From: Tubiluchus corallicola
Lineage: Eukaryota; Priapulida; Priapulimorpha; Priapulimorphida; Tubiluchidae
Reading direction: 5' to 3'
Length of the DNA: 64,000 bases
NCBI GenBank assembly: GCA_030141605.1
Contig: JAQGDQ010000110.1
Coordinates: 191,768 to 255,767 of the forward strand
Of the stretch, positions 1 through 64,000 are shown piece by piece. The notes beneath the pieces are model-generated. The model had not been told where the DNA came from. It saw only the letters and a program-made list of their open reading frames with translations, and searched no databases. The first letter of the stretch is position 1, and the number at the start of each line of letters is the position of its first letter. A program made the translations under genes and the position numbers.

Positions 1-24
1 TTGGAAAAATATTGGTTCACAGTG

Positions 25-185
25 ATAATTTTTCCAACCCTTTCTCTTTTCCCTGGCTTTTCGCCCCATTTTCATTATTTTCCCTGACTTCTTAACAAAT
101 TATCTTTTTCCCCGACTTTTCCATGACTTTGTAGGATAGTCTGTATTTTCAAGGATTTTCCGGGATTTTCCCTGACCGTGGGGTA
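25..185. repeat. Degenerate TTCCCTGACTTT-type repeat
   Basis: The stretch repeats variants of TTTTCCCTGACTT and TTTTCCATGACTTT with short spacers, on a T/C-biased strand. It lies in the third intron of the acyl-CoA oxidase gene. It looks like a dispersed or degenerate tandem repeat, but no unit boundary or target duplication could be defined. The remainder of positions 1-685 is AT-rich intron in which I see no exon. Confidence 0.35.
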
Positions 186-685
186 TACATTTAAGCAGCA
201 ACAAAACAGGTCCAATTATTTCTAATACATAAATGTACTAGAAAATGCATAAATTTGAACTCAACTCTCAGATTACAGTAAATTTTCTTAATTTGTAATT
301 CCCAACAATCATGCCACAAATAAACAACAGACACCAGAGTTTATTACTTGTTAATTTGTACTCACTAACAATTTTGATTAGATCATTCTATTCTCATGAA
401 GGCTACTAATTTTACTCTAAATAATTATGTCTAGATTTAACTCTTTTAACTTAATTTAGGCATCAATAATAAGGTTAGTAATCTGGACATAAACTGCACA
501 TCAAAACTTCAATAAAGCTAACAGAGACAGAACTCTAACTTCCACACTTGTCAGTTAACCTTGCGTGGTACTGTTTACAAAAAAAATAAAATATTTCAAA
601 GAATCATCTACTCATATAAAAATGTTCACTTACTAACCAAAATCAAAAATACAGAATGCATATAAATAATAGCACATTAACGCAC

Positions 686-2110
686 CATGTCCTAACTCCG
701 TTTGTGTGTATGTTCCCAGTATGCCATAAGAGGCAGTCAGTGGCAACCACCTGTCAACTTGCTCTTGACTACCATGACCAAGTAAAGCTGGCATAAAGGC
801 ACCGTCATGAAGGACGAATGAGGTGAGCCCCATCGTTCCGGCAATTGCTCTAGAAAATGCATGAAAGCAAAACCTATGCACTTTGCAGCATGTTATAGAG
901 CATGCATATGTGCCAGGCAGAATAGTTCAGTGCACTCACACACATGGCACTTGTGAGGCTCTGACATGTATTGTCCCAGCAAAAGCATAATATAACAAGC
1001 TAATTCGAAAATGAGCTCATTAATTTGAATGTATAAATATATACATAACATATATAAATATGGACCTGGTTGTATGAGTCTTCTATTACATATATACATG
1101 CATATTTTATACATACATACATATATATATATGTAATAGAAGACTCATACAACCAGGTAGATATTTAATGTCTAATGGGTACAATTATGAATAAAAAGAA
1201 CTTATTTTTAACTGTCAGTAGTACATGACTGGTTTATCTGGCTAATATAGCCTCATCATGCCTGTCATGTCTATTGTAGACATTTAGAATTCTAAAATAA
1301 AAGAAATCTGCCCTTCAGGCAGGTAAACACAGCAGCAATCCAGCAAAAAACTAGACACTGCTACACTGTCAGTACCACTTCCGATTTCCTACCTTTTATA
1401 AGTAAGCACCTCAAATGGATTGGTCAATCCAAGAGAGGCAATCTTCTTCACAGAAAGTACGGCGGAATGTACAGCCTGATCAAAATGTTCCGGCCTAGAA
1501 AGAAAGCGTGGATCCTTCAGCTTCTGGAAATCTTTATCTTGAAATACCATATTTTCTGCAGAAAAGTTTGAAGATATAATAATGAACTGTTTCATCTGAT
1601 GTAATTTGACATAAGTTTCACAGGCTTTTGTCATGTCAGGATGCTTCCTTATTATTCCTACAATTTTCACCTTGAGCAGACATTATGCACATCCAGGTTT
1701 TTTAATTTCACATGTAGAAAAAATAGCTTTAAAAGAAACTTTTGTGAATGCTAAGCTATCATACAACCATTTTTGAAAAGCTAGCATTTAGTAAGATGTT
1801 TAGTAATTATTTTCAGTTTTAACAACTGCGTCTTTGAAATCAAAATTGTCATTGTCTTATGAAAGACGAAAGAAAGAACATTCTGCACTTATAAAGAGTA
1901 GAGACCTTATCGCTTTGAGCAAAATTTATGTATCAAAATCAAATGCAAATTGTAAGTCTCAATGTGCTGTGTACATCACAGGTTGTAGAAATTACCTATT
2001 TCCCGCCTTCGCAGTGTTTTCACCTTTCCACCATCTAATATATTAGTCAGTTCTTCAACGTTAAACGTCGCACGAGCCCGCTCTCGCTTCAGATCCGGAT
2101 TTACACTCAT
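686..2110 (-). CDS. ACOX1: Peroxisomal acyl-CoA oxidase, N-terminal three exons (partial)
   Basis: The product would be a FAD-dependent acyl-CoA oxidase, which catalyses the first step of peroxisomal beta-oxidation (acyl-CoA to trans-2-enoyl-CoA plus hydrogen peroxide). Exons on the minus strand are 2110-1996, 1555-1393 and 849-686. All junctions are GT-AG and in phase, giving about 147 residues. The start [16 protein letters not shown] and the following LDGG...RRREIENM match the amino-terminal helical domain of ACOX1-type enzymes. The third exon carries [11 protein letters not shown], the conserved motif at the start of the acyl-CoA dehydrogenase middle domain. The donor at 685/684 is followed only by intron, so the catalytic and C-terminal parts, including any peroxisomal targeting signal, lie left of the window. 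Family assignment is firm. The choice of ACOX1 over ACOX2 or ACOX3 is less certain. Confidence 0.88.
1064..1158. repeat. 95-bp near-perfect palindrome (snap-back element)
   Basis: ACCTGGTTGTATGAGTCTTC begins at 1064 and its exact reverse complement ends at 1158. The arms continue through TATTACATATATA for about 32 bp each and are separated by an AT-rich loop of roughly 30 bp. It sits in intron 2 of the acyl-CoA oxidase gene. The form is that of a foldback MITE or a transcribed hairpin. No coding potential is visible. Confidence 0.75.
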
Positions 2111-5100
2111 GATTGCTCACAATCACAGATTATATTAACATTAATTCTGTAAATCAAAGAAAGGTCTAGAAAAAAAAACAAATTTAGCTGCATAAGTGAA
2201 AATTTAAGAAATAACTGCACAACACCACAATTAACTGTTCATACTAATGATGTACAGCACTCTTATAAACTTTGAAAGTTGGTCTTACAGTTGATCAACT
2301 TGTGGTAACAATTATAAATACATGTACATGATCTGCCCTTGAAAATTTCAAGTAACAATCTCATACTAAGCTACCAATCATAACTAATTATATTCAAATG
2401 GAAATGTTAAGAATTCAGAAGCTTTTGGGTTTAAAAATACAACATTCTGTATCAAACAGCTATAGATTGTCATATAGCTATAGGCTGCCATATATTAAAA
2501 GTTATATTGTTTCGTTCTTTAACAAAAAACTGATTAACTCAACAATGCAAATTTGCTTATTTAGCGTGTGACGTTTTGCGAATTCTTTCTTTCCCCTTCA
2601 TCTCTTCAACTCAGAGAAATTCACATACAGGTCTGATAAGCAACGACAGTGTTGCTAACTTGCTACCGAGTTGCAAATTGAAGACAATGAGCAACACAAT
2701 AACTGCAGAAAAACACTCATGCATCTGGCAAAGCATGCTCACTATTCAAAATCTGCAAGAATTAAGTCTATTGTGACAAGGCAAACAACGTTAAATTTGC
2801 TGTATAAACTTACAACTTTCAACAGCTTGCCACCCAGTGCAGATGAAGGTCTAATGTGGTGAGTAAATTTTATCAAACAATCACGGATAGACTGCAAAAA
2901 ATCAATGCCAGTAAATAAGTACTAGTGTACCCTAAATACAGGGAACAAGGTTCAATGTGAAAAGTGATAAAAATACTTTCTTGCAAATACATGCAATTGT
3001 GTTAGCCAAAGTTCAGTCTGCTGTCCAACTAATATAATACCCGACTTACACATAAAACTATTACAAATACATCACATTATAGCTTTTGCATTTGCATACT
3101 ATTGGACAGTGGACAGAAATGACGTATTCCGTTATACGTTGAATGATTCTCTGAAATCATTTGCCAACATGCTGCCTGAACTCAACAGCTAGTAAATAAT
3201 TAAGCATTCATTTATGTTCTGATTTTGCAACGAAAATTAGGTAGAAATGTTTACCAGGAATATACTATCATTGGAATTGGCGACAGGTAACAGCAACAGC
3301 ACTAACAACTGAATATCAGGCATGGTTTTATATTTTGAAAAATGACTTTGGCAATAACAATATGCACTAATGTGAGAGGAATCTTTCTAAACAGTATGTC
3401 CTTATGCAGAATATAAAATAGGTATCTTATTACTTCTTATTATAGTTATTAATTACTTAAATTTGATTAATCTTAGTATTTTGCTTTTTAGTATTCATTT
3501 TTTTCTAATGTTCTGCACCATGGTTTATATTATATTTCTTTGTTGGTGGAGCTGCAGTACAAGTTTTACACCAAACAAATATTTTTATGGCATGACAGCA
3601 AAACGAAGAAAATTTAGTGGTCATCCCAAAGTTACTACACCAAGTGGGCAATCCAAACCACAGGTTTTAGCTAGCTCCTAAGAACACAGAGCTCACGGGA
3701 TTTTCACATCTGCTGACATCACAGTGTATCGCAGGACCGTGTGTTCCCTCATTGTGTATCATCTACATAGCAAGATGGTAGTAGATGGTACACAGCAAGG
3801 CGGCGCTTGGTGCTGCGATACACGACAAGGTAGTACGGAGCGATAAGGTACATAGCGAGGCGACACAAAAAGATGTTGAGTAAGTAAACATGTTCTAAGT
3901 GTGCAAACAATTATTTTTGTTACGGTTGAAAAGCAAGGGCGTATTATACACAACAAGTAATTGTTTAATCAGCTTATTACATAAGCAACCATAAATTCAC
4001 ATTAGAGATGGGCGGGACAGAACTGTCAGCCCAGGGCATCATAAAGTCTTGATATGCCCCTGTTGAAAAGTTAAATAATAGTTTAGAACTTAAAAGTTTT
4101 ACGAGATACCCATATCACATAAATATTGAACAACAGTGTATAACAATATCAAAGCCAAAAAACACATATCAAAGTGGCGTGCTTACAAAAATAAACTTCA
4201 TAACAAGAACGTTGTGTGAGAATACTTCTTATCATTATTATTTAATTATATGACTGACAGTGACATATTTTCTGAAGTATTCAGGAAGACCATATGGGCA
4301 CTATTATTATGTAGATCTTGATTTGGTACTGCACAAACCACCGCAAGTGGTTCTTGAGCAGGTCCAAACATCAGATGTGCACAGATTTAATACCCAGTTG
4401 TAAAGTACCTGTACTCTTCACAACACTTTCAAAAACGGTCTTTCTTTGATTATGAAATAAATATATTATTACAGTTATGATACCGCCTAGTTTTTAAACT
4501 AGGATTTTTGCATCAAAGTTCTAATTAGTTTTATGAAAAAAATAATTAAGAATAAAGTAAAAGAAAGGTTGAATGAAGAATTTACAGAGAAAGACAGCAA
4601 AATGACAAAAACTAGATTATTAAAAGAAACGAGTTTGGGTTGCAATCTTATCAACATGAGTCGGGCACAAATGACAGCAAGCAAATTTTAAATATGAGAT
4701 TAAAAATAGTTGAAGCAAAATGTAATTTCAGAGGATTATATAAAGACAATCAGATGTGTGTAATGAATAGCAAGAAAATACAGATAAGCATAAGGTGAGT
4801 GATATTAATGTGGCAGACATTAAAAGCACGTATTGAAGTATTAAAAAATGTTTGTCGAAGGTTAAGTCAGATGTTACTTTTAGAATACGGGAAAACAACA
4901 AGTGACAGTAATCAACAAGAAGAGGTGTCCGAAAAGTAGAATATGAATGTATAAGAATCCTTAAAAAAAGACAAAGATTGTCAATGTGACATGAAATGGA
5001 AACTGTGTTAAATTCTCCCGCATCTCGTTACAGAGCAAAGGGGGTGCTCGTTGTAGATGGTAACAAAGAGAAGATCATTAACCTTAATGTCAAAGTTCCG

Positions 5101-6586
5101 ATTATTTTCAGGTTAGGGTGTAAAACTCAGTTAAGCAGACAAGCCATAACCGAGTTGAACAAGTATACGTCAAAAAGTTTGCTAAGTAACACAAAGGGGC
5201 TATTAGTATTACTAAAAAGTTAAAGAGTTCTACTACCAATAACAACCAATCTGCCATTAGCTTTTAGTCTTTTAGCAAACTACATTAAAACGGTGCGCTG
5301 TGGTGTGGTTAATTCTATTTACTATCTCAGCTTTGCTGCCTTAAGCCAGAAGCAGTGAAAACACGGTGAGCACTTGAGCAGTGGGCCAGTGGCGTGGTCC
5401 AGCAATATAAGAAATCATCAGTAAATGGTAAAGCCAATTCGACATTTTGAAAAGAAAATTTGTCCACGCCTTCTACTATGTTAATGATGAAGACCTCACA
5501 AGTCACAAAGCACTCACTGCCGCTCAGTAAAATAAAACAATAAATTGTCACCAACGTGACACAAATTCGAAACACGCAAAGATATAGTCTGGCATCGACA
5601 ACGTTTGTTTAAAGGCACTATCTTTATGAATCTTTAAAAATACATAAAGCCCCCACAATTAAGAATAGGCCTAATTATGTCACTTTACTTCCAGCACAAG
5701 TTATTTATTTTTGTACTTTCAAAATTCCATTGTTGAACATTGTCTTTTTTGACCGTGTAAACCATTATGATTATAATTCACCTGGAGCTATTCTTGGCTC
5801 CACACAGATACAGGCTAATTGGTCTACTGTTACTTCACACTCATCGTGACTAACAAGCAATTGCTGGAATCAATTCATGTTTTCTAAGATTGATTTATCG
5901 TAATATGCTATTTAACAACAGATGCATTTTTAATTTAATTTTTCCAACTGTTAACCACAAACGTACTTATTGTATTAACACAAAACTGTAAGCTCAGAAA
6001 AATTTAGCTGGTTTGCCTTATGGGATGATTATAAGCCCTGCCGAAAATAAATGTTCACTGTAGTTTGCTTGAAGCTCATAAAGTTTTAGGAAACCTACTT
6101 GAAAAACTAAAAAATACTAAAAATGAAAATGTGATAGGCATTACCAGAAATTAAGAAATGCTCTTGTAGACTAGCAATGTGTCTGGTCATTAAGAAATTT
6201 ACAGAGTTAAAAAACAAAAATTCCATTGATCATTGATGCATAAACGCAGCTAAAATTAAAACCAAGTTTTAAAAATTATTTATTCAAGCCAATTATAAAT
6301 TACATTGTGTAAAAACCTGATCTAAAAATACAGATTAAAATATAATAATATTAATATATATAATAGCAACTATCTAATAACAGGAAAAGCAGCACAATAC
6401 GCTCAACAAACATTGTCCAAACCCGCAAGCAGTCCGACTTTATACAAATAAATCTAATCTAAATCTAAAATCCAAATTAATTAAAGATTTAATAATTAAT
6501 TGCACTGTACCATATAGATATATATATACATGTAATTGAGAGAATTAACATTACATTATGATTTTATCGTAAATCAAAAATGTTAA
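2111..6586. other. Intergenic region between acyl-CoA oxidase 5' end and CtIP 3' end
   Basis: No gene is supported here. It should contain the acyl-CoA oxidase promoter just right of 2110 and, on its right side, the CtIP 3' UTR and polyadenylation signal. Several AATAAA complements occur, for example near 6280. A decayed LINE fragment lies at about 4500-4960. A short stretch at 3715-3875 repeats variants of GCGATACACGACAAGGTA. The sequence around 6440-6480 ends in AATCTAAATCTAAAATCC, which looks like a retroposon tail. The small open frames here show no family resemblance. Confidence 0.6.
4500..4960 (+). mobile_element. Decayed non-LTR retrotransposon fragment (RT C-terminal region)
   Basis: After an interrupted lysine-rich stretch, the plus strand reads MSRAQMTASKF and then, after a frameshift, LNMRLKIVEAKCNFRGLYK followed by HKVSDINVADIKSTY with a stop. 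The pattern of a basic helix, then xxRxxxxxxKxNFxxxYK, then a Cys/His segment is characteristic of the region downstream of the reverse transcriptase in some LINE families. Frameshifts and stops show it is dead. The assignment rests on recalled pattern only, with no alignment. Confidence 0.45.
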
Positions 6587-9500
6587 CTACAATATCAAAG
6601 AGTCACAATCAGCACTGGTTTGCTGATTACGCAGGGGTCGTTTTCGCCGAGACCTTAAAGGTACTGCCTGAGTTTCTTTTTGGATACCTGAAACACAAGA
6701 AAGTACACAAGTCAAAAAATTTATGGTAAAAGAGCATTAAATGTGTCCTGTAGTGGCAAGAAGCAGTAGTGCCAAGCTAAACCATTTAGCTTAACCATAG
6801 GTTTTTCTCCTACACTCACATTGTCATTAAATAGCTTATTCTTTATGATCTAATAATGTTCAGATAGCCTACAGTAGACCTTTTCTACTTTACATCTCTT
6901 CTGCAGATTATTTTAATTGGCTTCATTTATTTATTTATTTGATTTTTCACACCTCTTCTCAAAACTGGTAATCGGAAAAGTTTGCACGAAGTCACTTGCC
7001 ACATGTGGTATACAAGTGTCTTGTGTTATTCAGTGCTCCGGCTACAATATTACTTGTCTTGTTCAATATTACGTCACTCAATTGTTAAAAAAAGTGTTTC
7101 TTTAGTGTGTGAAAACCTGTCTGATTGTTGTCTTCCTTTGTTCAAGCTTAGCAGTTAAAAACTCTACCTCTTTTTTCATGTTGCACCCTCAGTCGAATGC
7201 CTCGCTATCACATTGTAATGCATAATTACGATAAACTCGGCCAATTTTCAACAAATTTACTTACAAAAACAAAATAAATAGCAAAACGCTAAAGAAGGTA
7301 CAAAATTTACAACAATCTGAAATAAAATTAGACCACTCACCTCTTTCCAGGCATTCTTGTGTGCTTGGAAACTGAACTTCCCAGAAATGTTCTGGTGTGC
7401 TAGGTGGCGCATAGTGCGCCCGATGACGACCGCACGCGTTCATGCGCTCTCTCTTCTGTTCTTCAGTCAAATCCATTGCATCATAATACTGTAAGATTTA
7501 ATGTAGAAATTACACATATAACAAAGCTTCACTCTTTCACGACAATCTTTTGTATACGATGTACACATTAAATAGTTTAAACTGGATTAATTTAAATGTA
7601 AAAGCGTTTATCTACAGTTCCCGACAATAGGTTGCCATGGTGCTATGTCCATTGTCCTGCTCAGGCAGGCACAACATCACACCACTATCAAGTCAATCCT
7701 ACTTAATAGTGAACAATCGTTATCTATGGTTCTCTGACCTTAGCTATGGCTTACACTACAGATAATTGTAGAATAATTATGGCACGATGCATCAGAGCAT
7801 TCACAGTCTGTTGAAACCCAGAAAACTGTCAACATGACAATGAAACTTATTTTTATAAATAATAATCTAAATCAAAAAGTGTTCAGTTTTAAGAATCAGT
7901 CATACCACTAAAAAATATGAAAACCTTTGACAAAATGAACAAGTAATCAGAGAAACTGGCTTAGACAGTGGTTCCCAACCTTTTGTTGACAGCGACCCCT
8001 TTCCAGAATCTTGCATCATATGGCGACCCCACACAAAGAACATAATCTCATGTTATACTATCAAATGTCGTTATCATTTGCATTTATTAATTTTAACTTA
8101 CTATTCAACAAATTATTGAACAATGAGTGATTGTTTCATTAATTCGTCAATGTGATGATTGCGTCCGTTTCTCAGCGACCAGTATTGCAATGCAATAGGT
8201 ATCCAAGGAGATCCAACCTAAAATGAATAGTGACACGCTTTTGGGCTGTGTACACTGTGCACAAGTGTACAGCATGGAACAATGTGCATTTTTATTTTCC
8301 CGGATAATCAAGCACTGATACACCGCGTTTAGAGCGGGAAAACTCAGTTTCACTTTCCAGAACAAAATGATGTAATCAAAGACTGAAGAAACAAGACCTA
8401 CTCACATACTTTTTATGAAAGCAGCAATTTTCAAAAATGGTTTTTGGACTAGCACGCAACACCACAAAAACTGCTTCCCAAACCCAGCTGGGGTTGCGAA
8501 CCCAAGGATGGAAACCCATGGTTTAGAATCTATGCACTTGAAAAAAGTGGAAACTGCTAGTTGTGATTACTCACCTTTTTGCACTGTGGGCAATCATAAG
8601 CAATAAGCTGACGACGCTGATCTTTCTTTCTGACAACCTCTACGTATTTATAATCTGGGATGTCACGACTTGGTACACTTTTGCAAAAATTAAAACAAAA
8701 CTGTAAGCTCAAGATAATAGCAAAACGTTGAAAAGGCACGAATTCAGTACAGAATGTTGTGATTTAGAAAATTAAAAAATGTAAACACACTAACTACATA
8801 CTTTGTTTTAGGTATTAAAAATATTAATAAAATTACGTTAGTGCAAAAATCGTTTTATTATCCCATTTATTATTATACAGTTATTAGTATGTGTCACGGC
8901 AACAATTTACAATGGTAGATACCTACAAACAGCATTAGCTTATGCTTTTTGATGACAGCTTTTAAATTCTGGTGATACTACAACGTCCAATTCAATTTTT
9001 AGCAGCTTTCATTTTGACTTTTTTAGCTAAATGCAAAGACTCTCCATCTGTCGACTCACAAAACCAATATAATAAACAATTGTAGCACAAATATTGTAAG
9101 TTTTTGCAAAAAAATTATCATATCGTTAAACTCCAACATCTTGTTTGACATAGAAATAAACTGATGCAGTTTTTGTTAAAGACCCAGAGCAATCTAAAAA
9201 GCTGTAAGTTCACATAGAAAAAATGCTAAAGTAAATTTACTAGTTTCATCCAATTATTTTACCCTTGGACAATACCATAATAACTGATCATATAAAACCA
9301 GTAAATTAATTACCAATCAAAGCTGTCGTATAAATCTTTTGCAGGTGATTTTAGCATTTTCGGGGAATCGGACACTTGCTTTAGATCATCAGATTTGATT
9401 TCAGTGCTCCTGTCATCAGGATTAACAGAATGAATCTCTGAGTGCTCCACAGTCGAAGTATGCTTCGTTTCACGAATGCTCAGATTATCATCTACAGCTT

Positions 9501-12500
9501 TCAAGACTGCTTCATGATCCTTATCAACTTCCTAGAAAATTAAAATTATGCTGTAAATAATCATCTTAGCGTCAACTTCAAAGTTTTATTTTAATTTCAA
9601 ATGTTTTCTCAAGAGGACACAAAAACGGAGTAAATAAGCAAAACAAAGAAAACACTGAAATACGCATACAAAAGCCAATTGCATGATAAATTTTTAAACA
9701 AATAAGTTCAGAACAACGAATGTGTTCAACCTGAAGTCTCGTTCAATTCAGAATGCAGACTGAAGTCAATTACTTCATACAGACTTTAATAGAATTTTCA
9801 AATCAGTAAAACTTTCAATAAAAATTTGTATTTTGCATTTAAAGGAAGACAGGATGATTTTTCATATACTACCCCATTTTCAAGTTGGATAAAAACTATA
9901 CATTTTAACATAATTAATACTGCAAAAGCGTTTCTGATAATTAAATAATAGATTAAAAACATAATTAACGGTGGGCGAGCCCAACTATTGATGACATCAC
10001 AAACTAACATAATTTTCAACAGCAAAAATATTCTACGAGCGTGTCGCATGTATTTGCAAAAGCGAAAATTGAAGTACTTTGCTACTGTAAGATATTCAGT
10101 GAGTTGTACTAAAACTAGGCATGTTTTGAGATAAAAATTCAAATTTCAAATTTACAGATGTGCTCGTGAATAAGCTGTCGAACGGGTGTAGTTCATCAGA
10201 AACTAACACAGTTGAACTGAGAGGTACAGTATCTGTTTTTGTATAATGCATTTCCGAAATGCGGGCGCTAGTGCTCGTCTAACTAACGAATGGTGAAATC
10301 GATGTGACAGCAAAGAATCAGGGGCGGGAATGCGAAACTGTGTTTGTGCGGTAATAATTCTTTCACCTAAGTTATTTTTGAAAAAGTAGTATGTTTCCTT
10401 TCAATATTTTAAAGAAAGGGTTATTTTGACCTACAGTTTAAGATTGGGTCCGGTTTTGCTATAAATAACAGAATGCACTAACATTATGATCACCGAGAGG
10501 ACGTCTACGTCGCAAGGGCTTATGAGGTTTCTGAAAACTTTCACCAGCGTCATTTTCTTTACCATCGACTGTATCTATTAAAAAATAAAGGTTAATAAAC
10601 TGTAAGTTTTTTTTACAGATATATATATCCAAATACAACAAGTCTAAGAAGTTACTTTTTCTGTGGAATTGATTTTTATTCCTAAACTCAACAATAAAGC
10701 TGTTAAAATGACAAAGGTGATATGGTAACCTTATAGCTTGGGTATCAAACTCAAGCTTTCTTAAAGAATGCTTTGTTAAAATTTCTCCAAAAACTGGCCA
10801 GGTAAAGCAGACAAAATTGCAGTCTATTTACCACTTTCCAGCGGCCTATTTACTAATCGAGCTCCGCGCTGCTTACTTTCGCAGCAAACACACACACATC
10901 ATTGCTATGTAGCTACTCACATTCTCTCGCATGAAATAATAAAACAGTTAAAAAGATACCGTTTTCGACCGAAAGAATGGAAATTTTCAATGCTTGGCGA
11001 AGTTCCCGGTGTTCTTGTGAATATACAGGCACATCTCTATTTTTCATGGCTTGTCTGAATTTAGCGTCAGTCATGTCAGTTAATAATACTTGTTTCAACT
11101 TGGGTTCTGTGTTAAAATCTCGTGGCAATCTCCGTGGTGGTGTATTAGCCTGCTGATTTACGATGGATGATGGGGCATCTTGAATAATTCTAAATTCATC
11201 ACTTGCACCTGGTAAACTTGCACCAAGAGTCCTCTCTCTGAGTGTCTTACTTCTTGTTCCAGATTTGCTCCTGCCAGATGAAATTTTCAATGGTTTTGTA
11301 GAAGCACCTCTCAGTTTACTCTTCCAGTTTGTATCACAGACTTCTGCCTCGCTTACAGTACAGTGCGATTGCAACAGAGATGGCGAAAATGCAGTGACAT
11401 CTGTAGCCTTATCATCTGGAGAACTATGATCCAGAAAGGATGATTTTGCATACTTATTTCCTGAATATTTTTTAGTTAGTTTCAGTTGTCCACCTTCGTC
11501 GAAAAGTGTAGGAGAATGTGCGATAGCATTGGTGACAATCACATCAGGTTCAGCTGTCAAGTTTTCATTTATTAAGCCATTCAGTGTTTCATCTTCATCA
11601 TTTTCGTTGATTCCAAATACAGGAGAATTTTGAATACGTGTTAGAGGGTCATTTGAAAGCTGTACATGTGTTTTGTCCTGCTGATCAGAAGTGCTTGTAG
11701 TTAGATAACATTCATTCACCTTTTCCTTGCAATTAACAGAATTTAATTGTTCCAAATTTTCTGTCGGTAAGTCTTTGTCGCCATCATCTGATGCAACATT
11801 TATTGGAAATTCATCCTTACAATCCTCAGGTGTCATATCATCTTCATGATAAGACTGATCTGCAATACTGTTGGATGCTTTTAATTTCGACAAGTCCAGT
11901 TTGAGTTTGCTATCTTGTGAGCTGCCATTAGCAACAACTTGTTGAGCTGCTAAGCGGGCAGGTATCCAAGTTTCGTCAAGATCTAATAAGGTGTCATCAG
12001 CCACTGCAGCACGTCTACCAAATTTCTCTGCAGTGACATTTTTCTTCTGATTAAAAGCTGGCATATCTTCACTTGCAATGCAACTGAAACCTTCAATTTG
12101 TCCATATTCATCTTCAACAATGTCTTTGTCAAACCCTATTAAGAATAAAACAGAGCTTAGATATCTAAATTAATTTGTACATATGATTTTAGAAGCTTAA
12201 ACTCTGACTGACTTATGAAAGAACAATATAGGAATGGCAAATACGTCTAAAAGCTTTCAAAATTATGCTGAGGATTAAAGAAATGCGCAAATACTCATAA
12301 ATGCGACTTAGATTAATTTCTCATGGAGGTAATAAAATGTCAAGAAGCTCAATACATCAGTTTCTACAAAAAACTTGAATATCTTGACAAAGGAACGAAT
12401 GTGGGAACTTACAATAATGAAAAATAAAATGAACCACAGAAAAATGTTTCGAACAAAAATACGTTAACAAGACCATTTTAAAAATGTAGTATGACAATTA

Positions 12501-15500
12501 TAAACAAATCAGACAATGCTTCAACACATTAGTGGTTATAAGTGTTACACCAATAAGCTTAAAACACGAATTTAACCTTATTAAACGTAATTTGTTAAGA
12601 TTGTACATGTATATGATGTTATACATATTAAAAAAATAAGCTTACTCAGAGTTTCAGGAATCATGACGACCTCACTCTTTTTCTTTTCTTCATCCTTATG
12701 GTAACCAGCAATAACTGCCTGTTGATAAACATCGAATGCTGGAAGGTCATTGTCCAGAAATTCGTAATCCATTAAAAATACTCTGTCTTTTCTATCTCTT
12801 GGTAGATGTCCGTGCTCGCCCACATGGAATAGTTCTTTTGGGGATTGTGAATATTTGCTGCGTTTACAAATTCCATCTCTATTCTGTTCCGGGCTTCGAA
12901 GTCTTTTCAAAAATCCATCTCTCAAGTTTGGATCATCTACTTGATTGTTGTTGGCAGTTGGCAACTTACTTAAATTACATTTTACTTCTGCTTCATTCAT
13001 TGTCTTATCTACAGTGTAATGAACATTTCAAACATAATGTAGTAAAGCTACATACTGGACATTAAACAGTAGATTTTCATGCTCAACAGTCTCTCAAATG
13101 TTTGCCAATTCAAATACCATTTGCAATTGTTATCTTGCATTAATTACATCCAGAATGAAGCTTATGTTCATTTTTTGGCAACAGAAGGTACCAAAAATTA
13201 AAAATAATTCTAATTTTAAAAATGTACTTCATACTAGAAGATCAAACGACTAGTTAAAGAAACAATTTAACTTGACATTTCTAACAGTATGCGATACAAC
13301 AGATACACCATTTGGTTTTTACATGCAGAAACGAAAATAAATGAAAACTTAATATTTGTATAATTTTATATGGGTTATTACAAAAAAGTAAGCTTCTTAC
13401 TTAGAAAACCAGTAACAGAATCTTTTTCAGTGTATAGCCCATCAGCATCAGAAATTTCAAAGGTCTTTCCACATGTAGGACATAAAGTCTTTTCTGATCG
13501 TAGCAGTTTGTTTTCCTTTAATAGATAATCTACCCTTTTCTTTAGGGCTACAAAATCAAAAATTCACAAACATGCCAAAAACACAATTTTAGCACTAAGA
13601 ACAAATCAATTGTAAGAAATAAGTAATTTTAAGAAAAGCAAACCAAAATACACAGTCAACTCAAATCAAATCTAATTTTTAACTTGTATCGACGACATAC
13701 AAGTAGTTTATAACGTTACAGAAACCCTTGTTTTGTAAAATATGTCAAACACTCTTGTTGGGCGCCAAGTAACCCACTAGCCGTAGTAGGGCAATTTTCA
13801 TACATGGTCTAGCCCAAGTAGGACGCGTCGTACATGGGCTGCCTAAGTAGGACACTAGAGACAGGTTGCAAATTGAGTGCGTACTGGCACCATCCGCTGT
13901 CCTTGTTAATGTAATAATAGTGATTAAAAACGTTAATACACGTTGAATAATTTATTATACATCTGATAAAATAAAAGAATTTTATTCTGAGCTAGAAGAA
14001 TTAAAATTTGCCAATATTAATTTTCTTTGAAGTGAAATAAGGGCATTTTTAGGCGATTCCAACTATTGCTTAAGGTATATCATTGTTTATTTTGTCTTGC
14101 TTCACAGACAGGTGATCCTTTTCACTCCTTCTTGGACAAATAATTGTTTTCTACTAAGTAAACAGACTAGCAAGTTATGTGCCCTACATACATAGTTTCT
14201 CTCTTTAAAGCATTAGATACTTAGTTTAATGTTATGATGATATTAATAGAACTAATAATAATGATGATATTGTTGTAAAAAATACATTTGTAAATTTTCA
14301 AGGACTATCCATCGTTATTATAAAGTTACTGTTTTTCTAAAACAAATTTAGTTTTATGTTTTATTATGTCATAAATCTCGATTCTCGACAGAAATCGCAA
14401 GTGTCCTATTTGGGCTGCTCATGTACGACTCTGCTTTTCCGCAAATTTAGCAAATGTGTTTTATCGGAAGTGTCCTACTTTGGCTAGTGGGCTATCCGGC
14501 GCCCTACACATCTCATTTGCTATCACAGTGACAGGCAGATAGCCGTAGACTAATCCACTCGTTCAAAGACCTAGTGCTTACTAGGATTAACCTTTAAATA
14601 AATCAATAATGTGTTACACTTTATACAAGCATACCTTTCACTTCATAATGATGTAAGACACTGATCCGATGGAGATATTTCTCAATGAAGGCAGTGGCAC
14701 TTAAATCCGATCCATCTCCCATACAAGAAGACATATTAGCAGTAAGTTCTTCTCGAGTGAAATCGGATGAATTCATGCTGCTTGTTGGTCTATCAGGAGC
14801 TTGATGTAAAAAATATTAATCAACACTCAACACATTTATTAGTAACATAGTAACACCAATACACCACTCAGTGTTTCAACATTATTACCAATGAACTTAA
14901 AAGAAATAGTAGAACTGGCAATTGGAGCCCAGGTTCTAAAAGTGTCTGACTCTGATTCTATATATCAGGTAAATTAACCTGCGATTATAAAACAAAGTCA
15001 AAGTTTACTTCATAGCTATATAGTATACTATATATAATTAATACTTATAATAGTCTAAAATTTTCAGTAGGCCACATTACATTTACAAATGCCTTGCTCT
15101 GTACATTAGTACATAGGTTTACTTTTTCAGTGATAAAACATGTATCTTTTGTTTTAGTTCATTTTCTTTTTGCCAAGGTGCGGCACATGGTATTTTTAGC
15201 AAATAAATTGAACTGAACTAGACTGACAAGTACTTATACTCAGTCATAGCCAATAATCAATAAGCTTGAAGTTGACGACTAAAATAATGTCTACATTGCT
15301 CACCACCCAAGCACAGATTTAAACATTCGGCACCCACCTCCTAGAATCCGTGCCACCCAGATGAATTTACCAGAGCCAATATTATTATTAGTTTGAAAAT
15401 TTACTAGCTGGCATAATTTTGTTTCATTGCAAAAACGTTAAAGCGATCAAACACATTTCACTATTTAAACTGAAATGATTACACATGTACCTCACCGTAC

Positions 15501-16099
15501 ATGAGGAGTGAACACTACTATCAATAATTACCAACTTAAAATGACGTTTAATAATAAATATTATGTTTTAATGTTTATGCGGCTTTCAGTTCTTTTTTAC
15601 AGCGCGCGCCACGAAACCTTTAGGCTTTACGGAAAGCTTTGCGGAAAGTCCTATTTTGCAAACTGTACCGGAAGATTTCTCATATTTCAGCTACTTAAGT
15701 TTTGTAAATCGGTTTTTCCAGTAATTGAACATTAATGGGTTTGATGTTTTGTATTCTTTAGTCTTTTCTTGCAAATTTCTGATTTTACCATCTTAGTGGA
15801 TTTGTCTTTAATATTATCTCAGTTTTCATTTACACAACGTCGCGTTAAACGATAAAAATGAAGAGGAAACAAAAATAGCTATCGTATGGTAGTGCTGGTA
15901 AAGCTAAAAGTAAAAGAACCAACGGCGCTATTACACTTTCGCACCGCCTAGCTTTTCCTGGCCTATTGGTTGTTTTCACGCCTGCAGGCCAGAAAGCAGA
16001 CCAACAGGCGTAATATACACCATTTTCCCATAATATTATTGCTGCGTACGCTTTATAAGTCCAGATTAAAATCATGCATTACTTACCTACAGCCGCCAT
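6587..16099 (-). CDS. RBBP8: CtIP/Sae2-family DNA end-resection factor, complete
   Basis: This CtIP homologue would activate the MRE11-RAD50-NBS1 nuclease to start DNA end resection in homologous recombination. Ten minus-strand exons: 16099-16087, 14799-14635, 13547-13401, 13008-12646, 12135-10960, 10574-10483, 9531-9314, 8677-8575, 7488-7341, 6687-6587. They encode 841 aa (human protein 897) and every junction keeps phase. An N-terminal coiled coil at about residues 45-80 leads to CPTC (C82/C85), matching the position of the human zinc-binding CxxC. The 392-residue exon 5 is low-complexity and acidic/Ser-rich, with KLDLSKLK, a weak CtBP-like motif. The C-terminal domain is typical: YKYVEVVRKK, CPQC (754-757), CGRH (778-781), PPSTPEHFWEV and FPSTQEC. 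T790 is the conserved CDK site (human T847) and T802 the ATM/ATR TQ site (human T859). Introns hold a hAT element, an inverted-repeat element and otherwise AT-rich sequence. The first exon lies inside a Mutator-like element. Confidence 0.92.
7966..8519. mobile_element. Non-autonomous hAT-like DNA transposon
   Basis: The left end reads CAGTGGTTCCCAACCTTTTG and is followed by GCGACCCC, the standard terminal signature of many hAT elements. The right end contains GGGGTTGCGAACCC followed by GGATGGAAACCCAT, an eroded inverted copy. The flanks GGCTTAGA (7958-7965) and GGTTTAGA (8520-8527) form an 8-bp target duplication with one mismatch, as expected for hAT. The element sits in a CtIP intron (8574-7489 interval and exon 8 nearby, ending left of exon 8 at 8575). 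No transposase is encoded in its 554 bp. Confidence 0.72.
13760..14504. mobile_element. Inverted-repeat DNA element with iterated subterminal motif
   Basis: The left end GGGCGCCAAGTAACCCACTA and the complement of the right end, GGGCGCCGGATAGCCCACTA, are inverted copies. Inside both ends, variants of AGCCCAAGTAGGACACT recur: two or three on the left in forward orientation, two on the right inverted. A GAGTCGTACATG/GCGTCGTACATG segment is also shared between the ends. The core is AT-rich and has no open frame of note. No clear target duplication was found. It lies wholly in CtIP intron 2. It is best described as a MITE of unassigned superfamily. Confidence 0.7.
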
Positions 16100-16633
16100 T
16101 AAAAGCTGCACGTGAATAACCGTGTTTACATCACTGATGCGCAATCGCTCTCGCGCAGTGACGCGATGGCCCTTAACCTGTATTTTTAGTTTCTTCGCAT
16201 AATTTATGATTATTAGGGTTGCAGCTACGAGAGTTTGTATCGTATCGCGGGTGGGCCTGGAACGGAACAGTTATTTATCATTAATTTTATTTATTACTGT
16301 AGTATTATTACTATTAGATTATAAAAAAAGTAAAGGTTTTTTCTTTATTTCGTAAATGCGGTGAAGATGAAAGTGTGTCACGTGCCTTTTAAGCTAGGCC
16401 CTGATAATGCATAAACTAGTACGAAATTCGTCACGTGACCACACACACAAACAAGATGGCGATAGTCGAACTGTGAATACAGCGTAATTATTGGTAATTA
16501 TGCCTAAATAAGATTAAATTAGATTAGCGGAAACATTCACTGATGACGTAAGAATAATAGAATGATGACTTACGAGCCTAAAAATGAGTAATAACCTATA
16601 AAAAGCTAGGCGGTGCGAAAGTGTAATAGCGCC
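15924..16633. mobile_element. Mutator-like non-autonomous element spanning CtIP exon 1 and the divergent promoter
   Basis: Positions 15924-15956 and 16601-16633 are perfect 33-bp inverted repeats beginning GGCGCTATTACACTTTCG. Immediately outside them, AGAACCAAC occurs directly repeated at 15915-15923 and 16634-16642, a perfect 9-bp target site duplication. Long perfect terminal repeats with a 9-bp duplication fit the Mutator (MULE) superfamily. The 710-bp interior has no transposase. It contains the whole CtIP start exon (16099-16087) with its donor site, a CpG-rich stretch (about 16130-16260), two CACGTG boxes and an AAGATGGCG motif. The repeats and duplication are seen directly. The superfamily assignment is an inference. 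Confidence 0.85.
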
Positions 16634-16952
16634 AGAACCAACTCTTGACTGCATGGGTCATACACAGCAGGTGTTAGGCCTATCAGCAACCTGCAAATTT
16701 TTGAGCTGTTTTTAGGGCTTGGGCACGAATAAAGTTTTTTCTTTTTTTGTGCACATGATGCCCCATCATAACGACTTTCATAACCTTAGTGATGTCGAGT
16801 TATAATTAGCCACCACCAGATTCAAACTTGGCATATTCTAAGTACCAACAGAATCAATGTGGTGCATAAACAAAGAGCACAAAATAGTAAGATGTTAAAT
16901 ACGATGTCAAGGCACTATGTTTAGTTACAATTTGTTATTCTAGCAAAGTGAG
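16100..16952. promoter_or_regulatory. Divergent promoter region of CtIP and PSME3IP1
   Basis: About 850 bp separates the two divergent start codons. Visible elements are GTCACGTGCC at 16377-16386 and the palindrome GTCACGTGAC at 16430-16439, both E-boxes of USF/TFEB type. AAGATGGCG at 16453-16461 has the form of a YY1 site, and GC-rich sequence lies near 16130-16160. No TATA box could be placed with confidence. Most of the interval is inside the Mutator-like element. Function is inferred from position and motifs only. Confidence 0.5.
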
Positions 16953-19900
16953 ATGAGTAATCTGTCTGGTTTAAAGTCGTTTGTTTCCGAAGCCCAGATT
17001 GAAGAAGCTCGAAGGAAGCGTCAAGAAGAATGGGAGAAAGTACGAACAGCCGATCAGCCTCTTGGTATGTTAAGATTCTATACACTATTTATATACAAAC
17101 ACCTAGAAAATGTCATGAGCCTGTAAGTAAACTTGTATTTTTCATAAGGGGCAGCTGGTCAAGTGACCAATAGGACTTTCGCTGCTCCTTCTCAGTTGCA
17201 ATGAAATGTAAAATTAATTATGTCGAATTTTAACTGCTATTGAGAAAATAAAATTGAATTGAATTGAGTTTGCACGTTGAATGGTCAGAGGATTTGAAGC
17301 TGAGAATCAAGATTTACTCGATTTTCAAATTGGCTGCTAAATGCAAAATTATATACATGTTGTTACAATGTACACTAATGTATCATAAATATGGAACTGA
17401 TTATCGTTCATTAGTCACGGTATTACAGCCAGAGCTCCTGTGCCAATTCAGTTCTTGTCAGTTAGCTAACAATTTTCAAAATAACAAGGTGTGTGTGTGT
17501 GAACACACACAGAAACTGATGACATTACTAGGATTATGCAATAGTTTATCTGAAAACGTTAGTGTGTATCTGAGTATTCTTCAGTGAATTCAAGTTTGGT
17601 GTTCGATGTATGATAATTAGTTAAATTTAAATTAATTTATAATGTGTGGATGTGCATTGGAATTGACATGTCACAGTGGTTACTTAAAGAAATTAAATTT
17701 TACGTTATTAAGTTTATCTGTCTTACAACTATTTAGCAAATTAATAATTAATTATTAAAATGACAGTTTTTTTGAGCTCGTGCTTTTTGCGAAAAAACTG
17801 AAAAATTGAAAAAAATAGTTCAGTTTAAACTATATCCCAGATTAAACTAAAATAAATGAAACACTAGACAAACGTACATCCTTACAGTGGTTCAAAATGT
17901 GACATGAAATGTATAGTATATGCAAATGTCTCTATTTCTTCTTTTTGCTTAAAACAAAATTTCCGCAGCATAAGCCAGTAATGCAGATTAGATTCAGAAT
18001 AACTGTAAGAGTTCTTTTGGGATGTCACTGTCATATCATTTTAATTGGTCATGTAGATGAAGAAAAAATGAAAATAGAATAAAATGTTTGATGACTGTAG
18101 CTCTTTTCACCATTTTTATCCACAAGTTGCTTATTGTTCTCTGTAAATTATTTACAGAATGTCCCGAGGAAGAATATGATCCTAGGTCGTTGTTTGAGAA
18201 GCTGCAAGAACAAAAAGAGAAGAAAGATGCAGAATATGAAGAACAACATAAACTCAGTAAGTTATAAGCATTCCATAATGCAGTGATGTTCACAGTGTAA
18301 TGGGAAGTGTGCACCACTAAAAGCCTGCCAGCGGTATGCTTTGCTTTAATTTCCTTACCAATGTGTGAATCACTGTCACATCTGGTGCAACCAGACATCC
18401 GTTCTTGGCTCTTTTAATTACACTTTTTTATTGAAAACTGTTGTTTTCATTAGAAGATTATATGAAATAGGTCTTTCTTGCTGACATAAAAAAGCACATG
18501 ATTTCACTCTTGTTTTTTCCATAGAAAATATGGTTCGGGGTCTCGAATCAGATGAAGTGGATTTTCTTGAATATGTGGATGAAAGGAAGTCGGCGTTAGA
18601 AAAAGAAAAGCGCAAAGAAGAGCTGGAAGTATTAGAAGAGTACAGAATATCCTTTCTCTTTTGTATTTTAAACCATTTTGTGCCTTTCAGCTTTTCTTCT
18701 GTTATTTTGTGCAATTTGTTCATCAGTGCAATCCCTTTGCATTCTCTATTTAAGAAAATGCGTTTTGGCTTTTTGAGATACCAAAGGCAAAGAGCAGATG
18801 CATAGTTTATTTCAAACTAAAAATCTAGTCCAAAGAAACTGAAGGGCAACTTGGTTGCAAAACTGGCTTTTTTACGTCACTTTTTCATCTAAGTTGCATT
18901 TTTCAAATTTTTAAAAATTCAAAAATTCAAACATCAAATCATGTAGTAGCAAAGCAAAGAGTGTAACATTAAACTACAAGATCGTGTTAGGTTTAATAAA
19001 ACCTGTCATTTCTGATTTTAGTTTCAAATATATCTTAACTTTTCTGTTAATATGAGTTTTTTGCCAGGTCGACGCACTATTCTTTATAGATTTTATTTTG
19101 GATACTTTTGTAGAGAAGCCACTTACTTCATTTTGATGTATGAATTTGCTAGCATTTGATTTCTAATGTACTGGTCAATCGAGTTAAATTCCCTGAACTG
19201 TACATACAAGGCGCTGACTGAGCAGAGTTTAGAGTCAACGCTAAGAGCAAGTAAGTCTGCCGAATCAACATCAAAGGCAACCGAGAAACGTCTTCAGAGT
19301 AAGGACAGTATGGAGAAAAAATCTCAATCAGCTTTGCTTGCAGGAGTCATTAAACGGAAGCCGTAAGTTTCCCAAATAATTACTTAACAATATCTTTTGT
19401 TGTTGTGTACATGTCTATATTAGACTACATGTGTTGTGTAACATTCACTACTTCTTTTGACCCTTTTTGCTTCATTAAATATTAGATTAAATTAGTTTAG
19501 TTTTAGAATGGGTTCTTGGAAATCCAGTTTTCTTTCCCTGGGACTCTTCTCTTTGGCATTATTCATCAGAAATTTTTTTCTCTCTTAAAGAGGAGAAAAG
19601 ACAATTGAAAAAGTGTGTCCTAAAAACCTTCCATACAGAGTTATATTACTTCGCATTGTTTGCTACAACTGGTGAAATGCGACCTTCCCAGTGTGCACCA
19701 CTGACTTACCAAAAAACATATTATTAATCTTTTTCGCAAGATAAAATAATCTACGCTTTTGCTTAGTGCTCCCTTACTCGAAAATGTGCACTACGAATTC
19801 TCTGATTATTTTTTCGAATTTCATGCTTGTTTCAAATGACCTACCATCAACATAGCTGCTCTAACGGTCATTGCTGGAATTTAAATTTTCTTTGTACAAC

Positions 19901-22163
19901 GTTGGTGTTAATACAAGCTCTGAAATATGGCATTATGTACGTGATGCAAATTTTTTGGCTTTATGTAAGTAAAGGGTTTTCTTGTGCTTTTAGCGCATGT
20001 ACAACCAACTTTACTCACTCTAAGAAGAATGCCACCTCTCACAGATACCTCCTATCACCACAGCAAATTAATTACAAGTATTTTATTTTTCTGTGAATGC
20101 ATTCATAATTTTATCATATTTCCACTTTTCTGCTTTAGCCTCTCACTCTGAGTGGCGGGTGGTCTCATTTGAGTGTTTTATATAATATGTGATCAAGTAA
20201 AACATGGTTTGTTCATAAGATTAACACAGTCTCTTTTGAGAAAGTGGCATACACTTGTTTTTTGCAGAAGAATGATGCGGTGATATCCTACAATGTCGTC
20301 ATACTTAAGTAAATGTCACATGAATGCCACAAAAATGTAGTTTTTGTAGTAAAAATTTGAGTGGTTACTGTAAACCGTAAAGATAGGAGCTTGTTTGTGA
20401 AGCAACATTCTTGCAAGGATCATTCCAAGCGATTTAACTAGGTTCAAAACTGCTGGAAATTTTTGCATTTTTTGCGGTAAGGCAGATTGTCATTTAATGT
20501 TTACGCAGTATTATTGTTCGTAGACTGTGTTTACCAGCGCATTGAAGAATCTACACATTTATCAGCATCTGCTGTCGGAATTAGTGCGTTGATAATACTG
20601 TTAAATGATAGTACTAAGTCGTAGCATTAAGCAGTGAAACAAAGTCAACATTCTGTTGCAAACGGCCAGTAGTGAGTTAAGCGCTAATGTAATTTATATG
20701 CCTGGAAGTCTCTATATCTAGCCATCCTCAGAAGATTCACAAACATTGCCAGCACGCACTAATTTTACAGTTTACTGTAATTGTTTTGTAAGCTGGATCA
20801 GTACTAGCATGTATTGTAAAACGTCATAAGTGAAACTTCATTTTTTACAAACTGTGGATGCAGCAAAGTAATTTGGTACACCTGTGCCTAATAATGATTT
20901 CGTTTTTGCTTAGCATCCCATTTTCCTGAAATGTTTTGTTAAACATGCATATATTAAAGTATTCGTTATGTTTGATGCTATTTCAGTACACTAAGTGAGT
21001 AGTAGTATCTAGAAACAATCATTGAACTTTTTATATGAAGTGGACCCATGTGTTGTAAATGAATCATTATCTGATGGCTCATTTTCTCCAAACTGTGAGG
21101 TGCATTAGAGCAGTTTTTTATTTTTCACAGCATCCCGCTCTTGCGAAATGTTCTACTAAATGCACCTCTAAAGTTTTTGTTACACGTTTTATTATTACAG
21201 TAGTGGGGAAACTAAAAAAGAAACAAATACAGGTGCAACTCAGTCAAGTGCAAGCAGCAGTATCCGGTCTACTCTGGAACCTCTAACTAAAAAACGGAAA
21301 AGTTCGGAAAGCGAGGAAAGATTACGAAGCGAACCTTTGGTTGGTGGTGAGTTGTATTAATTAAGTGCTTGTTGGAGAAAAAAGTTTGTAATGCAATTTC
21401 CTATTGAATGGTTGTAGTGTAATTATGACAAATACTGAGACAGCGATTAAATTCCAAGCATTGCACATTCCAAATGAGGCAAAAAAATGGAAAAACTTCA
21501 TTTCTTAACCAGAATTTGAACATTGTATGCTGTCCGTGAGGCAGGTGCTCTACCAAATGTGTTGCAGGGGAATTGTTGGAGAGCAGCCTCCTTGTAATCT
21601 CATTAAATGAACAATTTCTGTTCAGGTTAAACACCGAGCATGAGTGAAATCAACTGATGCTGTACAACATGTATCACAGTGCATATTGTAGTTTATAGAT
21701 GAATGCCTTACAAGTGTTATGTTACCAGTTCAAATCCTGGTTGAAAAATAAATTCATTTCACAACTTCCTGATTTGGAATGTTTGGAATTTTAAACAGTT
21801 TTTAATTGCAATGCGAGAAACTTTTAATCTATGAATTGTAGATTTTACTTATAAATTGTACCAAAACTTGCTAATAACGTATAAACTGTTGATAATATGT
21901 TTGTACATTAATAACAAGTTGTATAATACATATATAATATTATCATTTATATTATTTGATAATATGTCATGTATAAACTGTTAGGTACCCAAACGCTACA
22001 GGTCGGTGGAATACTACCAGGTATCGGAACATATGAAATTTCGAGTGATGATTCAGAATATTCCAGTAGTGATTTAGAAGAGTTTGCATTGGCCGAGACG
22101 GTGCGGATCATGTCCCGAGGAAGGCGATGTAAGGAGGCACGGGTCATATGCGATCTTAGATGA
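16953..22163 (+). CDS. PSME3IP1: PSME3-interacting protein (PIP30/FAM192A/NIP30), complete
   Basis: The human homologue is a nuclear partner of the PA28-gamma proteasome activator and modulates its interactions. Six exons: 16953-17064, 18158-18256, 18525-18646, 19208-19362, 21201-21346, 21985-22163. They give 270 aa (human 254) with phase kept throughout. The NIP30 domain is clear: [20 protein letters not shown] in exon 1, [19 protein letters not shown] in exon 2, [17 protein letters not shown] and EEYR in exon 3, and [11 protein letters not shown] in exon 4. Exon 6 holds [20 protein letters not shown], the conserved tail. The acidic Ser cluster at residues 231-244 resembles the CK2-phosphorylated PA28-gamma-binding segment known in the human protein. 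Intron 3 is an AT-AC intron. The long intron 4 (19363-21200) is AT-rich with nothing recognisable, and intron 5 holds a tRNA-like sequence. Confidence 0.93.
17140..17275 (+). repeat. Possible retroposon 3' end with ATTGA tail
   Basis: Within PSME3IP1 intron 1, a more GC-balanced segment (GGGGCAGCTGGTCAAGTG onward) ends in AATAAAATTGAATTGAATTG, a short iterated pentamer of the kind seen at LINE or SINE 3' ends. A related phrase, AAATAAATTGAACTGAACT, occurs near 15204. No coding part is present. This is a weak call. Confidence 0.25.
18647..19207 (+). other. Minor-class (U12-type) AT-AC intron
   Basis: Exon 3 of PSME3IP1 runs in frame through GAGTACAGA and no usable GT donor gives a correct protein. 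Instead the next bases are ATATCCTTTC, the full consensus 5' splice site of U12 AT-AC introns. At the other end TCCCTGAAC (19190-19198) resembles the U12 branch site, with the branch adenosine 11 nt before the exon. The intron ends GTACATAC, i.e. in AC. Joining 18646 to 19208 gives EEYRKAL, matching the EYRxxL of the human protein and keeping phase 0. Confidence 0.85.
21503..21575 (-). repeat. tRNA-like sequence (SINE head or tRNA pseudogene)
   Basis: On the minus strand TTTGGTAGAGCACCTGCCTC resembles the D-arm/A-box part of a tRNA. About 25 nt later, GTTCAAATTC resembles a B box, with CTG/CAG able to pair around an anticodon-like loop. Stems are imperfect, so a functional tRNA is unlikely. 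It lies in PSME3IP1 intron 5. Confidence 0.45.
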
Positions 22164-22592
22164 ACATCTTATAACGGCAAGTGAATAATTGACAAATTTG
22201 TTTTCCAATTTTTCTTTAAGTATAATTATGGGAACATATGTGCAGTTTCAGCAGTTACCCTGAATCATCGATGCTTGAATTCTCAGACTGGTTAAACATT
22301 TAAATTTTGATGTTCGTTAGTTTTCTGTTATGAATTTTTCAAAGTTATTGGTATCAAGCTTCGAAATTGACTTCCACAAATTTCGAATTAAAATTTTCGA
22401 CGTTCTGGTACGATGTGAGTTGACATGTGATTTACTTTAGACAAGATTTTGTGTGTGGAAGAGATGAAGCCTATCGATGTAGTTATTATTGGTTGATATG
22501 TGTAACTTGAGCTAAAGTACGCACAGCATTAACTTTTTTAACGTCAAAAATTTTCTTGATGCTAACAATTACAACATGGTGTTATATTTCCT

Positions 22593-23345
22593 TTATTCTT
22601 TTAATATGAAAATGTATTTTGTTTTAGACTTGTTGGCTGTAGTATAATAACTTGCATAAGTTAGTGAACACAATTGAAATTTTAAGATTTTTTTACGTAA
22701 ACCCGTAATGTTATAAAAAGCAGTAATGTGTGTTTGTGAGTTCCTGAATTTGAGATGAGAATTAATGCCAACTTTTTTAGCAATTTTGAGACTGATCATG
22801 TTTTTATGTGCATTCCAATGTAAAGCTTTGTGGGGAATCACCTAAAGCTCAATTTCTCTGATTTGTTCAATAAGATGATTATTAATTGTAAGAATATGGT
22901 TGAGTTGAACATGTTTATTATTTGAACGAAACGTATATTTGGTTTTGCTTGGATTTAAAGCCAATTTATTGACTTTAAATCATGCGGAGAAATTTTTCAG
23001 TCAGTATAATATTTTTCTATTTTCAATTAAAAGATTGCAAGAATCTATGAAAATGGTTGTCATCAACAAAAAGATTTATCTTGATTGTTTCTTGAATATT
23101 GGACATCTCATTATTGGAAGTCAAAATTAATAAATGGATAATACAGGACCAAGAATAGAAGCTTGCGAAACCAAATATTTAGTAACCAACTCATCAGAAA
23201 TAGTGTTATTACATTTGACACCTTTGGTGGGATTACTTAGATAACTGTCAGACGTAGTTTCCTCTAAAGCCATAATAAGTAAGCTTACTCAATTAACTGA
23301 ACGGTCAACTGTGTTAGATGTTTTCAAAAAACACTCTGGCAGTTA
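22593..23345 (-). mobile_element. Dead CR1/Jockey-like LINE, reverse-transcriptase fragment
   Basis: Read on the minus strand across several frames, conserved reverse-transcriptase landmarks appear in order: LSKLTYYGFRGN, YLSNPTKGVKCNNTIS, VSQASILGP (cognate of VPQGSILGP), WFKVNKLALNPSKTKY, LHWNAHKNMISLKIAKKVGI, and a degraded C-terminal thumb. The YxDD stretch falls in a damaged region (IFLLMTTIFID). Stops and frameshifts are frequent and both ends are missing. It occupies the space between PSME3IP1 and the first GPCR gene. The rest of 22164-23705 shows no gene. Confidence 0.85.
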
Positions 23346-23705
23346 TACTATTATTTTCTGATTTTGTTTATTAAGTTATCACAACTAATTACCTATTAGT
23401 TTTAAAATAGTCATTAGTATACAATGGCCTAGATGATTTCGCTTTTCATGCTTTCCTAAAATTAGGACCACACACATAATTTTAGTAGATCTCTATACAT
23501 CTTTTCTCCTACTACGTACTTAGAAAATTTTTCGAATTGAACGGTTGTGGAACACAGCTACTATGCAATTTCAAAATCTCAAGTTGGCATGCTCATTTCT
23601 AGAGAAACCAAACAGATCAACTATAAGCCAGCCAAAGTCGAAAATTTTCCATCATTTTTGGACGTTAACTTAGCAGGCAGCATCACATGTTGTAGTAATA
23701 GTTGT

Positions 23706-24767
23706 TCATTGATCAAATTTGTTGCTGCCTTTGACACTGTCTCGGAATTGACTGTTGGGTTTGGACAGACTCATCAAAGCTTTATTTGTTTTAGTGATAG
23801 AGTATACTGACTGAATACTTGCCTGCTGTATGCTACTGGTCTTTGCACAACATATAAGCATCTTAAAGCAGTTTCGAAAATCTTTGTTCAAAAAAGCATA
23901 CACAATTGGATTCAGCAGCGAATTCAAGCTCAGTGAGAATGCTCGCGGTATTTTCCAGTGTATTGCATGCTTCTTGGTAATGCTAGCTATCATCATTTCC
24001 ACCATATATGGTGCCACAAATATCATCGACAGACCAATGATTATGGCCGACATCTTAGTTGCTTTTATTTGTCTTATGCTGGGTCTTTTAAGTTCTCTTT
24101 TGTTGCTCCTGATTTTCCTCTGATGTCTTGCTGCAGTTAAAACAATTCTGGTGTAAGCATATATCATGAAGCACATGGCTATAATATAATGTGTGGAAAA
24201 AAAGAAAGCCACCCAGGGCCACTTCAGTGCATCTGATAAGCAGTAAAATTCTGCTGTCCATTCACTGTATACTTGAAACGTGGACGCACCGGCCACAAGT
24301 GAGGCATACACAATGGACACAATTGTAAATCGTCGACACTTCTTTGAGGTTACAAGTTGTTTGTACTTGAGTGGATTTGTAATAGCTAGGTAGCGATCAT
24401 AGGTAATTGAAGATAGGAAAAGCATGCTTAGAACCCAAAGAAACGCAACAAAAAATGCAATTTGACTGCACAGTCCAATAGACGGCTGCGGACTAATTAC
24501 ATGAATGATGAATCCGGATGACGTGGTGATGCCCCACAATAAGTCTGTTGCTGCTAAATTTGCAAGTAGCTTGTTGTGATTTGTCTGCATCCTCTTGTAC
24601 TTGTAGACTGCAAAAATGACTGTGGCATTTAAAAACATGGTTAAAACTCCTACAAGAACAGATATAGCAAACACTAGCATGTCAAACAATGTTATTAGTA
24701 AAACTTTCTCCTGCTCTTCAATGCCAATACTAAAGTTTTCTGATATTTCTGTTTGATTTAACATCAT
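23706..24767 (-). CDS. Class A (rhodopsin-family) GPCR, single exon, 353 aa
   Basis: An intronless seven-transmembrane receptor. TM2 has LLANLAATDLLWG with D2.50, and TM3 begins with a Cys (GLCSQ) that can pair with the ECL2 Cys (FYCLSD). TM3 ends TYDRYLAITNP, an intact DRY motif. TM7 has NSLLNPIVYAFLNKDFR, the NPxxY motif and helix 8, followed by a CC palmitoylation candidate. The TM6 motif is FVAPY instead of CWxP, so the toggle tryptophan is missing. The N terminus has NQT and NFS glycosylation sequons. It is related to the two receptors to its right and all are on the minus strand. Ligand and subfamily cannot be named from the sequence. Confidence 0.9.
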   Translation of the reverse strand: MMLNQTEISENFSIGIEEQEKVLLITLFDMLVFAISVLVGVLTMFLNATVIFAVYKYKRMQTNHNKLLANLAATDLLWGITTSSGFIIHVISPQPSIGLCSQIAFFVAFLWVLSMLFLSSITYDRYLAITNPLKYKQLVTSKKCRRFTIVSIVYASLVAGASTFQVYSEWTAEFYCLSDALKWPWVAFFFSTHYIIAMCFMIYAYTRIVLTAARHQRKIRSNKRELKRPSIRQIKATKMSAIIIGLSMIFVAPYMVEMMIASITKKHAIHWKIPRAFSLSLNSLLNPIVYAFLNKDFRNCFKMLICCAKTSSIQQASIQSVYSITKTNKALMSLSKPNSQFRDSVKGSNKFDQ

Positions 24768-25464
24768 GATTTCCTAAAAGCTTTTTCCTGTTGAGACTGA
24801 TCATTGAGTGAAAATGCAAGCTTACAGTTTTCAGTTTTGTCTTTATAGAACTTTTTCTCCGTATAAAAACCATGCTGGATAACGTCATAGTGTGTAGGTT
24901 TCTGCTTAATTGACAATTTAAAGCCTGCGCAAATTCAACGCTTCATATGTGTCTAACAACGTTGCAATCAAGTGAGAGTGGTGCTGTTATTTTGTGTAAA
25001 CCCACGCAAGCTATAACTGTAAATATATGACACACAGGTGGTCTGCAACACTCATTGGTTAATCAATTCTTCGTGATGTAGTTTTCCCTTTTAGACCCTC
25101 GTGATTCGTAATTTTCATTTTCATTCGTTGTTAACTGTTTGAACTTAAGCTGCAACAAGGATCTTACAGCAATTATTTGGTTAACTAAAAGCATGGTTAA
25201 AATAAATTTGTTTTATTATTTATCATTCTTGCTATATGAGTTTTTTCTGACATCTCCTCACTAATTTGAGGTTTCATTTATCTACAGGTAGTTTGGCTAT
25301 ATTGCTGATTAAATATAAGTGCTGCAGAGAGTTTGTCAAGAGTTAGCAAGATTGATGGGAATATAAAAAGTTGCGCAAAGTGGATTGAAAGTGAATATCA
25401 CAGGAAATTGAATGACTACATTGTTAGTAATAAATTAAAATAAATGATTTATGTGGTTGGTATT

Positions 25465-25477
25465 GGGGGGGGGGGGG
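25465..25477. repeat. Poly-G tract (13 G)
   Basis: Thirteen consecutive G on the plus strand in otherwise AT-rich DNA. Such a tract is length-unstable and prone to assembly error. Nothing around it suggests a gene. Confidence 0.9.
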
Positions 25478-26536
25478 TGAATGTAGTATTCGAAGCAGCT
25501 TCATGGATTTGTAAATTATCTGTTTGCTAATTTTCATTATCTGTGCAAAAATTACTAGTGACCAGTTGAAACGGTAATAGTTTTATCAACTACATATACT
25601 CTTTGCCAAGCTAATTCACCATTAATTCATTCTTGCAGTATAGTTTAACCTTATCAGAAGTTTAATTCAGCTATTAATTTTTCCTATAACTGATTATGAA
25701 CTCACCTGCAATTTTTTACATTTCAGAATTCTGGTATTTTTGTTGCATTTTTGATAGCTTTGGCGTGTTGGTGATAATGGAGTGGTCAACCTCTTTAAAC
25801 TTGGAGCACTGGACGTCACCAATTGGAAAAAATTGATCACATGAAGCTTCTATTCTCAGCTAAAGCTATAATATGTTATAATTTTTTACAGCCAAAATAA
25901 GTTAGGTGTGGGTAACATCACTGATTGTAATAGACTAAGCTATTTTTGCTGATGAAAAGTGTTGATTTGGGGAGTGTTAACAGCAGTTGCCGTTTAATTA
26001 CAGACATATTTTTAAAGATGTCATCTTTGTAGCTTTGCCATATAGGGTAGTGCCATGCACCTGGAAATGTGTATGGGTTAAGTCTGTAGTTTATGTCTTT
26101 AAAGCCATTGGTGCCTAGTGTAGCACAACAAGCTATGTTTTGACGTTTTTTTAATTTGAAGAGCTAGTGTCAAAATTGAATTTATGATGATATCGTTAAA
26201 ATTTAAAAAATTTTGCTTCAGCAGACATTTCATAAGATTAGTTTCATAATGAAATTTCATAATACATATACACATGTATTATGATTTTAAGCACATCTTT
26301 GCTCTTCCTACTGCTAATGTTTTGATATGATATGCTACGAAATGTGCAATGGAGAGTGAGAGTTCTTGCACTTAGATGTATTTGTGTATGTTGTATAATT
26401 GTGGCCCACACAATTCTAAATGTTATTTTACAATGGGCAATAATTATAAATAAAAATTTGAGACATTTTGTTTATTCAGTCTTAACTAGTTTTGCTGTAA
26501 TACAGTAAAATCTGTATTTAATTTTATGATGTTTGC

Positions 26537-26735
26537 AAGCGTTAGTAATAGTGGTAGTGGCTGGCAAGAGAATTTGTGGCAGTGCAATTGTGGTAAGTGG
26601 TATTGGGAATGGTAGTAATAGTAGTAGTGGCAACAGAATTGGTGGCAGTGCAATTGTGGTAAGTGGTATTGGGAATGGTAGTAAGAGTGGTAGTGGCAAC
26701 AGAATTGGTGGCAATACAATTGTGGTAGTGGTAAT
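26537..26735 (+). repeat. 66-bp period minisatellite, about 3 copies
   Basis: Two full 66-bp units beginning GGCAGTGCAATTGTGGTAAG sit side by side, flanked by a partial unit on each side. Units are themselves rich in GGTAGT and GGTATT trinucleotide-like blocks. Open frames through it on both strands are repeat artefacts. Confidence 0.85.
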
Positions 26736-28905
26736 GTTGTGCTAGTAGCAGTGATAGAGGTGATGGCAGTAATATTGTCGATGGTACTGAGGTTGATTAG
26801 TAGCACTGCTGGTTGTATCATTGTAGTATTAAAGCAAGAGAATCGCGCAGATGTGTGACTCTATAAGACTTCTGTTGTGATCTCAGGTAATACAAAGCCC
26901 AGATAATTGTATTAATTCTGTTGTGTTTTATTCCAAATAGCTCTATGTAATAAATGAGCTATTTGTTAAATAAGAAACTGAATTTTTTGTGCTTTCAACA
27001 CCAGATTTGTCAACTCGGTCAGCAAAAACAGCGTCGTTATAAAGAAGGTATGAACACGATCGATATTATTTTAATTTATCTTTTGTTTATATTGGTAAGT
27101 CAGTACTTTAATTAGTATTGACTGTAGTAATATACATACTTATTACAACCTTGCTATTTATAACTATGTAGTGCAATGAAGTGAGAAAGATGAAGTACGA
27201 AACAGATTTGTTGGCATGAGAAAACTCAAGTTGCAAACTTTTGTTGTAGGTTGTTATTCTAGCATAATTAAATATTTACTTTTATAAGTATTCATTTATT
27301 AGGCATTTTAGACAAACTGTCTTGAAGAGCAATGCTAAGTAGAAGCCTACAAACATGTAAGCACAGCAAAAGAAAAACACTAACTCACAAAAACCTTACA
27401 TGTACAATATTCTTTTAGACTTGTACATTTTGTCCCTCAGCGTGCCCTTATCTCTCCAGAGGTTGCTGGCAAGGTCAGCAGCTAGTGGAAGAAGCTGTAT
27501 TTGGTGCCATGCTTGGCTTCTTTCAAAAAAGCTCTTGTTAAAATACTTAGAGAACCCTGCCAGAATTTCGTTACTTTAATTTTAGTTAATGTACAGCCAC
27601 TTTTACCATTGTCAAGAATAGTTTGGAGTTGGTTTTAGGAACCCCAGATTATCTTATTATTGCCTTTGAGAAGCACAAAATGTATGCAGTGAAGGAAATA
27701 GGAAAACCATTTAGTATGTACAACATTGAGTTGTTTTGATTATTTCTTTGTTTTGTTTACAGGAAGACTGCTTGTCCATGATGACATGGAATATTTTCTG
27801 TGATGATCTAAAAGCTTTATGATAGTTGAGACAACAAAGCCCAAAAGACATCATCAATGAACACAAAAACGGGTGAGTCATTATAATAACTAGTTAATAG
27901 TCACTTGTTTCAGCAAATGCAAATCTTACATTTACGTTATTGCAAGAATTACATGTATACTCGATGTACTCCTTACATAATTTTTCAAGTTTGTTAAGTA
28001 CAACCTTGCAGAACAACACCTTGCAACACAACACAACACAAATAATAAGTAATAAAGATGTAGCAACCGTGATCGAGAATTTCCATAAAATATACCATCA
28101 AGTCATTAACAGAGCTTATCTTCAAGTTCATATAGGCCTAGTATCGTTTAGCTTGTTTTTAGACATTACTCTGAACTTTAAAACTAGTCTGCGTAAACCT
28201 GTTATAAAACTCTTTTTTTTCTATGCTATTATGATTTTAATGATGACACTGAATAACAGAAAATTTTTAGCACTGCTGCTAGTGAATTTTTACATAATAT
28301 GGCAAAATAGGCCAATCCTTCCTTATTAAATACCGGTAGTTTTTAATAAATTGCGTAATTTTAGTTTTTTCGTATTTATTTTTTATTTTTCTATTTCATT
28401 TGGGGCCACCAAATTCACTTCGCCTAGGGCCTCCAATTACCTAAGGCCGGCCACGCTACATATATCATAATTATTTCCTCATATGTAACACCTTCAACAC
28501 AGATCAGCTAATTAAATACAAATGAAACATCAACAAGTTCGACATTACTGAAACTTGTCTGCAGTCTCTAGGTTTGTCAAGCTACAAAAGTCAAAATATA
28601 ATTTAGATATGAATGACAAAAGGTACAATTTTTGCACATTGCTGCATTTTGGTTTCTGATGGACAAGCCATAGCCACTACAAATATTTTTGTACACCTTG
28701 TTTTTCATTTACGTTACTGCATAGAGGGTAAAATACGTTATCTCCTTATTCTCCCAAGCATAGTAATCTTATAATGACTTCTTTTATTAGCCTTGAATTA
28801 TTCATCGTTTTTGTAACTGCTTTGCCACAGTATTTAAAGGTTCAAAAACACTTCAACATTAACTTACATTATAAGATTACCAGTACTTTAAATTTTAGCT
28901 TATTA

Positions 28906-29802
28906 CTATCTAAATACAGAAACAGTATTTGGCTGAGAAGGCTTGCTCCTGTCTTCAGTGTTAACAATATTTGCTCGGCATAGAAGTTTCCTGAAACAAT
29001 GGCGGAAGTCCTTCATGAAGATAATGTAGATTAATGGATTCAGAATTGAATTTAGGTTAACGCTAAGTATTTTTATGATTCCACTGCCTTTTGTTTGCTT
29101 TTCTGTGACATTGGCTATTATCATGTGTAACACATTTGGTGCTATTAGTATCATTGAAGTAGCAATCACTATAGCTGACATTTTGGCTGTTTTTATTTGC
29201 CTTAGCACACCACTAACAACAGTGTTTCTTGGTTGTCGTTGTTTGACGACTTGGATGCTGGCGACTCTTCTTTGACGTCTCAGTGCTTCTGCAGTAATCC
29301 TTGTATAAGCATATATCATGAAAATCAGTGCTATAACGTTATGCGATGCGTAGAAGAAAATGTACCAAGGGCTAATCACTAGTGCTGAATTAGTACAAGA
29401 AACAAGTGGTGAGTAGCTAATAGCACTTTGTATGACCCAAACTCCACCCACCAGTAAAGAGTATGTCACAAAAATTCCAGCTAAGAAATTGAATTTTATT
29501 GATGTCACTTGTAACTTGTGATATTTTATAGGTTGAGTTACAGCAGCATAACGATCAAGTGTGATACAAGTGAGGAAAATCTCACTTAGAATAAACAGAG
29601 ATGCGAATAAAAATATTGATATATAGCAGTGCCACCTTGATATTAGTGGGTGTATTACAGTTTCTACAATTGTAAAGGGAATATCCCATAACACAAGTGT
29701 AACACCCCACATCAAATCTGTTACTGCTAAGTTAGCTAGTAATCTGTTGTGAAATGTTTGTAGGCACTTATACTTGTAAATAACACTTGATTTGTTAAGC
29801 AT
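28906..29802 (-). CDS. Class A GPCR paralogue lacking TM1 (298 aa)
   Basis: This is the near-identical duplicate of the receptor at 31952-32983, with an uninterrupted frame. Relative to that copy, 132 bp are deleted in frame, so MLNKS jumps straight to YKYKC. The extracellular N terminus, its glycosylation sites and all of TM1 are lost. TM2 (LLANLAVTDLMWG), the DRY motif (TLDRYAAVTQP) and NPxxY (SILNPLIYIIF) remain. The 5' flank matches that of the intact copy, so no alternative exon restoring TM1 is evident. It may be a pseudogene with a still-open frame, or an unusual six-helix receptor. The open frame is certain. Function is doubtful. Confidence 0.8.
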   Translation of the reverse strand: MLNKSSVIYKYKCLQTFHNRLLANLAVTDLMWGVTLVLWDIPFTIVETVIHPLISRWHCYISIFLFASLFILSEIFLTCITLDRYAAVTQPIKYHKLQVTSIKFNFLAGIFVTYSLLVGGVWVIQSAISYSPLVSCTNSALVISPWYIFFYASHNVIALIFMIYAYTRITAEALRRQRRVASIQVVKQRQPRNTVVSGVLRQIKTAKMSAIVIATSMILIAPNVLHMIIANVTEKQTKGSGIIKILSVNLNSILNPLIYIIFMKDFRHCFRKLLCRANIVNTEDRSKPSQPNTVSVFR

Positions 29803-31951
29803 GATTACGATCCACTAGTTTCTGCGGTTTCAAAATGTTTACGAACTGTGAAACAAGTACTTTTAACTGAGCTGCATGAAGCTCACACAAGCTGCAGGAT
29901 GACTGATGTTTCTATAAATTTTGTCATAATTGCAGCAATAGAACGCATGCGTTTTCTGCTTTTTTCCCATTGGTGATAGAAGATGGCATGGCATTACTGG
30001 TTGATGCCTTATCTCCAGAGACTTTCTGCAATACTGGAATTGGAAAGTTTCCATTGTTACATTGTCGAGCATTTGTCTACTTTAATGTCTTTGTTTTCTA
30101 CTTTTTTGATTATTTGATGATGACCACTGATCAACTCCTTGATCAACAAATTAATCAGTCTGAGATAAAGGTAGGTCTTTATTCATTCCTGATAGCTGAC
30201 CAATCAATCCACCATTTCACAAATAACTAATTAGATTATTATTCCTTTTTCTTCTGATATTTGAGCCCAAAATAAGAATATGGGCAAATTGAGGCAATTA
30301 AATAATTTATGGCAGTTTATTTTATTAAATTTTCCATTTTTTTTATATTTTTCCTTTTTTTGTCATATCAATGTGCTTTTAACCAATCAGTGTGCCATCA
30401 TTTTATATGTTTCTTGAATTATTTTTTTAGTAATTTTGACGATCTTTTACTTGTAAGATTCCTTTGATCAGCACATAAAATGCATTCAAAATATTCAATA
30501 AATTATCTATTATTATAAATTTTATTGCCTAATCTTAATTTGAATATTATCAGTTATTGATCGAGCAAACATACAATTATTATTTTTTAACAAAATTTTG
30601 TAGAAGGGCCTAAAATATTAGGAGATTGAGTCTGAATTTGAACCGGTGTCCCCTTTGAGCCATTCCAACTTTGGATTTTGTGATTTTACACTGATGAACT
30701 ACAGAATGTCTATGTAATTCAGTAGCCTGTTGCTATTCTACATGCATTATTAATTGTATGCTTTATTGCTGTGTAACTTAATAAAGACATTGCGTGGAAT
30801 GTTCATGCAACATCGATCATTTGTGGGCAAATCTAATGGTCATACTATAATGAAAGTTTCTGCTTTTATTCAAAATATTTTTGTGAGACCTCGCAAGTTA
30901 ATTATTTTGCTAGGAAATCAGGCACTTGCAATTTAAGATTCATAGATATTGGTGACTGCATAATGGCTAAAATACCTATACTAGTATTTGGTCTGGTTCT
31001 ATGCATAGTTGTGTTTATGAGTTATCATTGAATTATTAACCTGTCTTAGAAAACTCATGAATTATGATATTTGCTATAACTGTAGAATGCCATTTTTATT
31101 AAAGCGTTATTGCTATGGGTCTAATGATTTCTATTATTATGTGAAACTGGTTGCAGTTTGTGATTCAGTTTGCAACTACATGATTCAGTTTTACTAATTT
31201 CAAGTGAAGCCCACTTTCTAAGTTAAAAAGAACGACATACTTTTGAGGCATAATATTTTAAACAAATGAAGACCAGAATTCTCAGAACAATGTTCAATTG
31301 AGATATTTGCAAAAAGTTTGGAAAAATAAAATTCCAGCCAAAGTCCATTCAACATTCAGCCAAAGACTGTAATTTATTTTGACTTTTAAATTCATCGCAA
31401 GGAATGCATCTTCATAATTACTCATATGGATTTTGTACAATACATATAATGTGTATAAACGTTTTGTACATAATACTCATAAAGCGTTTTTACCGTTCAC
31501 TGCAAATCTACATACACATGACATTGTTGTGTCTAGTGAAACACACTGAGTGTGTTTTAACAACTATGGTTGCAACTTCAATTGTCCGTGGTTGCAATTT
31601 AGCCTGCAGTCTCTAGGTTAATTTGTCAAGCTGCAAAACGTTTTAAAAGTTTAATAATCGAAATATAATTTGTTTATGAATGACAAAAGACGCAATTTTT
31701 GTTCACTGTTGCATTATGGTCTCTGATGGATAAATCATAGTTACTACAGAATATTTTACACATTTTGATATTTCTGTTCATTTATCTCAATGCACTGAAC
31801 CTCATTATTTCCTCATTTTCCCAAGCATAGTAATCATGGCTTCCTTTATTAGTTTTGCATTTTTCATCATTTTTATAACTCCAATCACCACAGTGTGAAA
31901 AGTTCAAAGCACTCCAGCCGTTCTGGTACCAATATTTTCAATTTTAGATTG

Positions 31952-32983
31952 TTACGGTCTGGTGACAGAAACAGTCACTGACTGAGAAGGCTGGCTCCTA
32001 TCTTCAGTGTTAACAATATTTGCTCGGCATAAAAGTTTCCTGAAACAATGGCGGAAGTCCTTCATGAAGATAACGTAGATTAATGGATTCAGAATTGAAT
32101 TTAAGTTAACACTAAGTGCTTTTATGACTCCACTGCCTTTTGTTTGCTTTTCTGTGACATTGGCTATTATCATGTATAACATATTTGGTGCTATTAGTAT
32201 CATTGAAGTAGCAATCACTATACCTGACATTTTGGCTGCTTTTATTTGCCTTAGCACACCACTAACAACAGTGTTTCTTGGTTGTCGCTGTTTGATGACT
32301 TGGATGCTGGCGACTCTTCTTTGACGTCTCAGTGCTTCTGCAGTAATCCTTGTATAAGCATATATCATGAAAATCAGTGCTATAACGTAATGCGATGCGT
32401 AGAAGAAAATGTACCAAGGGCTAATCACTAGTGCTGAATTAGTACAAGAAACATGTGGTGAGTAGCTAATAGCACTTTGTATGGCCCAAACTCCACCCAC
32501 CAGTAAAGAGTATGTCACAAAAATTCCAGCTAAGAAATTGAATTTTATTGATGTCACTTGTAACTTGTGATATTTTATAGGTTGAGTTACAGCAGCATAA
32601 CGATCAAGTGTGATACAAGTGAGGAAAATCTCACTTAGAATAAACAGAGATGCGAATAAAAATATTGATATATAGCAGTGCCACCTTGATATTAGTGGGT
32701 GTATTACATTTTCTACAATTGTAAAGGGACCTTCCCATAACACAAGTATAACACCCCAAATCAAATCTGTTACTGCTAAATTAGCTAGTAATCTATTGTG
32801 AAATGTTTGTAGGCACTTATACTTGTAAACAGCACATATAACTGTTACATTTAGAGAAATATTCACTGTTCCAACCAGTGTAAATATCACTAACATGACA
32901 ATTTTAGGCTTGATTACTTCACGTATTTCACTATTGAATTCATACTGGTCTTCACTGGTAGCATTTGCTGATTTGTTAAACAT
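31952..32983 (-). CDS. Class A (rhodopsin-family) GPCR, single exon, 343 aa
   Basis: A complete seven-transmembrane receptor and the intact member of the tandem pair. The N terminus carries FNKS and NATS sequons. TM1 (IVMLVIFTLVGTVNISLNVT) holds N1.50-type Asn residues. TM2 has NLAVTDLIWG. The TM3 Cys (RWHCY) can bond to the ECL2 Cys (VSCTNS). TM3 ends TLDRYAAVTQP and TM7 has NSILNPLIYVIFMKDFR. The TM6 core reads ILIAPN in place of CWxP, as in its paralogues. It is clearly homologous to the receptor at 23706-24767 but more diverged from it than from the 28906-29802 copy. Ligand unknown. Confidence 0.9.
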   Translation of the reverse strand: MFNKSANATSEDQYEFNSEIREVIKPKIVMLVIFTLVGTVNISLNVTVICAVYKYKCLQTFHNRLLANLAVTDLIWGVILVLWEGPFTIVENVIHPLISRWHCYISIFLFASLFILSEIFLTCITLDRYAAVTQPIKYHKLQVTSIKFNFLAGIFVTYSLLVGGVWAIQSAISYSPHVSCTNSALVISPWYIFFYASHYVIALIFMIYAYTRITAEALRRQRRVASIQVIKQRQPRNTVVSGVLRQIKAAKMSGIVIATSMILIAPNMLYMIIANVTEKQTKGSGVIKALSVNLNSILNPLIYVIFMKDFRHCFRKLLCRANIVNTEDRSQPSQSVTVSVTRP

Positions 32984-35037
32984 GATTACGATCCACTAGT
33001 TTCTGCGGTTTCAAAATTTTTACGAACTGTGAAACAAGTACTTTTAGCGGAGCTGCATGAAGCTCACACGAGCTGCAGGATGACTGATGTTTCTGTAAAT
33101 ATTGTCATGATGGCAGCAATAGAACGCATGCGTTTTCAGCTTTTTTCCCATTAGTGATAGAAGATGGCATGGCACTACTGGTTGAAGCCTAATCTCCAGA
33201 GACTTTCTGCAATACTGGAATTGGGAAGTTTTCATTGTTCCATTGTCGAGCATTTGTCTACTTTAATGTCTTTGTTTTCTACTTTTTTGATTATTTGGTC
33301 ATGATCAATGTATCACACAACTCCTTGATCAATGAATTAATAAATCTGTGATCGAGGTAGATCACGTACAAATTAAATAACTTTTTATTAACCAATTTTA
33401 ATTTGAAGATTATCAGTTAATAATCAAACAAACATACATAAAATTATTATTACATACAAACGATACAACAATTAAACAAAATGGAGTGGATAGGAATAAA
33501 ATGTTAGGAGTGTGAATCTGAATTTGAACCGGTGTCCCCTTTGAACCATTCCAACTTTTAATTTTGTGATTTTATACTGATAAACTATAGAACACCTACA
33601 TAATTCAGTAGTCTGTTGCTATTCTACATGCATTATATATGCTTAGTTACTGCGTAAACGAGACATTATGTGGAATGTTTATGCAGCATTGATTATTTGT
33701 GGGCAAATCTAATGGTCATACTATAACGAAAGTTCCTGCTTTTATTGTTGTTTTTGTGAGACCTCGCAAGTTAATTATTTTGCTAAGAAATCAGGCACTT
33801 GCAACTTAAGATTCATAGATATTGGTGACCGCATAATAGCTAAAATACCAACTCTAGCATTTGGTCTGGCCTGTTCTATATGTTTCACTTCTTGTGAGTT
33901 ATTATTGAATCATTAGTTAATCTGTAGAAAATTACCAAATTATGGCTATTTGCTATAACTGTAAAACTCCATTATTATCAAAGCATTACTCTTGTAATGA
34001 TTTTTATTATTGTTAGACTGATTGCAATTTGTAAAATAGAAACAGTGCATGCATTGCAGAACAACAACAATTTTTATTTCCTCCATAGTTAAAGACCACA
34101 CTTTGAACGCACACACTTTATACTCACTTCATTACGTTGCATTTTTATGTGGAAATGATAAATTACCGTATTCTTTAAATCTAGCAATATACCATTTTTT
34201 CATTTTAATCATAACTGATACATCCCTCGTTTTAAGAGTAACTGTCTTTTGAAACATCTGTTTTGGTGCTACTATTACTATCTTATTCTTTATTTTTAAC
34301 AGACCTGTTGCATACAAGTTGTTTAAGTGTTGGTGTCTACACGTGTTTGCTAGCCCGTGTGCTGAATCGTATACACGTGGGTGGTTTATTAACCAGTGCA
34401 TTGCTCGTTCGGTTTATTGACCAATGTGAATAATTTATTAAACGAAAACACTGCCACAATGATAGTGGTGGCATCTTGGATTACACGCTTTGCTTGTACA
34501 GCTCTAATCAAACTTAATTACTGAAGCCACAAGCTGCTGTAATATGAACCAGGTACTTATTCTGTCAACAATAAGAGCCTCTTGTTACCACGAAAAAATG
34601 GAAGTTTTCATCCCTGTGTAACAACAATGCTACATTATCCAGTTTTACTAATTTCAAGTGAAGTCCTTTCTAATTTATAAAGAATGAAATACATTTGAGG
34701 AATAATATTTTAAACAAATGAAGAACAGAATTTTCAGAAATGGGTTCAATTGAGATATTTGAAAAGAAACTGTGAAAAATAAAATTGCAGCCAAAGTTCA
34801 TTCAGCATTCAACCAAAAATTTTTCTGTAATTTTGTTTTGACCTATAGATCGCCATAATTATTTATATTGATTGTGTACAATGTGTATAAACGTTTTACA
34901 CATATACACATAAAGTGTTTTAGCATTCACTACAAATCTACGTGCATATATGGCATTGTTGTGACTATAGTGAAACACACTGAATGGATTTCAACACTGA
35001 GGTTGCCACTTGGCTTGTTTAATGGTCGCAATTTAGT

Positions 35038-36567
35038 TTTTGGTAAGCATTTATGTCAAATTAAATTGTAGCCATCCTATGTTATCCCTGCATGATGTAC
35101 ATTGAATTGCTTTAAATATACTCAAATTAAGTTAAACCTCATCGAATCTAACAATTAGATGTTTAAAAAGCTAATCTTTAATTAGATCATCATGAAAGAT
35201 ATGCTTGAATTAGTCGCATGCCAGAACTATGTCCATTAGCATTTCACACAGACCAAGCATGAGTATATTGGCAGTCTCACTATTTTTAGTCCTTATTTGA
35301 ACCAAATTCAACTAAAAAAGTGAAAAATCGAGCTTCATGAAAAATGACCTTTTGTGTTTTATATCCCCTGTTAATGTTTCTTTGCTCTGCTGTTTTGCTT
35401 TTTTTCCAAAATTTTGTCTTCCAGTCTTTCTTTGGAAAGACTTAGCAGAACTTTGCGAGACTCAAAAAAATTGTCTGCGTACATTATGTAGTGTAGCATT
35501 AGCACACACGCTAGTAAAACTTAGTGTAGGGTAACGAAAAACGGTGATAGGTCACCTAACAACCAGTCTTATAATTTTCCTGTTCTTTTGGGTGTCTACA
35601 AGAAATTATTTGGCAGCCGTGTCTGCCTTTATGATTTCTAAATTTGTCGTTAGATGGCGCAACAGCTTGTTGAACTGAAAAATAAATATGATCGTGTGCT
35701 TTTCAATGGACGTGATTTAGTATTTTACGCTACATTTCACACGCTTGACACACAGTCAGACCAGGAAATATCGCTTGAATGAGTTCAATTATAACTGGGT
35801 TACTGACATTATGTATTGTCATGATTTCTAAAAGCAGTCAATGGGTATCTTGTGCAGGTGGCGCAGGTAAATTAAGATCTCTCTTTGGAAATTTTTGTTA
35901 CAAGTACTCTTGTTGTGGTGGTAGCTTTAAATTTGTTGATCAGTTTGACGAGTCATTTATTTTCTGATTTGTGCGTTAATCACTTAGGCTGAAGAAAGTT
36001 TATGTTTTGCTTTATATATTGTTCATGATTAACTTTTACTGATTGCAGTGATACGGTAATTTAATTATATGGAAGTAGACCAAATGCTGTAACAGTTTGC
36101 AGATTACAGTGCCGTGAAGATTGGCTGTGTTATCTTGTATGCGTTTTATTTTTCCGCTATTAGCTAAGTTTGAGCTGATGTGAAGTGACATTAAATAGAC
36201 TTAACGTTTAAAATTCGGTGTGCATTCCATCCTACTTAATATTACCTTTTAGTACTAGACAAATTTGACATAATTTAAATAGTCACCTTAGTTACCCATC
36301 ACCTTAGTTAATTTAGGTTTTAACCATTTTGTTGGGTGAGCATGTCTAAGAAACCTGCATAGTTCATTTTTTTCGTTTGATTTTTTTATCGTCATATTTT
36401 TGTTTATGTGAAAATTTTGCCTAAAAATGTAATTTTCTTTTTGTTAAAATTTAGTTTTGTTGCTATTTGATCCATTGAAAAATAATTATGTAATTGTCTT
36501 TAATAGGTAGCCGATTACACTTGGCACTACATCATGCCATAGATTTTGAAGGAGGAGCAGTATCGTT
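35038..36567 (+). other. Upstream region of the DOMON/EGF/CUB gene
   Basis: AT-rich DNA without a supported gene. Two small overlapping frames occur at 35654-35782 (42 codons) and 35779-35967, joined by ATGA. A good donor (GCGCAG|GTAAAT, exon end 35866) could splice to an acceptor at 36507 upstream of the large gene's ATG. The spliced frame would be out of phase with that gene, so at best this is a 5' UTR leader with upstream ORFs. Confidence 0.35.
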
Positions 36568-39500
36568 ATGTTCGTTCACACAAGTCTGTGCTTGCTGGTG
36601 CTGTCATCTATTGTGCAAGCACATGTTCGTCTTGTGTATCCTCCTGCTAGAAAGTACGACTTTGACGCTTTGGACAACATTGATGGAGAGGCGCCGTGCG
36701 GGATGCCAAGAGGTAATCTGTGTTGTTTTTGTAGTAAACGTTGTTTATTTGAGTGACTGTGGCATTAGGCATAATTGGTAGGACTGCGTAGTTATGAATC
36801 GGAGTCAGTAAAAATCCTGCACACTCAAACTCATTAGTTTGGAAATGCCTCTAGACCCCTAATTAAGTGAGTTTTTGAACATTGTTTTGCATTACATGAA
36901 ATGAATTGCATTACATCCATTTATTAAGTTTACACTGCACACGTTTTCTTATAGTGTTGACTTGATGTGTCTTCATGTGCTGATGATTTATAAACTTTGT
37001 ATGTTACATATTGTTCTGTAGTAATTGTACACATTGGCACCGTATATAATAAATCTAAAAAAAATCCAAAAAATGAATTAATGGACAACCTGTGAAACAG
37101 AAATAATTATTTCTGTTTTTATTCCTGGTATTTTGAAGACACTTGAAGCCGATTTGCTTTTTTAATAGAATCTGTGTGCCATGTGGTTGAACCATTGAGG
37201 TGACTGCAGTGTCTCTTGCCTTTAATTGTACCTTATTGATTTTTAAATTATAGTGGCTATATAGTAGCTTTTTCGGGACGAAAATGTTCAGTTTAATGTT
37301 TTAACCCAGATTCTTAAAATGGAATAGAGTTCATATTTTAAGCACCCCAGAGTCAATAGAGTTGGTAGATCTTACAAATCCAAACAATGTTAGTAATAGA
37401 TGACAGCACTAAGTATTGTAGTGGAACTGTTTTTACAATGGGGAAGGGTTTGGCTTAGCAGGAGACCTAGCCTCATTTAATTTTTTAACAGCTCACTAGA
37501 TTAATGATATTCCACTGAACCTGCCATTGCTGGTTTGGATCTGCAAGAACTAGTCCAACGTGGTCCACACTTTACAGTTCCACATGGCTTGTCTGGTTAT
37601 GCAAAAATTTATCTAAGTATTTAATTTCTAAAAACAACAAACTTTTATTTCAAATATGTACGTTCATCTCTAGCATTTATATTTCTACTTACTAGTGTGC
37701 ACTTAGCCCAAATGAAATTGTAAGTCAACTTTTATGTTGGTCAAAAAATCTTTTGTAAAAATGAGTTAGTGCCAGCAGGCAGCTTCTGCTTTTTTCACGA
37801 CATTCTGACGTATCTTTTGATACACTAGAAGTAAAAAAGTTTTTCTGCTGACCTGGGAAAGGAAACCCAGAGGAACTTGAGTATTTGCTTGACCTAATCA
37901 TATTCTGGTCTGTTATCTGAATTCAGCATTTGTAACACTGATAATTCATTTTCTCGTATCTGATGCAGTATTTGCAAAGATAAGAGCACATTGCAAACTA
38001 TAAATGTAATCATAGGAGATGGTTGAATTATATCATAATAATAAACAAGTTCTAATGATATGTAGTTTTTCATTTCCTAATTTAGAACTTGTATATTAGA
38101 TAGTAAGCTTTATGCTAATACTATATTACCTCAAGAAATAAACACAATCATAGTAACAATGTCTGTAAATGCATTTCCTTCCATTTCCTTTTAGTTAAGT
38201 GCAAATGCAGTTCGCAAGGAGTGCTAAAAATCTTAACTAAATGCTGACCATAGTCATATATATATATCTACTGTGTACACAATAATTATTACATATGAGG
38301 TAAAGGAATTCTTTAATGAATTGATAGGCTAACGAAAAATAATCAGCACAGTAGCCATGCCAATGAACTCGGTGTAGTCACATCACTGCAATACAAATAT
38401 GAATACAATTGGGTAATAATAATATTAGGCTGACAGCTTAACATCTTCCTGCCCAGAGCTATGGCCGTTTTTACGTGACTTAACCAACTTATATGATATC
38501 AATTTGTCTAGGTCTTTTGACTTGCAAACTTTCATTATTGCATTTTACATCACTGATGCTTACCCTCGATTTGTAGTTGATTTGACCTATTTTCATACAT
38601 AATTTAGCTTGTTCTTTTCATACACATATACATTTATTACTGGGGCGAGCAGTAGTCTTACTGGCAAAAATGAAATTGTTTAGTATGAGTAACATTCAAT
38701 TCGTTGTTCAAAGTATTGCACATTTGCATTTCACATTTCACAAAACTGTTGTTTTACAGGATTTGGTCCGGTTACCATCCTCGAAGAAGGCTCGGATGTC
38801 AGTATGGTCTGGGACATGGCATGGACTGGACCAGCTTCACTGAGACCACTGCTGAATTACAGTATTGAATTGTTGGATGCTAGCGATCGTATCGTTGCCA
38901 CACTGGCACAAGCTAAATTCTTTGCTAAATTTGGAGATGATATCCCTGTAATGGCCAGAGTAGTGACCCTGCCTCAGTATGTCATAGGTAAATATATGCT
39001 GTATTCATAGTTACTTTAGCGGAAAACGTGTTTATTTTAGTGTTAAATTTGAACAACCAATTGTTCTCTAGCACGGTAGTGCCTGGCCACTAACGTAGTT
39101 AGCATCTTGCAAATGAAATTACTGAGGTGCATCAAATGCAAAATCTTAAGTTGTCAAAGCAACTTTTCAAGTTTGCTTACTGTTGAATAGGCAGTTATTT
39201 GGGTCATGCTAAAACCGTCTTTACTATGGATGAATAAAAAGTAGCCGAATCTAATGTAGATCAGTTTGATTTATGCCTTTAGCCTGGTTTGCAGCGATTG
39301 ATATGAATTCTTTTACTGAAATCTTTCTGCAGTGAAAAACCTGCACATGTTGTAACTTGCTTAGTGCGGCGATGATTTGTGGCTAAATTTTTCCCCGTTA
39401 ATAATCTGTTGCACTGATGAAGCAAGATCAATTCCAGCATTGAGTTTTTAATCAGCATCCTTTAGTTTGATTAAATACTCAGTTTGTGAAAACAATTAAT

Positions 39501-42500
39501 TTATTCTATTCACTTTTCACTTGTTTTTAAATTTTGTACTGTTTGTTAAATTAAAATCAGTTTTATATGCACAAAAAAGTTATAGTATGGAATATTTGAT
39601 GCAGATAAAAGGTGAAAGATGGATGATACAAACTGCAAACTTGCACAACACTACATGTAGGACTGTGTTAGAGATAGATGAAAAAAGTATGTGATCCACA
39701 AAATGATAAAACACAGAAGAAAACCTGATTTGTTAAAGTTGTTAGATACTGACGTTTTACTTAAAATTTAGTATTTACTAATTCCATAATCTTTTTTTTT
39801 GTAATGGTAGACATATGCACAGAAGTATGAAATAAGTTGAGCTAATTTTTTCACAATGTACTTATAGGTAATTACTTCACACTGAGGCTTTCTTCGATGC
39901 TACCAGAAAACATTACATTCTGGACCTGTGCTGACGTGAATATAGTACCACTAGGTATTTTGTCCTATAGTTTTAGAATAATACGTTTACTTGGTGGTAC
40001 AAACCCGCAACTATTTATTTAAATTTTGAAACCAAATTTCGAAAAACAGAAAATGTGACATGGATTCAAAGTGAATCAAAATTAAAATATATCATATTAC
40101 TTATTCTAAGCATTCTAAACATTTTACTGTAACTGTAAAGGATGAACTTTAGAATGTCTTGATGGCTGAGGAACATAGTAGTCCAGCAGTCTAAGGTATC
40201 TGCTTTGCAAGCAGAAGGTCCTGGGTTGAATTCCAGACTATGCTTGATTTTTTCACATTTCTGTTTCTCAAGTTTGGCTTTAAAAGTTAATTAATGGTGG
40301 GTTTATACCATCATTAATATTAATCGTGATATTAAGACAATAAATAATTAATATAATTACTTGTTTCGGGCTTTTCTTCTTGATAACGGGTCCTGGTCCT
40401 GTTATCACCATCAGCATAATAAATAGGTTGTGCCATCACTTGATGAATTGTAATTTTTCAGAGCATCAGATTGTCTGGAAAAAAGTAACATAACATATGC
40501 GTTTTTTTCTTGTATAATAAACCAGTTTGCATATTTATGTGAAATATGCTTTTAGGGCAGCTAAAACTGATCTACAATGGAGACTACTGCTCTAAGCATG
40601 GAACATTTGACAATGGGACAAGTACCTGTCGTTGCGAATACCTCTACTCTGGAGAGCGATGCCAATTCCTGGATGAATGTTGGAAAGACGGAGACTGTGG
40701 AGAAGGAAGAGGTACACATATCTCCATTTCATCAGCAAAATTGTTGTCGGTGCTAATATGGATTTTTATGTGAACACTTGACAGTGAGTGTAAAAATAGT
40801 CCTGTTTTATTTTTAAGGAAAATGCATTGATACGGGAATGATTGGTTCATATCCCAGAATGCAATGTTATTGTCATTGGGGATATTTTGGTAACAAGTGT
40901 GGTCAGGAGTCAACAGTGAAGAATCCCATGTACAATCCGGACAAATATCGGATCTTTCACCTCGGACGGTGGCTCACTCTATTCTGGAGAGTTTTACATC
41001 GTAATCCAGCTCAAGGCCGTTTTCAGGTATCAAGAATGTTAATGCGCTTAGACTACTAGTTTACCAAAGTTTTAGTAATTGTAGTGGTCTAACATGCGAA
41101 ATTTTCAGTAACTGTTTCATTTGCCGTACTGATTCTGGCTATTTACGTAGTCACATCAATGCATAGCTGAGACGTGCACCAGTTCAATGTCTTATCTTAA
41201 AGATTTGACCTTGATAATTTGCATGGTTTTGATCTTCCACATTGAACAGGACTTTCTACTGATTCCACGGCATTGGCTAACGTCACAAATTGTATAAAAA
41301 AAGAAATCATTTTTGTAGCATTGTGAGAACGGACAACAGGAAGCTGAAGTTTCATGTTAGTGCTGCCTAAGCTGTAAGTTGCTTATTAAAGTTTAGCAAA
41401 TTATTTTTTAACAAATTTATTTTAGAGCTGTTTTCTTCTAGGGTGAGGTAGAAATGATTTTACGTTCAGTGGGAGAAAGCTATGTTGCTTTGGGATGGCG
41501 ACCAAAAGGTAAACATAAGACACAGACATAATTTCTCTTAGATTTTTAAGCTAGTTTATGTAAAATTTATTTTAAAAATTAGATCTGTTTATTAGGAAAA
41601 TCATCAGAAGTTTAGTGCTGAATAAGTTCTTAAAATGTGTGCATTATAAAAGATGTTACTATGTTATTCTTAACTATATTGTTTTCCTTTGTTTTGCTTT
41701 TCCTTAAAGCAAATGAGGTGATATGTTATATATTATTCACAAACCTTGAATATTTTGAAAATGACATTTTTGTTATTCTTGTTGACCATAACATAGTTTG
41801 GAACATTATCACTAATATTTCATTAAGAGTTAATATTTATGCTAAACTTTGATTCATGTTTAGGATTGACAGTTAAATGTCAGGAGTTTCCTCGCTTGCC
41901 GAGTGGCTCCTACGGGGCAGATACGGGTACTGTAAATAGTAACGATCATAAGTCAACGCCATCGCGCAGCGGAAAGAAAAAACGGCGGAAAAAAACCAGG
42001 TGGAGTAAGACACATCCCCTTCATCCGATGGCTTGTACAGATATGGTTATTGGTGCTGCTAAAGGTGCTTTATTTACTTTTTTCCACAGTAATTAATTTT
42101 ATTGAAAAATGTAGCTAATAAAATTAAATCAAAGAGTTGGAATGGTGTCTCGTGTTAGAGAAATATTTGTTAATACTAAGATAGTTCTGCTACAACCATC
42201 AAATGTAAACAGACATTGCAGCTGAGTACTGGATGTCTGCCTGGAGATTGCCAAGCTAAAAGGTTTCGTACTTCAGGTAATTTAACACGGGTATTTGACT
42301 ATTATTCTTGGGACATGGCCACACCGAGAGTAGATGGATTTTTCGGTGGACGCGATGATCTGACAGCCGCAGTTGGTCACGAAGATGACGGAGTCACAAC
42401 TATACTTTTCCGAAAGAGACTCGTAGGTAGGTGCACTATCACTTTTGCTTCTCAGAAATCATTGTTCGTGTTTTTACTAAGACTTCCTTTTCCAAGATTT

Positions 42501-45500
42501 TGCGACACAGAATTAATTTCAACAAATTGATGCTATTAATTCGCATTGAAAGAACAGCTTTTAAAATTTGCACGTCATACTTGGGAATTTTGCGTATTTC
42601 TTTTATACTCGTACATAATAAAATCTACTGTCTATTAATGACAGCTAAAGTAATTATGCTCATAGAGTGGTAAAAACGCAAAAACGTTTGTGGCGACAAA
42701 GCCTATATTATTTAAAATGTTAATCGAATTAAGATAATAAATGTTCATAATATTGTGCATTATTGTACTAAATTTGAACTTATCCTGTGAGTTGATTTAA
42801 TTTTTTTACTAAGCCTTCTTTTTCCAAGACTTTTTGTCAGTATCATTTTCCATTTAATGTCAACCTAACTATTTTATCACCAACCTTGATTTTAAATTCT
42901 GTTCTGTTTTACTGAGGCTTTTGTTGCTTGAGTTATACGTTTATCTGCTTTGATTCAAATAGTTAGATACTGTGTCCTTGAATGACTTGATATCCATTTT
43001 TATGAAGTACTAAGCAAATATATGAATGGGTCCTTGAATGGTTTTTATTAAAGTACAAGTATTTCGGCACTTGCTTGAGTCAATTAGGGGAGGGCTTGTA
43101 ATTTTAAATTCTAAAATTCTAAATTATAGTTTGCATTGATTATGCTGATTGAGGCTCCCATAATTGGTATTTGAATTTCGAATGTTTGTATTTGTGCTTA
43201 TACGTATACTCCCAAAATATTTGTATTTGAATAAAAATCATGTATTGGTGCATTTGTATCTGCTTAGTAAATAAAATAGTATGTTTCTGTATTTTTATTA
43301 GCCATTTTTATTGTCTATATGAATTTCTAGTTTTTGCCAAGAACTAAATATCAAAGGTTATAATATAGTATAACGTATAATAGGTTAAAGTATAATTGCA
43401 ACAGTAACAGTTTGACTAACATGCTTAACCTCTTGCTGATGTACGATGAGCCACCTGTTATTTGTGGCAGGTGTGACCTAATAAACTAATTAACACCTGT
43501 CAGTGAAAACAGGTTGTTCAATTGCTATTGACACTGTTATTGTTTATGTTTATGTTTGTGAGCAAGGCTTTAATTAGTAATATTAACCTTTTTGATATTA
43601 AATTAGCACAGTCTGTAAAAACTTGTTTGTGTAAGTGGCAGTTTCGTTTAGGAAACCTGCTTTGTGGTTGTGTGTGTTCATTCGTAAATGTCAAGTTTCC
43701 TGTTTTAGTATACTGAAAATGGCAAGCCTTTATTACACGCTTCAAACAGAATGATACTAAAGAGCATCACAAACGGGATTAATTTACAGCTGAAAGTTAA
43801 CCCTTGATCACTAACTACTTGACTTCTTAAACTAGAACTTCTTCCTCTATAACGTATATACCTTTTTTAGCGGTGTTTAGTCACGAGTATTATAACCTGG
43901 CCAAAATTCAAATGTTATTGTCTCTGTTAGAGTGCAGTGCATGCAAATGTTTGCTGATCATAGTGTAGTCAAGATGCCTTGGGCAGCAAGTGACCCCAAT
44001 CAGTACAATGCTTTTGATTACCTTCAATTATCATGTTTGGCACTCTGCTTGGCTGCGGACTGTTTGTCAAGGTGACTAAGTGATTTGTATGAAAGGGAAG
44101 TTTGCATGAGGAATTTCTGGAAGACCTCGCACTTTATTAATTCGGGAGTTGTCCGTAGCTGAATTTTTGTCGTGGTGTGAAGTTTTGAAATTAATTATAC
44201 TCATCGAATCTCCATAGTTGATACAAAAACTTTAAAGAAATGTACAATATACAATAATAAATGTATAATATACAATATACTGTATATCTGATTTCAGAAT
44301 TGAGAATTTTTTTTTTAGTTTTTTATTATTACTGCTTACTGAGGCATAGAGTTCCTCCAATGTACGAAGTGGCGTTTATGTAGCATCCGGATTGCGTATG
44401 TGTTATGGGGGTGTGGAATAGGTCAAATCGGTTTATATTACTTTCAGTGCGCATGTTTATCTGACCTGCATTATGCTTATATTCTTCTGCCATTTCCTGT
44501 TAGTTTTTTTTCCCAGCTATCCCGCAGGTGGATAATGCATATGGCATTCCGGATGTTACATAAACGCCACTTAAGAATGTCAAAAAGAAGCTGCACAACT
44601 TATATGCATTATTTAAATTAAAAGGGAAAAACTGACTTTAGAAAATCTTTTTAATAGACCCAAAATGTGGCATTTGGAAAAGTAAAATGCAGAAATGAAC
44701 ATATTGTAATAATTAGATTGTAATTTTCTTTTAACACAATTCAAATGAAATCAAAGTGTTGAGTTCATCTTTATCTTATTGAGGGTGAAATTTGAGACAT
44801 CTTTGCAAGCTCTCATTTTAGGGATTAGCCTTGATTATTATGTGGTTTCCGGTTGAAACAGAACTATCAGGACTTGTGAGTCTTGTTAAATAGTTCTTAT
44901 AGTTGTTAAATACTACTTTAAAGAATGATTACTTGCATAAAATATCTACATGGATAAGCTTGCCCAGCTGAGAAGTCTTATTTAGCCTAGCAATCAAACA
45001 GCTTGAAAAATCAGGGAAACCTTAGATTACAATGTTGTGTGCCACCACCGAGTTCTACTAGTAATAATAGTAAATTGATTAAAAGTCCAATATGAAACAT
45101 TTACACAGTCTCAAATACAACTTGTGGGTTAGTGAAAGTATCTGTATTCATTTATTTTTGACCATAGTTAAAACTCCAAACTACACCTGTATTCTAAAAA
45201 CTTAGGATCCTTCAGTAACTGTGTAACATAGAAAATGGTTATTGCAAATAAGCTATATATTGAGTTATACAGAAACCACATTTTCTTTTTGCTTGTTTCA
45301 GCAACTGATGATGCTGATCACAGCATTCACAATACAGCCATGCATGTCATTTGGGCAGTGGGACGGGCATTCTACCACTCCCTGTACCAACCAGATCTGC
45401 TGAAATATCACGGTGTCTCAGCTGAACGGAGAGGGATGACACTTCTGAACTTTTTCAGCTCTGAGTATGGTAAATAGTTGTTTTGATACGTCGATTGTAC

Positions 45501-48500
45501 ATGTTGCTTGTAAATGGTATTATAGTTGTAACATTAAAATGTTATTAATGTATTGTATTTATGAAGATCAAAAGTTAAAGGATAAAATGCAATTTTCATT
45601 GTTAAATGCAATTTCATTTTGTCGTGGTATTCACTAATAATGGAAGTAAATACTGGGGACTTTTTGTGAAACATGATGTTAGTCAGTATGGGAAGTTTGT
45701 CTTTTGTAACGTCATGGTGTTAGAAATAGCGATCTCCATTAAATAATGCTAATTCTGGTTAATAAATGAGTGAGTGATTACTTGAAAATTTACTTTGGAG
45801 GCAGATATCGTATCACCTCCGTCGATTTATTTCGTTCATAAATGATATACAAGCAATCCAACATTTGTAAGATACTTTTAACAGTTCATTGTCTTGTGTT
45901 GAAGATTGTCCTGTATAGATTCTTGTCCTGCCACAAGTCTCATCGTATCAAACAGAACTTGCTATTCAGTGCTAGGTTTCATCTTGCAGTGTCAAACTCC
46001 ATAAAAAACAAACACACAAACCGTCCACAAGTTGACATATTTCAAACAGCGTTATGATGCTTCACACAGTGGAATGCACCAAAAATTTGTTGAAATGTCA
46101 AATTTTTTGCTTTTTTATAAAAACAAATGCTAAACGTATTGGATTTTTATATTCTAGCATGAAATTATCAAGAAAATGTTTAAAACATACTAAAAATTTA
46201 TTTTTATAACCCCATATCCACTTCTCTGACATGAAACTAGTAATGTAATTGTAAAAAACTTCAAACTCTGATTGTAGCTCGTGGAAGCTGTCATTTTTTA
46301 CCTGTTTTTTCTGTTGCCAAGCCCAGATCTTCATCAGGAAGAGCCATCTACTGGATTTAAACATAATTTCAATGTTCTCTTGCTTAGTTCGTAGCAACCA
46401 GCATTTGTGCGTTTGCTACGTGTTTTGTACAGACTCAACGAAAAACAATGGCTAACTTTAACAGCGATTTTCTCAAGGTTGTGTTTTTCAGTGTGCAGCC
46501 TGAACTTCAACTTCAACTTGGATTATCTCAGCTTAAAAATAACACAGAGCAATGAGCTTGGTATCAAAATGATCCTCATGAAAATGCTTAATTGCCCACT
46601 TATTTACGTTTCTGCTATGCAAGCACGCATATAGTTTTTTAGCTTGTTTGTTAGATTATGATTTTAGTTATTGCAGAATTCAAATAATTATGGTTAGCAT
46701 GTTTTTTAGAATTAAATGAAGCCTGTTATGATAACAATTGCCATAACCATGCAACCTGCTATGGACTCAGCAGAAAGAATTTCATATGTGTTTGTCCAGA
46801 AGGCTTTACAGGCAGTACATGTGATCAAGGTAAATGAGCTTCATATCAAGTTGAATGTTGCAGCAGCTTTTATATAATTTTTCTTAATATTATTCTTAGG
46901 TATTCTTAGCACATTTGTGCTAGACAACACACTTTCTAAGATTTAAAGGAGAAAATCATATTCTTCTGGTTTTGCTTTTTTCGCATTTTAGGTAGTTGTT
47001 TTACAAACAGAAACTTGTTACAATTTAGAGAGATTTTACTGTATCTCTTAGGCAAAATGTGGAAAAATTTCTTAAATTTGTATAAGTTTAGATGCATTGA
47101 AACCTTGAGAGATTTGACTGTATCTCTTAGGCAAAATGTGGAAAAATTTCTTAAACATGTATAAGGTTAGATGCATTGAAACTTTGAGAGATTTGACTGC
47201 ATCTCTTAGGCAAAATGTGGAAAAATTTCTTAAACATGTATAAGGTTAAATCCATTGAAACTTTGAAAATGCTCCAGCTTTGTGTTAATATTTAATTTGC
47301 GGCAAGGTATTGATGCTGATTCACTTGATACAAACATTAAAGCATGACAAGAATGTCTTAGTATTCAGTTTCGATGACTATTTTTCCATTATGCAGCAGT
47401 TGTCAAAGGCAGTTTAATTTAACTTCTTTTTATATGCTTTATTTTTCAGTTTTGGATCCTTGCGATTATCTAACTTGCAGGAACGGTGGCACGTGTGTTG
47501 CTGATGACAGCAACGATGCTCACTGCATATGCGCTGAAGGCTACATCGGAGTGGAGTGCGAATTTAGAACAGGTATATCTTACGTAAACACTGCTACATA
47601 CAGTACATACTTAGATTGTAAATTTCCAGTGTAAAGCTGTTGTTTAATTCTGCAAGTCATTTCCTGTAATTTTAGTTTAATTGTTTACTTGTTGGTTCAT
47701 TTATTGATTTATTTCAGTTATTTTTTGTTTATTTTTGTTCATTTATTCGTAGTATCTACAGCGCTACGGTCAGTGAATATAAGCACAACACGCTGTTCCG
47801 GTAGCTTCCATTATCCCCCAGAATGCACGGATAATGACTGTGTTTACAGAGCTTCTTGGGTCTACAATGAAACCATTGAATTTCTCATCGAAGCTAAAAC
47901 GTATGGTAAAACCTGGACTGGGATTGGATTCAACAAGCGACCCAGCATGGTAAGGTTTAATTTCATATTCTCTAATGTGCTAAAAATAGAGGCTATTTTA
48001 GCCATTTGTCAAAGATAATTCTCTGAGTTAAGACACTGTAATGGTTTACAAATCTTAACTAGTTTTTGATGTGTTTATGTCCTCTCTGAACATGCAGATA
48101 TTGTTAGAGGTAGCATTCAATTAAAACTGCTCAGAAACTGATTTTCTTGGTGTTTGTCTATTCTTTTATCGACCAGACTCGATGTTGCTTAAGTTTGATT
48201 GTTATGTTAGCACTTAGATGTTCTTCTGACGCAGAGAAAGTGTACCATAATTGTAACTATTGTAACGTATCTTTCTATACTGTCTAATCTATTCTGTTCT
48301 GTTCTGTACTGTGTTGTTATTACAGTTAAATGCAGACATAATAGTTGGTTGGGTCAGTGGTGGGGAGGTCCACGTGTCCAGTGTCACTGACCGTCATGTG
48401 TCCATGTTCTACATGAAGCCTGAAATAGATGAACAAATGGAGTGAGTAATTTTTTTCTTGCTACTTTTGCCTTGACAAGTGCTGTTACTTACGTGAACAG

Positions 48501-51500
48501 ATGGATAATATAGGCTGGAGGACTTGGCTTTTTTACAGTGTGGCATTCTGGAATTCAGCAGTCAATGGTTGATAGTTGTGCCCAGATCGAACCTAGCTAA
48601 TTAAGGATAATCCTATCAAGCTGATTGATTTGTAAGGCTGCCAAGAACCTGATCATTACTTAGTAACCCTTTGCTAAGCAATAGTGTGAAACAGAGAGGT
48701 TTCCTAAGCAAATTTGATGTACAGGTTGTCGGCGACTGATGACCTATGCAACTTACGACTGCTCGACCTTACCACCCTTTATTGAGGTTTATTAATTAAT
48801 TATACAAAACTAATTATAACTCATATTTCCTTCTATTTTTTAAAGCAAATTAATTTTAAATCGCTTTCTGTTTCGACGAATTTGTCCGTGGGAGCCTCCA
48901 TACTTAGTGCACATACACACGCAACATTGTAAGGGTAGGGGCGGGTCACTTGAACGTACGGGTCCGATGCATCCAAATCATCTTACGACCAATCAACTTT
49001 AACTTATTCTGTTTGTAAGTTGACGACTAGCCTTAAATCAGTGCATTTTTTTGCATTTGAAAAATGTTAAGCAGCTTAAAATTTGTGGAAACATTAAACT
49101 ACAAAGATATCTTTTTGTAAAAACAAAAACTTGGAATGGTTAATGTTGAATTTGATTTTTCATAAGAATAAAAGTTTTATAAAGGCTTGAACACTGATAG
49201 AGAGACTCTGGCCCTCCTTACTGAAAATATTTCTTTGCTAGTTTGTAAAGCTACATTTTCTCTGTTTGGTGAGATTCACTCTATTTTGTCCTTGTTGGTT
49301 TTAGTTACTACTTCAATGGCATTTACAACATACATAATTCTCTTATTGATGGTATCACCAAGATCAAATTCTCTCGTGATCTCAAGACTTGGGACAAACA
49401 AGACTTCTGGTTTGATGAAGACTGTGCCTACTTCTTGTTTCCGGTTTACGGAGGCATCTTTGATCTGATGACAGATTACATCGGCGAACATTCAGAAATT
49501 CCACTGATATCTTCAGAGAAAATTTGTATTAGTAGCTGTCAAGGTGCGTTATATTGCTTTTTGTTTAGTAAAATGTAGGAACAGCGTTTCAGTGCAAGAA
49601 CTCGTGATAATTAGTTGAAGCATTTGCTTAAGAGGGAAAGCCAAACTTTCTACAAAGTTAGGCTTATATCAATGTTTGCGATTTCGTGATGTATTTGTTA
49701 TATTGTTTTAAGTTTAAATGATGACAGTAAAATAAACCCAACATGCTAAATGACTTGTCCTTTCCTTTAAACTTTGTACCAGGACAATATATTGTTATTT
49801 TGCATCTATACTGGCTAATTTTATTTTTCTGCAAAACTGCTGTTTATTAAAATAAGCTGTGTTAATTATTCATGATCTTGCAAAAGCTTTTATTTGTTCA
49901 TGCTTTGTTTTATAACGTTGGTAAGAAAATCCTCACTCCATTGAGTGAAACGCAAGTGTGTCACCAAAAGTTAATAATCTTTTAACTTTAATTCATGTTT
50001 CTGTGTTTTATACAGAAATTACGGAAAACGTACCCATTCGGAAAATTCCAGAGGAAAAAACCGAAGAGGCACCACTTGGAGTTAGTGGTGGTATGTTAGC
50101 ATATATGTTACAGAGAGTGTGTAAAATTCAGACATTAATAAAATTCCTAGACATTTCATGTAGCACAGGAAAGGCATTTCAGGGAAAGTGTGTCATAAAT
50201 CTTTTGACTCACACTTTACCTAGACTCTGACAGTTAAATCACAAGTGTGAACTGCCTTACAAGTTACTGTCAGCAAGGAATTGCATACTCTATATACGTC
50301 TTGCAGTGAATAGAGAAGAAAGTGTCAGCTTACAGTCGGAGAGTATTCACCCTCTAGTATGAACATGCTTGCGAGTTAACATTAACAAAGAAAACTTGCT
50401 AGTGTGAATGCACCATTTCATAATATGCTAAACTAATGTGGTGGTTGGTGCAAAGTCACTATCTCTGACATGCTGCGCAATCAGGTGGATCACTTTTTAG
50501 GCGATTATCCTCTCTATGCTAACTATGTTATGGTCCTGCCACAACAATTTTGGCCCTGCTTTTGACTGCTAAATTTCAGCCTGCAGAATCCAGACAAAAT
50601 AAATAAAAATAATGCGACTCAGCTGACCATGGGAAAGTGGAAATACAGCTAATACTTATGAGCTCTTTATGTTTCAGGCTGCAATTTAACAAATTCAACG
50701 TTCGTCGGTAACGAAACGGTGGGAGAGATATCGTCACCTAATTATCCAACAGACGACTATCCTAACAGCTTGAGTTGTCTGTGGACTGTCAGAGTTGATA
50801 AAGAGAAGTACATTAAACTCAGCTTTATTGGTATGCTCGTTTTCACTTTTCTGTATCTATTTGTAGTTCTCAAATATGCCTACGACATTAACGCTTTTTT
50901 CTTATGTGTTTTAAAACAATGTAAATTCTTAGTAGTTAAATTTTTTGTGAAACTAGATTTCAGTTTCCCATGATAACTTGCTGTCTTGTGATTTAGTGCT
51001 GTTGAATTTATCATCATTCTGCTTTCACTGGTGTGTTAAATAATTCATTTCAGTCTGAGACTCTGATTCTTCTACAAATAATTTCATTTTTACAGATTTC
51101 TACACTGAGCCAAGTCATGATTATGTGGAAATTATTTCCCATAGTTCACAGTACAGCAACAGGAAGTTCTCTGGATTTAATTACCGTAAGTTTAAAGTTT
51201 GTCTACAGTTTGCTTGTTATGTATTTACTTACATTTGATGTGTTTGAATATCCTTATTTGTACATTGAGAAAGCAGTAACATTGTCTTCTGTTTAGATTT
51301 CACTTTGTGCTATTAAATACTTTTTTAAGTTAGTCATTGTGGTCAACTTAATAAATTTTTGACTGGTTGACTTGTCCTGTGAAATAGATAAGAAAATACA
51401 AAATATAGTTTTTGCCCTAAGATTTGAACCACATCTTCTGCATTCTGGCCTACTAATACTATTATAGGTATGGCTTTACGTGTACTGTTATTTGTATGAT

Positions 51501-54500
51501 TTTATCCTACTTGGATATCTGAAAAGAGAGCTAACTAATTAAACTGTGTTAGGATATTCAGTTAGTTTAGTCTGTCAACAAAGAAATTCAGTTTCTGGTT
51601 GACTTAAAATGAAACGTTTTTCTAAAAAGTTTGGTACTTTCTTATATTGTTCACATAATTGAATATATAGCTTATTAAATTAGATAACATAATCCTTCCT
51701 TTGTTTCAGCTATTTCTCTGATCAGCGATGGTCCAGAGATGCAGTTGAGATTTGTCACGGACAAATTCTTGACAAAATCTGGCTTCAAGCTACTTTACGA
51801 ATCAGTCAACAGCAACATCAGTACGTTGCGTCTTTTATCCTTTTATCAGCTGTTATATATTTTTGTTTTTTTCTGCTTAGGAATATAAAGATATTACTTA
51901 TTTTTTTCTTTTGTTATAGAAGAAGAGTTGAAAGCTCCATACAGTCATGTGCAGCAAATATGTTATTCAAGGACCTACGGTGGAATACATCCCTATATAC
52001 CTCCTACGTATACTGTAAGGTAAATTATGTGTTATATTATTCAGTTCAATGTTGTATTTTGCTGTTAAATTTTATTGTACAATTGACAGTATTCAGTACA
52101 CAATGGAGGGTTGTTTGATGTAGTTGTGTGTGGTGGGACTGGAACATAGCTTACTATCAAGATTGATCCTCTAAGATAATACAGTGAACTTGGGATACTG
52201 ATGTGTTTTAGCCTAGTTCGATGTGTTTGCATACTGTTATAACTGGAGGCATTATGGAAAATCAAACTGCTCAGTAACACCTCTACTAGCAGTCACCCAT
52301 CGATTTACTGACCATACCTAGTTTTGCTTAATTTTATACATTGTGATCACTCAGCTATTTTACTTGCATCTTGTTCGGCACCACTGTTTCATAGTTACTG
52401 TGATTATGATAACTGATAAGTAGCTACAAATTAGTTTTTATACTCTATAATCTACAATAATGCAAATTAATTAAAATGTCTAGTAGATAAGGGCGAAAAT
52501 TCAGTTAAATGCAGTGCTTGGCAAAGCACTACCTTTTGTGACTTGTAGGTCCTCTGTTTAGGCCTTCAGCTCGTAATAACCTAAACATTTATTATTAAGA
52601 TAACACTGCAGTTAGTTGACATGCACTTATGGATATTTTATTAATAAATAAAAGTGCTTTTAATTTCTCCGCTGCTGTTGAATCTTAACAGTACCCGACA
52701 CGTATAAGGAAAAGGGTGCCCAACTCTGAGTTTTGCTGCCTGTGTAAATGCTATTGATTAATGGTAAGAGCAAGTGTCTCCTCTAGTACAAGAACTTGTT
52801 TTTCTACAAGTATGTTTCACTACATGCACCCTGGCAACAAGTTCCTGCTTTTAAACTATATTTGTGCCACACTTAGGGTTACACGGAACTAAAACCATCT
52901 CAGGCGGTTGTAAGTGTGAAACCTGTTAATTCTACTTGTCAACTAAAAATATCTTTGATACGATGCAGTATTCGTTCAATGACTGGCATCTTTCTAAATA
53001 ACCCTGATGTTTAGTTTGTTGTTTACCCTGCAGCAGTTCTGATATGAATCAGGGAACAATCACATCTCCAGGATTCCCTTTTGCACTTCCCAGGGATCTG
53101 GACTGCCGCTGGATTATCACGTCATCAACCGTTGCCATCACTGGTCTTATTGGAGATCTTCCAAGTGGGACAATGGTCGTGCTATTCGGTATGCAGCCAG
53201 TTTCGTACTTTTTTGGAGAATTTCCTTCAGTATAAAATTTTTTTTCCGTTTTTACATTTCTTGTCACTGAAGTTTTTATTTCATAGTTCATTGTAGTGTT
53301 TTAAAAGGGTTGTCTCTTTTTTATTGTGGTATCTAATTTGATTTGCATGACAATTCCTGTATGCCACCTAGCATGGTCTTCGGGAATCTTGCATTCAGGA
53401 ACTTCATCTATTTGTGATGGACAAAAAAAACATGAAATTATGTTGTCTGGTACTTTGCATTTGGAAAACTTTGAAAAAGGCACTTGACTTGCTGTCCCAT
53501 AATAATCTGTTATTTTGCACTTTAGGTTCTTCTCAAACAAGTTTATTTTACTTTTACATTTTTTGTGACAGTCAAAAATCTAAATATCAATATTTTACTT
53601 ACTGTGTACAATGACCGCAACTAATGTGCTCTGCTCTGCATAAGCCAAATCTATGAGAGTTGAAGAATTATTATTAGAAAAACAAATTGTTGTTGCCAGA
53701 AGTTACATGATATAAACATGTCCGACCTACGTATGTGATATGAGCACGTCCGACCTACGTATGTGATATAGGTCTGCCCGATCTACGTATGTGATATAAG
53801 CACGTCCGACCTACGTATGTGATATAAGCCTGCCCGACCTACGTATGTGATATAAGCACATCCGACCTACGTATGTGATATAAGCCTGCCCGACCTACGT
53901 ATGTGATATAAGCACATCCGACCTACGTATGTGATATAAGCCTGCCCGACCTACGTATGTGATATAAGCACATCCGACCTACTATGTGATATAAGCACGT
54001 CCGACCTACGTATGTGATATAAGCATGTCTGACCTACGTGTGTGATATAAGCACGTCCGACCTACGTATGTGATATAAGCATGTCTGACCTACGTATGTG
54101 ATATAAGCATGTCTGACCTAGCTACACAAAAAATACAAATAAACTCATTAGGCCTTCAGACGTAGTATGAGACAACTAGAAATTCGAGTTAATCTGATAT
54201 GTGCTAGCTAGAGTTCACTCTGTGGTTACTGCTTCATTGCTTTGTATGACTTTAGTTGCTCATAGTTGGTCAGTTGTGACTTTTTGCTTTGTTAGTATTT
54301 CAAATGAAACATTTAAATTAAAGTTTGCAATTTCTCGCAGAGGGTTCCTGTCGAGATTTCCATACCTCGGAGGATCTTCCCTGCAAACCTTTGTTCACGT
54401 ACAAGGAGTCGTTTGCTCACGAGCCCACATCGTCATTGTATGATTCGGTCACCCTGCGTCTTTTAACAAACAAAGAGTATGGTGGCAAGAGCTACTCAGA

Positions 54501-56254
54501 CATTTCGGGAATGATTGGATTTCAGATGAAATATGAGATAGCAAGACACATAACCACTGCCAAGGTTGTTGAAACTTATGGTAAGATTATTGAGGAACAT
54601 CATGCTTAAAGGTTTATTTATATAAACTACGAGTTTCCCACAAAAATTTTGATAATTAGTTTTTTTTGTGTGGTATTGTATGTGCAAATAATAATGCCAG
54701 TCTGTGTCAATATATATTATGAAGAGTTGCTATGTAGTATTTTAGTGAATGGCAGATGTTTATAAGCCTGTTTTTTACAGATGAGGCCAAGTTAACACTA
54801 GGACAGTGGGCAGGGGTTGCCATTGCAATTATGATTGCAGTCATATTGTTTGTATTGACAGGATATGGATTTTACGCATGCTTTAAGCGCAAAAGGTAAA
54901 CACTTACTGTTTTTTTCATAGAAATACTTGGGTGATCGTACAGACAGTTTTCATTGTGTGTCATTTGACTAGTCAGGAAAGAACCTGAACAATGTGAAGA
55001 AGGTAGTCGTAGTTAAACTGAATAAAAACTACCAGTTATTATACGTTGTTTAGATTACGGTGTAGTGGTTCAGCACCCATAACTGGTGCTATCGAATCAC
55101 AGTTGGAGCATCATGCCACGCATGCAGTAGAGGCACCACCTGCCTATCGAGAAGCTGTAGATGACGAATCTATGCAAACGGAGGTGGGTATTATGAAAAT
55201 TGAAACAAATTGATTTACCGTGCAGCAATGGTCAGTTCACAAAAAGTTCAATAATTATTTTGGCAAAAAATAAAGAAGTTTGAGCTTGCGTTTCATTCAA
55301 CTGTTCAAAATTCAGCACTTTCTTAAGATGCTAGCTTTTTATTTGTGTCCGTCTGTCCGTTACAAGCTGTTACTCTACCTACCAATAAAAATTTAACTCT
55401 TTTATTATGTTTTTAGGCCCAAGGCACAGGTGGCACTGGCACTATCAATATTAAACTTCCTTCCTATGATGAAGTTTTAGCAATGGGCACCTCTTCAACA
55501 TCAGGTTTGAAATTAAGTCTTTTAGTAACACTTTCATATTAAAAAACAAAAACATTCAAAAGCCAATATCTGGTTTCTTTTCTTCCCAAAATGCATGGTA
55601 TGAAACAAGCTGAGAAATTTTTTTATTGTTGTTCACTTTACAGATGAATTCAGTGAAGACGCAGAGACCAAGAATGAAGAATTATCATCAGCATTATGTA
55701 GTCCTTCCACCGCAACCACGGCCATCGTTGACTCATCTGATGATGACGACGGCAACGATGTTGCTGGTGCGAGCCACCAGGGGGCTAATGTAATGGCTAG
55801 TCCTATATTCAATAGTCAAAAACATATGAACGTTGTAAGCATACCTCCGTCTCCTCCTTCCATACTGAAAGCTGGAAGGTACGCTTTGCCGCGACCGAAA
55901 AGTAGTGGGAAAAAAGTTCGAATAGATACACCGTTTAGTGATACGAACTGTAAAACCAATGGAATTACTAGTTCTACGGGTGTGGATCAGCCTCGCCAGC
56001 CCAAACTTTCCAAGCCTAATCCACCGTTAAGAAATGACAGCTTGCCTTGTTCATCATCTTCTGCCTCTTCAGATGAAGCTGCAGTATACACAAATAGTAA
56101 CATGGCCGATTTTGTAGACAATTGTTACGAGAACCTTGACGATTATGATATTGTTGATTATGATACTGCCGATTATGATGGTTGTTATGACAACACCTGT
56201 TGTGAAAGCGATCATGAGAACATGTACGAAGACATCGATGTTCAACGATTGTGA
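36568..56254 (+). CDS. Type I membrane protein: BIM1/X325-like copper domain, EGF, DOMON x2, CUB, TM
   Basis: 25 in-phase exons, 1357 aa: 36568-36712, 38760-38987, 39868-39954, 40556-40711, 40818-41026, 41442-41508, 41864-42064, 42277-42426, 45302-45469, 46710-46829, 47450-47572, 47753-47949, 48326-48441, 49305-49543, 50016-50090, 50678-50830, 51096-51185, 51710-51820, 51920-52019, 53034-53188, 54341-54580, 54781-54895, 55054-55183, 55417-55504, 55644-56254. A signal peptide (1-18) is cut before His19. Residues 19-160 (HVRLVYPPAR, APCGMP, FWTCADV) resemble BIM1/X325-type LPMO-like copper domains. Then come EGF-like modules (160-225), DOMON 1 (about 240-465; YVALGWRP, DMVIGAAKG), two EGFs (471-551), DOMON 2 (560-735; ADIIVGWVSGG), CUB (761-880), a degenerate CUB-like module (911-1043), TM (1053-1078) and a 279-residue tail with PPAY, LPSY and Tyr-rich acidic sequence. 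DOMON domains bind heme or sugars. A cell-surface redox or matrix role is inferred. Other introns, up to 2.9 kb, hold repeats listed separately. Confidence 0.87.
40160..40252 (+). repeat. tRNA-derived SINE fragment
   Basis: The block CAGCAGTCTAAGGTATCTGC, an anticodon-like hairpin CTGCTTTGCAAGCAG and a B-box-like GGGTTGAATTCC give a tRNA-like layout. It shares the wording GTCTAAGGTRTCTGC and the spacing with the sequence at 62483-62575, so both appear to be one SINE family. It lies in intron 3 of the DOMON/EGF/CUB gene. Confidence 0.6.
44367..44572. mobile_element. 206-bp MITE with about 40-bp inverted ends
   Basis: AAGTGGCGTTTATGTAGCAT at 44367 and the complement of the sequence ending at 44572 (AAGTGGCGTTTATGTAACAT) are inverted copies. 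Similarity continues through CCGGATTGCGTATG/CCGGAATGCCATATG. The interior has no coding content. No clear target duplication was seen. It lies in intron 8 (42427-45301) of the DOMON/EGF/CUB gene, which otherwise holds only AT-rich sequence. Confidence 0.75.
47027..47266 (+). repeat. 79-bp tandem repeat, 3 copies
   Basis: Three consecutive units begin AGAGATTTNACTGTATCTCT and include GGCAAAATGTGGAAAAATTT. The two right units are nearly identical and the left one is slightly diverged. The array is within intron 10 of the DOMON/EGF/CUB gene. Confidence 0.9.
51415..51475 (-). repeat. Possible tRNA-like SINE remnant
   Basis: On the minus strand GGTTCAAATC at 51430-51421 matches a B box and is preceded by GGCCAGAATGCAGAAG, loosely anticodon-arm-like. 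The A box is not clear. It lies in intron 17 of the DOMON/EGF/CUB gene. Confidence 0.3.
53707..54122 (+). repeat. 28-bp minisatellite with dimeric higher-order structure
   Basis: About 15 units of ACCTACGTATGTGATATAAG plus an 8-bp variable end fill most of intron 20 of the DOMON/EGF/CUB gene. The variable end is CACGTCCG, CACATCCG, CCTGCCCG or CATGTCTG. In the central part, CCTGCCCG units alternate with CAC(G/A)TCCG units, giving a 56-bp dimer, while the right end is dominated by CATGTCTG units. One unit has a 2-bp deletion. Confidence 0.95.
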
Positions 56255-56331
56255 TAAATTTAATTTATTCTTTGTTTAATGTAGAATATTTTTTATAAAC
56301 AGCATGTTCAATTGTTAGATAGTTTGAAACA

Positions 56332-56337
56332 AATAAA
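56332..56337 (+). terminator. Polyadenylation signal AATAAA
   Basis: AATAAA lies 78 bp after the stop codon of the DOMON/EGF/CUB gene and is the first canonical signal downstream. The TRAPPC8 stop is only about 120 bp further right on the other strand, so the two 3' UTRs probably overlap. Confidence 0.6.
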
Positions 56338-56455
56338 CTTTAAAACAAAACCTAACTAATTTTACACTTTACATAAAGATTACCAGATGTAATCTTGCAG
56401 AAATAATTTACTTTTTCGAAAAATCACAGTATTACTTTACACAAGCAAGCAATAA

Positions 56456-59400
56456 TCAAGCTCCGGAAGATGTCTGGTTATTTTCCACAGTAAGCAAACT
56501 AGCAGGAATTGATGACTGTACAGTAGCATCATCATCTAACTTGTCGTCCGATGCATGGGATGCTTTTACTAAGAGATCGCTGAGGTTGTAGACGCCAGGG
56601 GCGCTGACGCACACCTTCATGTTGACATATGAGATCTCATGCGGAAACAAGGATAGTTTATAGAAACATGGACCGCACCATAATAAATAATCTGAAGGTG
56701 CATTTATCGATGATCCCATGTTTGTACTGTTGTCAGGAGTGCTGCAAGACAAATGAAAAACATGTAGACAACAACTTGGGGGGTACCATTGATAGCGTGC
56801 TCGCTTCCCACCCGAGAAGTCGAAGGTTCAACTCCTTACGGAGTCATACCAAAGGCTTAAAAATAGTACTGCTGATTATTATTATTATTAAATGTATTAT
56901 TAACTTTTTACCACTATTTGCTATGTAGGTGCAAGGCCTTCGACAAAGTGACTAATAAATAAACCAGTGATGCGACACATGCAAACAAACTTACCGTGAA
57001 TTGGTAGAAACACTCGCATACAGCTCCATATCACTGCAGTTACGAAGCATCAGTTTTACTGCAACTGTGCACAATCTATACAAATTGATAATAAATACAT
57101 GTGAAAGGAGACAGATACCACAATTTTTCCATTACATGTTAGTTATAATAAAATTACTACAAGTGTGTTCCAAAACAGTGAAGTGGATATATGACAAAAA
57201 GCACCTGGACTTCGGTATGATGGCATAATGAAAAAAAATATTGCTCATTATTTTTTATGTTTGTTATATGAGTATTCCAATTTTCCTACCATATAGCTAT
57301 TATATATATATATATATATATATTATTATTATATATATTAGTATGACTACACTTATTAGACTTTGCACGGTGTAATATTGCAGTTGATAGCATTAGTTAG
57401 TAGGCTATTTCTTTTGGACTACCCTGCATGAAGAATGCAAAGATGCAGTTTTACAGCATTAGTTAGTAGGCTGTTTCTTTTGGACTCCCTGCATCATCAA
57501 TGCAACGATGCAGTTTTAGGAGTTGGCGACAGAGCTCCCCGTGTTCTTGGTTTCTGAGATACATCTGCAAGTTTTGGGGTTTCATCATTTCAGAACGGAT
57601 CATGATGAAATTCTGTAGGATGACAATATGACGTAAGAATTCAAAGATGGCAGCACAGACGTACGTTCAAAAATGACAGTTTGTACATTACCGAAATCTA
57701 TAACGTACTCTTACATGTATGTAAAGCATACAATGCTACACCTTATAAGATATTAAGAAAAAAACACAATTATACACTTACTGGCTCTTTTTGAAATTAT
57801 GACGGACAACCGATGGGTGGATAACGTTGTATTGAACCAACTGTCGCAAAGCAAGTGATGGAATGTCTGTATCTTTTGCTTGCTTCATAATGGAAAATTG
57901 TTCTGTGGAAGACTAAAACATACAAATATACTCAGTTATAAACCTTCCAATACTTATGTACATTAATCATTGTCAACAAATTTTAGCTCTTAGTAGATAG
58001 GTATGTAAATTTAGTGCCATGAGCTAAAAGCCTCCTATAAAATTTCATGCATAAGTACGGGCAATTTGCCTACAGCATAGCTTAACAACACAGCAGTCAA
58101 CGCATGCTCACCGATGATACTTTAGCAGGTATTGTTACAGGTAAGTTTAACATGTTGACCGGTACAAAAAGCTGACCAATTGCAGTACGACTTGTTCCCG
58201 CATCATCCACAATAAATGCCTGAAAAATTAGTATCTTGTTAATTCATAATAGCATACTAATGTTTTGATATAAAATGGCAAGGAGATCTACAATAAAAGA
58301 TAAAAGAAGCTTCAAGCAAAGGTAAAGATTGTTATTGTAAGATTCCAACCCATTGTGAAATTGTTTTTTTAAGAAAATAGGACAAGATGTATTCTTGGCT
58401 ATGATAGCCTTGCAATGCTAAAATTATATCAGGATAGACACACAGCTCACAATCAAGAATGATCCACAAAAATGAAGACATTAAACTGGCTGAGGAGTTT
58501 AGAACTTATTCATCAATGTTTTTGTCCTTTTGATGAGTCAGATGGAGGGAACGGAAAAACCATCCAGAAACACTCCACAGTGATCACCCCTCTAAATCCT
58601 AGCCAAATGCAGCTATATTTAACTTTGCAGTCAAAAGAGGCCGCGTTTATAATCAAATCTTTCTATACTGCCCACTTTGAAGCTCTAGAAAAAGTTTGTA
58701 TTAAGCGAGCTTGGCATTATACAGACTTGTCTGTGCAAATACAGACATTAAAATATTTTTTTGCCAAAAATTTGGGCGTTAAATCAGTTTGACATTATAA
58801 AAGGGAGTTTATCTGGTGATATGGCTCAGCAATCATGAAATTGGTCAATGTCTGTATCAGCAACACCTTAGTTTCTAACTGCCGGGAGTGGTTAATGTTT
58901 CAACCAAGACGCATGAAGAAAAACGATAAAAAAGCCAGGCTATCACAAAGTATTTGGAAAACAACCAAAAACTTTCACAATTTTTTTAAATAGCAATCTC
59001 TCTTTTTACGTATCTACAATCTGCAGTAAACTGCCAATATTGAAGTAAAAACGCTAGTATTTTGCATTTCACTTCCTTGACGGCAATCTAATGTTAAATT
59101 ATTTAACACTTTATGAACATTAAAAAAGCTTTAAGAAACTCGTAACCATGGTGTTGTAGTGTCTTTCTCATCCTAAATGTGAACAACGCAAAAACGTACC
59201 TCCCAATGGACAATGAGATGAAGCCCTACATGAACTGCTGACTGGATGCCGTTGTCGACAGAAGTAGAACTTTTATCCGATCCAGTAGCATTTACAGAAT
59301 GGTGAAATACAGGAAACTCACCTTGCCTATCCTGTAAATGATTTACAGGATTACTTTTTCGTTAAAGTCATCCGTCCAAACAACACTGACAAAAACAAAG

Positions 59401-62400
59401 GAAAACGATTCTACGGCATGTGTAGCTAATCATATAGCAGACGTCAAAATAACAATTATTTAGAAATATTAATTTTGTGTCAGTCTTTGTAGCTTAATAT
59501 TTAATGACTATTTAATTATTAATATTTAATGGAATGTAGCATTTCAAATATCAGCTTATCACTACAAATATTTCGTTGTCATTACTTCAAGTACAGATAG
59601 TCAGTATTTTTAATATTGTAATTCTACATGCCAAGCTCGTTATTACATTGTAACGTAATTACAATACGTTAATTAACTTTATTATTACGTAATTACGTTA
59701 TTACATAATAAGAGCAAAGCTTGTTACTAATGTAGATGGTTGTGGGAAGGATCAGAACCAGGACCCAATTTCATAAACCTGTCACTGACTTAACGATCTT
59801 GTTATTAATAATTAAAAAAAGTGAATGTAATAACGACGACACTAACTTAGTGACGCCTTTGTGAAGCCAGCCCCATGTTTATAATCAAAGCCAGTCCACT
59901 AAAATTAACCAGTAAAGAAGGCGTCGGAAGCAAATCAAAATGATTTTCGTAGGAGTCACACATCCACTTACGGACCAGGCTGAGCAATGCTTAATTTCAA
60001 TAGTAAAGCCAATGCAACGTTCACTTAGATATTTTCTTCACCTGAGAAACTGCCAGATTTTAATTAAAGTTCGATAAATACTTCTCAAATAAATAATAAG
60101 TATATTTAAATTTAACGGTAAACAAAATTATTCCGCAAAAAACGTACCCTTCCTTCAGATTTAATAAGATTAGAAATACGAGGTCCGTTATTGTCACCTA
60201 AACAAAATTAACATTCATTTATAAATTTCAAATGTTTTCTAACAATTTCTCTACCTTAATGTTTATCACTATTTGATGTTAAGAAATTTTATGCCACATT
60301 TTAACTTTCTAATTAAGTAAACTTGCCAGAATTTTGTAAGCTTTCTCATTATAAAAGTCTACTTAACGATAAAATGAATCAACTAGGCCTAATTTATAGT
60401 TATTACTTGAAGGCATCATAAGCCCTAATTATCGAGATAAAAATTTGGCAACATTAAAAAATAGTACCTGTTTCGCTGACCTCACTTCTGACCACTTTAC
60501 AGCACAGGTTAATCTTTTCACCGGGATTCAGCTTCATTTCCATGGCTGGTAGCGGACCAATTGAGTGCAATGACCACTCTCTGCTCGTACATGAAACTTG
60601 TTTTAATCTAACCTCAGCTATGGATGCATCTTGTACCTGCAAAAACAAGTGGCATTGAAAATATACCCAAGATTTATAGTTACCCAATATAATTCTATTC
60701 TTTGTAGAAAGGATGGGCTCAGCAAAGTGCAGTCAAAGTGCCGAAGCAAACATGATTCAGTTTTAGGAATTTTCAGGAATTTCAGTAACAAATGCTCAAG
60801 GCATCCTATAATGGCTAGGCAACATCAAAATCAAGATAAAAAACATGTAAACCACGTAGACTTTTTATATGGAAAATTCCAGATCCAATCATTATAGAGC
60901 TATTTAGTCAATAATAAAAGCAAATACTGGTGCTACACAACTTTTTCCATCTCAGTAGATTGTAAATAATCAAGGACCTGTTGACAACACGTATTAAAAT
61001 TCTAAATCTGTGTCTGACACAGCTAAAACAATTGCCAAACAAATGGTTATATATTACACGAAGTGTTGACCATGCTTCAAACACAAAACTTATACAATAC
61101 AGTGCTTCCAGTTCTCAATGTGTGAATAAATGTTGACAGTAAGTTTGGCATTTTTACCCGATTGATATTATTTATTTGCAGCGAGAGTGCTAACGAGTCA
61201 CTTTTGTCGCTTGATTGTCTAAATGCAGCACAGTCAATAGCTACCGACGGACTAACGGTTATCTCTGCTGTATGTCGTAAAACTCGGTGTCTGAAACAAA
61301 AGATAAGATTTGAAAAAATTCTGCAATATAAGTTAGTTTTAGCAAAAATTTGATTGGTGCACTAATGCTTTTGTTGAAAGCATAAAACAACCTGACTTAA
61401 TTAAGCAGAAGCACATCAAAAGTATTCTTACCATAGATTAACAGTTAATTTGAAATTCACTGTAACTGCAAAAGTCACACTAACTGTAGTCATAGTAACT
61501 GTAATAGTCACACACTATTGACTATTATTTTTAGACGTCGAAGACATACAAATGCCTATTGTAAAACTTTTAAAATTTTGTTATACATACTTTTTGATTT
61601 ATTTATAGGTGATAATAAATTACGTTATGTTACGTTAACTCACTAGAGAACTAAGGCAAATTATACTGCTTATTTAATTTTTGACATTTTGGTGAAGGAA
61701 ATAGTTAAACCGCATAAAAATATACCATCAGGTCATTAACTTAATCTTTGTTTATTCTTAATAAAAGTTTTAGTTCCACCATAACTATCTACGCTGACTA
61801 AGCTCTCCTAAACAGTATTGGATTCCACCTTCAAAGTACTACACTATGCAAACAGACATTGTCATGCCTTTTCAACATAGCACTCACCTGAGTTTACTCA
61901 TATGCTGTTGCTCCTGGGGTAGATAATAAAACAACAGGTGTATCCGATGTGTCCCACTTGACCCAGGGCCATATAGCCACATGGGCAATCGAAGTCGTCC
62001 ATCTGGTAAAAAGCCTTCCTTGGGCAGAGGTACTTTAGCCACAAGAATATTACTGCAAGATCTGACATCAGTGTTGGCTGACACAGTCTCTTCCATGCCA
62101 TTTTTGTCAAATTCGTCTGTTCCAAATGTGAAAAACAGGGGATGTGATGAGGCGACGTAGACGTCTTGTGCGGCGTGTTTACCAATATTGTGAAATTCAA
62201 TGTCAATCTTCTTTACTTCACCGCAAAGCATAGCATGAGGGAAGCCATGGAAATATACCTGGTTGAAACACAAAATGAATTAAAGCAAGAAATCAAACTC
62301 CAAATTTAAATTATATTATCAAGAAGTTTCAGTTTCTGAAATGCGAACATATCGTGCTTGTCCTAAAGATGCACATGAAATAAAGCTCGTTTAAATTAAA

Positions 62401-63434
62401 TATATAATATTAATGTCAAGATTATAATTAAAGATAAGACAAACCCACAATTAATTAAATTCTGATACCAAACTTGAAAGTGGAGAATGTGGTGGCATAA
62501 TGGTCTAAGGTGTCTGCAATGTAAACAGAAAGTCCGTGGATCAAATCCAGGCTGCATTCTAACTTGTACCAAAATTAAATTAACTGTGGCATGAACACCA
62601 TAAGTATTTAAAACGACCGACAAATATGTCACAATTCATCTACAAGACGAGCTAATTATTACTGAACTAGCCAAACAAAAGCATCACATTCTGCACTATA
62701 CAATGTGCATAAAAATAAGAGGTATACATACCTGTAGACAAGGCATAGGATTGACAACGAGGGGATCTAAACGTCGGTCTTGTGCATAAGATTTGCTGGC
62801 CTTCTCAGCCTTTGTGTTATTTAATCGGGGTCCTTGTACCTACGCAATACAATATAACTTAGAAGAAATAAATAACATTTGAACAATGTCTATATTATGT
62901 TGTCTTCTTGTATTATTGTCATTCAATCAACACATTGTACAGTATGCAATATTCTAGGAGAAGCCAAAAACTTTGTGGACAACTTTCGTAAACAACCTGA
63001 CTATTATTATAAGCAAAATTACAAGTTAATTATTTCCAATTTTTCAAAAAATCAGGTTCAAATTTTTGCCGAGCAAATAAGTCACATGTCACATTTTTGA
63101 AAGTTTTTAATCAGATGTACACAGATTAAGCTGCATCGCTTAATTCTAAGGCAATGCTTTGCTATTAAAATCACGTGCTAACATGGATGTTATTTTTGTT
63201 TCGTTTTAATTACTGGCATTGAATGATTATATTATTTTTGCCATAATTTATAATTACTTCTAAGCTTTGCTTCCCACGTATGCTCACGGCACGACCTACT
63301 CCAAGTTTGGCTGCGACAGGTGCAGTAATTCCTGGACCAGGAGTTTCTTCACTATTTGACTGTGTCCCGAGATTATAAGCCACTCCTACAATGTGCAGCT
63401 TTCCCTTTTTATGAGGTACCAACTTGAGTATAAT
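56456..63434 (-). CDS. TRAPPC8: TRAPP complex subunit 8 (Trs85 homologue), C-terminal 581 aa (partial)
   Basis: TRAPPC8 is a subunit of the TRAPPIII tethering complex, which acts as a RAB1 exchange factor in ER-Golgi traffic and autophagy. Eleven exons on the minus strand: 63434-63258, 62839-62732, 62258-61888, 61290-61158, 60636-60468, 60197-60148, 59331-59200, 58219-58112, 57912-57782, 57075-56995, 56741-56456. All junctions are in phase, and the 5' part lies beyond the right edge. Diagnostic matches to the vertebrate C-terminal region include GVAYNLGT, SIRGKQSLE, VQGPRLNNTK, DRRLDPLVV, GFPHAMLCGEVKK, FFTFG, LRLPMWLYGPG, HLLFYY, HRVLRHTAEI, CTVAVKLMLRNCS and the final APGVYNLSDL. These are the beta-sandwich modules of the Trs85 tail. 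Introns contain a tRNA-derived SINE at 56785-56890, short tandem repeats and a second SINE at 62483-62575. An antisense frame at 58472-58792 lacks recognisable features. Confidence 0.92.
56785..56890 (+). repeat. tRNA-derived SINE with (ATT)n tail
   Basis: TACCATTGATAGCGTGCTCG, an anticodon-like arm CTCGCTTCCCACCCGAG (loop TTCCCAC) and GGTTCAACTCC, a B box, follow one another with tRNA spacing. The sequence ends in ATTATTATTATT. The head resembles a Gly-type tRNA. Truncation of the acceptor stem and the short tail argue for a SINE and not a working tRNA gene. It lies in the last intron of TRAPPC8. Confidence 0.65.
57301..57330. repeat. (TA)n microsatellite
   Basis: A run of alternating T and A of about 25 bp, then short ATT units, in a TRAPPC8 intron. 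Confidence 0.9.
57385..57520 (+). repeat. Two-copy tandem repeat, about 65-bp unit
   Basis: AGCATTAGTTAGTAGGCT, TTTCTTTTGGACT and CCCTGCAT occur twice in the same order, followed each time by an AATGCAA(A/C)GATGCAGTTTTA segment. The array lies in a TRAPPC8 intron. Confidence 0.85.
62483..62575 (+). repeat. tRNA-derived SINE fragment
   Basis: TGGCATAATGGTCTAAGG is a good A-box region, TCTGCAATGTAAACAGA can form an anticodon-like hairpin and GGATCAAATCC is a near-consensus B box. It is related to the block at 40160-40252. It lies in a TRAPPC8 intron. Confidence 0.65.
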
Positions 63435-64000
63435 CTGAGTAAATACAAACGAGTCACTCACAAATTTGCTTTAATAACTTTTACAACCCAAGCCAATCAA
63501 TCAATTCAAATTATGAAGTTTTATGAAAAAATGAAAAGGAAAGAAAATGACAAAAAGACATACAGGTATTTGTTAATTTGTTAATTAACTGTTACATATT
63601 GTGAAGATTATTATTTATTATTACTGGCGTTACCCCAACTTTTTAACATTTCTGAATTGTGAATTTATAACATCATTGATTGCTTATGTTAAAAAAACGA
63701 AATTCCATCTGAAAGACATTATTTTCCAATACTGGGTTAATTATTGCATCAAAATATTGTCAAACATTCAACAACGAAATATCAGCAGCAACAACAACAA
63801 AGACAACCATTATTTTGGAAGGCAACAATAAGATGTCAGCTACTAAGATTTAACACCATATTAGTAATTCACAGTGACAAAGGTCACAAAAAGCTGAAAC
63901 TTCCAAGGCCAGTAACAGAAGTCAATGCCAACACCGATATGACAATTTTCACAAACAATAAAAGAGAAATAAAAAATACCAAAAGTAAACAGCAGAAAAT
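63435..64000 (-). other. TRAPPC8 intron at the right edge
   Basis: AT-rich sequence upstream (minus-strand sense) of the first TRAPPC8 exon found here. I see no further exon, repeat array or other gene in it. Confidence 0.5.

Follow-up and report, generated by a model that had tools for sequence, protein, structure and literature searches.

A candidate pseudo-LPMO membrane receptor with two DOMON domains in the priapulid Tubiluchus corallicola

In this work, we have analysed a gene in a window of 64,000 nucleotides (the whole stretch of DNA examined) from the priapulid Tubiluchus corallicola, and the question it raises is whether an LPMO-like domain that shares a chain with two DOMON domains still holds copper. 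The LPMOs of bacteria and fungi are copper enzymes that break down recalcitrant sugars, and in fungi they are typically secreted separately from the heme proteins supplying their electrons. The gene, on the forward strand at 36568-56254, was rebuilt from 25 exons and 24 introns as a single open frame of 1357 residues, with one stop codon, at the C-terminal end. All introns (24/24) have a GT donor and an AG acceptor with matching phases, the donor at exon 24 (GTTTGA) being weak, and the 25-exon model of the initial annotation is thus upheld. The exons are laid out as follows:

36568-36712, +: exon 1, leader and mature start of the LPMO-like domain (H19-VRLVYPPAR...APCGMPRG)
38760-38987, +: exon 2, LPMO-like domain core; the second brace His position is Gly (WDMAWTG)
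39868-39954, +: exon 3, LPMO-like domain end (F142-W-T-C-A-D-V), without the CxxC pair
40556-40711 and 40818-41026, +: exons 4-5, EGF-like region (sub-threshold EGF matches) and DOMON 1 start
41442-41508, 41864-42064, 42277-42426 and 45302-45469, +: exons 6-9, DOMON 1, with M353 and H451
46710-46829 and 47450-47572, +: exons 10-11, EGF pair (Pfam)
47753-47949, 48326-48441 and 49305-49543, +: exons 12-14, DOMON 2, with M617 and H718 (Pfam)
50016-50090, +: exon 15, linker
50678-50830, 51096-51185 and 51710-51820, +: exons 16-18, CUB 1 (Pfam)
51920-52019, 53034-53188 and 54341-54580, +: exons 19-21, degenerate CUB-like region (below the Pfam cut-off)
54781-54895, +: exon 22, transmembrane helix and KRKR stop-transfer
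55054-55183, 55417-55504 and 55644-56254, +: exons 23-25, cytoplasmic tail

The hydrophobic leader ends in V-Q-A with His19 next, and judged by eye it is cleavable just before this His, as had been described; LVYPPAR, APCGMP and FWTCADV were all found in the N-terminal domain at the places given for them. Both DOMONs pass the Pfam cut-off (PF03351; 45 bits for DOMON 1 and 74.6 bits for DOMON 2, cut-off 32.7), and the EGF pair (residues 472-551) and CUB 1 score 56.9 and 69.1 bits; the first EGF-like region (residues 154-236; EGF_2, 19.7 bits vs a cut-off of 22.1) and the degenerate second CUB (14.1 bits vs 21.4) stay below threshold. A single strong hydrophobic stretch, followed by KRKR, lies outside the leader (residues ~1048-1078). 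With these two sub-threshold units, Pfam and hydrophobicity agree with the order EGF, DOMON, EGF, DOMON, CUB, degenerate CUB, transmembrane helix and tail read earlier, and the LPMO-like domain does share one modelled chain with both DOMONs. The DOMON 1 exons contain a basic insert, GKKKRRKK, and the tail has one PPAY and four YxxPhi motifs (YDEV, YENL, YDIV and YEDI). The 13 families listed for the whole protein include no DM13 domain (as in Knickkopf), and no dehydrogenase or b561 domain was found among its Pfam families. With splicing as modelled, the product is probably a type I membrane protein.

The same arrangement is found elsewhere in this genome. At least three further genes, C821, C648 and C1627, have the order LPMO-like domain, EGF, DOMON, with the first exon, EGF and DOMON recurring in order on one strand at each locus, and exon 1 finds paralogs at 65% (C821), 54% (C648 and C1192) and 47% (C1627). 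Since this order recurs at three loci and reversed or shuffled N-domains never matched the LPMO or BIM1 family (0/8), the architecture is beyond chance. Exon-wise profile searches of the genome, too insensitive to establish absence, gave no match with PF20238 and PF03067; with NF043005 they gave two exons below threshold, one in C1627 and one in C821.

According to our fold model, the N-terminal domain (residues 19-153) is an LPMO-fold domain. The model, built with bacterial homologs (31 of 41 filtered sequences in the alignment), reached a pLDDT of 83.1. A VIA comparison superposed it on the AA15 LPMO TdAA15A (5msz) with Z 12.8, 2.5 A over 125 residues and 18% identity, and on LaX325 (6ibi) with Z 11.3, 2.8 A over 118 residues; the first aligned pair was 1 and 1, the best 20 rows were all LPMO, LPMO-like or X325 proteins, and the suggested LPMO or X325 likeness is borne out in this homolog-based model. 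VIA rows for Spo0M, RhoGDI and similar proteins (Z 9.2-9.9) were taken as the common beta-sandwich. Foldseek returned two matches at E <= 0.001, with an LPMO on top (2.6e-4) and an agarose-binding module second (3.8e-4), in a mixed list with other beta-sandwiches close below. A single-sequence model was poor (pLDDT 46), and its fold search gave nothing significant (best E 0.13).

The closest sequence relatives of the domain, as seen via its paralogs, are the bacterial SCE4755 family (NF043005). In NCBIfam, NF043005 matched C821 (2.6e-10, 40.5 bits) and C648 (1.6e-7, 31.5 bits) below its curated cut-off of 75 bits and left the window domain unmatched, C1627 being outside this comparison; by that cut-off the animal N-domains compared are related to SCE4755 and non-members of it. 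With the search space fixed at 20000, an HMM built on 64 of the bacterial domains found C821 (6.8e-11), C1627 (9e-9) and C648 (6.8e-7) and listed none of the four reversed copies up to E 100. Aligned with hhalign, the animal N-domain family profile matched the bacterial one over columns 1-131, nearly full length (prob 99.1, E 9.1e-19). The window domain itself was not significant against the HMM (E 4.9; full-length protein unlisted) and drew two weak, unrelated NCBIfam matches (0.056 and 0.13). Its membership is therefore assigned through the paralogs and the model built using bacterial homologs.

The bacterial set was drawn with the pattern CxxCTLQ..Q.M (at least 80 loci in at least 116 stretches), 84 pattern ORFs giving 64 domains, some with extra upstream residues, and 41 once filtered by length, by start and at 80% identity. 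Conservation of the two Cys, TLQ, Q and M follows from this pattern, and that of H1 from cutting the rows at a His; His2, Arg54, Tyr129 and Cys132 lie outside the selection pattern, and the aromatic-before-Cys rule that set the domain end favours Tyr129 and Cys132. All 41 match NF043005 at E <= 0.001, and at E <= 0.01 Pfam LPMO_10 and BIM1-like match 39/41 and 28/41; the set's profile also matches AA15 5msz at 4.7e-5. SCE4755-type records among the matches listed are Myxococcales-type, Acidobacteria and Proteobacteria.

The kinship with X325/BIM1 proposed earlier stands for the fold and yields, by sequence, to SCE4755 as nearest family. PF20238 is sub-threshold for the window domain (20.5 bits, cut-off 27; profile 3-122 of 140), C821 and C648 and unlisted for C1627, and NF043005 scores far higher for C821 and C648. 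Kre9/KNH appeared in C648 only (0.026) and was not listed for the other three copies. When the PDB was searched by sequence, the window domain, C821, A1 and DOMON 1 all yielded noise. Phage sequences searched for the N-domain family gave nothing; viral and genome scans with family patterns gave nothing either, probably because these patterns were taken from PPARxY and YALDFLD, two stretches missing in the bacterial sequences.

The SCE4755 family shares with the animal N-domains an N-terminal His, P..R, PCG, a W before the second His, CxxC and CAD. The window copy departs from SCE4755 in having neither His2 nor the invariant Arg nor CxxC, in having Phe for the axial Tyr, and in being joined to EGF, DOMON, CUB and a membrane anchor. 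With AA15 LPMOs it has in common the fold and the mature N-terminal His, but it is shorter, lacks the second copper His and sits in another architecture. With X325/BIM1-like proteins the fold is shared and the profile match weak, and of their copper ligands His, His and Asp the second His is missing. Bim1 is described as GPI-anchored (PMC10952591), whereas the window protein has a transmembrane helix.

The copper site is where the earlier interpretation of the window gene breaks down. The His2 column is H in 41/41 bacteria and in C821 and C1627, N in C648 and G in the window copy, whose residues 1-160 have only two histidines, at 4 (in the leader) and 19, leaving no other in the mature domain. 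The column of F142, presumably axial to judge by known LPMO structures and by the alignment to AA15, is F in the window copy, C821 and C1627, Q in C648 and Y in 41/41 bacteria. The Asp of CADV is retained along with His19 and F142, the CxxC pair is not, and a motif search of introns 1-3 found no alternative exon with His2 or CxxC. Set against LPMOs in general, the domain has the fold, the N-terminal His and an aromatic axial residue and lacks the second copper His. Since the second copper His and CxxC are missing while the whole frame is open, the window copy is most likely no longer a copper monooxygenase. Judged from these residues, the copper reading appears to fail for the window gene and to stand for its sisters C821 and C1627, because the latter keep both His and the aromatic axial residue.

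Each DOMON retains a Met and a His that together could serve as ligands of heme b. M353 and H451 of DOMON 1 are kept in 5/5 family sequences, and among eight DOMON 2 sequences the Met of M617/H718 is kept in 7/7 and the His in 5/5 of those covering the site; both pairs are conserved within the family. M353 aligns with M617 in hhalign and the two His are paired by place only, the Met-His spacing being 98 in DOMON 1 and 101 in DOMON 2. In the HYP1 DOMON, M90 and H174 are modelled as b-heme ligands (PMC10784544). The CDH cytochrome (AA8, PF16010) and plant CYBDOM/AIR12 have a similar DOMON-type domain with a Met/His pair, but no dehydrogenase or b561 was found in the window protein, and DOMON 2 is sub-threshold for PF16010 (16.6 bits, cut-off 27). 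The best that a PDB sequence search gave for DOMON 2 was dopamine beta-hydroxylase (E 0.5).

We propose, giving it about an even chance, that the window protein is a pseudo-LPMO type I receptor, probably heme-bearing, from an animal LPMO-cytochrome fusion family. The open frame, the family, the missing His, the conserved Met/His and the modelled fold are its basis. In this family EGF units would link an SCE4755-type LPMO-fold domain to the DOMONs. Where the copper site is intact, in C821 and C1627, a histidine brace at the tip probably binds copper, to which the DOMONs, probably carrying heme b, could deliver electrons. The most likely role of the window copy would be that of a receptor or adhesion protein at the cell surface, in which the pseudo-LPMO tip and CUB domain may bind a glycan or matrix, the DOMONs, if heme-bearing, may form a redox- or heme-sensitive stalk, and the PPxY and Yxx-Phi motifs of the tail may act in trafficking or signalling. 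This receptor reading is confined to the window copy, because outside its own locus the CUB-transmembrane-tail part has a single weak match at E <= 0.01 (C41, 2.8e-4, 42% over ~56 residues). The earlier idea of a redox or copper-uptake device or matrix receptor thus loses its copper site and keeps the LPMO fold and the Met/His DOMONs.

More tentatively, the family as a whole may consist of copper monooxygenases bound to the membrane and supplied with electrons by hemes on the same chain, C821 and C1627 being working members and the window gene a pseudoenzyme branch, which would have become a receptor by acquiring a signalling tail along with CUB domains.

A receptor purely for adhesion or matrix binding, in which the LPMO-fold, DOMON, EGF and CUB domains are all metal-free binding modules, is rather unlikely. 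The loss of His2 and CxxC and the presence of EGF and CUB modules fit it, and so do coral type I membrane DOMON proteins, up-regulated at settlement with no chemistry assigned in the sections of PMC3204972 available, and the organisation of chitin by Knickkopf DOMON proteins (PMC11354708). Yet the Met and His of both DOMONs are kept in all family sequences covering them, which plain binding would not need. The coral proteins (Acropora B5) resemble the window protein in having a DOMON, a single membrane pass and an extracellular bulk, but the same sections of PMC3204972 mention no LPMO-like domain for them; Knickkopf (DM13-DM13-DOMON) differs in its DM13 domains.

It is improbable that a mono-histidine site, made up of His19, the N-terminal amine and a non-His ligand, still lets the window copy bind copper and serve in its uptake or, together with hemes in the DOMONs, in redox chemistry. 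His19 directly follows the leader, F142 is in place at the axial position and CADV retains its Asp, and a mono-histidine brace is described for YcnI in bacterial copper transport (PMC10952591); however, no further His exists in the domain, His2 is invariant in the bacteria, and one sequence gives no case for a replacement ligand. A gene-model artefact, with the LPMO-like exons belonging to a neighbouring secreted gene, might be suspected from the long intron 1 (2 kb in the window gene, about 29 kb in C1627 as assembled here) but is very improbable, as four of the five loci with a first exon have EGF and DOMON exons next on the same strand, the contig of the fifth, C1192, ending after the third piece of the LPMO-like domain, and phases match at the assembled loci with no stop interrupting the window frame.

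Among the literature matches listed, which covered few subscription papers, no animal LPMO-DOMON protein was recognisable by title or abstract start. In this animal, a single cell-surface chain joins a domain of LPMO fold to two domains that probably carry heme, and its genome has sister genes with intact as well as broken copper sites. Might animals apply a copper monooxygenase with its own electron supply to their food or to their own matrix, and may an LPMO-type domain be reused as a receptor tip once its metal is lost?

Splice-site testing on the window DNA rebuilt the gene at 36568-56254 (+) as 25 exons, with GT-AG borders in 24 of 24 introns and a single open frame of 1357 residues, in agreement with the 25-exon model of the initial annotation. 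The order of parts proposed there, from the LPMO-like domain to the long tail, is present in full:

Residues 19-153, N-terminal part: LPMO-like domain, preceded by a leader
After residue 153, in this order: EGF-like region, DOMON 1, EGF pair, DOMON 2, linker
Between linker and membrane helix: CUB 1, then a degenerate CUB
Residues ~1048-1078: membrane helix
After the membrane helix: tail, ~280 residues long, containing PPAY (position 1110), YDEV, YENL, YDIV and YEDI

Two introns of this gene hold repeats, intron 10 a 79-base unit in three copies at 95% (47028-47266) and intron 20 a 28-base minisatellite of 14.8 copies (53708-54120). On the opposite strand the window carries three intronless rhodopsin-type GPCR frames at 23706-24773, 28906-29814 and 31952-32995 (-) (Pfam 7tm_1, 1.1e-32, 3.4e-23 and 4.6e-26, respectively), the last two near-duplicates by eye, and an open frame of 418 codons at 10913-12169 (-) has no Pfam match at 0.001. 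Genes of the EGF, CUB and rhodopsin-receptor kinds are consistent with DNA from an animal.

The gene is no single oddity, and belongs to a gene family. When the 343.5 Mb assembly was searched with the N-terminal 233 residues of the window protein, its first exon was matched on contigs C821 (65% identity), C648 and an apparent second copy, C1192 (54%), and C1627 (47%). EGF and DOMON exons follow on the same strand in C821, C648 and C1627; C1192 ends before the EGF would come, and the short contig C1062 appears to begin within a gene of this type. The N-domains of C821, C648 and C1627 were put together exon by exon, with one residue left ambiguous in C1627. Exon phases are concordant among these three; the window copy differs from them by two missing introns and by one at a different place. 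In C648 a candidate membrane helix followed by WRKEKR (composite position 28477, L035) lies 4.4 kb past the last DOMON match, so membrane anchoring may be widespread among family members. Elsewhere in the genome, C1453:31326-51278 is a separate cluster of four strong DOMON matches in 20 kb, with open frames of 268-481 codons; at six places (C1831, C1974, C2072, C2074, C2107 and C1752) the DOMON match has an identical span and score (44.9 bits) and lies in a frame of 95 codons, perhaps because a sequence bearing a DOMON was copied recently.

Pfam matches of the N-domains were all sub-threshold: BIM1-like in the window (20.5 bits); LPMO_10, BIM1-like and DUF7490 in C821 (19.5, 14.2 and 11.2 bits); Kre9 and BIM1-like in C648 (15.7 and 13.3 bits); and LPMO_10 in C1627 (17.1 bits). 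Four reversed and four shuffled controls gave no LPMO/BIM1-type match and one unrelated match at 0.26. In an NCBIfam search of the window, C821 and C648 domains, the bacterial LPMO-like SCE4755 family (NF043005) matched C821 (40.5 bits, 2.6e-10) and C648 (31.5 bits, 1.6e-7), and the window had no SCE4755 match, just two weak unrelated ones. A pattern scan yielded at least 80 bacterial loci, from which 41 non-redundant domains were aligned; all 41 matched NF043005 at E <= 0.001, and at E <= 0.01 LPMO_10 was found in 39 and BIM1-like in 28. Their profile reached AA15 5msz at 4.7e-5 and AA13 at 0.0045, with AA9 and AA10 chains weaker. An HMM of 64 bacterial domains detected C821 (6.8e-11), C1627 (9e-9) and C648 (6.8e-7); the window domain scored E 4.9 and the whole window protein was absent among the matches. 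Profile to profile, the four animal N-domains aligned with the bacterial domains at E 9.1e-19, and the match spans columns 1-131 of 136. In the myxobacterium Nannocystis, SCE4755-type genes occur as close adjacent pairs (L055, L062, L072 and L091).

Modelled alone, the window N-domain was poor (pLDDT 46) and its fold search had no significant match. With 31 bacterial homologs the model reached pLDDT 83.1 and pTM 0.77; because the aligned homologs shape it, this model and the sequence homology are not independent evidence. Two Foldseek hits passed E <= 0.001, first an LPMO (2.6e-4) and then an agarose-binding module (3.8e-4); the list also contains other beta-sandwiches. VIA-align ranked AA15 first (Z 12.8, 2.5 A, 125 residues) and LaX325 second (Z 11.3), followed by AA10, AA16, AA13 and AA11 proteins; another kind of protein appears no earlier than rank 21 (Z 9.9). 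In the structure search proposed in the initial annotation for residues 19-160, the predicted fold is thus of the LPMO/X325 type, as first suspected. X325/Bim1 proteins are described as fungal, with copper held by His, His and Asp (PMC10952591, PMC7529816).

The copper site proposed for the window protein did not hold. In the joint alignment of four animal copies and 41 bacterial domains, the first brace position is His throughout (4/4 and 41/41), and the second is His in every bacterial domain (41/41) and in two animal copies, C821 and C1627; C648 has Asn there and the window copy Gly. A CxxC pair is present in C821, C648 and C1627, with Gly and Phe at its columns in the window. At the axial column all bacterial domains (41/41) have Tyr, three animal copies (window, C821 and C1627) have Phe, and C648 has Gln; Arg54, invariant in bacteria, is retained among the animal copies only by C821. 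Independently of alignment, the sole histidines in residues 1-160 are 4 and 19, and no alternative exon carrying the lost motifs turned up when introns 1-3 were scanned for them. Therefore, a two-histidine brace inside the N-domain is impossible in the protein as modelled.

Putative heme ligands are kept in both DOMONs, in all family sequences that cover the sites. DOMON 1 has M353 within HPM-x-C (HAM-x-C in C648) and H451 within YHG in 5/5 members; among eight DOMON 2 sequences, Met occurs in 7/7 and His in 5/5 covering each site, the rows being exon pieces, of which two from C648 may belong to one domain. Met-to-His spacing is 98 and 101, respectively, and hhalign of the two sets placed M353 on M617 (E 2.9e-5, prob 73.6), stopping short of the His. 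In plant HYP1, M90 and H174 are the b-heme ligands modelled from comparison with cellobiose dehydrogenase (PMC10784544), and DOMON 2 reaches 16.6 bits against the cytochrome of that enzyme (CDH), a weak match under the cut-off of 27. Heme binding is thus plausible.

AA15 LPMOs are reported from arthropods, molluscs and cnidarians (PMC5823890), and DOMON membrane proteins are reported to rise at coral settlement (PMC3204972). Among the papers listed in our literature search, none was recognised from title or abstract opening as being on an animal LPMO-DOMON fusion. The parts are individually of known kind; what is new is their fusion, and intact and broken copper sites within one animal family. 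We propose that family members would carry a tip of LPMO fold, whose copper ligands are intact in C821 and C1627, and a stalk that probably contains hemes. This would resemble the fungal pairing of LPMO and cytochrome in its tip and probable hemes, and differ in joining them on one animal chain. In the window gene this tip is missing a copper ligand, and the whole frame is still open. Because of that tip and open frame, and because the stretch from CUB through membrane helix to tail is matched only once, and weakly, at another place in the genome, we favour, at about an even chance, a window protein that is a receptor or adhesion protein of pseudo-LPMO type whose DOMONs bear heme.
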